This document shows positions 1 to 64,000 of a stretch of DNA of 64,000 nucleotides, one piece after another (position 1 is the stretch's first letter; each line of letters begins with the position of its first letter). The notes below the pieces were generated by a model. It did not search any database. It saw nothing but the letters and a program-made list of their open reading frames with translations, and was not told the origin of the DNA. A program made the position numbers and the translations under genes. Source of the stretch: Zygnema cylindricum (Eukaryota; Streptophyta; Zygnematophyceae; Zygnematales; Zygnemataceae); NCBI GenBank assembly GCA_037447655.1, contig JBBHKE010002397.1:387960-451959 (forward strand), given 5' to 3'.

Positions 1-62
1 TTCCTCCCTCCTTTTTTTTTTCTTCGTTTCTCCCTTTCTTCTTTTCTCCCTTCTTCTTTTTC
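1..62. repeat. Pyrimidine-rich low-complexity tract
   Basis: Almost pure C/T sequence at the left edge of the window. It probably lies in an intron of the alpha/beta hydrolase gene, since the first exon seen at 373 has no start codon. The stretch from 63 to 372 shows no coding signal beyond a possible acceptor at 371-372. Confidence 0.6.
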
Positions 63-372
63 TCCTCCTTTATGAATTGTAGTACGTTCTGAAGGTGGTG
101 TCAATAGAGTGCATCCGTTTAAAATACTATTTAACCATCAATATATTGCACGCTGAACGGTTCAATTCTTAACAATGGCTCAATTTTCAAACAGAAAAAA
201 AGGAATGCTGGACTGTGATTAGCTATTCCTTATTATAGCACTACAGTGTTTAAACTATTTGACTTTAGGTTGGGATAGGCAATCCATCTTTTTTCTTTGG
301 CATTTGGTTGGGATAGGCATTTCCATCTTTTTCTTGTTGATTTAAAATACTTTTATTTTTGGGTTGAGATAG

Positions 373-3300
373 GCCATATTGAGCGTGCGGAGGAAGCTTG
401 GGGTTTATCTTTCGCGGAGGGATACGAGGAGGGTTTAGAATTTATGGCCCACAATCGTGAACCATTACGGGCTGTACACCATCCTCTTGCCTTATATGTT
501 TGGTGAGAATCATAAAAACCTAAAACACATTAAAGAACTTGTGTAGCAGTGCAAGGTTTTCTATTTTTTTGGGCATTTCTTTATGTGTTTTAAGTCAAAT
601 GAACAAACTAGTAAAACAAATTCGCGTAAAAGTGAAGAGTTCACTGTTTGTTATGGAGATTGACTCAAGTGTATAACACATATAGTTCAATAGTGAAACT
701 GGATTTTATTTGAGGATTCTAATATTGGCTGAAGTCTTTAGCGTGATACTTGCTTTTCTCATAGATAAAAGCAAACTCTAATGCTTGAAAAGAAAAGTTA
801 CCTGCTTTTAAGACTTTATGTTCTAGGTTTGTTTACCTTCTCCCCAAATGACGATGATGATCCAACTTAAAAATTATGAAGCCTATCAAAATCCTGTTCC
901 TTCACTTTATTTTTATTATTATAATTTTTTTTTTTTGCAGGAGTCAGTGTGTGGGCGTTCTTACAGGAATAGCAATGCGATGCTTAGGCTTTGAAAAGTG
1001 AGTTTATATGCCTTACTTGTTTCCCTTGTTTTCCTCTTAAAATGATTCTCTGTTGGTAGGTCTGAGCCTCTCCTTTGGATGAAAAGTATTACAATTTCAA
1101 AAAAATCAAGAAGTTTGTAACTTAACGATTTAATGTTGTATTTGTTATCACCATTGATGTGGGGGCATCATCATCATCTTTTTTCTTTTTTACACTCTGT
1201 ACTCTCCTTTGAATCTAATGGGGAGATTCAGAGAGATTTTTTCGCTCGCAACACTGTTATTACCTTCATATTCCTGTCGTTTTTGTATTGTAAAACCAAG
1301 CATTTGTCAAGTTACATGCTTAAAGAAATAGTTTCATGCATGCGAAATGTTTTTTTTTCTAAACTCACCTTTTTCTGGAGGCTGATTGAATGTAACTTTT
1401 TATGTTTCAGGAGACAGAGTACAGAGCCGTTGTTGCACTACTGGTATCGGCCTCCCATTGTTCAGGTACTATAATCTGAGTTATACCATTTGTGGCTTTT
1501 ATAGGGAATTACATTACTTAAATACACACGTTTTTTGAAAAACACCCAGTTTTGAATGAGTGAACATACTCATGTCTAACCATGAAGTATTTGTTTCATT
1601 CATTTTTATTATAATTGTGGCCATCAACATTTTTTGAGTCTCTACTTTCGGAGCTATAATGCCTTGTGGTTGATGTCCATGTCTACCATCTTTTGTAAAT
1701 ATGTATTGTGATTTATTTTGCAGGAAATTAGAAGTACAAATATAAAATCACAGCAAGTTCCTCGAGTTTTTGTCCACGGTCTGGGAATTGGAATAACTCC
1801 ATACCTTGGATTTATACATATGTTGCTTGAGGCTCATAACGGGGTAAGTCCCCATTGTGACTTAACTGGATATTTAGGAGCTTTTAATGACTCTCTAAAG
1901 TTTCTAAGCTCTTGGGAAGATAACAGTTTATTATAGACTTGTGTTTACAGTCAAAATCAGTGAAGACAATTTTAATGGTTGGAGGGTTCATTCATTTTAT
2001 AAAATGTTTACTTAATTTCCTATGCTTATTCTGACACAATTTAAAAAACCTCATTACACTTTTATTGGAGTTTACTCACTACTGGGTGATTGTAAGTGTT
2101 TTTGTAGAATTCAGTGAGTAAATTGTACATGATTTTACTCAAAAATCTGTTCAATTAATCATTAGAGGTGACTAAAATCTGATGGTCTAATGTGCCTTAA
2201 AGGGTCCTCTAATTTCCATGCCATTAAAATTTATATGAAAACATCTGTAAGGGTTTTGGGGTAATTTACAGGCCATGGTGGTCGTGGAAATGGGACATAT
2301 TGCTTTAAGGATTCACCGGAAAATCCCCTCAGCGGATGAAGTGGTAGGTGATAAACATATGAAAAATATTGGTAAATATTGTTTATAACATTGTGATAAA
2401 CAATCGTGACACCAATAATCAAAACCAGAATCGTGGAAACGTGGAAAAAACAAGATTAACAAAAGCAAAGATCATAATTTTTTTAAAGAACTGATGCTGT
2501 TATTGAATTTGATGACTGAATAGGTGTCATTGTTCGCTTTTTTTGACGTGAACTCTTAAGATCCTTTTTTTGTAAACAATTTCAATGCTTAAAAGGCACG
2601 AGGATACAAACGTTGTTTAGCGACGGTGGAGTTTTAGTGATGTAAATTTCAAATGATTGAGCGCATATTATTTGTCTGTTTGTAACCCTTGTGTAAAAAA
2701 TGCATGTACATAAAAGATGTCCTCGTTTTCCGATCGTCACAATTATAAGCTGAAATGTGTTAATCTATGAGGAATTTTTTATGTCTCTTTGGGTGGAAGG
2801 TCCTTGTATCTGGACTTTTTACTTCTTTCGTCAAGATTATGTTCTTGTATATTTGTACTCCAGTCCACTTGTTTATGTTATTTGAGGCCTTTAATGGGTT
2901 TTTTTCAGGTGGAGGCGATAGTAGGAATTCACAAAGAACATTCTCTTGGTCCTGCTCAATATATAGGCCACTCGTATGGGTCTCTAATTATTGCTGGGGT
3001 ACGTTTTTTTCAATTCTTGTCTTTGAGACTTTTACTGTAAAATTATTATTATTTCTGCATCATGTATTCCAATCAGAGTTAAAATGTTTTTTTTCCCTCT
3101 CACATTTATTTTTCTCCATGCACACTTGTTGGTATTTTGTTTAAAAGGGATATACTGAAGATTCAAAAATCCCTACTTTTTTATCACAATATATGAGTAA
3201 TTCTACAAGTGTGCATGAAGGTGAAAGAGTTTCAGCAATGAAGAAAGACATTTTAACTCGAATAGCGATGATGCTGTACTACTTTTGCATCAAGTGGATG

Positions 3301-5453
3301 GTTTCAAGTGATGTTGATGTGTTAACACTTTTTTTTTTTTTTTTTTTCAGTAGGAGAGACAGCAAAAATAAAGAGGAAAGTTACGAAAACCAAGCAGTTT
3401 GACTAGAAGTGCCAGTGCTTTTTTTGTCAAAGTTTCTCTTGTTGAATTTTTTTTGCAAAGATTCCGTCCTCTGTGTATTTAAAATCTATGTAAATTTCTT
3501 TTACCTTATTAACTCTTTCGTTTTTCTTGTACTTTTTTCTTTTATTTTACTTTTTGTATTTCTTAAAATAACTACCACAGTTGACTCGCCGATTCCCAGA
3601 AGTCGTCTCTTCTCTCGGACTAGCCGATCCTGTTTGCTTTTTACTTTGTCTTCCCGATGTTGTCTTCAACTTTGTGTACAGGTTGATCTCTCTCTCTCTC
3701 TCTCTCTCTCTCCCTCTCTCCCTCTCTCCCTCTTTCTTTCTCTCTCTCTCCCTCTCTCGCCTCCATCTTCCTCTCTCTCTCTCTCTTTCTCCCCCTCTCC
3801 CCCTCGCGCACCTCCAATCCCACCCTCTCTCTTCCCTCCCTCTCCCCTCCCAACAACCAATTAAACATTTTCTTTTTCTTTTTTCTTTTTTCTTTTATGC
3901 GAGAACACATTGGTGAATAAAAAATGATTGTAACTCGTTAAACAGGATATAAAACTTTTTTTCCTTTAGTCATGGTTTCATAATATGCTGAGTTGACTAT
4001 ATTGACTGTGGCGATTCTTTTGGATGGAACAGGGTTCCCGGAGGAGAGGATTTTTTTATGGCATGTTGCGATTGGGCTCGCTGGTTTTTTTGTTCGAGAG
4101 AAATTCAAGTCGCTCAAGTCCTCTGTCGCGGTTTCGACTGGTGAGATACTAAAAATAGTAATGCTTTATGTAATAGTGTAACATCTATAATTGGTCTTGA
4201 TTGTTGAGAAAGTCTACATAATAAGACTTGATATAATGGTTATTATAGGTTTTGATTGTTTAGAACAGTATATAAAATAAGACTTTACATAATAGTTTGC
4301 TGCGTATAATCGGTGTTCATTGGTGAGAATAGTGTGTTGTGAGGGAGTCTCATTCATATCTATACGAAAGCTAAAACAAAAAGGATTCTCTTCCTGTCAC
4401 GTTTGAGGACAAATTTTGAGTTTCCAATCTGGTAATCGATCAAATAAGCTGGACCTAACCTGAAACTTAATTGAAAAAAGTGAAGGATTTCAGTGAGTCT
4501 TGTGTTTCTATTCTTATGTTTGAGATTGAATGTTGGTTTTGACTTTTCAGCAAATTATGTTTTGGTGGTTCTTAGGTTTTGTGTTTTCCAAACCTTGTCA
4601 GTTCGTTTTTTCTTGAAGGTGTCTTGACGATGTCGTTTTTTTTTTTTTTTGAATATCATAGGCACAAACTGCATTTATGGATTGACCAACTGCCTGCTCG
4701 GGCGGTGGTTATGCTGGCTGGAAAAGACAAAATAGTACCGGCGAAGCAGGTTAAAAGGTAAACATTTTTGCTGATAAGTGCTTAATTTTGATGTAACCAA
4801 ATATGGTTTTTTTTTTCAATGGTTTCCTTTTCATTCTTATGAATTAAAATCAAGTGTTGACCGAAAATACCAGTGTTATATATCGAACGAATTCGAGTTT
4901 GATATATGGCTATGGCAGTATTTGTCGATTTCGTGAAAATTCCATTTTTTTTTATCGGTTTGCATGTAGGTATTTTGAAAAACATATTTTGTTTTCTTCT
5001 TTCTTCTATTTTTTAATTGCTTTTCCTAATTATTTTTTTATCTATCCGTTTGTATGTAGGTATTTGGAGAAACATGATGTCCGCGTTTTGTACTATCCGA
5101 ATTACCAACATGCAGAATATCTTTTCAGGTCAGTTTTTCCCTAGAGAGAGGGGGAGAGGGAGAGAGGCAGTTGGAGAGAAGGAGAGGGAGACCCGAAGAG
5201 AAGGAAATCGGGGCAGAGGGAGAGTGACCTAACTTGAGTCAAACTTGAATCATATGCGAATATCTCCCTTTCTCGTTTTGTCTAAACAGCTAACTTGTTT
5301 GTCCTCCTATGTTCGTCCTCCTATGTTTTATCCATTACTGTTTTTTGGCATATATATCATTTTAAATCATTTGTTGTTTCTGATTTTCGCAGACCCGAGT
5401 CTCAACGGGCTTTCTTGGATGCTCTTGGCAAAAGTGGTTTTGCTTCCTCGTAA
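373..5453 (+). CDS. Alpha/beta hydrolase superfamily protein, 3' part of gene
   Basis: Eleven exons join in frame: 373-502, 941-997, 1411-1465, 1724-1843, 2272-2343, 2909-2998, 3581-3681, 4033-4140, 4662-4757, 5060-5128 and 5393-5453 (stop TAA). They give about 319 residues. The 5' end lies to the left of the window, because the first exon has no ATG. All fold landmarks are visible: an oxyanion-hole HG in VFVHGLGIG (exon 4), the nucleophile elbow GHSYG (exon 6), the acidic residue in LAGKDKIVPA (exon 9) and the catalytic His in YPNYQHAEYLF (exon 10). An intact triad predicts a serine hydrolase, esterase or lipase-like enzyme. The substrate cannot be read from the sequence. No clear signal peptide or membrane helix is seen in the visible part. 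The exon 10 acceptor has a near copy 88 bases upstream (see findings). All junctions are GT-AG and phases agree throughout. Confidence 0.85.
3683..3850. repeat. CT-rich microsatellite just after a splice donor
   Basis: A run of CT dinucleotides and CCCT blocks starts a few bases after the donor of hydrolase exon 7. Long Ser/Leu/Pro reading frames across it, and Arg/Glu frames on the other strand, are products of the repeat and are not genes. Confidence 0.9.
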
Positions 5454-6752
5454 AAATAAAAAAATCGACAATTTATTTACCAACCGACTACTCTATCTAA
5501 ATGTTTATAGTAATACTTTTCAAAAACCTGTTCTCCGTATATTCAGTGATGGTTCAGAGGTTTTTGTCTCATATGGATTAGGCAGTATTCTCAGAAGTTC
5601 TTGACAAGTTTTCGAGGGAAGATAGTTTTTTGAACATCGAGGATGGAGATGGAGATAGGAACCGAAGGACTTTGATTTATATGTAGTCGATTGGTCCATT
5701 CTGTATATATCGGTTTGTTTCCCTTTGTTCATATATTGGTCTTCGTTTCGCGTATTTGTCTTTATTGAGAAGGCTACTCTTATAGTAATAAGTTCTACGG
5801 CTGTCAATGTCATATTGTTCTTTTGGGGTGTATATATCAAACGGGAAAACGGATATGAATGCATTATTTTTCAGCAAATCAAAGAAATGTTGCTTTACGT
5901 ACTGTGTACTTTGTTGTACTTTCATACTTTCTCCCCTTTTTTGTTGTTTCTATTAATGTTGCTTATAGGAATATCTTGCTTAATGTGTGCCATTTTTGTT
6001 GGTTGCTAATGTTTTTTTTTTGTTATTTAAAGGAAATTTTGTGGTCTTTCAAAAATATATACTCATTTTCTTGTCATGCTTTGCTTTGTTAAGCTTCTGT
6101 GTAATCTCAGATAAAATTTGCCCCAAAGTCTCTTCTAATAATTGTGCATGTAATATGTGTATGGGTTTCTATGATATTAGTTATGTTGCCTTGCCTTTTG
6201 ACTTTTGACAATAGTCTTTAGAAAGGACAATTTGTTGACGAAACTCTTTGAATATAGGAGATAACTGTAAAAAGACCTAAGTGACAGTGGAGCTTGAAGG
6301 CCAATGAGAGACTTGAGAAATGACAAAATTATGGTATATAACCCGTGTTCACATGGGACATTGTTGACATTGTTCCCCTCCTGGTAACGTGAAAGGAGAT
6401 TAAAAATCCTTAATCGATTTTATTTCGACTGGTCCGATAATACATCGAAATCGTATCGGAAGAGAAGTTGTGGACATTGACATTGTTTCCCTTCTAGCAA
6501 GGCGGGAGGAGAATAAGAATGACGTCATTGGAGAAGAAGAAGAATGGCATCATTGTTTTGGTAATCATGACCATCATGGTAAAAATGAATTCGTAGTTGA
6601 AGAATGAGGAATTGGAAAATAAGCTATGTTTTAGGTTTTCCACTCTAATTTCTCATGTAATATTGAACAATGTATGCACTATCGGTTTATTTTTCGCACA
6701 TCGGGGGCGTCATTTAAAGTATAGGTTGAATCCATGCAGAAAAATGTAGCTA
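5454..6752. other. 3' flank of the hydrolase gene
   Basis: AT-rich sequence after the hydrolase stop codon, presumably the 3' UTR and then spacer. Short open frames have no recognisable domain. No gene is supported. Confidence 0.5.
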
Positions 6753-6954
6753 CACCATGAATCGCTATTCTAATTGCGTAAAACATCTTTTCTCCGTACA
6801 CACTTGTCAGATTATGGATTTGACGGTTGCGATTGGAAGATAGGTTTCTCACCTTCAGATTGTCGGTGTTCATCTGAAAATCGGACATGTGTGTACGGAG
6901 AAAAGATGTTTTATGAGGCGAAAGAAAAATTAACGCTAATAACGATACGCGTTG
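6753..6954. mobile_element. MITE of the CACCR-terminal family with internal hairpin
   Basis: The ends read CACCATGAATCGCTATT on the left and, reverse-complemented, CAACGCGTATCGTTATTAG on the right. Each end is bordered by TA, which fits a TA target duplication. Inside is a second inverted repeat (AACATCTTTTCTCCGTACAC and its complement) at about 6780-6806 and 6890-6916. The element is non-coding and about 200 bp. Close relatives lie at 13355, 18383, 42941 and 46553. The TA duplication suggests a Tc1/mariner-like (Stowaway-type) mobiliser, but no transposase is in the window. Confidence 0.75.
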
Positions 6955-8203
6955 TAATACGTAAACTTCACCGACACGATAATAAGCGATATTTTTGACG
7001 CAATATGACAATACGATACGATGTGACCGATGCGGTATGAGATTATCGACAGGAAAAAACAATAATCGATAATCATTTTTTTTTTAGGTCCTCGATAAAA
7101 ATATCTGTCCGATGATACATCAAAATGTTACTGATGACAAATTGTGAACGAATACGACAAAAGGCACCTGAAACTGGAAAGTTATACAAGTATCGGAAAA
7201 CCGATGTTTTCGGCCCATTCATTTATGACGCGTCACGCTGTATACGAACCCTCTGGAACGTACAATTGTACTTTTCTGCCGCCGGCTTTTTCATTCAAGC
7301 TGAATGGCGCGCCACGCTATACACGTACGTACAATTGCATTCGGCGCGAAACGTTATACAGTTATATACGTTAGGAAGTACAGCTGTACTTTTTTGCCGC
7401 CGGTTTTTTCTTTCGCGCCAAAACGTACACGTACTGCCTGGATGTACGATTGTATTATTTTGCCGCCGGCTTTTTGTTTCGCACCATGTTGTTGCAAACT
7501 ATTATCCCAGATTGGTTTGCGCAACTTTGAGATTCGCTCAACTATATAAAGGTTAGAGCGTCGAAACAATTGTGAGCGCTTATCTTTGGCAAGGACTAAG
7601 TGGGAAATTACTGAGGCGTCTTAAACGTAAGAACATTTCAATTTTGTTTCTCTTTTGAGGCAATCTTTCTTAGGTAGCTTAGATGATGTCTATTATCTTC
7701 TTTTTCTTGAAAAATTCCATATAGTGGAAGAAGACTGACATTATAAAAAACCTGAGGGTTTATGATATCCTATTTTTTAATCCTAACTTGAATGGAAACG
7801 GCCTTTGGTACATAACCTTTATAAAACCCCAAATAACCTTAAAAATATTTAAAAACCTGAAAAAAACTCAGAAAAACCCTGTAAAATTATGAAAAACGTT
7901 GAAATACTATAAAAAAAGGCTCTATGATCTGATATGATAAATAATCTTTAACTTTTTTATCTTTTTTTAAACTGACAGAAAACTTAAAAAACTTTGTAAG
8001 ATAAGAATTTCATATAGCTTGTTTTACAAATGGATTCTTCGAAGGTAAGGTTGTGCACAATTTAGCGTGGAAGGTTAGTGAATTCATTTCCTAAAAAACT
8101 CTAAAAATCCTAAAATAATTTGTAGCAAGAGATCAAGGGGAGCTGAGTCTGTTTTATTTTAGTAAAAGAAAGACCAGTTAGATAAGTGGATAGGTGAAGA
8201 TTT
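6955..8203. other. Spacer with GC-rich degenerate tandem repeat and TATA-like motif
   Basis: Three imperfect copies of a segment containing GCCGCCGG followed by a T run lie near 7276, 7395 and 7460. A TATATAAAG motif at about 7543 follows. This could be the promoter part of a degraded retroelement, but no coding region follows. From 7640 to 8203 only AT-rich sequence is seen. Confidence 0.35.
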
Positions 8204-8413
8204 TGTCGTGCATGAGCATACAACCGTGAAATGACATGCATCACACCCAATTAGCGTTGCCAAGAATGTATAGACCGCACATATGTATGACAAAACCAGA
8301 GGGCAAAGAATATATATAACATCAGAAATGTTAATGATTTAGCTCAAGACAATGAACAAACAAAAAGTACAACGACAAGTTGGTGAGTAGAGAGGTGGAA
8401 GAGGATGGAATTC
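8204..8413. repeat. 210-bp direct repeat, copy 1
   Basis: Nearly identical, in the same orientation, to 9365-9574. The two copies start 1161 bases apart. The second copy lies directly beside the stop end of the integrase remnant, so the pair probably derives from the 3' region or LTR of that retrotransposon. Complete LTR boundaries could not be defined. Confidence 0.8.
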
Positions 8414-9364
8414 GATATTTGCGATAGTAGCCACTAGGCCCTGAAGTCTTCAATATTCCCTACAAGAGTCCAACTGCCAAATAGCAAACTCTCCTTAACC
8501 AGCGGAGACCTCCGAGAAAAACGGAACTTCCAAATCCAGCGGAAAAAAGAGGCAGACAACATAAATCGTGCAACAACAACAATACATTCACACTCCAGGA
8601 TTCGCAGAGCACGGCAAGTGAAACACAGTCTGGAGGGAAACCTTGCAGGCTGGCTTGCGCCGGTAGATTAGGTAAACACTAGTATAGAAAGAGAGCTCAG
8701 AAAAGCTCAGAGACAAGGCTAGGGAAGAGACTAAGGACCCAAAAAAGAGAAACCCTAACTCAACAACCAACTGATCCTAAATATGTCGCCGAGCAACGCT
8801 AACTGAAACGGAAGCAATAAAAGGTTCGACAAATCTCGATAATGTAGTTCGCCGGAAAACGACAACTCTCCAATGTTGGATTCTCGTGTTGTAATTTGTG
8901 ACTAATCTAATGCGGCCACATGGCCTTTATCCTATGATGTTGCCTATCGTACAGCTACACTAATTCCTGCATGTCTCTGAGCAAGCAGCTTTCTATGTAC
9001 AAACACTGCCAATTTCTAGAGGTGGCCGCTATGTGGCCTCCTCGGAAAGCCTTACATCTACACCTCGAGGATAAAAACCCTCCCTACGATACAAAAATAA
9101 TGCATGAACCTCCGAGGGTTCACGACTTGGACATGTGTCAGGTATGTAACGGTTGGAGTACATAAGATGTCAGGTTTGGAGCCGTTCGTATTTGCGAAAC
9201 CCGATGTCGTACTGAAATCTTTTTCCATGACGGTAAAAAGGAACGACCTTAGTTCCGTCACTACATCAACTTAACACTCCGCCACCGACCTGTATTATTC
9301 CCTTATACCCTAATTAGAATGAAAATCAGCAATTATACCCGCCGACGTCTTGCGGCATGACAGC
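8414..9364. other. Sequence between the 210-bp direct repeats
   Basis: No intact coding region. Probably a non-coding LTR or untranslated part of the same retrotransposon as the minus-strand integrase, on position alone. Confidence 0.35.
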
Positions 9365-9574
9365 TGTCGTGCATGAGCATACAACCGTGAAATGACATGC
9401 ATCACACCCAATGAGGGTTGCCAAAAATGTATAGACCGCACATATGTATGACAAAACCAGAGGGCAAAGAATATATATAACTTCAGAAATATTAATGATT
9501 TACCTCAAGACAACGAACAAACAAAAAGTACAACGACTAGTTGGAGAGTAGAGAGGTGGAAGAGGATGGAATTC
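9365..9574. repeat. 210-bp direct repeat, copy 2
   Basis: Second copy of the 8204-8413 repeat. It ends at a run of ten C on the plus strand, a polypurine run in the direction of the integrase ORF, about 16 bases past that ORF's stop codon. Confidence 0.8.
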
Positions 9575-9589
9575 CCCCCCCCCAGCTCC

Positions 9590-10726
9590 TTAGCCTGCAG
9601 GGGAGCTGGGAAGGACAACCGGTAGGTCGCGACATCCATGGCAAAACCATTGTCCAGGTGGAATAGCGTGCAAAGGAGGGACGAAGCACTCTATGTGAAA
9701 TCCTAGATTGCAATAGTCGCAGAGAAGCATCGTGGTTTCTGCGTCAGACCGCCGACACAACTGACACTCGGTGGCCTCGGTAATCGGCATCCGCCACAGA
9801 TCCATACTGTGAGAGAGATCGGGTAAGTAGCAGGGAGCACAATTTTTTGAATGTTCTCGCAAAGTCCGTGTGTCGGCCCCTTGTAGGCTTAATAATCTAT
9901 TGGAGTCGATCTTGGTGATCCTTAATTTGTGAGACGAGACATCCGTGTCAAGTGTGTCAAATGTTTGCCGACGCAAATATACATAGTCCCCCACCCGATA
10001 GGGTTTTTGTTGTGGTCGGTAACTGCCTCTGCGAGTTGTTGCAAACCGTAAAGAGTCGCGATGTTGAGCAATCTGCAAGTTTTCAAAGGCCATTGGAATT
10101 TCCCTCGCAAAAAGCAAAGCCCGATTGGTTAGTTCTTCCAAAAAAAGGCAATCCGACATAAGTGGCAAAGGAAAACTACCAGCTTTCTCTATATTCCTAC
10201 CGAGCAATGGCTGTCGACCAAATAACACATAATAGGGACTGAAATTTGTTAAGCTGGCCAGTACAGACATGCGATAACCCATGACAATATAACCTAAAGA
10301 TTCATCCCACACAGTAATCTGTTTCTCCAAACAATGTTTACGCAGAGCTCGCTTAAATGTTTGCACCGCCCTCTCAGCCAAACCGTCTGCCTGGGGATGA
10401 TCTCGACTTGTTCGGCAGTGATCAATCAACGCCTCGTCCAACATTTCCTGAAATTCGCCACGGAACTCGGTCCCATGGTCCGAAAGGACTTCTGCTGGAG
10501 CTCCATATCGGAGGAGCACATGTTCTTTCAAAGCAGCGGTGGTGAGTTTGGTTGTTTTTGAAATTCTGTGGTCTCCATTGACCCACAGAATGAGCAGCCT
10601 ATGTAAAGCCTCTAGGATAATATTTGCCCCTTCTACTTTCCCGCTGAATAAGCGCCGCCCAGGCACACAAATATTCTGACCCACCCTCACCCTTGTGAGG
10701 ACAAGACTCCCCTGAGTCAAACGCAA
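9590..10726 (-). pseudogene. Truncated Ty3/gypsy-type integrase with C-terminal PHD finger
   Basis: An open frame of about 378 codons. The N-terminal half carries part of the retroviral-type integrase core: LSDHGTEFRGEF supplies the second catalytic Asp, and RDHPQADGLAERAVQTFKRA supplies the Glu region. A chromodomain-adjacent stretch with YRVGDYVYLRRQ follows. The last 60 residues form a C4HC3 PHD finger (CQLCRR, CDYCNLGFHIEC, WFCHGC). The first catalytic Asp, the zinc-binding HHCC domain, reverse transcriptase, RNase H and gag are missing upstream, so this is a 5'-truncated remnant. The frame has no ATG at its listed start. PHD domains bind histone H3 tails in other proteins, so a targeting role is plausible but inferred. 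It is unrelated to the neighbouring cellular genes. Confidence 0.8.
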
Positions 10727-11246
10727 AAAGTGAATTTGCTCCCCTGAGCAGTAAGTTATGGTTGGCCAAAGATGGCCTATAAATACAAAAGGTCACTTGG
10801 AGAGAGGCGCCTCAAATACGCTAAGTCCCTTAACTCCTACTCATAACTACCTACTACACTACCCTAGGCCAATCAAAAGAGTATATAGTACAAGAAGGTA
10901 CAGTGGCCGATTGTACTTCTTGTACGACCATTGTACAACATGGCCTTTTGGTTGACACTTGTCAACTTGGGAGCCATCGTTCCTCCTCCCATCTTTCCCG
11001 GCGTCCAATGGTGTGTCGCCACGTGGCAAAGTGCGCCGCCTTGCCCGGAAGCCGCCAAAGATTCTTTCGGGTTTGGCGGGGGCGACGAAGGCTGTCCAAT
11101 CATATATTTTACACGGTTAGATTCGCGTCCGCGAGCGTCGTTTGGCTATATATGCCGTTTCGTCAATTTTGGTCTGTTTAAGTCAAAGTGACGTTTCAAT
11201 AACACTTTAATTAATAACCGAACCATATACGTGTATCGTTTCGTTA
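10727..11246. other. Spacer with TATA-like motifs
   Basis: Contains TATAAATAC at about 10780, TATATAGTAC near 10881 and CTATATATG near 11147. No coding region can be defended. It may be further retroelement debris. Confidence 0.3.
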
Positions 11247-11327
11247 ACGCCTAAGTGGATAAGGCGTACGTCCACATAGTACTCCGTAGACCTAGGTTCA
11301 AATCCTGCTAAAGGCAACATTTTGGTT
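11247..11327 (+). repeat. tRNA(Arg)-like segment, possible SINE head
   Basis: The stretch CGCCTAAGTGGATAAGGCG matches the D-arm and A-box region typical of plant tRNA-Arg. It is followed 30 bases on by GGTTCAAATCC, a canonical B box and T loop. The anticodon arm is abnormal and the T stem has a mismatch, so a functional tRNA is unlikely. A tRNA-derived SINE or tRNA pseudogene is the better reading. No second copy was seen in the window. Confidence 0.4.
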
Positions 11328-11994
11328 ATCTTCCAATCTGTCTGATTGCCTGTCTGTCTGCCTGTTTTTCCTGACTATGGCGACAGCTATGGTGACTCTC
11401 TCCCTCTCTTTACTATAGAGTCTAAATTAAGAATTGAATATTAATTAATTCATTTCAAGAGTATACAATCGTCTCAAACGTCAATTACAGTTACGTTCTT
11501 AACGCCAGTTATGATTATGTTCTTAGGGTGTGTGTCCATGTGTTCAAGTAAGGGTTTTTTCCCGTCGTTTTACAAAAAACGGGACTTGCAACGAGAAAAT
11601 ATTACACCGTACGAAAAATGTGCAAAAACACAAGTACATCTTGGTACTTGGAAGGTATATAAATTTGGCGTTATTATCATCGCGACCCACTTCCAGCTCA
11701 TCTTCACACTTGCACTAGAACCAAATCACGATCTAATTTTAATTTAAAATACTACTTTATCGACGAATAGAAAAGCTAGATTGCACGCGTCATTTTTTTT
11801 TTTTGTTGCAACTAGGAGTGTACACGAAAAAAAGAATGTTTGTCCGTTTGCAAACAATTCATTTGTTTGTTTGGTTGTACGGAATAAATCTCCAGCAAGG
11901 TCTGCGGGGATTACATCGTGGTGACCTTCTCCAAAAAAGAGGAGTCCATCTGTAGAACCATTTGTAGACGTAGACGATTTGTTAAGTTGTCCAC
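11328..11994. other. Intergenic, nothing recognised
   Basis: AT-rich sequence with a short GTCTGTCTGCCTG repeat near 11337-11361. No gene or element is supported. Confidence 0.4.
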
Positions 11995-12190
11995 ATGTGG
12001 GCGTCTACAAATGTTCGGAGCTCGTTGGCGTCTACAAATGTCCGCGGTATGTCAGAATCTCGCTATAGTCTACAAATGTCCACAATTTGTCTAGAGCTCG
12101 TTGGCGTCTACAAGTGTCCGCAGTTTGTTGGCGTTTACAGGTGTCACAAGATATTGGCGACGTCTACAATTGTCACATATTTGAGGGAAT
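11995..12190. repeat. Degenerate tandem repeat with GTCTACAAATGTCC core
   Basis: Six imperfect units of 26-40 bases each begin with GTCTACAA or a close variant, at about 12003, 12029, 12069, 12107, 12134 and 12163. The frame across it translates as a repetitive peptide with no protein signature. Confidence 0.7.
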
Positions 12191-13354
12191 GAAGGCGCAA
12201 GTAATGTTTGACATGAGAACATTTTGAAAAGTACACCGTAAAATTTGCGCTAAAATCCAAAGTAACGTTTCAAAGTTTCGGTCACATGGGCACACACCCT
12301 TACACATAGGGACACTTGAAACCGGGTCCGGCGGATCCGCGCTAAAATACAAATTACATTCGCTAAGTTACAAGTACATGGGGACGCACCCCAAGTTCGA
12401 GGATGACGCAAATTGTACTCTAGAAATTTGCGATATCTTCGTACGGTTGCAACTTAGGCAGTACGACGCTAAGTTTTACAGGAAAACGACAGAATAAAAC
12501 CATTACTTATGCATATGGGAATATACCCTAATGTCTCATTTTGTCTTACATTGTTCTATTCTGTATTTACTGTCGTCGTCTAGTGTGATTAGTTTGGAGA
12601 ATATCCATGTCCGTAAAATAGGATGGTCTACTCCGTAAAATAGTATGGTCTATACTACAGTGCAGAATAGTACACCGTCAATTGCTATTAGAGCATATAA
12701 CGCCAATTCGGTGCCCTTTAAAAAAAAAAAAAATCTCAAATACAATCCATAATTTTATTTTTTCCATTATTCTAATTAGGGAATTTTTTCAATTAGCGTT
12801 AAAAATGGAAGTACATTGCAAAGGTAATAGTATGGCATACGGACAGGCTATCTCCGTACGAAATTATACTTTTTGATTTACAAAGGCATAAAAAGACACT
12901 TAACATTATTGCGCACACATGTGAATGTGCACTGGAAGAAAGAGACGCAAACTCGTCGACAAAATTCACGTTCTCATATGTTCGTACGTCGACCGTGTGA
13001 ACAACACGACGGCGTACGAATTGTCAGATTTTGTACCGATACACATATTAATGTTGACATTGAAAGGGCGGGTACTTATTATTCAGGACAACCCAAATTA
13101 CAGTTAGGGATTAATTAGTATATATATTGTTTTTCAAAAAAATATAATTCCCGATGAGTGTTAATAACTCTATTTTTTTTTTACGCTATTTATTCCTTTA
13201 CTCTAATGGCGATTGACGGTGTACAGTTGTACCGGTTTTTGGACTCTCCAGTACGAGGACAGATGTTGAACCGTTGAAGGATCGTCGAATATAAAACCTT
13301 CAGGCAATGAGAGTACGGACGCACTGTTGCAATTATCGTCGTAAAACTGTGTGT
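12191..13354. other. Intergenic, nothing recognised
   Basis: AT-rich spacer with short unsupported frames only. Confidence 0.4.
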
Positions 13355-13550
13355 TGCTATTGGCCTATTGGTGCCATGCTTTTTTCGCCACTTATATCCT
13401 TTCTCCGTGCACACATGTCTCTTCGATTGGAGACCGCCAATCGGAAAGTGAGAAACGTGTTTTTCAATCGCAACCGCCGGATTAAACATCGCATAAGTGT
13501 ACACGGGAAAAAAAACTGCAGTGGTAGTAGAAATAGTGAAGTACAGTGTA
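13355..13550. mobile_element. Degenerate MITE, hairpin family
   Basis: Contains the internal arms CCTTTCTCCGTGCACACATG and AAGTGTACACGGGAAA about 100 bases apart, with the middle GATTGGAGACCGCCAATCGG shared with 42941-43155. The outer ends are eroded, so boundaries are approximate. Confidence 0.6.
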
Positions 13551-14049
13551 CTCCACTGTGGATCCCAACCTTAATTGTATGCATATTTTTGAGCTATATT
13601 ACGTGCGCAAGTAAAGTGCAGTGCGCAAGGCGAAGAGTTTAGTGCGCTCGCACGTTAAATCATTGTTTCGCACTGAATTGTTTCTGGCTAAGAGGATGCC
13701 ACGCCCTCCACCTCCTCTCTCCCTCATGTCACTTGCTGTAGCCACTACGAACGGATAAAAGGACACAAACAGACAAAATGGCGCAAACAGACAAAATAGC
13801 ATGTGTATCAAGGTCACGTCACGATACATCACACAACAGAACTCATTTTAAGAAGCTTGGGAGTAAAATACGAAAGAAAAGTAAAAAGAAAGAAAGTGAA
13901 GATTGGTTAGGGTTTGATGTATAGCAAGTTTTGAATCTCTTATAAGTGGCTGTCCTAAAGTATACAATTAAAGACTTGATATTCTCTAAATATTCCATAA
14001 TATATGTTTATTTATTCTTTGCGAATCGAAAAATAATTTCAAAACTGTC
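13551..14049. other. Upstream region of the CRY-DASH gene
   Basis: Presumed promoter and 5' UTR of the cryptochrome gene. No TATA box or upstream exon could be assigned with confidence. Confidence 0.3.
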
Positions 14050-17000
14050 ATGATTTCAACTAGTTTGTGTTTCTCATTTCGTTTGTCGTTTCCTGGAACT
14101 GCAAATCTTGTCAGTGGCAAAAGAATAAACTTTTTTCAAGCAGTAAAGCTGAATTCTGTTCGGCTCCGTTCAGCTTTTATTAGTAAACAGTTTTCAAACG
14201 AATATTCTTTCTACGATAACTCATTTGGCAGTGGACATATTCTTGGCAAAGGTACAGTGCTTAATTTGTTTTTTTTTTGACTTTATATCTCTTATTTAGT
14301 GTTGGTTTTTTACATGATTTGACGAAAGTCCTTTTATATTTGTTTTGACTTTTATGACTCTTATTTAGTGTTGATTGTCAATTAAAATTGAAATTGAAAT
14401 TTGAGGCATGAAGAAATGATTTTAAATTAAAATTTGAGGCATGGTTTTTTTTAATGAAGAAACTTTACAACTTATTAATGGCCATCATAGACAGAATGAG
14501 ACTATGTTATTAGGAGGTGAAGGTAATAGGAGGTAATGAAGGAGATTTAAACAGGAAGCAGTACAGAGGAAAAAAATATTATTGAGGAAAAAAATATTAT
14601 TACGGAAAAAAATATTGTTACGGAAAAAAAATTGTTACGGAAAAAAAATTGTTACGGAAAAAAGTACTGAAACAGGAAAAATATGAGTTCACTTTTAACT
14701 GATAGCCATAATTGCTATGAAATTCACCACAATCATAAGAAATTTACGATTTTTTGTGCAGAAACGCACCACATTTCAAAGAATAGTTTTCAAATCAAGT
14801 AGGCGGAACATGGTTTTTGTATTTAAATTAGACAATATTTTTGCAGAGTACGTAATGTCCAGCAAAAAAACATAAAAACGAAAGAAGAGTTCAAGATGGT
14901 ATGCAACCTCTCAAGGTCCTCAAGAAGTTTAAATACTGAAATTAACTAAATACTGAAATTCAATTAAATACTGAAATTTGTGTACGGTATGAAGGAATTT
15001 GAAAGTCCTCTAGAGGCTAAGTGCAGTTCCATAATTTTGAACGCATTTTAAATCAATTACATTTATATAATACATAATAAATTCATCTTAAATATATAAT
15101 TTTGCAGTTTAGGATTTTTCACAATGCTGGAAGGATAGTGTGGAGGGAATTGTACATTGACAACTTTTTTTATCATTTACTCATTTAATCATTTTAGTTC
15201 ATTGAATTATTAGCCTTTCTGTCTTTTCTTAATTTAATTATGTTGTTATTCTATTGTGCAATAATTATTCAATCATTTTACTTATTTTATTTTTTTGTTG
15301 ACTTCAATTTTATTAAGAACTTTGATTATATACAGTCCACTTTTTTTTTAATTCCATAATTCCCCCTTTTTTTAATGAAATTATGTAAATTAATTAATGC
15401 AAAGTTCATTTTCACACTTGAAAAAAAAAAAAAAAGCAATCGGTTTTCCTCACTCCATGATATTATGGTATACCGTGAATCGCAATTAGTGTTTATAACA
15501 CCAATTTGATGCCGTGTTTTTTTTTTTTGCTTAAGTGTAAATTAGTGTTGATTGTACTACTATTTTTTTCTTGATGCTACTTCTTTAAGTGGTAATACCA
15601 TATTAGAGCCCATACTTATAATTTATTTAATCAATAGGACTTTTATAAAAAACCACACTAATAATTTTATTTAATAATATTATTGTAATTCCCACACTAG
15701 AAATTTCTTTAATTTCTTTATTTAATGATAACTATTATAAAAACCCGCACTAATAATTTTTGTACTTAAATAGTGATTGCCATCCACTAGATGCCAAAAA
15801 ACTGGAAAATGAGTTCATCCAAAATGGAGGTAGAGAGAGTGGGCGAGGGAGAGGGATAAGGGGAGGGAGAGGGATGAGGGGAGGAGAGGCATGAGGGAAG
15901 GGAGAAGCGGAGAGAGAGAGAGAGGGAGAACAAGAGTGAGAGGAACGAGGAAAGGAAATGAGGAAGAATAAGGAGAATGAGAAGGAGAAAGAGAGGGACA
16001 GGTAGGGAGAGGGAGGGCGAGGAGGGAAAAAGGGAGTAGGAGGGGAAGGAGATACGTAAACATATACCTTATTTAGAAAATGGTCTTGTTTACAATAAAT
16101 GATTTAAAACACACGTTTTTTTCCTTCATCAGCTCTTCCAGACTTTACACCAAAAATTTTACAAGGCAATCATGAAATTTATAACATTTGCAAACCGTAG
16201 ACCTGTCTTTTTTTTTCCTTGTCTTTTTTTATTCCCCGTCTTTTTTTCTGTCTTTTTTTTTCAGATTATATTATCAATCCTCGCTTACATTACAACCGAG
16301 TTTATAAATCGGTCATGGCTTCGAAAAACTTAAACAAAAACTCTTCTCCGTCTCTCCCTCGTAAGTCAGAAGGTACAGCAATAGTGTGGTTTAGAAACGA
16401 CCTTCGAATTCACGACAATGAAACACTTTTTCGAGCCTGGGAGACATCGGAGTCCGTAGTCCCAATTTACTGTTTTGACCCTCGACATTTCGGAGAAACT
16501 TCTATTTTCGGGTTTCCGAAAACCGGAGGTTTGTATTGCTTTTCTCTTTTTAAATTTTCTCTTTTTTGATTGCTTTTCACTTTTTGACAAGTCAACAACA
16601 ACAACACAAGACAGCTTGTTAGTTTTTTTGTTTCTCGAGTCTCGATTTCTCGATGTTTCTCCATCTTTGTCTTTTCTATCTTTGCATTTTCCACCTTGCT
16701 GTTGAGTCCACCGTGTTTAGCCTTTTTCTTCTTTGTTTTTCTTTCATTTCCATGCTTCTTGCGTTGTTCTCGTTGTCCTTCTCTCTTTTTCTCTCTCTCT
16801 CTCTCTATCTCTCTCTCTTTATCTCTCTCCCTCTCTTTCTCTCTCTCCCTCTCTCTCTCTCTCTGATTCCTTTTTTCTTTTTTTCTTTTCGTCTTTTTGT
16901 TGTTTGTTGTTATTGTCTTTTTTTGTGAATGTTTTTAGAGTTGCGAGCGCAGTTTTTAGTCGAGGCGGTGTCAGATTTGAGAAAACGATTGCAGGCCGTC

Positions 17001-17732
17001 GGATCAGATCTGATCGTACGGCTAGGGAAGCCCGAGGAGAATGTGCCTCAGATTGTCGCAGAACTCGGGGCACATACAGTAAGTTTCCCCTTCCTTTTAC
17101 CACACTAATTATGAAAAGAATGAAATATTGTACGGCTCAAATTACTCCTCAGAGTGGCCAAAATGACTATGCCGACCATCGTTATTAGAGTTGATTACAC
17201 TAACTCGGTCGCGAGTTTTTTTTTGCGAGTTTTAATAGTGTTAACAACAAAACAAAATATTTTTAGCGACAACACTATTTAAGGATGTGGACTACGATCT
17301 GACAGGTCTCCTTGCATTAAATTAGTATTGCTAATTTTAAATTTTGCGTTAACACTGATAAATCCTTAATGCTAATAACAATGGGCGGTGTAGTATGAAA
17401 AGAAGGAAAGAAAATTGATGAGTTCAATTTTTCCTTTCTTTTAACTTAACGACGTATTTCTGAAAAAGAGGAATTTGATGAGGTCAAGTGCTTATCAATT
17501 GAGTCAATATTGAATCTTGAAATTTAAGAACAAAATGTGTAAGGTTATAAAACATTACACGTAAAAAGTGAGGGAAAAATGTTAGAATGAGATGTGATTT
17601 TGGAGGAATCAGATGTTTTTATGGAAAATGTGAGGCAATTAGAAAAAACCAAAACTGTGGAGTTGTGAAGAATGCTTGTATTGCATACTCTGCTTTTTTG
17701 AAGTTGTTTGCTCTTAGACAAGAGGATATATT

Positions 17733-17802
<70 letters not shown>

Positions 17803-18290
17803 CCTCCCTCCCTATCTCTCTCTCTGGGTCAGGTTTATGCTCAAGCAGAAACATGCGAGGAAGAAACGCAAGTAGAAAAAGCCATGGCTAAAGCCTTGGA
17901 AAGGCTGGAGGTGAAGGAAGCTTCAAAAGCGTCAAATGAAAATACAATGGTTAAAAAAATTATAAAACCTCGTTTAGAACTTATATGGGGGACGACAATG
18001 TACCATATCGAGGATTTGCCTTTTGTTTCATCGCAATTACCAGATGTGTACACTCAATTTCGGAAGGTGAGTTGAAGTAAATTATACAATAGATTGACTT
18101 TTAGAATGGAGGGAATGAAGGCAGTAGAGGAGAGTAGTCAAGAACTTTCTATTTGTCTTGCATGATAATGATTATTACTTAACATCTTTTATCAGTTGGT
18201 TTTACATGATTTTGAGCTCGTTTTTCCCTCGGTTTAAGGCAATTTGTTGCTACCTGATTTTTCTGTGGGAGGGGCATACATTCTTGCTGA

Positions 18291-18327
<37 letters not shown>

Positions 18328-19887
18328 TATTATTATTATTGTTTTTCTTTTGTTTTGTTATGTGAACAAGGCAAGACCTAAACCTTGTATCCCTACTAGT
18401 GTTAATGGTTTCAGCCTTGAACTTCATTTTTTCTCGATGTACACCTTTTGGATTAGTAATGACGGTTGTGATGGGAAGTTACGTTTCTTATTTCAGTTCA
18501 CAGTTTCCAAATGAAAATCAGACAGGTGTGCACGAAGAAAAGTTGATTTTTTTGAGTGGCGAAACAAAAATTAATTCTAATAACGATATTCTTGAAAACT
18601 GTCAACTTCCTCTTTTACGACATCGACCAATTAGAGTTTTAAAACTCTTTCCTTAAGTTTCTATGCACCTTTCAGTTACATATATGTCTTACAATTTTTT
18701 TTTTCAGGCCACACTTGGTTGAACTTAAGTCCATTCTACGGTTCAATAAAGTCAAAAACTTTACATTAAAAACAAGATATAGGAGTCGATTTAATTTTGG
18801 ACCTTATTACCTTATTTTACCTTATCTGACAACATGTACTAATGGGATTGTATTGTAATTATTTAAAAGCAAAAGCAACTTTCCAACACAACCCACACTA
18901 ATAATGGTGGGAGATGTACACAATTATGGACCTGATTCAGTCTCACAGACAAAATAGGATAAAGAAAAAACAATAAATTGTAAAGAAGAATAATGTCAGT
19001 ATTGACGTTTTTTAAAATTTGATCATTTTTTTCATGTTGTTAACCTCTCTCCATCGTTGGTCACTCGAACCAAACGACAAAAAACCAAGCATGTTTGAAA
19101 ACATTTCCAAACAATATTTTTTATTTTTTTTTTCTCTTAAAACAAAGCTTGCTTAACTAAATTTCTTCTTTTCGGTCTCTGTAACCACACAAAAAATTTG
19201 TCACGTAAAAAATCGTCACTTATAAACAAAAGATGCTTAAGAAAAACCTTTTTCTTCCGGTCAATTTGTGTAGGCAGTGGAGACTTCTTCAAAGGTTCGT
19301 GGACCTATTGAAATGCCTCAAAATCTAGGGAAGTTTCCTGGAAGCCTCCTGGACAAGATTGGAGGAATTGGGTCCATTCCTTCAGTTTCAGATTTAGGTC
19401 TTCAACCACGGGAACAGGTAAAATGGGGAAAAATAAACCATATTTTTTAAACCGTAATTTTCGAACCATAGTTTTCAAACCGTATTTTTTTAGCCATAAT
19501 TTTTTAACCGTGTTTTTTTTGTTTTTTGACATGAGAGACAAAAACAACCAGTTTTAAATATTTTTACTCTCATGAGCATCGTAAAAAACCTAATGTTGAT
19601 TTTTTTTATTTTCATAAGCAACATATTTTAAAACAATCACTTTTTTCATGAGCAACATAACTTCTGTAATAGTTTATTTTCTTTCTTCTGTACATAAATT
19701 TTAGTACTTTTTGGCTTTGCATTTTTTTTTGATGAGATTTCTTTTTCAGGATCCACGTGGCGTGCTCCCATTCGTCGGTGGAGAATCGGCCGCTTTAGAA
19801 AGGCTTAACAACTACATGTGGAAAAATGTCAGTTGCTGAAAATCCCCTTTGTACCCTTTTACTACTCTCTCTCTCTCTCTGTCTCTT

Positions 19888-19941
<54 letters not shown>

Positions 19942-22709
19942 GCTCTCTCTCTCTCTCTCCCCCTTTTGGTCCCTCTCTTTCTCTCTCTCTCCTCTCTCTC
20001 TTTCTCTTTCACTCTCTCTCCTCTCGGCCCCTTCTAAGCAGTCTATAAAAAAGAGACGTAGTTTAGTCGGTTTTGCGGAGTTTTTCGAGGCTTCATTTTG
20101 TCAGTTATATGGATATAAATATGAGACATGAAACAAAAGAGAGAGAGGGAAACAAAAGGGAGAGGGAAAACGAAAGGGAGAGAGGAAACAGAAGGGAGAC
20201 AGGGAAAGCAAAAGGGAGAGACGGAAAACAAAACGGAGAAGAGGGAAAACAAAAGGGAGAGGGGGAAACAAACTGGAGAGAGGGAAACATAAATTCGAGT
20301 TATCCATATTTGAGGTATAAAACTAAAGGGAGAGAGTGGGGAAACATAACTTTGAGTTATGAAGCAAACGGGAAAGTGAGAAACTGTAAATTGAAGAAAT
20401 GAAAGAGGGGAAACAAAAGGGAGAGTGGCAAAACATAAACCTGAAATATGAATCAAAAAGGAGAGAGGGGAAACATAAATCTGAGGTATAAACTAAGAGG
20501 AGAAAACATAAAATTTGAGATAATAAATCAAAAGCGATATATGAATTAAAAGAGAGAGAGAAAGGGGAAAAAACAGGATATGTTATGTCGCTATAAGGAG
20601 ACTCGAAATGGAATGCTGGGACCCGACTACAGTACAAAATTCAGTCCCTGGCTCGCTATTGGCTCTCTCTCTCCCCGCCTTATCCATGCGGAGGTCAGTT
20701 CCCACTGTTCCGTTCACCTTTATTAGTGTTGACGAAATTTGTCTTTGTTTTCTTCTGGTCTTTCTTCATTCTTTTCTGGTTTTTCTTAGTTTTTCTGGTT
20801 TTTCTTCGTTTTTTCTAGTTTGCCTTCGTTTCTTTCTGGTTTTTCTTGGTTATTCGTTTGTCTTTCTTGGGTTTTCTGGTTTTTTGGGGCAGTTACTCAT
20901 TCCTAAATGAGGTCCAACCTTACCATGTATAGTGTGGATAATACTTCATTTGTTCTTCTTTTCATTCCTTTCTTTCACTCCTTCCTTTCATTGGGACTCC
21001 TCCCTCTCCCTCTCCCCTCTCCCCTCCTCTTTTCTCCCTCCTCCCTCTCCTCCTCTCTCTCTCTCACTCTCTTGCTCTCTCTCTTTCTCTCTCTCTCTCT
21101 CAGAGGGAGAGGGGAGAGCTCTCTTTCTCTCTCTCCCTCTTTCCCTGTCCCTCTATTTCTCCTCGGGATTATAAGGAGAGAATAGTACTGCTTTTACAAC
21201 TAGTCCAAAAGCTTATACGAACTTTAACCTATTTTGAGAACGTGAATTGTTTGGAACCTTAAAAAATCTAACGAAACAGTTTTTTGTTGTTTTTGTTGTT
21301 TTTTTGGGTGGTGGAAATAAGTGCCAGGTGGCGAGATATGAGAGGGAGAGAGTGGCAAATGAATCCACTTATTGGTCAGTGTGTGATCTCTCTCTCTCTC
21401 TCTCTCCCTCTCTCACTCTCTCTCTCCCCCTCTCTTTCCCTCTCCCCCCTCTCCCTGTCTCTCTCTCTCTCTCCTCTCCCCCTCTCTCTTTCTTTCCCTC
21501 AACCTCGCCCTCTCTCGTCCTTGCTCTATCCCTCTATTTCTCTCTCCCTCTCTCTCTTTTCTGTGCTGTTTTTGTGGATTTCTGGAATATCACTACAGTG
21601 AAGGATTTGTGCTTTTTCTGATATTTTTTTATATTGTACCGTTTGTGTAACCTTTTATCTTATTCTATTCTATTTTATTTTGTTTTTTTTTTGTTTTTTT
21701 TCTTATTTTGTTACAGGTTGTTATTTGAACTTATTTGGAGAGACTATTTTCGTTTCCTTTCGATCAAATGTGGGAACTCCATTTTCCATTTAGGTGAGTG
21801 TAGGAGGGAAACAAAATTCAAAGGGGAATAGGGAGAGGGAGAGGGAAATAGAGGGGCATAGAAAGGGAGAAAACGAGGAGGAGAGAGAAGGGGAAAACGA
21901 AATAGAATAACGGATTATGTTTAGAAAATAACGGATTATGTTTTGGAGAAAAATTAATTATCTTTCGGAGAAAAAATAATTTTCTTTCAGAGGAAAACTA
22001 ATTATGGTTTGAAGAATTGTAAAACTGTTAACATTTGGGAGAATACCCTACCTAGAATCAGTACCTCATCACTTTCCTTGAATACGTAAAGAACATGTAA
22101 CCACTTTGTCTGATCAATATTAGAGTTAATAACACTAATCAGTCTCGACTTTTTTGGGCCGAAAACCATAAATTAGTCTTAACTTTTAAGGGATTTCCTT
22201 GGACTAAATTAGTACGATATTTTCTAGTATAATCTATTCTAGTATTGTATATTTTGGTACTATATATTCTAGAATTATATATTATAGTATTATATGTTTT
22301 AGTATTATATATTCTAATGTAATATATTGTAGTATTGTATATTCTATTACTATATATTCTAGGTTATATTTTCTAGTACTACATATTCTAGTATTATTCA
22401 TCCATGATCCGCGCAGTTTTAGAAGTCTTGAAACTATCTCAAACCACACCGCCCATCATTATCACAACTCTAATAACAATTGGGAGTGAAATTTTTTGTG
22501 GACCCACAGTACTTTGAGGCCCCACTGTATAACTGGTAAAATAGTTACTTGAAAGAGGTTAAGGAATACACACTAATTGTGGTTAGTTTTGTATAATCAG
22601 GTGGGCCTCGACACATGGCAAAAAAACAGGAATGGAGAAATGACAAGCTTCTTTTTGATGCCTGGAAAGACGGAATGACCGGGTATGGTTTCCCCACCCC
22701 CCCCCCTCT

Positions 22710-22755
<46 letters not shown>

Positions 22756-25700
22756 TACGTTCTCCTCTCCCTCGATGTTGTTTTGTCAATGCCTGGAAGA
22801 ATGGATGATTAGGTACTGTCTCTCTCTCTCTCTCCTCCCTCTCCTCTCTCCTTTTCCTTCTGTCACTTCTTCCTTTCTCCTCTCCCTCTTTCCATTCTGG
22901 GAGAAGCATTCACTTTTGTTTTTAAACCTTTTTTGAGCAATCCTTTTTTGTTAAAACCATTTGTTTTTTTGTTTTGGGGATGGGATAGATATCCCTTAAT
23001 CGATGCAAATATGCGAGAATTGTGGGGTACTGGTTTTATGTCCAATCGTGGGAGACAAGTAGGTTTTTTTCATCTCTTTCTTCTCATTTTCTTCTCTTTC
23101 TTTTCCTTTTCGTCTCTTTCTCATTTTCTTCTCTTTTTCTTTTGTGGTTTTTCAGATTGTTTGTTCGCTTTTAGTTTGAGAGCTGGGAATGGTTTTTCCG
23201 TTTTGTCTTTTGGCTACCTTTTCCAGTTTTAACAAGTTACCTTTTTTCTTTTCTTCTCTTTCTTTTTTTTTTGAGGTTTTCCAGATTGTTTGTTCGTTTT
23301 TAGTTCGAGACATGGGAATGGATTGGAGGATGGGAGCCGAATGGTTCGAAAGTCTTCTTTTGGACTACGATCCGTGCTCCAATTATGGGAATTGGACCTA
23401 TGGGGCGGGTAAATACCACACCTTAATTAGTGTGGTTCTGTTTTGTTTTTTTTCTTAATTAAGTCTTCTGAATTTGCATGTGGATCTATAAGAAGATGGT
23501 TAAATTTGTGCTCCAATTACGGGAATCAGACCTACGGGGCGGGTAGATACCACACCCTATTTAGTGTGGTTTTGGTTTTATTTTCTCATAAACGAAGTCT
23601 TCTAATTTGCCTGTGGTTCGATGGTTAAATTTGTGCTCCAATTATAGGAATTGGACTCATGGGGAGGGTAAATAGCACACCTTATTCAGTGTGGTTTTGT
23701 TTTTGTTTTAAGTCTTCTAATTTGCATGTTGTACGATGGTTAAATTTGTGCTCCGATTATGGGAATTGGACATACGGGGCGGGTAAATTTCACACCTTAA
23801 TTTGTGTGGTTAATTCTTATTTTCTTATAAATAATGTTTGTAACTTCGCATGTGGTAAAGTTCAAGCGTGGGAATTAGACATACGGGGCAGGTCTCACTT
23901 ACCTCTCCCTCTCCTCCTTCCTCGCCCTCTCCCGTTTTTGGTTGCAATAGTATTAATACATAAATTTCTGTGTACAAAACGCCTACCCTTGAAAGAAAAA
24001 ACCTTCAGAATAGTAAATTGAGTGAAATAAACTTCATAGAATGAACTTTCCTAGTCTCAAATGAGTCGTCGAATTTTTAAATCAAAATCATATTTCATTA
24101 GTATTGTGAATATAAGTTCATAAAATAAAGAGCGTAGTAAATTGGACCATAGAATTAGTACTTTATTCGCCCCATACTAACTCTTAAAATTTTGAACTAA
24201 ACAGATTTGATGAATTCACCGCAGAAAACATAAAATAGACATCGTTTGTAAATATAAACACCACGTTAAATAAGGTATTTACTGACCCCAGATGTGTTCA
24301 CTAACTCATATTTAATTTTGCTGAATATTGAGTGAAACCTAAGTTTCTATTTTGTGTAGAAAGTATTTAATGATGTTTTGAAAATTTTTGAGAGAGTATT
24401 ATTATTGGGTATTGATATTGCTATAATTTTTTTCCTTCTTTGCTTTTTTTTTTTCTTTTCCGTTTTCGTTTTCGTTTTTGGTTTCATTTTCTTTCCTGTT
24501 TTTTTTTATTTTTCCTTAAAAAAGGGATGTTGATGGTGTTTGAATGCAGGAGTCGGAAATGATCCTCGGGAAGATCGATATTTTAGCATTCCAAAACAGG
24601 TACACTTTAGTAAAAGTAATTTCCTTTTTTTTTTTTCTAGAAACTATTTGTTTACCGGCACTCCTTCCTCCCGCCTTCCCTCCCTCCCTCCTCCCTCTCT
24701 CCCTTCCTCCCTCACTCTCTCCCTTCCTCCCTCCCTCTCTCCCTCTCCTCCCTCCCTTTTCCCTCCTCCCTCTCTCCGCTCCCCCCTTACCCTTCTCTCC
24801 CTTCTAGACAAAGTCTAAACTTGAAAGTAAAGAACCTAATGGCTGTTAAATGCGCACGAAAAATAAATAAAGAAATAACCAAAAGAGAAAATAACAAAAT
24901 ATACTGTTTTCAAGAACCACAAGATAGCACTTTTGTCACACCTATTATGTTTTCATAAACCCGGTTTCAAATTTTTTCATAAATCACATTCTTTTTTGGG
25001 GCTTTTTCTAACCTATATCAAGCACGATTGTTTGATGGTTTTTTCAACGGAAGTTTAGTGTGAATATAGCGATTGTACCGTTTTTTCGAGTCTTACTTAA
25101 ACCTGATTAGACACATATGTACTCAAAAAAACTGTTTCAAAAAGGTTTTAAAATGATGTTGAGCGGTTTTAACAAGTTTTTTAATGAATTGTATTGTTCT
25201 TTCTGGGCTCTCTAAAACCCTTCTTTTAGGCATAAAATTTAATGGTGTCATACGATGTCATCGTTTTGTTGACCTCAGAAAAAAAAAATTGTACATTTTC
25301 TTTTCGATGTTTTTTTCATGACAGTTTAGTGTGAATTTAACAATCGTACCGGTTTTCGTAGTCTTTTTTAAACTTTATGAAACACATGTTCTCAACATTA
25401 CGGTTTAGAAAACGGTTTTGTAACGGTTTTACAACAGTTTTAAAACAGCTTTTAGAATGGTTTTAACAAGTATCAACGATTTTACGAATTGAATCGATCT
25501 TCCTTTTTTTTTTCTTTTTTAGGCGCAAAGCTACGATCCAGAGGGAGAATATGTGGCTCATTGGATTCCGGAAATTAAAAATTTAACTCCAAAATCTCGA
25601 CACGCGCCACATCTGTTGTCTCCTTCTGAAAAATCTTTAAGGGGATGGCCGATACAAGGAGGGTATCCTAACCCTATAGTGCATCTCAAACATGGAGGAG

Positions 25701-25891
25701 GAGGAGGAGGAGGAGGAGGAGGTAGAGGTGGTGGTAGGGGTGGAGGAGGGGGAGGGAGAGGTGGAGGGAGAGGGGGAGGTAATGGAAGAGGAGGGAAAGG
25801 GGAAGACAATGAGAGAAGTTGGCAAGGAGGGAGTGGAGGGAGAGGGGCGCGGACGTGGAAGGGAGGGCCGGGACAAACCGTAAAGTTTTAA
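14050..25891 (+). CDS. CRYD: Cryptochrome DASH (CRY-DASH), complete 14-exon gene
   Basis: Flavoprotein of the photolyase/cryptochrome family. DASH members repair cyclobutane pyrimidine dimers in single-stranded or looped DNA using blue light. Exons are 14050-14251, 16265-16528, 16939-17078, 17833-18066, 19274-19417, 19750-19827, 20577-20693, 21328-21374, 21717-21793, 22601-22682, 22989-23058, 23285-23408, 24550-24599 and 25523-25891. They join in frame to about 665 aa. Residues 1-105 are a Ser/Arg-rich, acid-poor extension resembling the organelle presequence of Arabidopsis CRY3. The photolyase domain opens with [17 protein letters not shown] near 106. FAD-domain signatures follow: [62 protein letters not shown] and [17 protein letters not shown]. 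From about residue 600 the protein ends in a Gly/Arg-rich tail typical of many DASH proteins. Introns carry at least four MITEs and many CT microsatellites. All junctions are GT-AG with matching phase. The start ATG at 14050 was chosen because it heads the only exon that splices in frame to exon 2. Confidence 0.93.
15473..15790. mobile_element. MITE in CRY-DASH intron 1
   Basis: The left end ACCGTGAATCGCAATTAGTG pairs imperfectly with the right end AATAGTGATTGCCATCCACT. It belongs to the CACCR-terminal family. The interior is AT-rich with no coding capacity, and boundaries are approximate. Confidence 0.55.
15825..16052. repeat. GA-rich purine tract in CRY-DASH intron 1
   Basis: Imperfect GAGAGG and GGGAGA repeats. 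Pro/Ser/Leu frames on the opposite strand are artefacts of the repeat. Confidence 0.85.
16785..16866. repeat. CT microsatellite in CRY-DASH intron 2
   Basis: Nearly pure CT dinucleotides about 70 bases upstream of the exon 3 acceptor. Confidence 0.9.
17171..17390. mobile_element. MITE in CRY-DASH intron 3
   Basis: Terminal repeats: left GCCGACCATCGTTATTAGAG, and the right end reverse-complemented CACCGCCCATTGTTATTAGC. The right end is followed by TA. Related to the elements in the M1AP-like gene. Confidence 0.7.
17732..17826. repeat. CT microsatellite acting as polypyrimidine tract of exon 4
   Basis: Over 40 CT units, then CCCT repeats, end six bases before the AG acceptor of CRY-DASH exon 4 (exon start 17833). 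It occupies the place of the polypyrimidine tract. Confidence 0.9.
18295..18341. repeat. TTA trinucleotide microsatellite in CRY-DASH intron 4
   Basis: About 15 TTA/ATT units with one ACT interruption. Confidence 0.9.
18383..18597. mobile_element. Degenerate MITE of the hairpin family in CRY-DASH intron 4
   Basis: Inner arms TTTCTCGATGTACACCTTTT and ACAGGTGTGCACGAAGAAAA and the terminal motif CTAATAACGATATT match the 6753 and 42941 elements. Confidence 0.6.
19866..20035. repeat. CT microsatellite in CRY-DASH intron 6
   Basis: Long CT run with TTTCGCTC interruptions starting about 38 bases after the exon 6 donor. Confidence 0.9.
20130..20585. repeat. Purine-rich GGGAGAG(G)AAACAAAA tandem repeat in CRY-DASH intron 6
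   Basis: About a dozen imperfect units of GGGAGAGGGAAACAAAA type, with variants around ACATAAATTTGAG, running close to the exon 7 acceptor. Opposite-strand Phe/Pro/Ser frames are artefacts. Confidence 0.8.
20992..21165. repeat. CT-rich tract in CRY-DASH intron 7
   Basis: CT and CCCT repeats broken by a short GAGAGGGAGAGGGGAGAG block near 21101-21118 that can pair with the flanking CT runs as a hairpin. Confidence 0.85.
21388..21562. repeat. CT-rich tract after the donor of CRY-DASH exon 8
   Basis: Begins 13 bases after the exon 8 donor (21375) and consists of CT and CCCT repeats. Confidence 0.85.
22118..22491. mobile_element. MITE in CRY-DASH intron 9
   Basis: Left end AATATTAGAGTTAATAACAC pairs with the reverse complement of CTAATAACAATTGGGAGTG. 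The interior contains repeated TATTCTAGTATTATAT units at 22215-22395. Boundaries are approximate. Confidence 0.55.
22707..22900. repeat. CT microsatellites flanking a duplicated exon-10 end
   Basis: Two CT runs (22707-22752 and 22818-22840) separated by AATGCCTGGAAGAATGGATG at about 22788, which is a near copy of the last bases of CRY-DASH exon 10. Confidence 0.75.
23376..23895. repeat. Minisatellite built from the end of CRY-DASH exon 12 and its donor
   Basis: Four near-complete units plus a partial fifth, period about 118-130 bases, begin at roughly 23375, 23503, 23630, 23748 and 23868. Each unit repeats CTCCAATTATGGGAATTGGA, then a GGGGCGGG(T)AAAT donor-like junction and a short intron piece (CACACCTTAATTAGTGTGGTT, a small palindrome). 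The first unit is the real exon end (23408); the others lie in intron 12. Confidence 0.88.
24660..24800. repeat. CCCT/CT-rich tract in CRY-DASH intron 13
   Basis: Imperfect CTCCCTCC repeats beginning about 60 bases after the exon 13 donor. Confidence 0.85.
25692..25800 (+). repeat. GGA/GGT codon repeat encoding the Gly-rich tail
   Basis: GGAGGAGG and GAGGTGGTGG repeats inside CRY-DASH exon 14. They encode the glycine-rich C-terminal tail. Confidence 0.9.
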
Positions 25892-26751
25892 AGGTGTTTA
25901 AGTAAAACTTTGTTTAAGTAAAACTTTTACTGTTTTACAATTCTTAAAATAGTAAACTTCTGAGGGTGTAGTTGAGAATCAGATTTTGTATCCTCGGTCA
26001 AGTTTGAAAATTTTGAAAATCTTTGAAAGTTGTGTAGGTTTTGGGAATTGTTAGAGGAAAAAAAAATGTATTTAACAATTTTGTTATATATTTATTATTG
26101 TTAAGTTTTTGTTGTCTTTTTAATAAATGTTTCTAAAAAGGTGTTTTACTCATATATATATATTTTTTTCTAAATTATATTAAATCCATGCATAAGTAAT
26201 TATGTTTAGTTGATTAAATTGCTGGAATTATAGTATCAAAGCTTTTTTCTCATTTCGTGGGTAAATTGTACAATTTTTACAAACTTTTGGGTGAAATTTA
26301 AGTACGATTTGCCTCATAATGGTATGATTTGCCACAAAAACGGTACAATTTGCCTAAAAACGGTACAATTTTCCCCAAAAACGATAAGATTTGCCCCAAA
26401 ACGGTACCATCTACCTCCAACATTAGGGCAAGTTTTGTTGTTATATACACCTTGTATTGTGGGAAGGGAACAGATATTATTATTCCATCTAAACTTCAAT
26501 TGTCAATTATCATTTAAACAAATACATGAAGTCTCCGGTCACTAGTTCCAAAAAAAAATGACAGTTTTTCTATTTGTTGATGTTGTTGCCTTTTTTTTCA
26601 ATTCTCTCTTATGGTAATTTCAACACACCGAGTTCATAAATTGTGTGGTTACGACACCCTTTCCACTATACTACAACCATACTATGGTTGTTAAAGTTAA
26701 ATTACTTTAATTTTGAGTGTGTAATAATAATATTTTTCAACCCAATATTGT
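25892..26751. other. 3' flank of CRY-DASH
   Basis: AT-rich sequence following the CRY-DASH stop. At 26320-26410 there is a short tandem repeat of about 18-20 bases around AAAACGGTACAATTTGCC. No gene is seen. Confidence 0.5.
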
Positions 26752-26946
26752 AAGATACCTCCCGTTTCTGTTAGAGTTAGTAAATTATTAGCGTCAACGC
26801 TCGTAATTAGTATTAGTACACACCAAATCATGTTTTGTGGCAAAGCTCATACTAGGCCACTCACCTAAATAGTGTTATTAACGATAATTTGTGGTTTCCC
26901 GACATAAAAACAGTTATAAACTCTAACAGTGCATGGGTGATGAAGG
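26752..26946. mobile_element. MITE downstream of CRY-DASH
   Basis: Left end CCCGTTTCTGTTAGAGTTAG pairs with the right end AACTCTAACAGTGCATGGGT. The interior carries ATAGTGTTATTAACGATAAT, typical of the CACTG/CACCR families here. Confidence 0.6.
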
Positions 26947-27334
26947 GCTAATAACAAGTATGAGACTTTCTTGAATTAGTGTGACTCTATTCCATTTGGG
27001 TACATGGGAACCAACAAATGAAAGGAAAAGACGAAAGTGAAAAAATGAACGTTCGAGTAGTAGAAAGAACAAGCTAAAAAAAACCCTAAACCACCATGCG
27101 AGCCATGCGGCAGACACAACTTAGTGTAGATAAATTGACTAAAGTGCATACCGCAAATGATGTTTTAGTGCTTGAGAAATATGTAATATGGACAAAGATG
27201 GGTGCTGTATTGCTCATGAACCTCTTCAGTTACACTGTGATACATTCTATCGCAATTAGAGTGAACAAGTACAATTTGTGGAGGGGCTTAACACTATTTT
27301 TATTTAACACAAAAAATTAGTGCCAACAACACTA

Positions 27335-27555
27335 CACCTTGAATCGCGATGAGAGTCAATAACACTAATTCCGTGCAGTTTTTTTTATGCCCGTTAACGA
27401 TGAATTAGCATTATCAACACATTGTTTTTTCCTTAACACTAATTTTTAAAATGGTCCACATCATTTTGAGCCGAACTAGAAAGAATACCGCTAATATAAA
27501 CACTAATACAAACCCTATGCTAATAATTGTTGTAGTCTAGCAATGATTGACCGTG
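27335..27555. mobile_element. MITE, CACCR family
   Basis: Starts CACCTTGAATCGCGATGAGA after TA and ends GCAATGATTGACCGTG, with CTAATTCCGTGCAG inside. Non-coding. Confidence 0.6.
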
Positions 27556-28776
27556 CATTGGAGTAAGTGGCCCAAAAAATGCCTTGTCAACCGATCATAA
27601 ATAGGTGTTATCGATACTAATATTAAGCTAGCGTTGGTGATTCCCGACTGAAAATAGCGATGAAAGGTGTCGTGACAAGTAGCTTGTCATCTCCAAAAAT
27701 TGAACGGTTGATCCAAAAGTCAACGGTGTAGATCTTGTCAATAGCGTCAACAGTGTTTATGTTGTTATTATTGTTATTATTGTAACTTTATAATTGGGAG
27801 TTGCATGGGATGGTGCAATTGGATGATTGATCATGAAAAATATCTTATATAGACGAGTGAAAAAGTCTATTAGTGATTGCATTGAGTTTATCGTTGTGCC
27901 TTTTAAAGGGCAGTATGTCCAATAAAACAATCATTATTGATAATTAACAACCAAAAAAACTGATGTTATTTCCAGATTTTATATTTGGACATTTTCCGCT
28001 CCTCGGCTCCACGCAAACATTGCACTGAAATATGTTTGTATGAAAAATCACATGTTGCTTAATCATAGTGTGGCTGACTTTATTAAAAAGCACGATGGTA
28101 GACCATCTGAGTCCATGGGAACAAAAAAATAAGTAGCACGGCAAAAACTGAAAAACTACATGTCGGGGGAAGAAACAAAAACAATACGCAAGGCAAAAGC
28201 AACAAAAACATGAAAGGATAGCGAGTAAACATGAAACACCCAAAGTAGCAAAAACCCACAAACGAAACATCAAAGGAAAGAGCTAACACTTATCAACAAA
28301 GCCCTTTTTCAATTTTTACGATTGAAACGTATAATTCGTGAATGTCGAAAAAATTGCAAAAAAAGCGATGTACTTCCTGTTTGGTAAACTGAACGGACAA
28401 TTTACGGGAAAAGTACAATATTTCCCGTAAAGTGTATGTTTTCTTACGGAAATGTACGGAATTCAAGGAAAAGATACGTCGCAGTTATTAGTACTTTCTG
28501 TCGAGTGAACTGAGCAGGAATATCACGAAACCTGTACGTCATTTCATCGAAAATGTAAGGACATTTTCGAAAAGAGACGTTGAAACGTCACAATATTTTC
28601 GCGTGGTAAGTTTGAAAAGTGTACGGGAAAAGTGTATTGAAAATTCAATTTTTTTCGAAAGAAGCCGACATGGAATGTTGAAAACGAAACCGCAAAGAAG
28701 CCACCTCCCTATATCCTACCCTCCTCCCTCCCAAGCTTTTTACAATCCTCAATTCCAGACTTCGACAGAAGCAACC

Positions 28777-29073
28777 ATGCCCAGAATTCGAGGAGAGGAG
28801 TGGGAGCACGTGGAGGCTGCAGGGATTCTTGTGGCCAACCAATTATGCGTCTGTATTTATTGCAACTTCGAGTATAACGCCCAAGTGCCGAGGATCAGAA
28901 ATCATCTCCTTGGAAACGTCAAGAGTGCAGGGATCAGAGCCTGCACAATGTGTCCAAACGAGGTGAAGGAGGAGTTTAGTGCATTGGAAAACCAGAAATC
29001 TGCAAATTCCTCTCAAAAACGTTCGGATGAAGACATCATGAACGTTGATGTAGGGGAAGAGGATTTAGAGTAG
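28777..29073 (+). pseudogene. BED-type zinc finger, N-terminal fragment of a hAT-like transposase
   Basis: An ORF of 98 codons from ATG. CIYCNFEYNAQ, then RNHLLGNV and RACTMCPNEVKEEF fits the C-x2-C ... H pattern and trailing CPxEVKEE motif of BED fingers in plant hAT transposases. No catalytic RNase-H-like domain or hAT dimerisation domain follows, so it is at most a DNA-binding fragment. The stop is followed by AT-rich sequence. It sits inside the degenerate element 28290-30094. Confidence 0.65.
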
Positions 29074-29334
29074 AGATAGATGAAAAAGATGTATTTTTTT
29101 TTGGATTAATATGATTGACCTTTTTTTAATATTTTATTTTTTTATGTCGTGCAATGCTGAAAGTGAAAATGTCATTTGTACACGGTCTGTGTTTTATTTT
29201 TTGCAGTCGTGTGATGTCTGAGAGATAGAGAGCGAAGGCAGCCATGGCTGTCTGTCAGATAGTATTAGCGAGACGGACTTTGACAAAAAATTGCGCTTAC
29301 CAACTTTTAAACCCGGGTCTACTACACCGCGAAT

Positions 29335-29815
29335 TGTAATTAGAGTAATGAAAAAATTAGATTACAAAAATTAAAAAAAATATTTAGAGTAATGAACGCT
29401 AATTTGTGTGATAGAGTTGTTTCAACTATGAAGTTTACTCTAATTTGGCACGCTAATATCCTCTACTGTAAATACTAAATAGGGTATTCGTACAGAATTT
29501 GGCAAAACGTACAGTTTATCGTCACTATGACGTTTGCACTACGCGGTTTGTTAAAACGCAGTTACATGATAACGGCCTGTATTAAATCATTATTTGTACT
29601 TTTTTTTACTTAATAAAGTACAATTTTGCACGGTCGGAGGTCGTCCATACTCCACACTATTTAAAACGAACCTATATTAGAATTAAAAACGCTAATTAAA
29701 TTTTACCTTAAATAGAATAATGAAAAAATTAGAATCATCTACTCTATTTCATGTGATAGAGTCGAAATTTCGAGCAACGAATTAGAGTAGTTTACTCTAA
29801 TTACGATTTGCGGTG
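29335..29815. mobile_element. MITE nested in the hAT-like element
   Basis: Terminal repeats CACCGCGAATTGTAATTAGA and, reverse-complemented, CACCGCAAATCGTAATTAGA. A TA lies immediately outside each end. The interior has further TTAGAGTAATGAAAAAATTAG repeats in both orientations. Confidence 0.8.
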
Positions 29816-30102
29816 TACATTGCGTATCCTATTCACACATTCTCCGCTTCCCGTCGATAAAAGAATTCCAATACTCACGTAGTGTGTGATACATGTACAA
29901 ATATTCATAATTGTTTAGCGTTCATTTAACGGAAAACTTACAAACTGCGCTATATGTATTTTTTTATATGTACGAAAGTGTACGGATAGAAATTCATTAA
30001 CGATTTTTAACGATTTTTTTAAAACGTTCAATGCGTCGCTACGTATGATTCGTCGTGATTGAATCGTTCGCACTAAACGCTATGAACAACTATGCACTTA
30101 AT

Positions 30103-31794
30103 TCAACTGTACGGTATATTACAATACATTACAATACAGTACATACAGAAAGTACGCAACGCAGGTACTAACCGGTCGCAGCTATCGCAGGTTTATTAAT
30201 TTTAGATAGCGTGGAGTCGTGGACCGCTTTGAGCGAATCGAATTAATGACGCTGGATAGTTCACGTCGCCACGTGGACGTAATTAAGACAATGCGCGCAT
30301 AATTTATCGTGGACTTTGCGTAATCCAGAAGCATGATAAATATTTACGTGAATTAGTGTGAATAGTTTTGGCTTATTATTGCTAAATGTACGGCTTTAAA
30401 AATTATAAAACCAACATTATTTATACTAAAATGTGTTCTATAGAACTGGAGAATTGAGATACACTATGTACGGTAGGAGGCCGCCCAGTGCAAAGAACGC
30501 CAACGCATAGTACGGATGTTCTGGCTGATTACAATCAGTTTAACCAATCGGAAAGGTCCTTCCGATTCCTGCTGGAATTGAGTTCTGGAAGACGTGGCCT
30601 TATGAATCTGGCCCAAAAGCGCGCCCGTCACTTTTCCGCCGGTCGCGCCCTGAGAGCCACAAATCGTCCCTCGTGTGCCACTTTCCAGGCGGTTTGGTTC
30701 TTTCCGAATTTTAGTGCACGTGGCCTCCGCCGACGGCACACAGATGATTCGTACGGCAATGGCATCCAGAATACTGCCACTGTACTTTATTCCATAAGAA
30801 TTTCGTTTACGTTATTTCGTGTGGCTGTTTGCACGCTGGCTGAACCGTGTCAGTCCATACTATCATGGTGAACGATTGCGGATCATATCGCAGAACACTA
30901 AATTTTGTATTTAGGTTGAAAGATCCACATCGATAGCCCAAAAAGCGCTAGAAACGGACAACCATCGAGGTTCCTGTAGTACATAAGTACACACTATTTT
31001 GGGAAGGTAGTGTAAAGGCATATGACCGTACCTGTCTGGGAAGGATTTCTGTACGGCTACGGGACGAACATTTGGCAGACAAAATACTTCCGGATGCCTG
31101 GATAAAAGGCAATGTTTGAACTTGACCAGCCAATCAAAACCGACGGAAATCGAATCTCACGGTGAGAATAATTCCAACGAGGTGACAAGCGTTGGCTGGA
31201 CGGCCAGATGGAGCTCCCGCCAGTCCTCGTCATTGCGGCTGAAGCCAAATTTCAGAGGGGAAAGGGGAGAGTGACGGCATAGGAGGAAGCGGCTCCTACG
31301 AGGGAACGGTCCATGTTCAGTTGCTCACTTAAGCTCTGCAGCTTGACAAAAGTGGTGGTTGCCGTTTTTGGTGATCCTTCAACTGCGGGGAGCCCGACTT
31401 CTCACGTGTGAAGAGAAGCCGAGCTCTCGTAGCTCACCTTTTAGGGCTCTCTTCTAGAAATAGTGCCTACAGTCTGACTCGCTCTCTGCTTACTGTCTTT
31501 AGGAAGTCAATGTAGACAGCCTTGCAGAATATATCACACCTATTTGTTGGTTTCAGTTCTCAAAACAAAACTTTTATTTATTATTTATATTTTTTAACTT
31601 TTGCTGTTGTCATTTAAGCTGAACATTACTCGATTAGGTAGAAGAGAGCGCAGGAAAACTTATAAATTGTTGCGGACAGGGAAATTTTGATTTTTTCTTA
31701 TATTGCATTCAGTGAAGGTGAAGGTACTGTCTTTATTTCGTTGCAGGTTGCTTACAAATAAGTACAAACTAGCAGGTTTTGAACCAGCAGCAAG
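30103..31794. other. Intergenic region upstream of phytoene synthase
   Basis: No coding region with recognisable similarity. The last 300 bases are presumed promoter and 5' UTR of PSY. TTCGTTGCAG at 31737-31746 could be a 5'-UTR splice acceptor. Confidence 0.4.
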
Positions 31795-34700
31795 ATGCCG
31801 GCTCTGAGCTTGTCACCTTCAAACTTGCTTGTAGGTTCAAATAATTCTAAGTTCAGTGAAGAAGCTTCGATTCGGTCAGGTAACCGAGATGCAAAAGTTT
31901 GTTCATCAACTAGTGTTGATCAGCTCGCTTGGATCAAGAGCAGCCAAAACTTGTCGCAACTAAAGCACACAACATCGACCAGGAAGTCAGCAACAAGTCG
32001 TGTTGTGAAGGCTATTCTCGATGTACCAGCTGGTCCTGGTCCTGCTGGAGAGAAAAGAGATTCTATTCAGCGTCTAGCTTTAGCAGGTTTCACTACTGGT
32101 GAAGTTGGTAGTCAAGCCTTCAGAACTGCAGAGGAGAGGATTTATGAAGTGGTAGTGAAGGAGGCGGCAGCAAGTCAAAGGTCCTCATTGCGGGATGTAA
32201 TGCCTGGCCTTCTCACAACTCCCGAACTTCTTGTTGAGGCGTATGAGCGTTGTGGAGAAGTCTGTGCAGAGTATGCAAAGACGTTTTACTTAGGTAAGCT
32301 TACCTCTGTTCTAAAGCACTTGAGAAATGGGATTTTTGTGTTTAGTGCGAAATATATATGTGAATCAGGCAGTAAAACTTTTTCTTATGCACACGCTTGA
32401 AGTATTCGCATTCTCATCGGAGGTTCATTATGGAATGCTCAGTATTTGAAGGAATTTTTTTAGATAAAATTTTGTTAGAGCGTAGTACTCCTCCATCTCA
32501 AATTGGCGCTGTCATTTCAACTTGTGGAAACTGTTATTTTTTCCTATTCTCATATTTCAAAAGGGCTGTTGCTGGTTTATGTAATCAGGGACCAAGCTGA
32601 TGACTCCTGAAAGGCAGCGAGCAATCTGGGCTATATATGGTATGTTTACACACTTTTTTTCAACTTTGAGCGGTTTCTTATGTCGACTGATTGTACTTGC
32701 TTTGTAGTGTGATATTTTGTAATGCACATAAGGTCATGCCTGCTTTTTAAATTTCCAAATAGTTTGAATTGCTTGCTGGTTCTATTTGCAGGCATGATAA
32801 CGGCAAAGACTGGACTTGGTTATTGGTCATGTTGATAGGAATCTGAGATTAAATTTTGAAAAGTATATGTGAACAAAGATGGTTGAGATCAACACTCATT
32901 TAACATGATTGGTTGTCGATCATTTTGATATGAATCGGACTTTGAATTTTGAAAAGATATTTATGTACCCAAGAGTCAGAGTGACCTGCTGCAGATCTAG
33001 GTGCTTTATTTGTGAAAACAGATATCTGAGCTTTTTTATTATTCTGAGGTACTGTCTATTTGAAAGAGACAGACATAGATGCAAAGAGGGGGAGAGGCGG
33101 ACACACAGCGATAGACGGTTGTCGGTCATTTCGATAGGAGGGCATTGCATTTTCAAAGCTGTATACGTAGCCAAAAGATCCTTGTGATTGCATTCGGAAA
33201 TATGTTTTTGTAGCCAAAAGATCGGAGCGATCTGTTGTCAATCCAGGTGCTTTATTCTATTTTGTTTGAACATATCTGATTTTGTTTATTATTCTGGGCG
33301 ACAGTTTGGTGCAGAAGAACCGATGAGCTTGTTGATGGTCCCAATGCGCCGAGAATCACACCTGGAGCACTTGATCGCTGGGAGGAACGTCTAGAAGACA
33401 TATTCAATGGCCATCCTTATGACATGTTGGATGCCGCTCTTGCTGACACAGTCCGCAACTTTCCTGTAAATATTCAGGTCAGGATCTCAACTTTTCTGTA
33501 AACATCTCCCTCCCTTTCCACTTCATCCTTCCTCCCACTTATGTGTCTGTGGTTTCTCTCTCCTCTTGTATGCAATGATTAAGGTCACCTGTTTTCTGCA
33601 AAAGTCCATGTATGCTTTTTTAATGTTCATGACATTTGTAATTCCTTTCTCTTGTGTTCATGGCTGACTGATATGATCTTAATTAGTCAAGGTTTCTTTC
33701 CATCTGTAAACACGGATTATTGCTAGAGGTCTCATGAGTATAAGCATAATAACTTCTAATAATTTACTTAGAACTTGGACCTTATAATTAGAGCAAGGAT
33801 AGTCGTCACTAGGTTCAGACATTCACATATGGATAGTGAAAATAATTCTTTGCTTTCAATTATTAGAATATTTTTGCTACAATCATCATATAAGGAAGTC
33901 TTTGCATTGCTTGTTGTCATCATAACAGTTTTGAGATCAATTGTGTATCATTGAAATTTCCTTTTTGTGACATTGTTACTGTTTGATGAATGCAGCCTTT
34001 TCGGGATATGGTGGAAGGAATGCGAATGGACCTTCGCAAGTCCAGATACGCCAACTTTGACGAACTTTATGTATATTGCTACAATGTGGCCGGCACTGTA
34101 GGCCTCATGAGCGTTCCAGTTATGGGAATTGCTCCTGAGTCAGTAGTGGACCCTGTGGAAGTCTACAATGCGGCCCTTGGTTTGGGGATAGCAAATCAGC
34201 TCACAAATATTCTGCGTGATGTCGGAGAAGAGTAAGTTTGCTTTATTTTGTTTTTGCACACCTGGAACCTTTTCGTTGGTACTGTTCTAATTTATTTTTT
34301 ACAAGTCTGTATGATGTGACCATTTGGACACGTGACTTCTGTAGAGTAGATGAGCTCAGGGACTTGCCTGTGGTCCGGTTTTCTTGTGGGCATTTGGCTC
34401 AAAATGACTTGTTGATGAATGATATGTATGTAATATTATTGTGCACCTCTCATTTTACTTTTTTTTGGTGGTACTCTTTCAGTGCTCGGCGTGGTCGCGT
34501 CTATCTCCCTCAAGATGAGTTGCAAAAGTTTGGATTGAGTGATGCTGATATTCTCGAGGGTGTTGTAACTGATAAATGGAGAGCATTTATGAAATTTCAA
34601 ATTCAACGTGCGAGAGATTATTTCTCACGAGCTGAAAGTGGTGTAGCTGAACTGGACAGACAGAGTAGATGGCCGGTGAGTTTCTGGTTTTATCAATAGT

Positions 34701-35223
34701 AACTCATTTATTCAATATCAACTTCATTAATATGTGCATTTTGTGTACAAAGTTTTTAATTTTTAGTTTTTAGTGATGTAACGTGGGACTCGGTATCTAT
34801 AGTGGCAACTCAGTGGATCTGCTGGTGAATGAATTCTGTTTACTTAGTTGTCTATCTGAAAGCTATCATATACTAAAATGGTGTGGTTTTCATAGGAACA
34901 CCATACATTTACTACAAGATTATGAAACTCCTATGCTGTTTTCTTAAGATACTTAAATTTCTTAAAAGGATTCAGTGTCGGCTTTGTTTGTTATCATAAC
35001 TATCCCCTAATTCTTATTGCTGTTTGGGTTGCAGGTCTGGGCATCTCTTTCCCTCTATCGTCAAATTTTAGATTCCATTGAAGCTAATGATTTTGATAAC
35101 TTCACTAAAAGAGCTTATGTAAAGAAGTGGAAAAAGATTCTCTCACTTCCAGGATCATATGTCCGGGCACAAGTGAATGGTCCCTCCAGGCCACCAATCG
35201 CAACTTCAGAAAGTCGAGCTTAG
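31795..35223 (+). CDS. PSY: Phytoene synthase, complete six-exon gene
   Basis: Condenses two geranylgeranyl diphosphates head-to-head to 15-cis-phytoene, the committed step of carotenoid synthesis in plastids. Exons 31795-32293, 32589-32639, 33305-33477, 33996-34231, 34483-34675 and 35035-35223 join in frame to 446 aa. The first 80 or so residues are Ser/Thr/Lys-rich and look like a plastid transit peptide. The catalytic domain starts near 150 with [20 protein letters not shown]. The two Mg-diphosphate binding motifs are RRTDELVD near residue 190 and ILRDVGEDARRGR near 316. The second is split by intron 4, and the Asp of GED is restored only by splicing. [30 protein letters not shown] and [10 protein letters not shown] are classic PSY signatures. 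GC content and codon use are more even than in the flanking DNA. Length matches plant PSYs. Confidence 0.97.
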
Positions 35224-36245
35224 AGATGTTTAAGTGTAGTTGATAGAGAGAGGGAATGTAGAAATTGGAAAAAAGGGAGGGTGAGAAAAAGGAAGGTGGA
35301 AAAACAGAAAGCATGCAAGAAAGCTGCTTAGAAACCAAATTTATGATACATTTATCATTATCGTCGCACACAATTTTGGTTCTATTATTAGTGAAAAACG
35401 GTTTCCCACAAAGTAGGAGAATAGGTGTAGACGAATCTTTCTTACTGGTCGGTTCAGATCTCCAGGATGAATTCTTATTGGTCGGTGGCCGGTTCTTATC
35501 TCTCCAGGATGATGAGGTGGCAAAGTAGTTGGCTTTGCAAACGCAAAACCAGCTGCATGTATAAATTATTTGCAGCCCTTGCACGGGTCCTGAAATGTAA
35601 AGCTACTAACTTGCAGCGCAGTTTTTGCTTTGACACACTGGAATGTAGTGACCAAAATAATTGGAACGAGAATCTTTTGAGGAATGCCATTGAGACGTGT
35701 ACATGGAAATATCGAGTGTGAGATATCTTGCTATGGCAACGGTCTTCATAGCTCGGAATCTGTGTGGAGTTACTCTCTTTTTCGTCATTTTCTCCCTTTA
35801 TCCTGTTTTTGTTGCATAGTATGGTTGTGATTTTTTCTCTTTTACTTTGAAAACACTATGGTGGTTCTGACCATGCAATACTTGCAGAAAGATTATTGGT
35901 TGAAATATATATGTAAGCCAAATGACCTGTTGTGCCAAAACAATTGAAACGCTATATATGTGAACTGTATATTATGTGTACTATACTGGGTAGCAGTATC
36001 TAGGGTATGTGTACTGTACTTGATTAATATCCAAGTAGCTTTTTGAATTATTTTTTCACATTACACCTATGGAATATATTATTGTACCTAACCCATCCAC
36101 TTTCTTCTTAGAGTCTGTAGAGATGTAGGTCTATCAAGTGACCAGAGTCTCTAGCTTGCTTTTCGGAAATTATCACAATAATGAGAATTTAGGAGTCAAC
36201 ATAGAATTTTGGAGTCAACATAGGGTTTGACGACGGTACTGTCAA
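35224..36245. other. 3' flank of PSY
   Basis: Presumed 3' UTR and spacer. Short open frames have no domain signature. PSY and the mTERF gene end towards each other. Confidence 0.5.
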
Positions 36246-36420
36246 AATGAACAATTACTATAGTGGTGGCTAGTGTTGGGTATCGAGGACCTTTTGCCGA
36301 TATTCGATATATACTAAATTGCAGGTATCCGATAATCGATATATCGCTTAGATATATTGAAAAGTAAAATATCGCGATATACCGTCAATATATCGTATCG
36401 CCAATATATCAAGGCACTAA
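36246..36420. mobile_element. Fragment related to the TAGTGTTG-terminal hAT element
   Basis: Starts TAGTGTTGGGTATCGAGG at 36271, like the end of the 48689-49583 element, and continues with many ATATCG/CGATAT motifs shared with it. No matching right end or target duplication was found, so it is a remnant with uncertain limits. Confidence 0.5.
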
Positions 36421-37595
36421 AAAAAAAAAAATCAAAGGTCTCCAAAGTCACGTGGCTTCGGACAAGGTGACCGCAAAATTTTTGCCGAAAAGAAATACAG
36501 TTTTTTCCACTAGATTTAAGTACGGTCAGTTTTACCATCAGTTTGTAGGATTCTAACGGAAAACGTCCAAATGAAAACGGAATTTACAACTCACACAGCA
36601 AACTGAATATGACATAGATAATATACACATATAACAGCAGTTCGAGCTTCATTCACAGTACCGTAAATATTTAACTAAGTATATCTTACATCCTCACCAC
36701 CTGATTTTTTAGGTGAAAATAAAATCAAATAATGCATTTAACCACTGTATTTTCCGACGTCCCAAGTCATGGCCCAGTTTGTTTGACCAAAGAAAACACC
36801 AAGAAGTGGAATATCGAAATTTACAAAATTACAGATAAATGATAACAGAAGAAACTTGTATTTCCTAAAAACTTAAACCTCATGTAATTTTTAAAGAACT
36901 TACACTCATGTACTTCCTAAAACCTTAAATTTGAAGTTGACCACTGTCCTGTCTCTAAATTCACCTCTAAAAGTTACCAGAGGAACACATCTCTTATCTA
37001 AGTAGAGACAAAAAAGAGCTTTTGCTATAAACAAGAACCATACTAATTACTTTAGGAGGAAAAAAATATTTTCTCTCGTTTTTCTTACATCAACATATAA
37101 AGAGAAAAACAAAAGTCAAATCCCTACTTCAAACTAATATATGAGAAAAAGCAAAAAAATATAAAACTTCCTTTTTGATATATAAAAAATATAAAATCCT
37201 TAGTGCGAAAAAAAATTAGGGTTAAGGAATCAGCCCAAACGGTCATTTTCAGAAGAATCTACAGAGGTATTTTTTCCCTATGACATTTTTAGGGTATTCC
37301 TAAACTGCTTTTATAGATGAATCATATTTACCATTTACAAGTCGTACAATTTTACGACCTTCATTCATGTTTTGCGTTTTTGTTTTACGATTTAGCTTTT
37401 CATTTTCCGTTTCACGTTAAGTTTTACGTTTTACGTTTTAAATTTTACATTTCATATTCAATGTTTGTTGAATATTTGCGTCATTTATTTAACACGTTTA
37501 TTGAATATGTTGTGCGAAAATGTCGACCTCATTTTCTTTTATTTATTTTTGAATGAATCGATCACAAAGTTTTTCAAAACCAAAATATGTCGATC
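36421..37595. other. Intergenic, nothing recognised
   Basis: AT-rich spacer. A TTTTACGTTTTACG-type repeat lies near 37370-37450. Confidence 0.4.
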
Positions 37596-40500
37596 TCATT
37601 TCGGTCGATTTTTCTGAATGAATCGAGTACAAAGTTTTTCGAAACCTTCGTCACTACAGACGAGCATCGTACTGACGGCGCAAGAAGACGGAATTTCTTG
37701 AAGACGACGATGACGAGCTTGAATCCGGGTTTCCAAATGATACCCAAAATAGTGTGGGAAAATGGCTAATTCTTGAACTTTTCGTCCCATACTCTCCACC
37801 AAATACGAATGCTTAATTCTTAATGTCTCTTCACTGAAAAAATAGAAATAGGAAAAAACAGAATTAGAAAAAGAAAAAATGAGATGAGAGAAGAGAAGAG
37901 AAAATGAAAGGAAACGATTGCAAAATCGATTCTTTCTTTCCTTGTGCACCTTCTCCTTCGCCATTACTCATCTCTTTCTCTCTCTTTCCCTCCATCTCCC
38001 CCACTCTCTTCCAACCTTTTTCTTTCTCTCCGACTTCCTATTACTCCCTTATAATTATTTTTCTCATTATAATATTCATAATTGTTATTCTCATTACAAT
38101 ATGATTCTCATTCACTCTCTCTTTCTCTCTCACTCCTCACATTCCCTCTCTTTTTTTTCTCTCTCGCTCTTCAAATATAGACGAGAAAACTTGAAGACCT
38201 TCTAGGGTTGCTTAGAGTTTTTAAGGTTTTTAAGGGTTTTCTAGAGTTTTTTAGGGTTTGTTAAGGTTTTTTACCTGTAATTGACGATGGAGGGAAATAA
38301 GTAGACCATATGAACAACTTCTTCTCGTGTCAGTCCAAAACTTTCGAGAAGGTTTATTTTGGACGCAATATTGGAGAGAGAGCAACATAGAACACGGCCG
38401 TTCCGTAAAACCATTTTGGCTATAGCTTTCCGTTCCATTCCGATTGACTCGAAAAAAGTTAATGTGGGAATAATGTTTCTTTCAATATTCAAAGTGAGAA
38501 CCTGGATACAATTTTTACACAACAGTTTCTATGCGAGAATTAAACTCCTTCGCAAATAACGGAAAACAAAACAACGAAAAACAATATTACGAAAAACAAG
38601 CAATGGAGTCAAATTATCGGGAATTGGGAGTAAAATCAAACAGATTTTCGATAGATTTTCCATGGGATCAAAGAAATACCTCAGGATTTTTGGAAATTAG
38701 TTTTGAAACTGTTTCTTTGTCTCCCAAAAGGCTCTCAAGGAAGTTCAAAGACGGTAATATGTTGCTCTCCACACTATTTCACCCAAAAAGAAAACATCCC
38801 AACACTCAATTAAAAATGAGATTTTGTGTGTTTAAACAATCTGTTTACCATACCTATCTGTTTTTCTGATATGAAAGTGCACAAAAAACTGCATTTAAAC
38901 TAGAACTAGGTCTAGATTCAGTGTAAATTATAATGAATCGAGCGACTCTTTCATTGTAAACTCGATTTTGTAAAAAAAAACAAAACAGCTCTGGATTAAA
39001 CCTAGTGACATCACATCCTGCATTCCTTTAGTGCGATCGGTGTTTTATCTCTCTTCCCAATTTTTCATTGGATATAGCAATTGAAATATGAGACTAGTAT
39101 CTTTCACCTTCTAAGTCAAAATTCGACAATTGTGAAATACGAATTTGAGAAGCGAAACAATACATCAACATTGGTAACGTGATATATTGTAGCTTAAAAG
39201 CCATATTCTCAAAATGATACATGAACACTGATAGCAAGATATATTGTAGCTTAGAAGTTATATGACTCAAATTAATACATCGACATTAACAGAGAGGTAA
39301 TTTGAAGCTTAAAGTTACCTCACTTAAAATAATACATCAACACTATTAGAGAACACATTGTATTTTAAAGTTACCTGAACACTAACAGAGAAATGTATTG
39401 TAGTTCAAGGTTACCTGACTCGGAATAATACAGCAACACTAATAGAAAGATAAATTATCGTTTAACACATGATTCAAAATTATACATTAACATGATAGCG
39501 AGATAAACTGTAATTTAAAACTTATACGACTCACCTGCAAGCCAGTAATCCGGGACACTTTGTCACGGCTCTCACTAACTCCATATTGGACAGACCTGCC
39601 CTCCTAAGAGACTCCACAGCTGGTTGCAACGTGGCAGTCACTGAGCATCCCAAAATCTGAGGATATGTTCGAATCATTTTGCTGATGCCACGTGTCAAAA
39701 TTCCAAGCTCCAGAAGATATCGAACGCATGGTTGCATGCAAATCTGTTCCATCCTCAAGATACAACCATCCATTCATCCACCCTCCCTTTTTTCTTACTT
39801 AGGACAGAAGTGATTCCATAAGTAATTCCTAAAAAGGAGCGAGAGAGTGAAAGAAAGGACGAGAAAAAGGAAGAGGGAAAGAAAGGGAGAGAGGAAGAAA
39901 AAAAGGACAAGAGAAAGGAAGAGAGAGAGAAAGAAAAGAAGGACGAGAGAAAGGAAGAGAGAGAAAGAAAGAAAGGACCAGAGAAAGGAAGAGAGAGAGA
40001 AAGGACCAGAGAAAGGAAGAGAGAGAGAAAGAAAGAAAGGACAAGAGGAAGCAAGAGAGAGAGAAATAAAGGACGAGAGATAGGAAGAGGGAGAAAGAAA
40101 GAATCGAGAGAACGGAAGTGAGAGAAAGTAAGGGAGAGAGAAAAAAAAAGGGAGAGAGAAAGGAAGGGAGCGAGAGAGGAAGAGAAGAGGAAAGAAGGAA
40201 ATAAGAACTTGGTCCAGGTTTTATTATTACTCTTTGTTTTGTTATTCTGAGGACATGCAAGTTTTGGACGGTCCAAAATATCCCAACAGACGCGGGGGAA
40301 GCAAATGGAGTGGGGGAGTGGGGGCAGGAGAGAGCGAGAGAGGGAGGGATTGAGGGAGGGAGGGAGGGAGGGAGGGAGGGAAAGAGGGAGAGAGAGAGAT
40401 ACCAACCTGTACAGCAGGACTTAGTAGTTTCGGATAAATTTCGATAACTCGCCCCAAATCGACTCCCTGAAACCACTCAAAATCCCAACCGTGCAAAAAA

Positions 40501-43500
40501 CATCTTTTTTTGTTAGTTATAAAATGTCATTTCCGCTACTAATAACGAACAAAAAACCTCTTTCATATTTTGAAAATGCCCTAATGTCCTGTTTTACGTA
40601 AAAAAAAACTGTCAAAGAAACAAAAACAACAACAACAACAAAAACAACAAAAACAACAAAAAGTTTTTTCTAAACACCCATTTATATACCTTCACTCCGA
40701 CTGCCTGAAGACAAGTCATGTTGGCTCGAAGAGTTTCGAGGGACATTCCGAGAAAATTCGGGCAGCCACTCAAAACTTGTGCAACTGCCCGAGGTCGAAC
40801 TCCCACACTATGTAACAACTGAACTTGAGCCACAACATCGCTGAAATGCAAATTGCACGAATTAAGAGCTCGACCGATACAAGAAGCCTGTTCTTGCCGA
40901 AAAAATAACGTATACAAGAAAAAAACATAAAAGACAAGTGAAGGAAAAGGAAAAGAAAAGTTGAGAAGTTGTCGTAATAAACAGGAATTGGAAGTGAATC
41001 ACAAGAAGAAGACAGGTGATCTCGGAAGCATTCATGATTTGAAAGATCATAAAAAAAGGAAAAAAAACTATCCGAATATTTAAATATATTCAGATGTGTT
41101 TGAATGTATTTTGGAGACAGGAAGTGATAAGAAGCAATGGCCCAAAGAAAAAGATTGTTCGAGGTACTAATGAAAGTCAAAATTCGGTATTATCATCCTC
41201 TGACTCAGTACACCGTGAATCCTTACTAGGGTAAAGAAATTATTAATTTACTACTATTGATTCTTATTCAGTTCCAAATGACATGGCTGATTTTAAACTA
41301 TTATTGTTAAGGAAAAACGAAGTGTTTTTTTTGCTATTTTTTGGTCAGCGGGCAAAAAAAATCGTCACCGACAGCAATTCATAGAGAACTTTCAACAGCC
41401 AGCTTAGACCTGAGAGGGAGAAAGCGGGGGACGAGAGAGAGGGGATGAAAAGGAGAAGGGGAAGGAGAAGGAGGCTTTCATTTCTCACCTCCATTCCCAA
41501 GTTGTAAAGGTAACTGACTATTTTTGAAGTCCCATTACGTTCCAACATATCACGTATCTGGTCTGGCAAACTTTCAGCCAATGGGAGGCCTCGAGAATAT
41601 GCCGCCCAATCTGCTTGTTTGGCTTCTAGTAGCAATTCAGTTATGAGCAACGGAACTTTTGATGCAACTGTAACGGCAGCGTCTTGTGGCATAGAACGGC
41701 CTTGTAGTTCCTCAATAAGAATGCATCGAACTCTTTCTCGTTTACTCACCTAAAATTTATAAGGAAACAAAAGAAAATATAAAAGAAAAGAAATTACAAG
41801 AAATCAATAAGAATGCATCGAACTCTTCCTCATTTACTCACCTAAAACACATAAAGAAACAAAAGAAAATAAAAAATAGAAGAAATTACAACAAATCAAT
41901 AAGAATGCATCGGACTCTTTCTTGTTTACCCACCCTAGAAAAAAAATAAAAGACATTACAAAAAAATCACAATGAGGTATATATGCAGTTAGCGAGTATA
42001 AAATCCGTGTATAAGTGTGAGGGGATTTTGACTGCGTGTAATTTGCAAAAGTGGTAGAAAAAATAGAGAGAAATGATATAGATATAAGTACTTCAATTTG
42101 AGAATATCCCACATTTTGCGTAGTGGCTTCCAACCTGCACTCACTCTGTTTTCTATGATCATTCAATACTTAAAATTGTGTTTTCATTATATATCTTAAA
42201 GTAGTAATTTAACATGGAGACTGCAAATCGGAATTGGAATTTGAAATGTCGATTAAACTACACTATCCACAGTAAATACCACAGACTATTTCAGATGTCA
42301 CTAAACAAAGTGACATGAACAAAGTTTTAGGAAAAAAGTTCTAAGGAGGTAAATATAAGTGCGCTATAATCGAAATAATCGTATAGAAAACTGTATGAAA
42401 GGTACTGTTTTCTGTATAATTACAAGGATTGTTTTCTGTACAGTTACAAGGGTTACTGGCCAGTAAAGTCAGAAATTGCGTACATAATAAGTTTTATAGT
42501 TACCCTAAAAGCAGTTTAGTGCTTAATGGGCACAAATCCAAGTAAAATCATGTGCTTCATATTGCTTACCTCTCCCACTATTAATGAACTGCTTTTGCTG
42601 CTTTGAATTTCCATCGCTTTTGTTATTGTCAAGAACTAGAAACTGGAAATAAATGCTAAAATGTTTTATTATATGAATACATATAGACTTAATTTGGAAC
42701 TGGAAATGAATGTCCAGGTTTGCCCATTTTTGCACACATGATTTGATATGGACCATATTAATGTTATATCCACACTATGTCTCTGCCCATCAAAAATTAG
42801 TGTGAAGGAATTATTAATGTGATCGCGGAATTGGAATGTATAATACTGAAGAGTGTACCAACACTATATTATGATTTTCGATCCAAGAAAAAAGCCAGAA
42901 CCAAAAAATGCTATTGACAATAAAACCGATAAGGAGTGTACACCGCTAATCGTTATTAGTGTTAAAGTTTTTTCGTCACTTAAAACATCTTTTCTCCGTG
43001 CACACTTGTCGGATTGTCAATCGGAGACCGCCAATAGGAAGGTGAGAATCTTAACTTCCAATAGCAACCATCGAATTGACAATCCGACAAGTGTGCACGA
43101 AGAAAGATGTCTCAAGTGACGATTTTTTTTTTAACACTAATAACGATTAGCATTGTAATTCTCCAAGGCTAGGTGAAGTAGACAGTGTACACTCCAATAC
43201 CTAGAACTCACCTGAACAGCCAGAGATCCTCTATACTCCTCCGGCTCCTCGTTCCATGTTTTCAATGGCATGAGTTCCAATAAAGAACTGTCCACTTTTT
43301 CAACTTGCCATTGACCTCCTTTCCCACTCTTTAGCCCATCTCCGTAAGAAAAACGGTTTTTTCCTCGTTCGAGACCCATATCTCTGCTCAAAACTGCGAC
43401 AGAATTGGGTGGACGTGTATTTCCTGAGAGACAACTTTGATCCCAGGAGAAGCTTCCACGTGGCGAGTCCTCATTGGTCTTAGTCGGACTTTTTTGCTCC

Positions 43501-44274
43501 GAGGGAACAGCAGAAAGGTTGCCTGGCCAGGGACTTCTGATACCAGATTTTGTGTTGATAAAAGATAGATTTTTGGTGTCATGAAAATGGAGCAAACTAC
43601 TTAATTGCGAATTCGCATTGATGCCGTTGTTGCTGTTACTACTTATACTACTATTACTAGTTATACTGCTATTTTTACTGCTATTTTTACTACTATTATT
43701 ACTACTATTACTAATACTGTTGTTAGTACTGTCGAGACATCTTCTGCTTGAGATCTTCCTTTCCGGGCTACCGTTAATAAATGCATTAGATTTTGCAGAA
43801 AACAGATATGGTTCATCCGATAGAGTCGCTCTGGGATTTCCATTCATTTTTCTCTTTGTTGAGCTGTCTTCGGTCTTTCTTTGGATAGTACCGTTACAAA
43901 TGTCAGAAGAACTTTGTCCTTTGTTAAGATTATTTGTTGTAACTTTTCTATTGGACATAGCAATAGGTACTATCCTATCTTCTTGCCTTACTTTCACCTT
44001 CCCTTTCCCAATTTTGTTTTGGTTTCCCGTCTCCCCTTGAATACTGATGCTGAAATTCTCTGCTTCACAAGGTAATTCCAATGGCAACTTTTGAGGTGAA
44101 ACACATTCACCCATAGGTCTCCTTCTTCTTTTTGTTGCCAGAACATTAATTGATGTTTCTATTGGATCTCTTTGGGAACTAGTGAGACCTTCAGTAAGTC
44201 CATGAAAAGTCTCGGAGACATTTTCCGTTTGTGATGGGGAAGGCGTCGGTCCGGGAAGATGCCGCTTGCAACGC
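37596..44274 (-). CDS. mTERF family protein, eight exons seen, 5' exon not found
   Basis: mTERF proteins are helical-repeat nucleic-acid binders. In plants they act in chloroplasts and mitochondria in transcription and RNA processing. Exons in coding order are 44274-43212, 41749-41489, 40887-40690, 40466-40407, 39743-39535, 38773-38680, 38501-38275 and 37833-37596 (stop). All phases agree, giving at least 782 residues. Roughly the last 400 residues carry repeated mTERF helices with the usual proline: VLSGCPNFLGMSLE, VIEIYPKLLSPAVQ, MIRTYPQILGCSV, AVTKCPGLLAC, LISKNPEVLTLNI and MVYLFPSIVNY. A C-terminal FPHYFGYHLETRIQARHR is characteristic of plastid mTERFs. The first 354 visible residues are low-complexity, rich in Ser, Asn and Lys, with a poly-Ser/Asn block near 43620-43730. 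The first exon must carry the start and any transit peptide and was not identified beyond 44274. Which numbered mTERF it matches cannot be decided. Confidence 0.85.
38000..38170. repeat. CT-rich and ATT-rich low complexity in the last mTERF intron
   Basis: CTCTTTCTCTC blocks on the plus strand, purine-rich in the transcript. This runs against the tendency of the other long tracts. Confidence 0.7.
39300..39534. repeat. Degenerate repeat in an mTERF intron
   Basis: From about 39140 to 39534 a unit of 70-90 bases recurs imperfectly, containing AATAATACATCAACACTAA, AGAGA and TTGTAGCTTAAAGTTA. At least five units can be followed. Non-coding. Confidence 0.6.
39835..40200. repeat. Purine-rich tandem repeat in an mTERF intron
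   Basis: About twelve imperfect units of AGAGAAAGGAAGAGAGAGAAAGAAAGGAC, period roughly 30 bases. The long frame on the minus strand is Ser/Leu/Phe repeat and not a gene. Confidence 0.85.
40328..40406. repeat. GGGA and GA microsatellite next to a donor
   Basis: In transcript orientation this is a CT/CCCT run starting about 6 bases after the donor of the mTERF exon ending at 40407. Confidence 0.85.
42941..43155. mobile_element. MITE of the hairpin family in an mTERF intron
   Basis: Best-preserved member. The ends are CACCGCTAATCGTTATTAGT and, reverse-complemented, CAATGCTAATCGTTATTAGT, each bordered by TA. Inner arms ACATCTTTTCTCCGTGCACA at about 42986 and TGTGCACGAAGAAAGATGTC at about 43092 extend the inverted repeat to nearly 90 bases per arm around a short loop. 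Non-coding; about 215 bp. Confidence 0.85.
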
Positions 44275-46552
44275 CTAAAACGAAAAATAGAAAGAAAGAA
44301 GAAAAAAAAAAAAAAACGATAAGTAGAGATCGTAAGATAGCACAAAACCAAAACAAAATGGAAAACAGCAGTATCAAAGAGGACAAAACCATTAACACGA
44401 TATATCGTCTCTATGATTGAAGTCCATTTGTTGGTTCTTTTGAGGTTCATTTGCTAAATCTGTTTGGTATAAAATATTAGTTTTAAGACAATTACATAAG
44501 AAGAAATTCCTGGAGTTACTGTCAGTAGCTCCATTAATGTACAGATAACGGTTGTCCATCACTCGTACGGAGACCGACCATAACCGAAATAACCGGCATT
44601 AGTTGATTCACAGTCTTTTACTCCCAGTATATTACTTTTAACTACCGGTAATAAAATTTAATAGCAACGCCAGTATCGCCAGTAACTCCAGAGTCCGTAC
44701 CTCGGGATAACTGTAGTTACTGCAATGACCGTTATTTTCAAGGTTTATAATTAGTAATTACCCTATTAGTGCATATGCATCTCGAAAAATGCACCAATAT
44801 TAGTGTGGATCGACGATGCTAAGACAGTCAGGAATTGGCAAAACACACACTCACAGCCTTGAACAATTCAGAGAAAAAGAGAGTATAGCATTTACCTGTT
44901 CTTAAAACAACAGAATAAGACCATAACAAGTGGAGTAATTCTCTTGACATTTAAAATTTTATAACCACAGAAATAACGGCTAATAGTGCATATAATTTGC
45001 ATTCCAAACAATAGTCGCTCTTCAAGCCAGTCAATAGATAATAAACGTAAAACAGACTAATTAATAACTGTTTGTTTTTGCTACAATTTTTCGATAAACA
45101 GTCATGGGCTCAGGGACGTTTTTACAGGTGAAGGACTAAAGAAGAATGACATAGGAATTTTACTTTTCCTATTCACAAAACGTCAAGATGCACGAAGCAG
45201 AAAATGACAAGAGTCCACACTATCGTTATCGATGATAAATTTGGATAAGATACAATCTACACCAATTTATATCATGGATCAGAAGGATACACACGATCAA
45301 AAAACATAGTTTCATTGAAACTAAACCGCCCATTGCTATTTTAGACAGTTTTCGGGCACTCGAACGTCTTTGACTTTACAATCAACCGTTGTACTTCTTT
45401 TGTTTTAAGGAGCAATCAAAAGGTAAAGGTCTCTCCTTTCCATCATGGTATCGCGACAGAAAATTCGAAGCCTCTGTGTGAGAAAGATACTTTGAGTGCT
45501 CGAAAAATGTTTAGCACTAACAGCAAAAGGCAGTGCACACCTATCATTGCTATTAGTGTGGAACTTATTCAGGTACTCAAAATCGTTTCCCATGGTAAAA
45601 AGTTATAATTTTAAATCTCCACATCACAATCAAAAGCAAAATCTTTTAAAACTCCTAAATTAACTGTTTGCTAAATAACACCCCAAAATCTAGTCAAGAG
45701 GAACAACGAACTCCTTTCCTTTTTAAAGGAACTTTTTTTTTACTGCCATAAAAAAGCGTAACATTAATAGCTGTGAACTATTGAATGTTTGTCAAAGTTT
45801 ACGATGATGGAGGGTGTCAGCCATTCAGAATTTAAAAAATTGCAGGGAATATTGTAAGAAATACTGTGTGCATCAATAAAGGGGAAAATGGTTTCCCCGG
45901 TTTTACCAGAAAAACTGAATAGAAAGAACAGATATCAACAGGGAAAGCCTGATTGAAAACATTCTTGAAATAAGATAAGGTCATCTGAAAAGTTGATCAC
46001 TAACTCAAACAGTTTCCTAAGTTTCTTTAACTTAGAATCTGAAGTACCTCTTTGTATTACTTTGTAACTATGTTTGTCCATTGAATTCGGCTGAAATGAT
46101 GAAAATGACAAATACGAGTTTTATGCCAACAGTCATACCCTTTATCCGGAATCACAATAAACAAAGCAGGAAAAAAAAAAAAAAAGACGAATGATAAAAT
46201 AACAAAATAAAGTTAATCCAGCAGCCATAATATCTTTTCTTTGGAAATCATTAAGTACTATTGTTTGTTCGTTACCAATGTATTAATAAGATATAGTTTA
46301 ATGATCCTTCGATTATATTTGTCCCTTTGGTTAAGAAAATCGGTGAAAGATGGAAAACTGCGTTGGTTTCAAACGTCCAAGCAAGAAAAACAAATGTCTC
46401 TGGTTTAAAACATTTTAAATTTTTGAAAAAAACCACAACATTGTAGCTAGAAACATACTCTTTTCCGGACTTGTACAGTTTTTTAAAGTGTATTTTTTTA
46501 TAAACCACTTTATTGGTTTTCTTTGCACATAATTCCAGATCCATACTATACC
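44275..46552. other. Upstream region of the mTERF gene
   Basis: Should contain the first mTERF exon and promoter, but no ATG exon with a donor of the required phase could be picked. No other gene is supported. Confidence 0.35.
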
Positions 46553-46827
46553 ATGTATCAATTATTAGCATTAAGATTTTTTCCGCCGTTAACATAAACT
46601 TTTTTACGAGAACACGTGTTTGATTTTCATTTAAAGTCCGCCAATCGAATCTTATCTTTTCTTCAGGAGTTTCAGCATTTCCTTGGAGATTTCACGGCTT
46701 TCTAAATTTATCAGGGGGTTCATCTGAGCTGTCAAATTAATGATCCGACAAGTGTACACCGAGAAAAATGCATTTAATTTAATTTAAAGGTCAAAAAAAT
46801 CATTAATGCTAGTAGCGATACACGGTG
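46553..46827. mobile_element. Degenerate MITE of the hairpin family
   Basis: Right end GTAGCGATACACGGTG followed by TA; left end CAATTATTAGCATTAAG. Inner arms ACGAGAACACGTGTTTGATT and CCGACAAGTGTACACCGAGA. Left boundary approximate. Confidence 0.6.
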
Positions 46828-46969
46828 TAGCTTCCAATAGATAATAAGATGTATAAAATAAGAAGTGTAAAATAAGAAAGCACTAATTAGAAAATTCTGT
46901 GGAAGGCGGACTATCACTAAAACGTCCAAAAAAATATGCATTAGATCATTATTGCAGCAAATGATACCA

Positions 46970-47100
46970 CATTTTTGTTCTAAAGTACATTTTCCCTTAA
47001 AGTACAGTTTTCCTTTAGAGTACATTTTCTCTTTGAAGTACATTTCTTCTTTAAAGTGCATTCTCCCTTCGAAGTACATTTTCCCATTAAAGTACATTTT
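46970..47100. repeat. Short tandem repeat AAAGTACATTTTCCCTT
   Basis: Six to seven imperfect units of 17-19 bases. The translated minus-strand repeat (YFKEKM type) is an artefact. Confidence 0.75.
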
Positions 47101-47225
47101 CGTCAAAAACTGTGTACAGAGGGAAAAAAATGGTGGTTGAGAGAGAACTTTGCAAATGTGAGTAATCCAAACAAGATGTTTGCTCAAACTAAATTGCTCA
47201 TCGCTATTAATATTGACCATTTTTC

Positions 47226-47264
47226 GGGAGGGAGGGAGGGAGGGAGGGAGGGAGGGAGAGAGGG
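47226..47264. repeat. GGGA microsatellite
   Basis: Eight perfect GGGA/GAGG units in intergenic DNA. Confidence 0.9.
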
Positions 47265-48256
47265 CATTTAAATTCGTTTAGCGTTACGTTCAACCGTTGG
47301 ATTTATTTTCCGGGGCAAGAATTTGAAAAATAACGGTCTCACCTTTCGATCTTGATGTCATTATAAAAGATCGGACGAGTGAGTGGTGAAAAAAAGTATG
47401 TAGTATATCTTACTCCATAATTTTTGCCATAAAAATGTTAAGCTCATGGATTCAGAGACTTAACAAAGAATATTATTGTCGAGAAAAGGAATTTCAACAA
47501 ACAAGTCTTCAGATTCCTGGTTAAAAAATCAATACAATTTCACGGTTTCAAAAAACTCAGAAGAAAGCAATGTAATTTTAGCTTAAATATATTCAAATCT
47601 ACTTCAGTCCAGAAGATTTCACGGACCTGAATGACAAGATTGGTTGTAATTTCCATCCGGTTTGCACATTTTTAGGTTTAGATCCTCTCAAAAACGACTT
47701 AGAAAACGCACACAAAGGATAGAAATCGCTCTGCCATGGTGCCACGTGGCAGGACACATCTCGAGTGACGACAAAAGAACAGGAGGGAGCACACATTCCG
47801 ATATTCAGGAAGGAAAGGTGAAGGAAAAGAGAAGAGAGGGAAAAATAAGACATATATTAGAAGAAATAAGAAGAACGCATTGACAGAAGACAGGTAGAGG
47901 AGGAGAAAAGAGGAAGTTGGGAAAAATGAGAGAGAGAGAGCGCGAATGAGAGAGAGGAGACGAAGGGAACTCAAAGGAGGCAAGGGACTACAAAGCTATG
48001 ATTAAAAATACGATAGTGCGATACGAGTTACCGCTCGAACAATTGTTTGTTTAGTTCGCACAAAATACAGTGCGCTTTTTCGTGCGATGGTGGGTTAAAG
48101 TCTTAAAGACTTGAAGGATGGGTACAAACGATAAAGTACACTAGGTGGAGTCACGTCAAGCCTGCAAGAAAGAGAGGCGAGCAAAAGACTGCCACGTCAC
48201 TATTCGAGGATTGAATGCCACGTCAAATGTCGTCAGATTCTGTACTTTTTATTAAA
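47265..48256. other. Intergenic, nothing recognised
   Basis: AT-rich spacer with a GAGA-rich block at about 47820-47990. Confidence 0.4.
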
Positions 48257-48264
48257 GTTTGGAC

Positions 48265-48569
48265 CATAGTTCAAAAGTAGGTGAAAGTAGGCCCATACAA
48301 TATGCCTATTGTATGCAAAACATACAATATGAATTTAAGACCCATATTGTATTCAGACCTATTCGGACCAATTAAAACATTCGGACCAAAAATTAGACCA
48401 ATTAAAACATTCGGACCAAAAAAAATTATTTACACCGTCAGATTCAGACGATCGGACGGTCTCTGATAAAATTAGCGAACTAAGAAGATCACATGAAAAT
48501 CCCATAACACAACTTACGATAAAGGCGCCGACCAAAGGCCTACCATAAAAACGCTACTTTTGAACTATG
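48265..48569. mobile_element. hAT-like non-autonomous element, family CATAGTTCAAAAG, copy 1
   Basis: Terminal repeats CATAGTTCAAAAGTAG and CTACTTTTGAACTATG. Flanks are GTTTGGAC (48257-48264) and GTTTGGAA (48570-48577), a 7-of-8 match to an 8-bp target duplication. The interior has GTCAGATTCAGACGATCGGA, CATACAATATG and AAGAAGATCACATGAAAA blocks shared with copies 2 and 3. Non-coding, 305 bp. Confidence 0.85.
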
Positions 48570-48629
48570 GTTTGGAACGTTTGAACATGCTTTTCTCCTG
48601 ACGCCAATAGTGCTGATCGCTGTTTAAAG

Positions 48630-50171
48630 CATAGTTCAAAAGTAGGTGAAAGTAGGCCCATACAGTATGCCTATTGTATGCAAAACATTAGTGTTGTGTA
48701 TCGGTAAAAAACTTATCGCGATAACACCGATACCGATAGTTATCGGTTATCGAACGGTCAGAGCTTCCGATATATCGGTCTGGGACCAACAAATTCCATA
48801 TCGGCGATAACTTAAAAAATATATAGTATGCGTACAATAGTACTTTATAACATACTGTATTATTTTACTGATTTTATATAGCGTGGCATGCCACGTATAA
48901 AAACCTGTTCCGTTACAGTTTAACTGCAATTTATTACGGTAAACGCGGCACATAAACGTTGGCCGGTTAACTGAACAAAAATTTTACGGCGACGTACGGA
49001 AATTTACTAAAAAATTGGTGAACATGGAACTGGAAAAGGACGGCGGACACAAAAGTACAACGGACGCAAAATAACATTCTGCGCGCCGCCGGAATCGAAC
49101 GGACGACTTGGTATGAGAAAATACGAACGGACGGGCCAGCGTGAGCGCCGGCATCCCGGAATGGCTCTTTTGGCAGCTTTTGCCAAAAAAGCCGACATAT
49201 TGACACGTGGCAGGTCCTTAGTGGATCTCAAGGAATTAAGGGACAAAGCCATGGCGTCGGATGTGAAAGGTACATCGTTTTTACTGGATCCGTATCAAAA
49301 TCGTACATATTTCATGGCGGCTACGGTACTTTCTATGCTTGTACACGTCCGGAGAATATGACGAACAGTTGAGTGTGCAGACCGTACATTTATCTGTACG
49401 GTCCGTACAGTTATCGCCGATAATTATCGTTATCGGCATTATAGCCGATAAGTACCCGATATTATCGGCTAGTTATCGGCGATAAGACCGATGTCGATAT
49501 ATCGTACCAATATATCGATTATCGGATACTCGAAAAAAGGCCCATATCGGTTATCGGCAAATCCTTACCGATACACAACACTACAAAACATACAATATGC
49601 CCTTAAGACCCATATTGTATTGGTCGAAAAATGAAAAAAAAGGTTAAGAGGGTTGAGTTGCACATCGATCGATAGAGAATTAAACGGCATGTCTAAATTT
49701 TGAAAAAAAATCAGACAGAAAATATTTTTTCTGTGAATTTTGAGGTGTTTTTTATTTCAACCGTCAGATTTAGACGATCGGACGGTCGCTGATCAAAGTA
49801 GCGATCTTAAGAAGATCACATGAAAAGCCCGTAACACAACTTACGATAGGACAATTTGTCATATTAGCGTCTGCAATTTTGAAGGCCACACTAAATAAAG
49901 CCTCAAATTGACCAGCAGGTTGCCCGTCCGCGTTTTTTTTTTTTTTTCCGGGTTTTTTTTCCGGCGGAATGTCATCCTACGCCGCGTCAGTTCGCTAAAA
50001 AATTTCGTCAGGTGGCGTGCGCTGTACTATGATCATACGTCATATTCGTACGATCGTACAAGAGTGTCCGCAACTCACACCCATACAATATGCCTACTGT
50101 ACGCGAGTTTAGTGCCAAGTTTTGTGCGCCTACCAAAGGCCTACCATAAAAACGCCTACTTTTGAACTATG
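48630..50171. mobile_element. hAT-like element, family CATAGTTCAAAAG, copy 2, carrying a nested insertion
   Basis: Ends CATAGTTCAAAAGTAGG and CCTACTTTTGAACTATG, with a perfect 8-bp duplication GTTTAAAG at 48622-48629 and 50172-50179. It is interrupted at 48689-49583 by another element. Without that insert it is about 640 bp, longest of the three copies. About 49870-50095 has extra sequence not found in the others. Confidence 0.92.
48689..49583. mobile_element. hAT-like element with TAGTGTTG ends nested in copy 2
   Basis: A 19-bp terminal repeat TAGTGTTGTGTATCGGTAA is perfect at both ends. The target duplication CAAAACAT occurs at 48681-48688 and 49584-49591. The ends fit the hAT terminal consensus. 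The interior is full of TATCGG/CCGATA repeats in both orientations near each end. No transposase is seen; a short frame at about 49113-49361 has no known domain. 895 bp. Confidence 0.92.
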
Positions 50172-50194
50172 GTTTAAAGCTCAACTCCAAAACG

Positions 50195-50918
50195 CATAGT
50201 TGTTCACGGCGATTAGTGCGAACGTACCGTACGTGACGAATTATACGTAACAAACGCATTGAACCTTTTGATCAAATCGCAAAAAATCGTTAATGAATTT
50301 CCTTCCGTACTATTCCGTACATAAAAAAACAAAAAACTATTACATATAACGCAGTTTGCAAGTTTTTCGCGTTAAATGAATGGTAAAATGATAAACTTTT
50401 TGATATTTTTTCACAATTCCTGTTGATACCGGAATTTCTTTACCAAATGGTAGTCCTGTCGTTCACCTTAGGGTCTGCATCCGTGCATGACGTACTCGGG
50501 TTCGAAGGCCACGAAGACAAAATTTTATGCAATTTCGTCTCTGTTCCATGGCGTCTTCTTTCAAAAAAAATTGAAGAAGACGCCCGTACAAATTTCAAAC
50601 TGAACGCGCGAAATAATGTGACGTTCAACGTCTCTTTTCGAAAATGTCCGTACATTTTCGATTATATAACGTACAACTTCCGTGGTATTTCTGTTCAGTT
50701 CACTGAATAGAAAGTACCAATAAGTGCGACGCATATTTCCCGTTATATTCCGTACATATCCGTAAAAAAAATGTACAGTTACAGTAATTAGTTTACAGGT
50801 TACCGTTAAATTTCAGTTTCAGTTTACAGTACACGTTTTTTTTCGATTTTTTCAAAAGTCACGAATTATACGTTTCAATCGCAAAAAAGGAAAAAATCGC
50901 GCGATTTGAACAACTATG
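50195..50918. mobile_element. hAT-like element with CATAGTTGTTCA ends
   Basis: Terminal repeats CATAGTTGTTCA and TGAACAACTATG, flanked by a perfect 8-bp duplication CCAAAACG at 50187-50194 and 50919-50926. Internal sequence matches, in inverse orientation, both ends of the BED-containing element at 28290-30094. It is therefore probably a deletion derivative of that family. 724 bp. Confidence 0.92.
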
Positions 50919-50959
50919 CCAAAACGTGCAAAAATTTGAGTCCAAGCCACAGTTTCGAT

Positions 50960-51416
50960 CATAGTTCAAAAGTAGGTGACCGTACGCCCATACAATATGC
51001 CTATTGTATGCAAAACATACAATATGGCCTTAAGACCCATATTGTATTGGCCGCAAAATGAAATAAAGTAGTAACAGGGTTGGGTTGCGCATGGATCGAT
51101 AGAGAATTAAACGTCATGTCTAAATTTGAAAAAAAAATCGGACAAAAAAATCTTTTTCTGTGAGTTTTGAGCGACTTTTTATTTAAACCGTCAGATTTGG
51201 ACGATCTGACGGTCGTTGATGAAAGTAACGATCTAAGAAGATCACATGAAAAGCCCATAACACAACTTACGATAGGACTATCGTCAGATTCGGACGATCG
51301 GACGGTCGCTGATGAAAGTAGCGATTTAAGAAGATCACATGGAAAGCTCGTAACACAACTTACGCTAAAGGCGACCTACTAAAGGCCTACCAAAAAACGC
51401 CTACTTTTGAACTATG
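50960..51416. mobile_element. hAT-like element, family CATAGTTCAAAAG, copy 3
   Basis: Ends CATAGTTCAAAAGTAGG and GCCTACTTTTGAACTATG with a perfect duplication GTTTCGAT at 50952-50959 and 51417-51424. Inside, a unit of about 105 bases (GATTCGGACGATCGGACGGT to ACAACTTACG) occurs twice in tandem, at about 51190 and 51290. 457 bp. Confidence 0.92.
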
Positions 51417-51424
51417 GTTTCGAT

Positions 51425-52201
51425 GTGTGTATTTATTATTTAACTATTTATAGTTTTAAATTTTTAATGTTTTATACAATTATACTCGAATAATCCGTAT
51501 AGTACGCATATAATAAGAAGTGGATAAGCAGACGGAATCTAGAAACATTCTACTTCAGTAATGGTTCAAAACTCGGAGTGAAAGTTTCAAATTTGAAAGT
51601 TCCCGTACGGAACTGGAGGAATTTCATGCGGTTGCAAGAAATTAGTTCGCACAAAATTTAGATGAACAATTTTCGCACACGTGATTTTCCAATCACCTTT
51701 TGAAATGTTCGCACGTTAATGAAACATACGATAGGCATTCATCATTCAAACTTCTCTCGGCGCTCGGGTTTCGTTCGCTTAAGTGCACATCTAGTATGTA
51801 ACTATTGTGGACAACAACAGATCGCCGATCGACTCACATGGAAAAGCACGACTGCTAACAAAGGGCCAGATGTAAAACACACTCAGGCTGTCAATTTCGA
51901 CCGTTGCTTTCTCCCTTTTAAACGAAATTCTGTCGATCTCAGCCGTTGAATTCCTGCTCAGCTGCGGAAAATAGCTCCATTACATTTGGCAGCGGTTCAG
52001 CTCACCACTTTTTGGGACGGTCGAATTCAACTGTTCAAATTGATTGAAAAGGTTCAACTGCTTAGCTGTTGAAGCACTAAGTAAAAAAAAAAAGGCATCC
52101 ATTGTCAGGTTGTGCTTCATGCTAATGACTTCATTCCAAAGCTAGAGAATAGTGTGCAAGTTTTAAGAATTTTGAGATTTAGTCTTAAAGTATTTTTGAG
52201 G
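51425..52201. other. Upstream region of the M1AP-like gene
   Basis: Presumed promoter and 5' UTR. The frame of exon 1 is open upstream to about 52112 but has no in-frame ATG there. Confidence 0.4.
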
Positions 52202-55200
52202 ATGAATGTGTACTTTGTACTGGACTGCAGTCTCGATAGAGTGACATTGAGCGCCATTAAAGAGGTAAGAAATTACAGCAATTTTACTACTTCTAATAGT
52301 AAGTTTAATGACTTAACAGGCATTGCCGCTTTTTGCCAGAGTGTAACTGAATAAAGTATGCTGCTGTAAAGACTATAATGTTATTAACTTTTGGTCAACG
52401 TTGACATCGTTGCTCATTTGGTGGTAATGCATGACTGGGAATTCTTTAACGACAAAAGATGAAGGTCTTAGCTTTAACCTTGTATTTGCTTTTCCGAGAA
52501 ACGAGAAACTTACCAAAGTACTTATTTTTATCACCTAAAGGATTTGGTGTTGTCTGTTGACTATGTCTATTGGTAGCAGGGCCTTTTGCAGCTAGGAAAC
52601 CTCCTTGCCCTAAGTGTTACAGGCAAGACTTCCAGAGAGAATTCGTTTTCCATCGGCATTTGCTATGTCAAACGTAACTCTGTCTCCACTTGCCATGAAG
52701 TAAGGTTGCTTACTGTCTCAATACGGTTGTCAATTCCTTTCATGCTGGCTCATTTTGGGCCAACATTTCTACCTATTTTGTGGCGATATTTTGCGCCGCT
52801 GTTTTGTACCTTTATTCATAACTTTATTTTTCGTACACAATCGTTTTGCTGGAGAAGACTGAATTTGCCTAAATATAGGAGAACCACATGCTGTGTATTA
52901 AACAATGACAGCTTTTGTGTCTGCAGTTGCAGATATTAGCAAAGGCTAGTGATGCCTTCAATCTCAGGGAATTCCATCAGGCATTAGCGGGATCAACGGA
53001 AATGTTGACGTTGTCAAATCCATTTTTTGAACAAAATACTGGAAGCGTCTCCATCAGCAGACAGGGTAAGTTTCACAACTCCTGTTACTGTGCTCAATGG
53101 ATGTTAACTGCACTTACCTGCATTCTTAAGTCTACGCTCTTTGAATGATTTTTTTTTTGTCATAAAAAGCTACGCGTTTTGCCTCCTAAATCTGTAATAA
53201 CGAAGTGTTCAGTACGCGTGTAAATTGAAGCGTACCTTTTTGTGTTCAGGTGTCATTTCAGGTTTGTCATTCTTTTCCGCCAGACTTAGACCAGATTCTG
53301 AATTATACTTTTAGTGCTTATAAGAAAAAATAAATTTATATTTTATTTCCTTGCTGTCACACACAAATTGCTTTGATGCTGAGTCAACTATTTGGCCAGA
53401 AAAGCCCTCTGTCTCCTCTGAACAAAAAGGTGCTGAATTGTTCATATTTTGCAATATGATATATCAACTGGATCTAGGTTCACACTAGTATTAATCTTTT
53501 TTTATTTCACATGCAGTATCTAGTTTAGGTGCCCTTCTTCAAGATGACAGTTCACAGCAACTTTGGGATCCCCGAGCATCTACAAAGAGGATAGTATTCA
53601 TTGCTTGCGAGTTTTCAGAAAGCATATCAACATCAAGAGAAACAATTCTGGTAAGGGTCATGATCTCGTGCATTAAAGGAAAACCTTTGACAAATGACTT
53701 GAATAATTTCTGTTAGTATTTTACTGTTTCCTCCCTTGTTTTCTCTTCCGCCCCCCTTGTCTCCCCCCTTTTTCTCTTTCTACATCTTTCTCTCTCTCCC
53801 TCTTCCCCCCTTCTCTCCCTCCTTTTCCCTCCTCTCTCCCTCTCTTTCTCTCCTCTCTCCTACTCTTTTCTGTTGCATTCTATCTCAGCATGTAAATCTA
53901 ACAAAAAAGGATTCTATTTCAGCAGTAATTTTTGAAGCTCCTCGAATTTTTACCTCTGAAATTTGGATATCACAAGTAAATAGGTTTTGAACAGATGCTG
54001 ATTGCTGAGACTTCATTTTGCTCGTTGCAAAAGTGCACTGCCCACTGTGTTATATAACAATATTCTGTCACGGTTTTTTGTGACCAGAAATCACAAAATA
54101 GTGTTAACAACACTTTTTTGAGGGAAGGACTACAATTCGTCACGTCTCCTTACATTAATTTAGAATTATACATTTTAATTCCTGCATTTAGACTAACAAC
54201 TTCCTTACACTTATAGCCATGGGCAATGAACCGCTTGCAGGAGGCCGCCAGACAAGGTGTCCTTTTGCAGTTTGTCTGCCTGGACCGGAATAATCAAAAT
54301 AATGGAATCAATAACGACTGTAAACTTAAATCGAAAACAAATACTTTCACTGAAGCAATTTCTTCATTTGAAAATTGTAGTTTCCAAAATGATATTTGCG
54401 GTATGTTTTCTAAACTCTCTGTGTATATCCCTTCTGTATTTCAAGGCTTTTTTTTTTTTTTTTTTTTCATTTTTGTGATTTTCAAGTCAATTCAAGCAAA
54501 TTGTTTTGATGTCTTATTCTGTGCTTGCAATTGGTTTTCAAAAATTAATGGAGAACATTTAAAATTCACAAACTTTTCACGACACTAGGTAAACATTTTT
54601 TTATGGTATCTTCATCCTCCATCTATTAAGGCTTTGTTCTTGGCAAATGCAGATCCATGGCTTCTGGATAAATTAGTGAAACGCTGGTTTCATGAAATTA
54701 CTCGTCTTGGGATGGAAACGTCAATTATCCTGGATTTCCCACAACCTCTCTTCACAGATATGACATCCATTAAATGCGACCTACGTCCCAGAAAATTGCA
54801 GTTATCAAACACCATGACAGAATGTCAGGTAAGCCCTGTCTAACCAAAAGCTTCCATGAGCTCTTTCCTACGGGTTGCTTTTTTCTTTTTTGTTTCTAAA
54901 TCTCGCGGCCTTTTCAGCATTTTACATTTACAGTTATGCAAGGGGACAGAGTTAAAACCACACTCCTCATCCCTGTTAGAGTTAATCACTCTAACTAGAG
55001 TGCGTATTTTCTTAACCCAAAATCATAAATTAGTGTTAGAAACACACTATTCAGTTAAGTGGTCCACAATGAGGCACGTGACTGAACATAATTTTAGTGT
55101 GGTTTTTCCAATCAAGTACTATAGCTACTAGCATCAACACTTCTTCATTTTTATTACATTAAATTATGTTCTGCCACGTGTCTTCTGATGGCCCACTATG

Positions 55201-58200
55201 TTAAATAGCGTGTTGTGAACATTAATTTATTATTTTGGGTCAAAAAAAACTCAAACGGATTAGAGTGATTGACCCTAATATAGTGACGGGCAGTGTAGCT
55301 TATTCTTTTGAAATGCTGCTTTGAAGACCTTGCTTTTTTATGTCCACATATTTTACTCTAATTACTGGGTTCCCTTTGTACAGACTTGCCGATGCCACGG
55401 AGCTGCTTTAAAAGAACAATGTGATAAGGCATTGAATGGAGCCTCTCCAATGACATGTCCTGTCACAGGAGGAGATCTAGACATTTGGGATTGTCAAACC
55501 AATGGACTGAAAATTGGAAGCGGGACAATACTTTATCTTCCCTCCTTCAAAAATCCTCCAATTTCCCTGGATCTTTCAGGCAGAAAGGATCCACCAGTTA
55601 TGAAAGTTTTGTCAAGGGTCAGACTTGCCACTTTAAGTGAAGGTGAGAGATTTGTGAAAGAATTCTTGTTTTTGATAGAATTTTAATTTAAAACAAATTT
55701 GTAGCTGTGTAGATGAGTGGCAAATTTGTCGATAGCGTCATAGGCGTATTGATTCCAGCTCCAATTTTGTTTGTGAAGGTTTGCTTTCCAGTAACTTTTT
55801 CTTGCCCACTCCCAACTCCTACACACACACACAACATTTCTGTTTGTAAATGCCTTTTTTTGGCGCAATTATGGTACATATCACTTCAAAAATAAACGAG
55901 CCTATAGAAAACATGAACAAAAAGCTGTTTTGTTGTTGCAGGTCTTCTCTTTGGCCTTCCATATGCTTTGACTTCCTCAACAGAACGACTTGATAACACT
56001 TCTTCTAACGAGGACAAAGCTCCACTGGGTACGCTGCCCATCGCTATTAGTGTCAATAACACATTCATTTTTGACTTTTTTTCATGAAAAATCATAAAAG
56101 AGTATTAAAAACATCACTTGAGGGAGTATTACAAGACGCCACGCCTACACTCAATTAGTAGTACATATTATAATTCCGCATCGACTCAATAATTCCCTTA
56201 CACTAATAGTGATGAGCAGTGTACTCATCATACCCTTGCTCACTGAGAGAGCGCTAATTCTGAACTTTTATTCCTTTAGACAGGCGACAAATATATCACA
56301 CTGTTGATGAATCCTACAATTAGCATTTGTCCTCTCTATCGTCAATTCTTTGCATCATAAACTGAAAGCATATTGAGTGAATTGGCCAACTTTGGTATTT
56401 CCATGTCTCACCGTACATTGATTATTACTAGATGTGCGTGCTGTCACATACCCATTTGTCCCTCTTAATCCTACATTGTGTAGCATTGTTGGTGTCGTTA
56501 ACCGAATCCATGTTTTACGTTCTAAAAATTCTGTATAAATCACAGATTATGTTTTTTTAAACTTCTCTGTAGGAATCATTGAAAATCTTTTCTGGATGAA
56601 TCACTGTCTCTGCATTCTAAAGCTTCTCTGGATGAATCACAGTATTTGCAGGTTTGTGTCAAGTTTTGGATTCAGAAGATTGTGGTTTATTGTGTACATC
56701 AAAGGCAGACTTGGAGGAAGGAAAAGAAAATCCAATTAATTGTTACTACATTCTTCTGCCAACTGATGGTTCTCTCTTGGTTAAGGTGCTTGCCTCCACT
56801 GCTCAAAAACTTAAACAGTTTGAATGGAAAATGTATATCCACTGAAAACATTCAATTATACTCTTTAGATTTAGCAAGGATTTTTGGGCGTCATAGGGAT
56901 ACAGGGATACAGGGAGGCAGGGAGGCAGGGAAGCCAGGGGGACAGGGAGGCAGGGAGGCAGGGAGGCAATACAAAGTTCAAGTGAGAGGGTGCTTGGGAG
57001 TGCATGCATGGACTGTCCAGATTTTTACAGATGGTTTACTTTTTCCAACAGAAAGTTGTCGCTGCAGAAGAACTTCTGCCCATTGCTCAAGACTATGAGA
57101 CCGTCGTCCCAGAGAACATCACTAATTCTGTTAAAGACTCTCTCTCAAAGGTCAGAAATGCCATCTTATTCTTACATTTCTTCAAACAAACGTCGCTACT
57201 TCTTTTTTTTAAACATGGGTGAGTGTATGCCACTAAGCTGTCAATCTTAAGCTCTTTGCTCGGTATATGGGAATCTACATTCTATGACATTAAGGTTGAC
57301 ATAAATACCGTCTATTTGCAGATGACTTTGGAGAATTATAACCCGCTAAAGCATGAGACTGGTTGTCATTCAAAGCTGACGTGGCTCGTGAAAGAAAGTC
57401 TTCAAGTGAGGTAATGTTGCTAATCCACAATCGCCTCGTATCATTCTCTAACATATTAGCTACAATATTAAGCTCATACCTCATTTCTTACTCTCTATCT
57501 CTTTGCCATTTCCTTTTATTTTTCTTCGGCAATTTGCAGAACAAGATCCAAAGCAGAGGCTATGAGAAGAAATGGAAGGAATCTTCATATAAACTTGCCT
57601 CCAGGTCAACAATCGTTTCCGTCAAACGCAGTACAAATGCAACCTCGAAAAGGGGCATTGTCCCCTCCACTGGGTGAGTCTAAATCTCTAGATGGGAGTG
57701 GTGAACATCCTTCAGTCCATCTAAGAAACCCAACTGATTCGGCACATAGAACACGCTCACAACATCCAATTCAACGATTGAATGAAAACCCCAACTTCCC
57801 TCGGATGAAAGAAAATCCCAACTTCCCTCGACAGAGTTTACCGATGAGATTTTCAAATGTCCATAGTGCAACTAGGAGCTTGCCACCTCATCCTGTAAAT
57901 CCTAGCTCTCGAGATATGTCATCTTATGTTAATGATCGATCTCAACAGAATCGACAAGAACTAAGAGTTTCCAGAACTAGTTATTCTAGTACAACCGGTG
58001 GAGACATTGTCAATACAAAACATAGTCCACTGCCTTTGGAGTTCCGTTCGGCAACTGCGGTTCTTAATGGGAATAACCAGGAGAATTTGCCAGAAAGAAA
58101 TGCTCATGGGAATCCTGGTATATCTCCATCATCTCATTACCAGAAAGCTTATCCAAGGAGGAGAAATCTTGCCCCTCATAACAACCGTCCGGTTAACAGT

Positions 58201-58296
58201 GGTCACGAGCCAGAAGGAAGTTTCGAGCCCTCGCAAAGTCATCTTACTATCGCTCAAAGACGAGCTTTGTTAGAAACAAACAGGCCTAAGCAATAG
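52202..58296 (+). CDS. M1AP-like protein (meiosis 1 associated protein homologue)
   Basis: Thirteen exons join in frame to 775 aa: 52202-52264, 52580-52699, 52927-53065, 53517-53650, 53889-53975, 54217-54400, 54653-54828, 55384-55642, 55942-56028, 56652-56785, 57052-57150, 57322-57410 and 57540-58296. Compared from memory with vertebrate M1AP, the collinear similarities are: the N-terminal strand-helix (MNVYFVLDCS; later LLALS plus SFSIGICYV), KRWFHEITRLGME then IKCDLRPRKL, VLSRVRLATLSEGLLFGLPY, LCQVLDSEDCGLL, CYYILLPTDGSLLVK, and YNPLKHETGCHSKL. In mammals M1AP works in meiotic prophase with the TEX11-SHOC1-SPO16 crossover group, so a meiotic role is inferred here. Around residues 303-340 a cluster TCRCHG, QCDK, TCPV, WDC could bind zinc and is not matched in the human protein as I recall it. 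After about residue 525 the tail is long, Ser/Pro/Asn/Arg-rich and probably disordered, with the direct repeat NENPNFPRMKENPNFPR. The start is the only in-frame ATG near the conserved N-terminus. MITEs touch two splice sites. Confidence 0.75.
53735..53870. repeat. CT/CCCT-rich tract in intron 4 of the M1AP-like gene
   Basis: Imperfect CT and CCCT repeats ending close to the exon 5 acceptor (exon start 53889), where they probably act as its polypyrimidine tract. Confidence 0.85.
54035..54228. mobile_element. MITE spanning the 3' splice site of M1AP-like intron 5
   Basis: Left end CACTGCCCACTGTG and right end TATAGCCATGGGCAATG are inverted. The interior (ATCACAAAATAGTGTTAACA, TTGAGGGA, CCTTACATTAATTTAG) matches the element at 56032-56221. 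The acceptor AG (54215-54216) and the first 12 bases of exon 6 lie inside the right terminal repeat. Confidence 0.75.
54961..55295. mobile_element. MITE in M1AP-like intron 7
   Basis: Left CACTCCTCATCCCTGTTAGA and right (reverse complement) CACTGCCCGTCACTATATTA, followed by TA. The same family as the intron 5 and intron 9 elements. Contains CATAAATTAGTGTTAGAAAC and its inverted relative. Confidence 0.75.
56032..56221. mobile_element. MITE at the 5' splice site of M1AP-like intron 9
   Basis: Ends CGCTGCCCATCGCTATTAGT and, reverse-complemented, CACTGCTCATCACTATTAGT. TA duplications lie at 56030-56031 and 56222-56223. The T of the left TA is the second base of the exon 9 donor GT (56029-56030). 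Confidence 0.88.
56895..56972. repeat. GGGAGGCA minisatellite in M1AP-like intron 10
   Basis: About nine units of GGGAGGCA or GGGATACA. Pro/Leu/Cys-rich frames on the minus strand are artefacts. Confidence 0.9.
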
Positions 58297-59379
58297 CTGT
58301 TCCTATACACATTTGTATCGTGAAGACTAGGTGTCTCCTTTTTTCTGTCTTATGTCCCGTTTTTTTATTATATATCTTGTGGTCTCTGCATTCTTGACAA
58401 CCGGAATGTTGTATAGTTTCAAAAGCAGGTGGTAGTTTTTCATTTATTAAAGCTGAAAGTGACTCCACGCACAATGATTGGAAATTGTAGGTAATATAAA
58501 AGAGAACCGATGGTGATAAGCGAGTGAGACTGAGAATGAGAGAAATGCTGTTTGGCATGTAAATGGTGACCTAAGGTTAGTTTGAGTAAACGAGAGCAAA
58601 GGCGGTTGTGAGTGTGAATAGTCTGAGGGACTGTCGCAGTGGAGAAAGGACTTATTAGGAACATCATTTTGTATCAGCATCCATAAGTGTAACACACATT
58701 CAATTGAAGATGTATTTTGGAAAGCAATAAGACCTGAAAAAATTTCTAAGTCATCATCTGTGGTTGTTGAAATTTTTGGAAATGTAGAGGAAGAGGGAGG
58801 TGAGGGTGAAAAACACAGGTTTTTTGCATTTTTGTGCATGTATAGTAAAGAGGAACGCTTAAATTGGGCAATGATGATTTCACTTCTCCATCTCTATTGG
58901 GATTATAACAACACTGCTGGAAAACATTTGTTGTAAGTTTGTCAAAAAAACGGATTCGACAAGATACTACTTTTCATTTGTTAACTTCACAATTTGAATA
59001 TAGAAAATATTACAAATGAACAAGAACAATGTCACTTTAGGAAAAGACAGCTTGAAAAGAAGGAAATGAAACATCACTGGCAAAGAGCCTGAATCAAATT
59101 TTTAAACTGGAGAATAAATGTATGAAGAGCAACGACTTTGCAATTTTTTGCAACAAAACTGAACTTGCAGAAGGTAAGCAAAAAAAAAAATCAGGAAACA
59201 TTGTGCTACTCCATTTACCAACATAGACATGTGCAATTAATAGAAATAGAAAAAGAACAAAAAAGAAGTGTGAAGCAAACAATTACAGTAGACAAGAAAT
59301 AACCGTATAAAAGAAATGATGGTTGTACACATGGACATTACAGCCAGGCATCGAACATTGAAAAGCTTCAAGCGCCAAG
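58297..59379. other. 3' flank of the M1AP-like gene
   Basis: Presumed 3' UTR and spacer between two convergent genes. No further gene is supported. Confidence 0.5.
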
Positions 59380-59760
59380 CATCGAAATAGAGCAAAGATC
59401 AAATGTTCGACCATCCACTACCAACAATCAACGAATAAAACAATCAAATAAGTTAAATATATGAAAGTCCAACAAATCGGAAAAAATAATCCACAAATAT
59501 TACACACCAAACACCGTACATTAAACACAAACCATCAAACATCCAACATTAAAGATTAAACACTAAACACCAAAGGAATCAAATATATCGAACAAATTAA
59601 ACAAAACATCTAAGTTGAAATACCAAACAAGAACATTTCACATCAAACATCAACCATCAAAGAAATCAAACAAATCAAACCAACAAATCAAACCAATCAA
59701 ATAGATCAAAGATCAAATCAAGAAAATCAACCAAAATGAAATAAATCACAACATCGAGCA
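59380..59760. repeat. Degenerate A-rich repeat around CATCAAACA and AAACACCAAAC
   Basis: Dozens of overlapping short motifs such as AACACCAAA, CATCAAACAT, AATCAAACAAATC and AAATCAAACCAA. It is low complexity, lies just downstream of the TTI1 stop and could be its 3' UTR or a decayed satellite. Confidence 0.6.
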
Positions 59761-59850
59761 TACACATTTGACATCAAAAATCGGCTCTCTCTCTCATTTC
59801 CTTTTATTTGTCAAAATGTGAACAGTGAAAGTACAAACCAAACGAACAAA

Positions 59851-62800
59851 TCACCTACTCAATTCCTCCACCCGCCTTAACAATGTTATAGCCACCTCAC
59901 GAGAAATAGACCCTCCTCCTTTAACCGCTTTATTATCGGCCCACTGAACCCAAATTGCTTGGTCTTCACTCTCCCAGGGAGGGAGGAGATCAGAAATTTG
60001 TGGGAAAAAAACCCTCGAAAAACTATCTCCCTCCTTACATTCTCCCCTACCTTCTTGTGGTAAAGACTTTCGACCATCCTCCACCCTCATTTCCTTATCC
60101 CTTTCCTCTCCTCTCACACCAGAATCTTCTCCCTCTCTTCTCCCCTCGGTACTTGATGTCGGATCTCTTAAAATTTCACTTTCCCCTTTCTCAAGACTAA
60201 GAATTTTCTGCCTCTCAGAACCTGACACCTGTCCTCCCCATATAAGGTCTGAAAGCAAAAGCCATACTGAATCAGAATCGATATTTGCGAGAGAAACTAT
60301 CGCATTTCCGGCCGATTTTTGCAAATCTGGTGGAAAATTCCTTCCCAAAAAAGGAATTATTACCGCAGCAACTTGTTTAACCAAAGGAGAAAGAGCATTT
60401 TTGCTTCCTTCTCCTCCAGCAATTCTCGTTATGAACTCCAATACAGCTTTCCGTATTTTCACAACCTCCATCGGTATCAAATCCCGGTACTTTTCTCTTC
60501 CAATCCCCTTTTTCTCCTTTGAAATAAACGCCACTTTTCTCACTACGCTTTTGCCCTCTCCCTCTCCCTGGTTCTCCACGGAATCGAGGGATAAAAGATC
60601 TTTGCGAGGTACTGATTTTTTAGGGGCCATAAGGAGAGGATTACCTGTTAAGGATGTATATGAAGGAGGAGAGAGAGGAGAACCTTCGAGAAGTAAACGA
60701 GTGAGGAGAGACCACAAATCGTCTCTGATTCGTCGAGAAATGAAGTGTCCTCCACTCACATGTGCTACCGAGGCTATGACTTCAAGAGCCCTAATAATAG
60801 CCTGGGGGAAAAAAAAAAAAAAAGCAGAAAAAAAAAAAACAATATTGTAAAGGGAGGAAGGAAAAAACTAAAGAAAGTGACCCCGGGGTTCAAATAGAGC
60901 AATACGTGTAATTGAGTCTTTGAGAGAATAAAGCAAAGAGAAAGAGAAGAGAGGAGGGAAAAGAGAAAGCGGGAAGAAACATGAGGGAGAGGAGCGAGAG
61001 GAGACGGACACAAAACAAAACGAAAGGAGAAAGGGGATAGAGGAGAGAGATTGTAGAAGTGACAGGAGGGGAGAGGGGAGAGTGGAGCAGAGGAGAGGAG
61101 AGGAGAGGAGAAGAGAGGAGAGGAGGAGAGGTTAGATAGAGGGGGGGAGGAGAGGGGAAGGGATGGGAGTTGATCAACATCTTTAGTTTTTATTTAATAC
61201 TCTATCAGTTAAAAAGAAAGATAAACAAAAAATGTCACATAACGCCAGCTCCTACCGCTAAACTAAAACCACAAATATACTTATAACAATAATAGTAACA
61301 AACAAAAAAAAAAAGAGAAAGGGAAGCACTTACCGGAGTTTTGTTACTTCCCACACAAGCTACCAGAAAAGGCCAAAGGTGATGGACACGTGGCAACAGC
61401 CGATTGGTTTCGTCTTCCGATTTCCTTTTGCTCAAATCGTCCTCCAAAAGAATTTCTCTCTCGCTCTCATCTATCTCCTCCAAAGTCTCAATGATCCCTT
61501 TTAAAGTTTCAAACTCTCTCTCTTCCAATTTTAAGGCAGTTTCCACATGATAGAGGGCAAATACGGCTGCCTGGAAAAAAGAAAAACAAATAATTTGCTC
61601 TTGAAATTTATCACAATAAGTCATATCGTCCCTTTTCCCTTTTACCCTTTTTCCCTTTTACCCTTTTTCCCTTTTACCCTTTTTCCCTTTTACCCTTTTT
61701 CCCGTTTTCCCTTTTCCTCTCCTTTTCTTTCTTCTTTTGAACCAATTTCCACTTTTACATGCTTTTGAGCTCCTTTAACATGGAAGAGAAAGCAAAGACA
61801 CATATCAGACAAAATTACAAACAGACGATAGAAAAAAAAAGGAAAAAGAAAGAAAAAGAAAAGGAAAGAGAGGAACTCAAAAAGTTATTCGAAAACGTTT
61901 TCCTCATTCCATAAAATATTATACCTCCGAAACGTCTAAAGCAATTAGTCGTTGTTGAAGTTCCTTTGAACATATTAATGGAGAAGAAGCTTCCAAACAT
62001 CCGGAAGATAGTCCAGAGAGAGACCTCAAAAGTTTTCCGCGATTTTCTAATTTTCCCGTAGCTTCCTCTACATCAATTATCGACCATTTTTTTGATTTGG
62101 GACCTGCAAATATAACCTTTTCCCGTCAAACTCTACCATAACAACGCAGTTTTTAAACTACAATTTATTTTGTGGATTGTTCGATATGATTTTGGGAAAA
62201 GTTCAAATTCTAAAAAATCCAAAAGTGGTACAAATGATCGAAAATTTCAAAGAGCCGAAGTAATTTTAAAACAGACTTTCCCTCTCAAAAAGAAAGACAC
62301 AATCTCTGTAAAATGTCATTGTACAATAAAGAAAGAAAGAAAGAAAGTACCGTAAAGCACTTTACTTCAGATGTACTTCACATGTACTTTTTTCCTTATT
62401 GTTACGTTTTCTGCAAGTACACACTATCAACTTTCGGTGGTAGTTAATTCAATTTTACTAGTAGTTTATGCGCACTTAAGCGTACTTTATTTGTACTTAT
62501 ATGTGATCGATTTGCAGTACACTTGTACTCAAGCTGTATATACATTTACTTACTTGTTAAATGAATAGAAACAGTTTAAATTTCAAAGTTTTGTTCAGTT
62601 TATAAAAAAAGTACTCGCCAATTGGTTCAATTAACCGGGCAAGAGAAAACATTTTTTTGCGACGTCAATTACGGTTCAAATACTGTATTGTTACGGTGTT
62701 GTAATTCTCCTTTATTTCCTACTAGCTTCAAAAATTCAAAAATACGAGGTTTTGATCCTTAAATTAAATCAACTTTCTGCGTAAAAATTGAAGTTCAGAA

Positions 62801-63419
62801 AGATTGTGAATTTCACGCTACTCACCTTCATCGACGCCCTTTTCTAGGCCAAGGTCATCATATGTAGGAAGAGAATCGGCTTTCTTCTTCCTTATATCCT
62901 TCTCTCTCTCCTTTCCGTTCTCCTTCCCTCCTCTTCTCCTTGACCCGATTTCTAAGGCTTTAGTAACTATGTCTCCAGCTTCTTCTGCTTCAATTTGTAC
63001 CTTGAAAGCTTCGGCTCTCAAAGAAATGGATAATTCTCGAAGTGCCTGTTTGTTTTTTTTTTTTTTATTGGTTTTCAACATAGAAGCATGTTTTAGTAAA
63101 AATTAATTGAATAGTTTTTAGTACAACACACATTTCAAGTTAGGGTTTCACGGTCTTCTACAAAAATCATTTCGTAAAAGATTGTGTGTCCTCTCTTCCC
63201 TCTCTCTCTCTCTTTCTTTTTTGTTGTTTCTATTTTTCCCTCCCTCCCTCGCTCTCTCTCTCTTTGCCTACAAATACTTTAATGTTATTATTTATTTTCA
63301 TTTTTTCTTGTATATAATCCTCGAAGGGATATCAAAAAACTTACCAAAAGGAAGGTAGATGTATGGTATCCATGGCGTCTTCTAGCAGTAACTTGTAATC
63401 CTCTAAGAACAGCTCTCAT
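59851..63419 (-). CDS. TTI1: TTI1 (TELO2-interacting protein 1), 3' part of gene
   Basis: TTI1 is an ARM/HEAT-repeat subunit of the TELO2-TTI1-TTI2 complex, which with HSP90 helps assemble PIKK kinases such as ATM, ATR and TOR. Exons in coding order are 63419-63345, 63045-62826, 62103-61925, 61570-61334 and 60801-59851 (stop). All phases agree, giving 553 residues; upstream exons lie right of about 63420. Diagnostic segments are NRLLPRVHHLWPFLVACVGS followed across the splice by AIIRALEVIASVAHVSGGHF, then ISRRIRDDLWSLL, the usual TTI1 C-terminal signature. A charged Lys/Arg/Glu linker with a GGKENGKEREK stretch lies in the second exon and another acidic linker follows LSLEKGE. The ending IQ-W region (AIWVQWADNK) is plausible but weakly conserved. 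It is convergent with the M1AP-like gene. Confidence 0.85.
60900..61165. repeat. Purine-rich tract in the last TTI1 intron
   Basis: GAGAGG, GGGAGG and AGGAG repeats on the plus strand, pyrimidine-rich in the transcript. Ser/Pro/Leu frames on the minus strand are artefacts. Confidence 0.85.
61627..61722. repeat. 16-bp tandem repeat CCCTTTTACCCTTTTT in a TTI1 intron
   Basis: Five to six nearly perfect units. It resembles a telomere-like motif at first sight but lacks CCCTAAA. Confidence 0.9.
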
Positions 63420-63769
63420 CTGAATTAGAAAAAAAGAAAACAAAAAAAAAGAAATTGAAAAAGGAACAAGAATGGAATGTAAAAAGAAACAAGAAAAAAG
63501 AATTGTCACGACCCACAAAGTCAAAACAAAAAGAAAGCAGAAAAATAAAGTAAAAGAAACTGTTACACCACATCAGTACAATTTCCTCGAACCAAGTCAC
63601 GATTTGGACAGAAGGAATTCGTCTTATTCGCTTTAACATAGCAATTGATAGACAATGTTTACAAATAGTGTGGTTCGTACTAATGGTTTTCGGCAGTGTC
63701 ATTTTGAACAACTTGAAGGCAAAGTTGGGAACATTTAACATTTTGGTTAGTAGAACGTGATACAAAAGA
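63420..63769. other. TTI1 intron or upstream exon region
   Basis: Sequence upstream of the first supported TTI1 exon. A frame ending KRIRRIPSVQIVTWFEEIV on the minus strand (about 63570-63640) might be an upstream exon, but its donor and phase could not be confirmed. Confidence 0.35.
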
Positions 63770-63965
63770 AGAGATAGAGAGAGATAGAGATTAAATGAGG
63801 GAGGAGAGGAAGGAAAGGGAGGAGAGGGAGGAGAGGGAGGAGAGAGAGGAGAACGAGAGAGAGGAGAACGAGAGAGAGGAGGGGAGAGAGAGAGGGAGAA
63901 AAAGAGAGAGAGAGAGGGAGGGAGAGGAAGGGAGAGGGGGGAGGAGGGAGAGGGGGAGAGGGAGG

Positions 63966-64000
<35 letters not shown>
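63770..64000. repeat. GA microsatellite at the right edge
   Basis: GAGAGA, GGGAGG and GAGAACGAGAG repeats running to the end of the window; pyrimidine-rich in TTI1 sense. Confidence 0.9.

Follow-up and report, generated by a model that had tools for sequence, protein, structure and literature searches.

The window, which denotes the whole stretch of 64,000 nucleotides analyzed here, harbors a real gene whose membership of the M1AP family, as a representative from the plant lineage, is well supported, with a function that may be assigned by analogy to vertebrate M1AP. The best overall explanation, to which we give a probability of about 0.6, is that this plant-lineage M1AP was inherited vertically and would serve as a scaffold in meiosis.

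The protein-coding gene lies on the + strand, has its start codon at 52202 and its stop codon at 58296 and consists of 12 exons (Table 1). All 11 introns are of the GT-AG type, and the joined frame stays open until the stop at 58296. The exact start and stop codons, together with these introns and the open frame, thus confirm the gene limits of 52202 and 58296 on the + strand given in the first-pass annotation, whereas its 13 exons and 775 residues give way to 12 exons and a product of 746 or 749 residues in the re-derived model. The two lengths correspond to two acceptors of exon 9, at 56652 (746 residues) and, 9 bases upstream, at 56643 (749 residues). We prefer the acceptor at 56643, because it regains a Phe (VFAGLCQ) that is found at the corresponding position in both the plants and the vertebrates compared in the joint alignment; the 749-residue form was used from the protein search with residues 205–495 onward, including the profile comparisons with shuffles and decoys. 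When the intron that precedes exon 9 was scanned for a further in-frame exon, up to 60 bases long, it yielded no candidate bearing the missing N-x-Q residues, and the model was therefore kept at 12 exons. A 59-residue probe from exon 6 matched a single place in the 352.8 Mb assembly, namely the gene in the window. By analogy to the fern relative described below, in the model of which the pLDDT drops below 50 from residue 473, the tail encoded by exon 12 is probably disordered.

Table 1. Positions of the exons and motifs of the M1AP-family gene in the window.
Feature	Position	Strand	Basis
Exon 1, with the start codon and the first vWA-like strand (MNVYFVLDC)	52202..52264	+	GT donor, open frame; alignment with land-plant N termini
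Exon 2	52580..52699	+	Splice model; plant alignment
Exon 3	52927..53065	+	Splice model; plant alignment
Exon 4	53517..53650	+	Splice model; plant alignment
Exon 5, toward the end of the vWA-like domain	54217..54400	+	Splice model; domain boundaries predicted by way of the fern model
Exon 6: VKRWFHEI, with the Trp codon (54685-54687) common to vertebrate M1AP; IKCDL	54653..54828	+	Splice model; profile alignment
Cys/His motif C-Q-T-C-R-C-H-G ... C-P-V-T-G, spanning the exon 6/7 junction	54823..55470	+	Plant conservation
Exon 7	55384..55642	+	Splice model; plant alignment
Exon 8: LLFGLPY, Ku-core-like part, inside the region of the strongest vertebrate M1AP match	55942..56028	+	Splice model
Exon 9: VFAGLCQVL ... 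YYILLPTDGSLLVK; preferred acceptor 56643, alternative 56652	56643..56785	+	Splice model; BLASTP against Latimeria
Exon 10	57052..57150	+	Splice model; profile alignment
Exon 11: YNPL (57337-57348), then KLTWLVKESLQV	57322..57410	+	Splice model; profile and joint alignments
Exon 12: tail and stop codon	57540..58296	+	Splice model

A search with human M1AP returned 469 proteins; the 120 listed are, by species name, all from vertebrates, and all 120 bear PF28287.1 in the precomputed domain column, as does no plant match. For the profile comparisons, 16 and then 19 vertebrate M1APs and 24 of 33 plant proteins were aligned. The reading of the product as M1AP-like is borne out by HMM-HMM comparison with M1AP, at 97.8% (E 1.3e-12) for profile against profile with 13 plant-side rows, the window included, and at 97.6% (E 3.4e-12, score 102.6, window residues 207–478) by hhalign with the window protein as the first sequence. 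When the vertebrate columns were shuffled 60 times, the score averaged 18.0 and never exceeded 28.4, and reversing the alignment gave 20.2, as compared with the observed 102.6. The match is also reciprocal, and lies far above the decoys. Searched with the vertebrate profile, the window protein scored 38.7 bits (E 2.1e-11) and the 24 plant proteins between 58.7 and 14.5 bits, every one of them above the best of 1000 shuffled and 25 reversed decoys (8.7 bits). In the opposite direction, the plant profile recovered 18 of the 19 vertebrates, each with an E-value of at most 4.9e-12 and with the best decoy at 4.2 bits, and the window sequence alone found the same 18 at E 5.3e-5 or better; for the vertebrate sequence P0112, neither the plant profile (9.5 bits, E 0.017) nor the window protein alone gave a significant match. 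By BLASTP, run as a single comparison, the window protein shares 27% identity with Latimeria M1AP over 151 columns (E 3e-6).

The M1AP signal is carried mostly by residues 335–500 (98.4%, E 8.8e-15, score 92.1, compared to at most 27.1 in 40 shuffles), and residues 200–335 contribute a weaker match (49.6%, E 1.7e-4, score 29.4, compared to at most 18.5 in 40 shuffles). For residues 1–200, hhalign detected nothing: the probability was 0.1%, and the score of 11.3 lay within the range of 40 shuffles, which reached up to 18.0. The similarity first proposed to run across the whole core is thus found for residues 207–478, but not for residues 1–200. Comparison of the predicted order of helices and strands, which involves a low-confidence vertebrate model, gave a score that was reached by 2 of 60 shuffles for the N-terminal part and by none of 30 for the whole core. 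In the joint alignment of 17 plant-side and seven vertebrate sequences, the majority residue of the two groups is identical in 41 columns and similar in 19, as raw counts. Altogether, these sequence comparisons make homology of the plant family to vertebrate M1AP nearly certain, and the plant protein is very likely the M1AP ortholog.

The window motifs WFHEI, LLFGLPY, LCQVL, YYILLP..LLVKK and YNPL are collinear with vertebrate M1AP, and the elements common to both run WF/WL, LLFGLPY, LC..L, YY.LLP..LLVK and YNPL. The motifs quoted in the first-pass annotation are thus all present in the product and collinear from WFHEI to YNPL; only the pairing of CDL does not hold, as the vertebrate CLKC aligns with the plant CQTC in both the profile and the joint alignment. 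Altogether, the plant and vertebrate proteins match each other's profiles from the W motif through YNPL, and low-confidence models suggest a Ku-like architecture for both, but they differ in having only 21–27% identity, no match over the first 200 residues and unlike tails. They also differ in the Cys/His motif: of the plant C-x-x-C-x-C-H ... C, at most the first two Cys residues can be aligned, in both alignments with those of vertebrate CLKC.

The segment from YNPL onward, present and aligned in the window protein, may be relevant to partner binding. According to PMC12162868, the human truncation L433* abolishes TEX11 binding, and none of four truncated human M1APs, the longest cut at 433, bound TEX11; the authors take full-length M1AP to be required for TEX11 binding and map no site. 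In the human protein, position 433 is six residues upstream of YNPL.

Among 5.8 billion proteins searched, 12 relatives of the window protein emerged, with E-values ranging from 4.2e-82 to 4.3e-50. Each comes from a land plant, namely Ginkgo, Cryptomeria, Taxus, Canna, Ceratopteris, Castilleja, Striga, Musa, Vitis, Rehmannia, Helianthus and Coptis, where the gene name Gb_40776 is taken by us to denote Ginkgo. The search scored on residues 205–495 gave 24 matches; 21 of these were new, among them two ferns of the genus Adiantum and a liverwort, Calypogeia fissa. Both searches together comprise 33 protein clusters, which with the exception of P0137 span liverwort to angiosperms by species name, and several of which share a species. 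Two of these plant records, from Striga and Rehmannia, bear the source-given name ‘meiosis 1 arrest protein’, and a Hibiscus record is titled as a protein ‘like AT5G07380’, a title by which this Arabidopsis gene would belong to the family. The link of the plant proteins to M1AP is therefore already present in part of the database annotation. Of the earlier statement that no plant M1AP has been described, what stands is that, among the open-licence PMC articles listed by the literature searches, no title or abstract beginning describes one; the two named database records speak against it.

The uncharacterized land-plant proteins, such as Ginkgo Gb_40776, Cryptomeria SUGI_0967870 and Vitis LOC117925281, belong to the same family as the window protein and have the Cys/His motif in common with it, but the tail of the window protein aligns poorly with theirs. 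The C-x-x-C-x-C-H-G motif plus a later Cys is invariant in all 13 aligned proteins, the window included, and at least 90% conserved in 24 aligned proteins; judging from the sequence, it is a possible metal site. In a plant-only tree, the window protein, like that of the liverwort, branches outside the vascular plants (support 56). Once seven vertebrates are added, their branch attaches to the stem of the seed plants (support 59) and the ferns group with the liverwort (46), a topology that departs from the accepted plant tree and thus leaves the place of the window protein unsettled. The vertebrates themselves cluster together with a support of 100, and their branch is very long, at 2.9 substitutions per site. 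With this grouping and branch length, a recent transfer appears unlikely, and the simplest interpretation is vertical descent from an ancestor common to plants and animals.

The streptophyte-like setting first read from the window agrees with our results, as the close relatives of known species are land plants and the neighboring genes are compatible with a green plant, the latter being weak evidence. These neighbors comprise exons of a photolyase/cryptochrome (16.2 and 25.5 kb), a squalene/phytoene synthase (34.2 kb), an mTERF-like gene (40.6 kb, below the Pfam cut-off) and a TTI1-like gene (59.9–60.9 kb). To our knowledge, no neighbor in the window is a known M1AP partner. Within the window, ARAGORN found no tRNA, and no Rfam family matched at the gathering thresholds. 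In the assembly, an exon-by-exon search with the SHOC1 domain PF17825, in which no control was detected, gave no match, and neither did that with the ZIP4 domain PF08631, the sole control of which was a bacterium below its cut-off. As the Zip2-Zip4-Spo16 (ZZS) proteins evolve fast, such an exon-by-exon search may overlook them.

For the fold, we used AlphaFold models of two family relatives of the window protein, the fern protein P0133 and Latimeria M1AP. The fern model has a mean pLDDT of 58.4, with values of ~80 over much of the core and low values at ~250–330 and from 473, and the Latimeria model has a mean of 46.6. Structural similarity search using Foldseek revealed that the fern model first resembles Ku70/80 chains (E 5.0e-12 and 5.4e-11 over 504 and 587 columns), followed mostly by vWA domains. 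The Latimeria model also matched Ku70/80 first (E 1.3e-6), in addition to Integrator chains (E 3.1e-5 and 4.2e-5). For the Ku70/80 matches, no TM-score exceeds 0.33 when normalized by query length or 0.38 by target length, and the RMSD values are large; hence, the order of domains is better supported than the detailed structure. In the excerpts of PMC11377751, a paper on genome-maintenance folds, the same Ku-like architecture is described for human M1AP and likewise for INTS14. The vWA part of the fern model alone is non-discriminating, as it matches many unrelated vWA domains, including those of TFIIH subunits. On these low-confidence models, the plant protein would comprise a vWA-type domain, a Ku-core-like part and a C-terminal segment from Y-N-P-L, followed by the tail.

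Although Foldseek ranks Ku70/Ku80 first for the fern model as well as for the coelacanth model, the plant proteins have no Ku match in Pfam or among PDB sequences. Similarly, Integrator chains (9eoc, 8pk6 and 7ycx) are among the matches of the Latimeria model, but the Integrator subunits INTS13/INTS14 have no sequence match, and they are absent from the 50 Foldseek rows listed for the fern model. For the window protein and four plant relatives, no Pfam family, with Ku, Tfb4 and VWA included, was found at E up to 10 within the filters of HMMER; the library used presumably contains Ku models. The Pfam search was also blank for the true M1APs P0013 and P0119, and the copy used seems to be without PF28287. 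No PDB chain was matched in sequence by the window protein, the plant profile or the vertebrate profile. The first-pass annotation had named, as the contrary outcome, an assignment to another family such as TFIIH p34 or generic VWA proteins without an M1AP hit; instead, M1AP was matched, and neither Pfam nor the PDB was. Judged by sequence, M1AP is the only other family reached from the plant proteins in this analysis.

In human, M1AP co-immunoprecipitates with SHOC1, TEX11 and SPO16; in a man without M1AP, the foci of TEX11, MSH5 and MLH1 are reduced, and men with such M1AP variants show mainly metaphase I arrest, all according to the excerpts of PMC12162868, where M1AP is termed an important but non-essential enhancer. 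Both human and mouse SHOC1 bind M1AP, through a contact that may be indirect or multivalent (excerpts of PMC13245411), and M1AP foci in mouse aid the recruitment of TEX11 (excerpts of PMC12069632, citing Li et al. 2023). In PMC11466473, M1AP appears in the reference list only. Drawing on vertebrate M1AP alone, we propose that plant M1AP would act in meiotic prophase as a non-essential scaffold, and would dock on SHOC1/PTD/ZIP4 with the help of a C-terminal part needed for this contact. The docked M1AP might then help SHOC1/PTD/ZIP4 and MSH4-MSH5 load on recombination intermediates and stabilize those bound for crossovers, the outcome of which would be more class I crossovers. By this analogy, a meiotic role of the plant family member is somewhat probable, and the odds that plant M1AP would be a direct ZZS partner are even.

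A different reading accepts the plant protein as a true M1AP homolog, but places its work elsewhere, in somatic DNA repair or RNA processing like Ku or INTS13/14, with meiosis as a specialization of vertebrates. The fold matches to Ku and, for Latimeria, to Integrator subunits are in line with it, and so are the drawing of the plant meiotic role from vertebrate analogy and the non-essential nature of M1AP even in men (excerpts of PMC12162868). Nevertheless, a meiotic role in the germ line is the sole role described for the M1AP family in the excerpts consulted, and plants share the segment from YNPL onward that is missing from the human truncation losing TEX11 binding, so that we consider work elsewhere unlikely, though it is the most serious of the alternatives.

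The same fold matches, to Ku and for Latimeria M1AP to Integrator, could also be expected if the plant protein were a plant-specific protein of the Ku/INTS14 type and its likeness to M1AP reflected paralogy with another branch of a Ku-like superfamily; the N-terminal part without a sequence match and the lack of a PF28287 mark on the plant proteins would fit as well. The sequence, however, reaches M1AP and yet no Pfam family (for the window and four plant proteins) and no PDB chain, even though solved chains of Ku, Integrator and TFIIH exist in the PDB, which renders paralogy quite improbable. A resemblance due to chance or to exons joined by hand might be suspected from the earlier joining by eye and the identity to vertebrate M1AP of only 21–27%, but independently predicted plant proteins align over the same core, and decoys, shuffles and the reversal all score far lower. 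We count this suspicion as refuted. A vertically inherited M1AP with a putative role as a meiotic scaffold remains our preferred reading.

In the excerpts of PMC12162868 (2025), M1AP is regarded as conserved only down to fish, and its function is argued to be younger than the ZZS complex. On sequence grounds, the plant family contradicts the view that conservation of M1AP stops at fish. The plant branch, from liverwort to angiosperms and including the genome of the window, would shift the origin of M1AP to the plant-animal split or earlier. Whether M1AP is an ancient, Ku-like fourth partner of Zip2-Zip4-Spo16 that predates this split, was kept in streptophytes, there with a separate Cys/His module, and was lost in yeast is, in our estimate, evenly balanced. 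If it is such an ancient crossover factor, land plants would own a pro-crossover gene that is absent from the papers found. In people, M1AP loss leads to male infertility. In plants, meiotic mutants survive and crossovers are easily counted. A plant M1AP would thus open the study of this protein in plants, and would be a candidate class I crossover gene in crops.

Features of the window and their basis
Feature	Window position	Strand	Basis or remark
Retrotransposon-like open frame	9593-10792	-	Integrase core, then PHD finger
Photolyase N-terminal and FAD-binding domains	16201-25888	+	Domain matches
Squalene/phytoene synthase exon	34220-34696, gene perhaps from 31783	+	Domain match
mTERF-like exon	40615-40998	-	Match below Pfam cut-off
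C-x-x-C-x-C-H ... C motif	54823-55470		Kept across plant proteins
TTI1-like exon	59854-60867	-	Similarity to TTI1

The two photolyase domains, N-terminal at 16.2 kb and FAD-binding at 25.5 kb, probably belong to a single cryptochrome/photolyase gene with long introns, presumably of the CRY-DASH type. The synthase gene may begin further upstream, in the frame at 31783, which by eye resembles an upstream exon of a phytoene synthase but has no Pfam match. In the retrotransposon-like frame, the integrase core match is weak and falls below the Pfam cut-off.

Among the protein records retrieved with residues 205-495 of the M1AP-like protein, four from Gossypium (P0145 and P0151-P0153) have cupin domains joined to the plant M1AP relative, and are perhaps fused gene models. 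The Cys/His motif across the exon 6/7 junction differs between plant proteins and vertebrate M1AP, in which at most the first two plant cysteines align. It is possible that this motif forms a plant-specific metal site.
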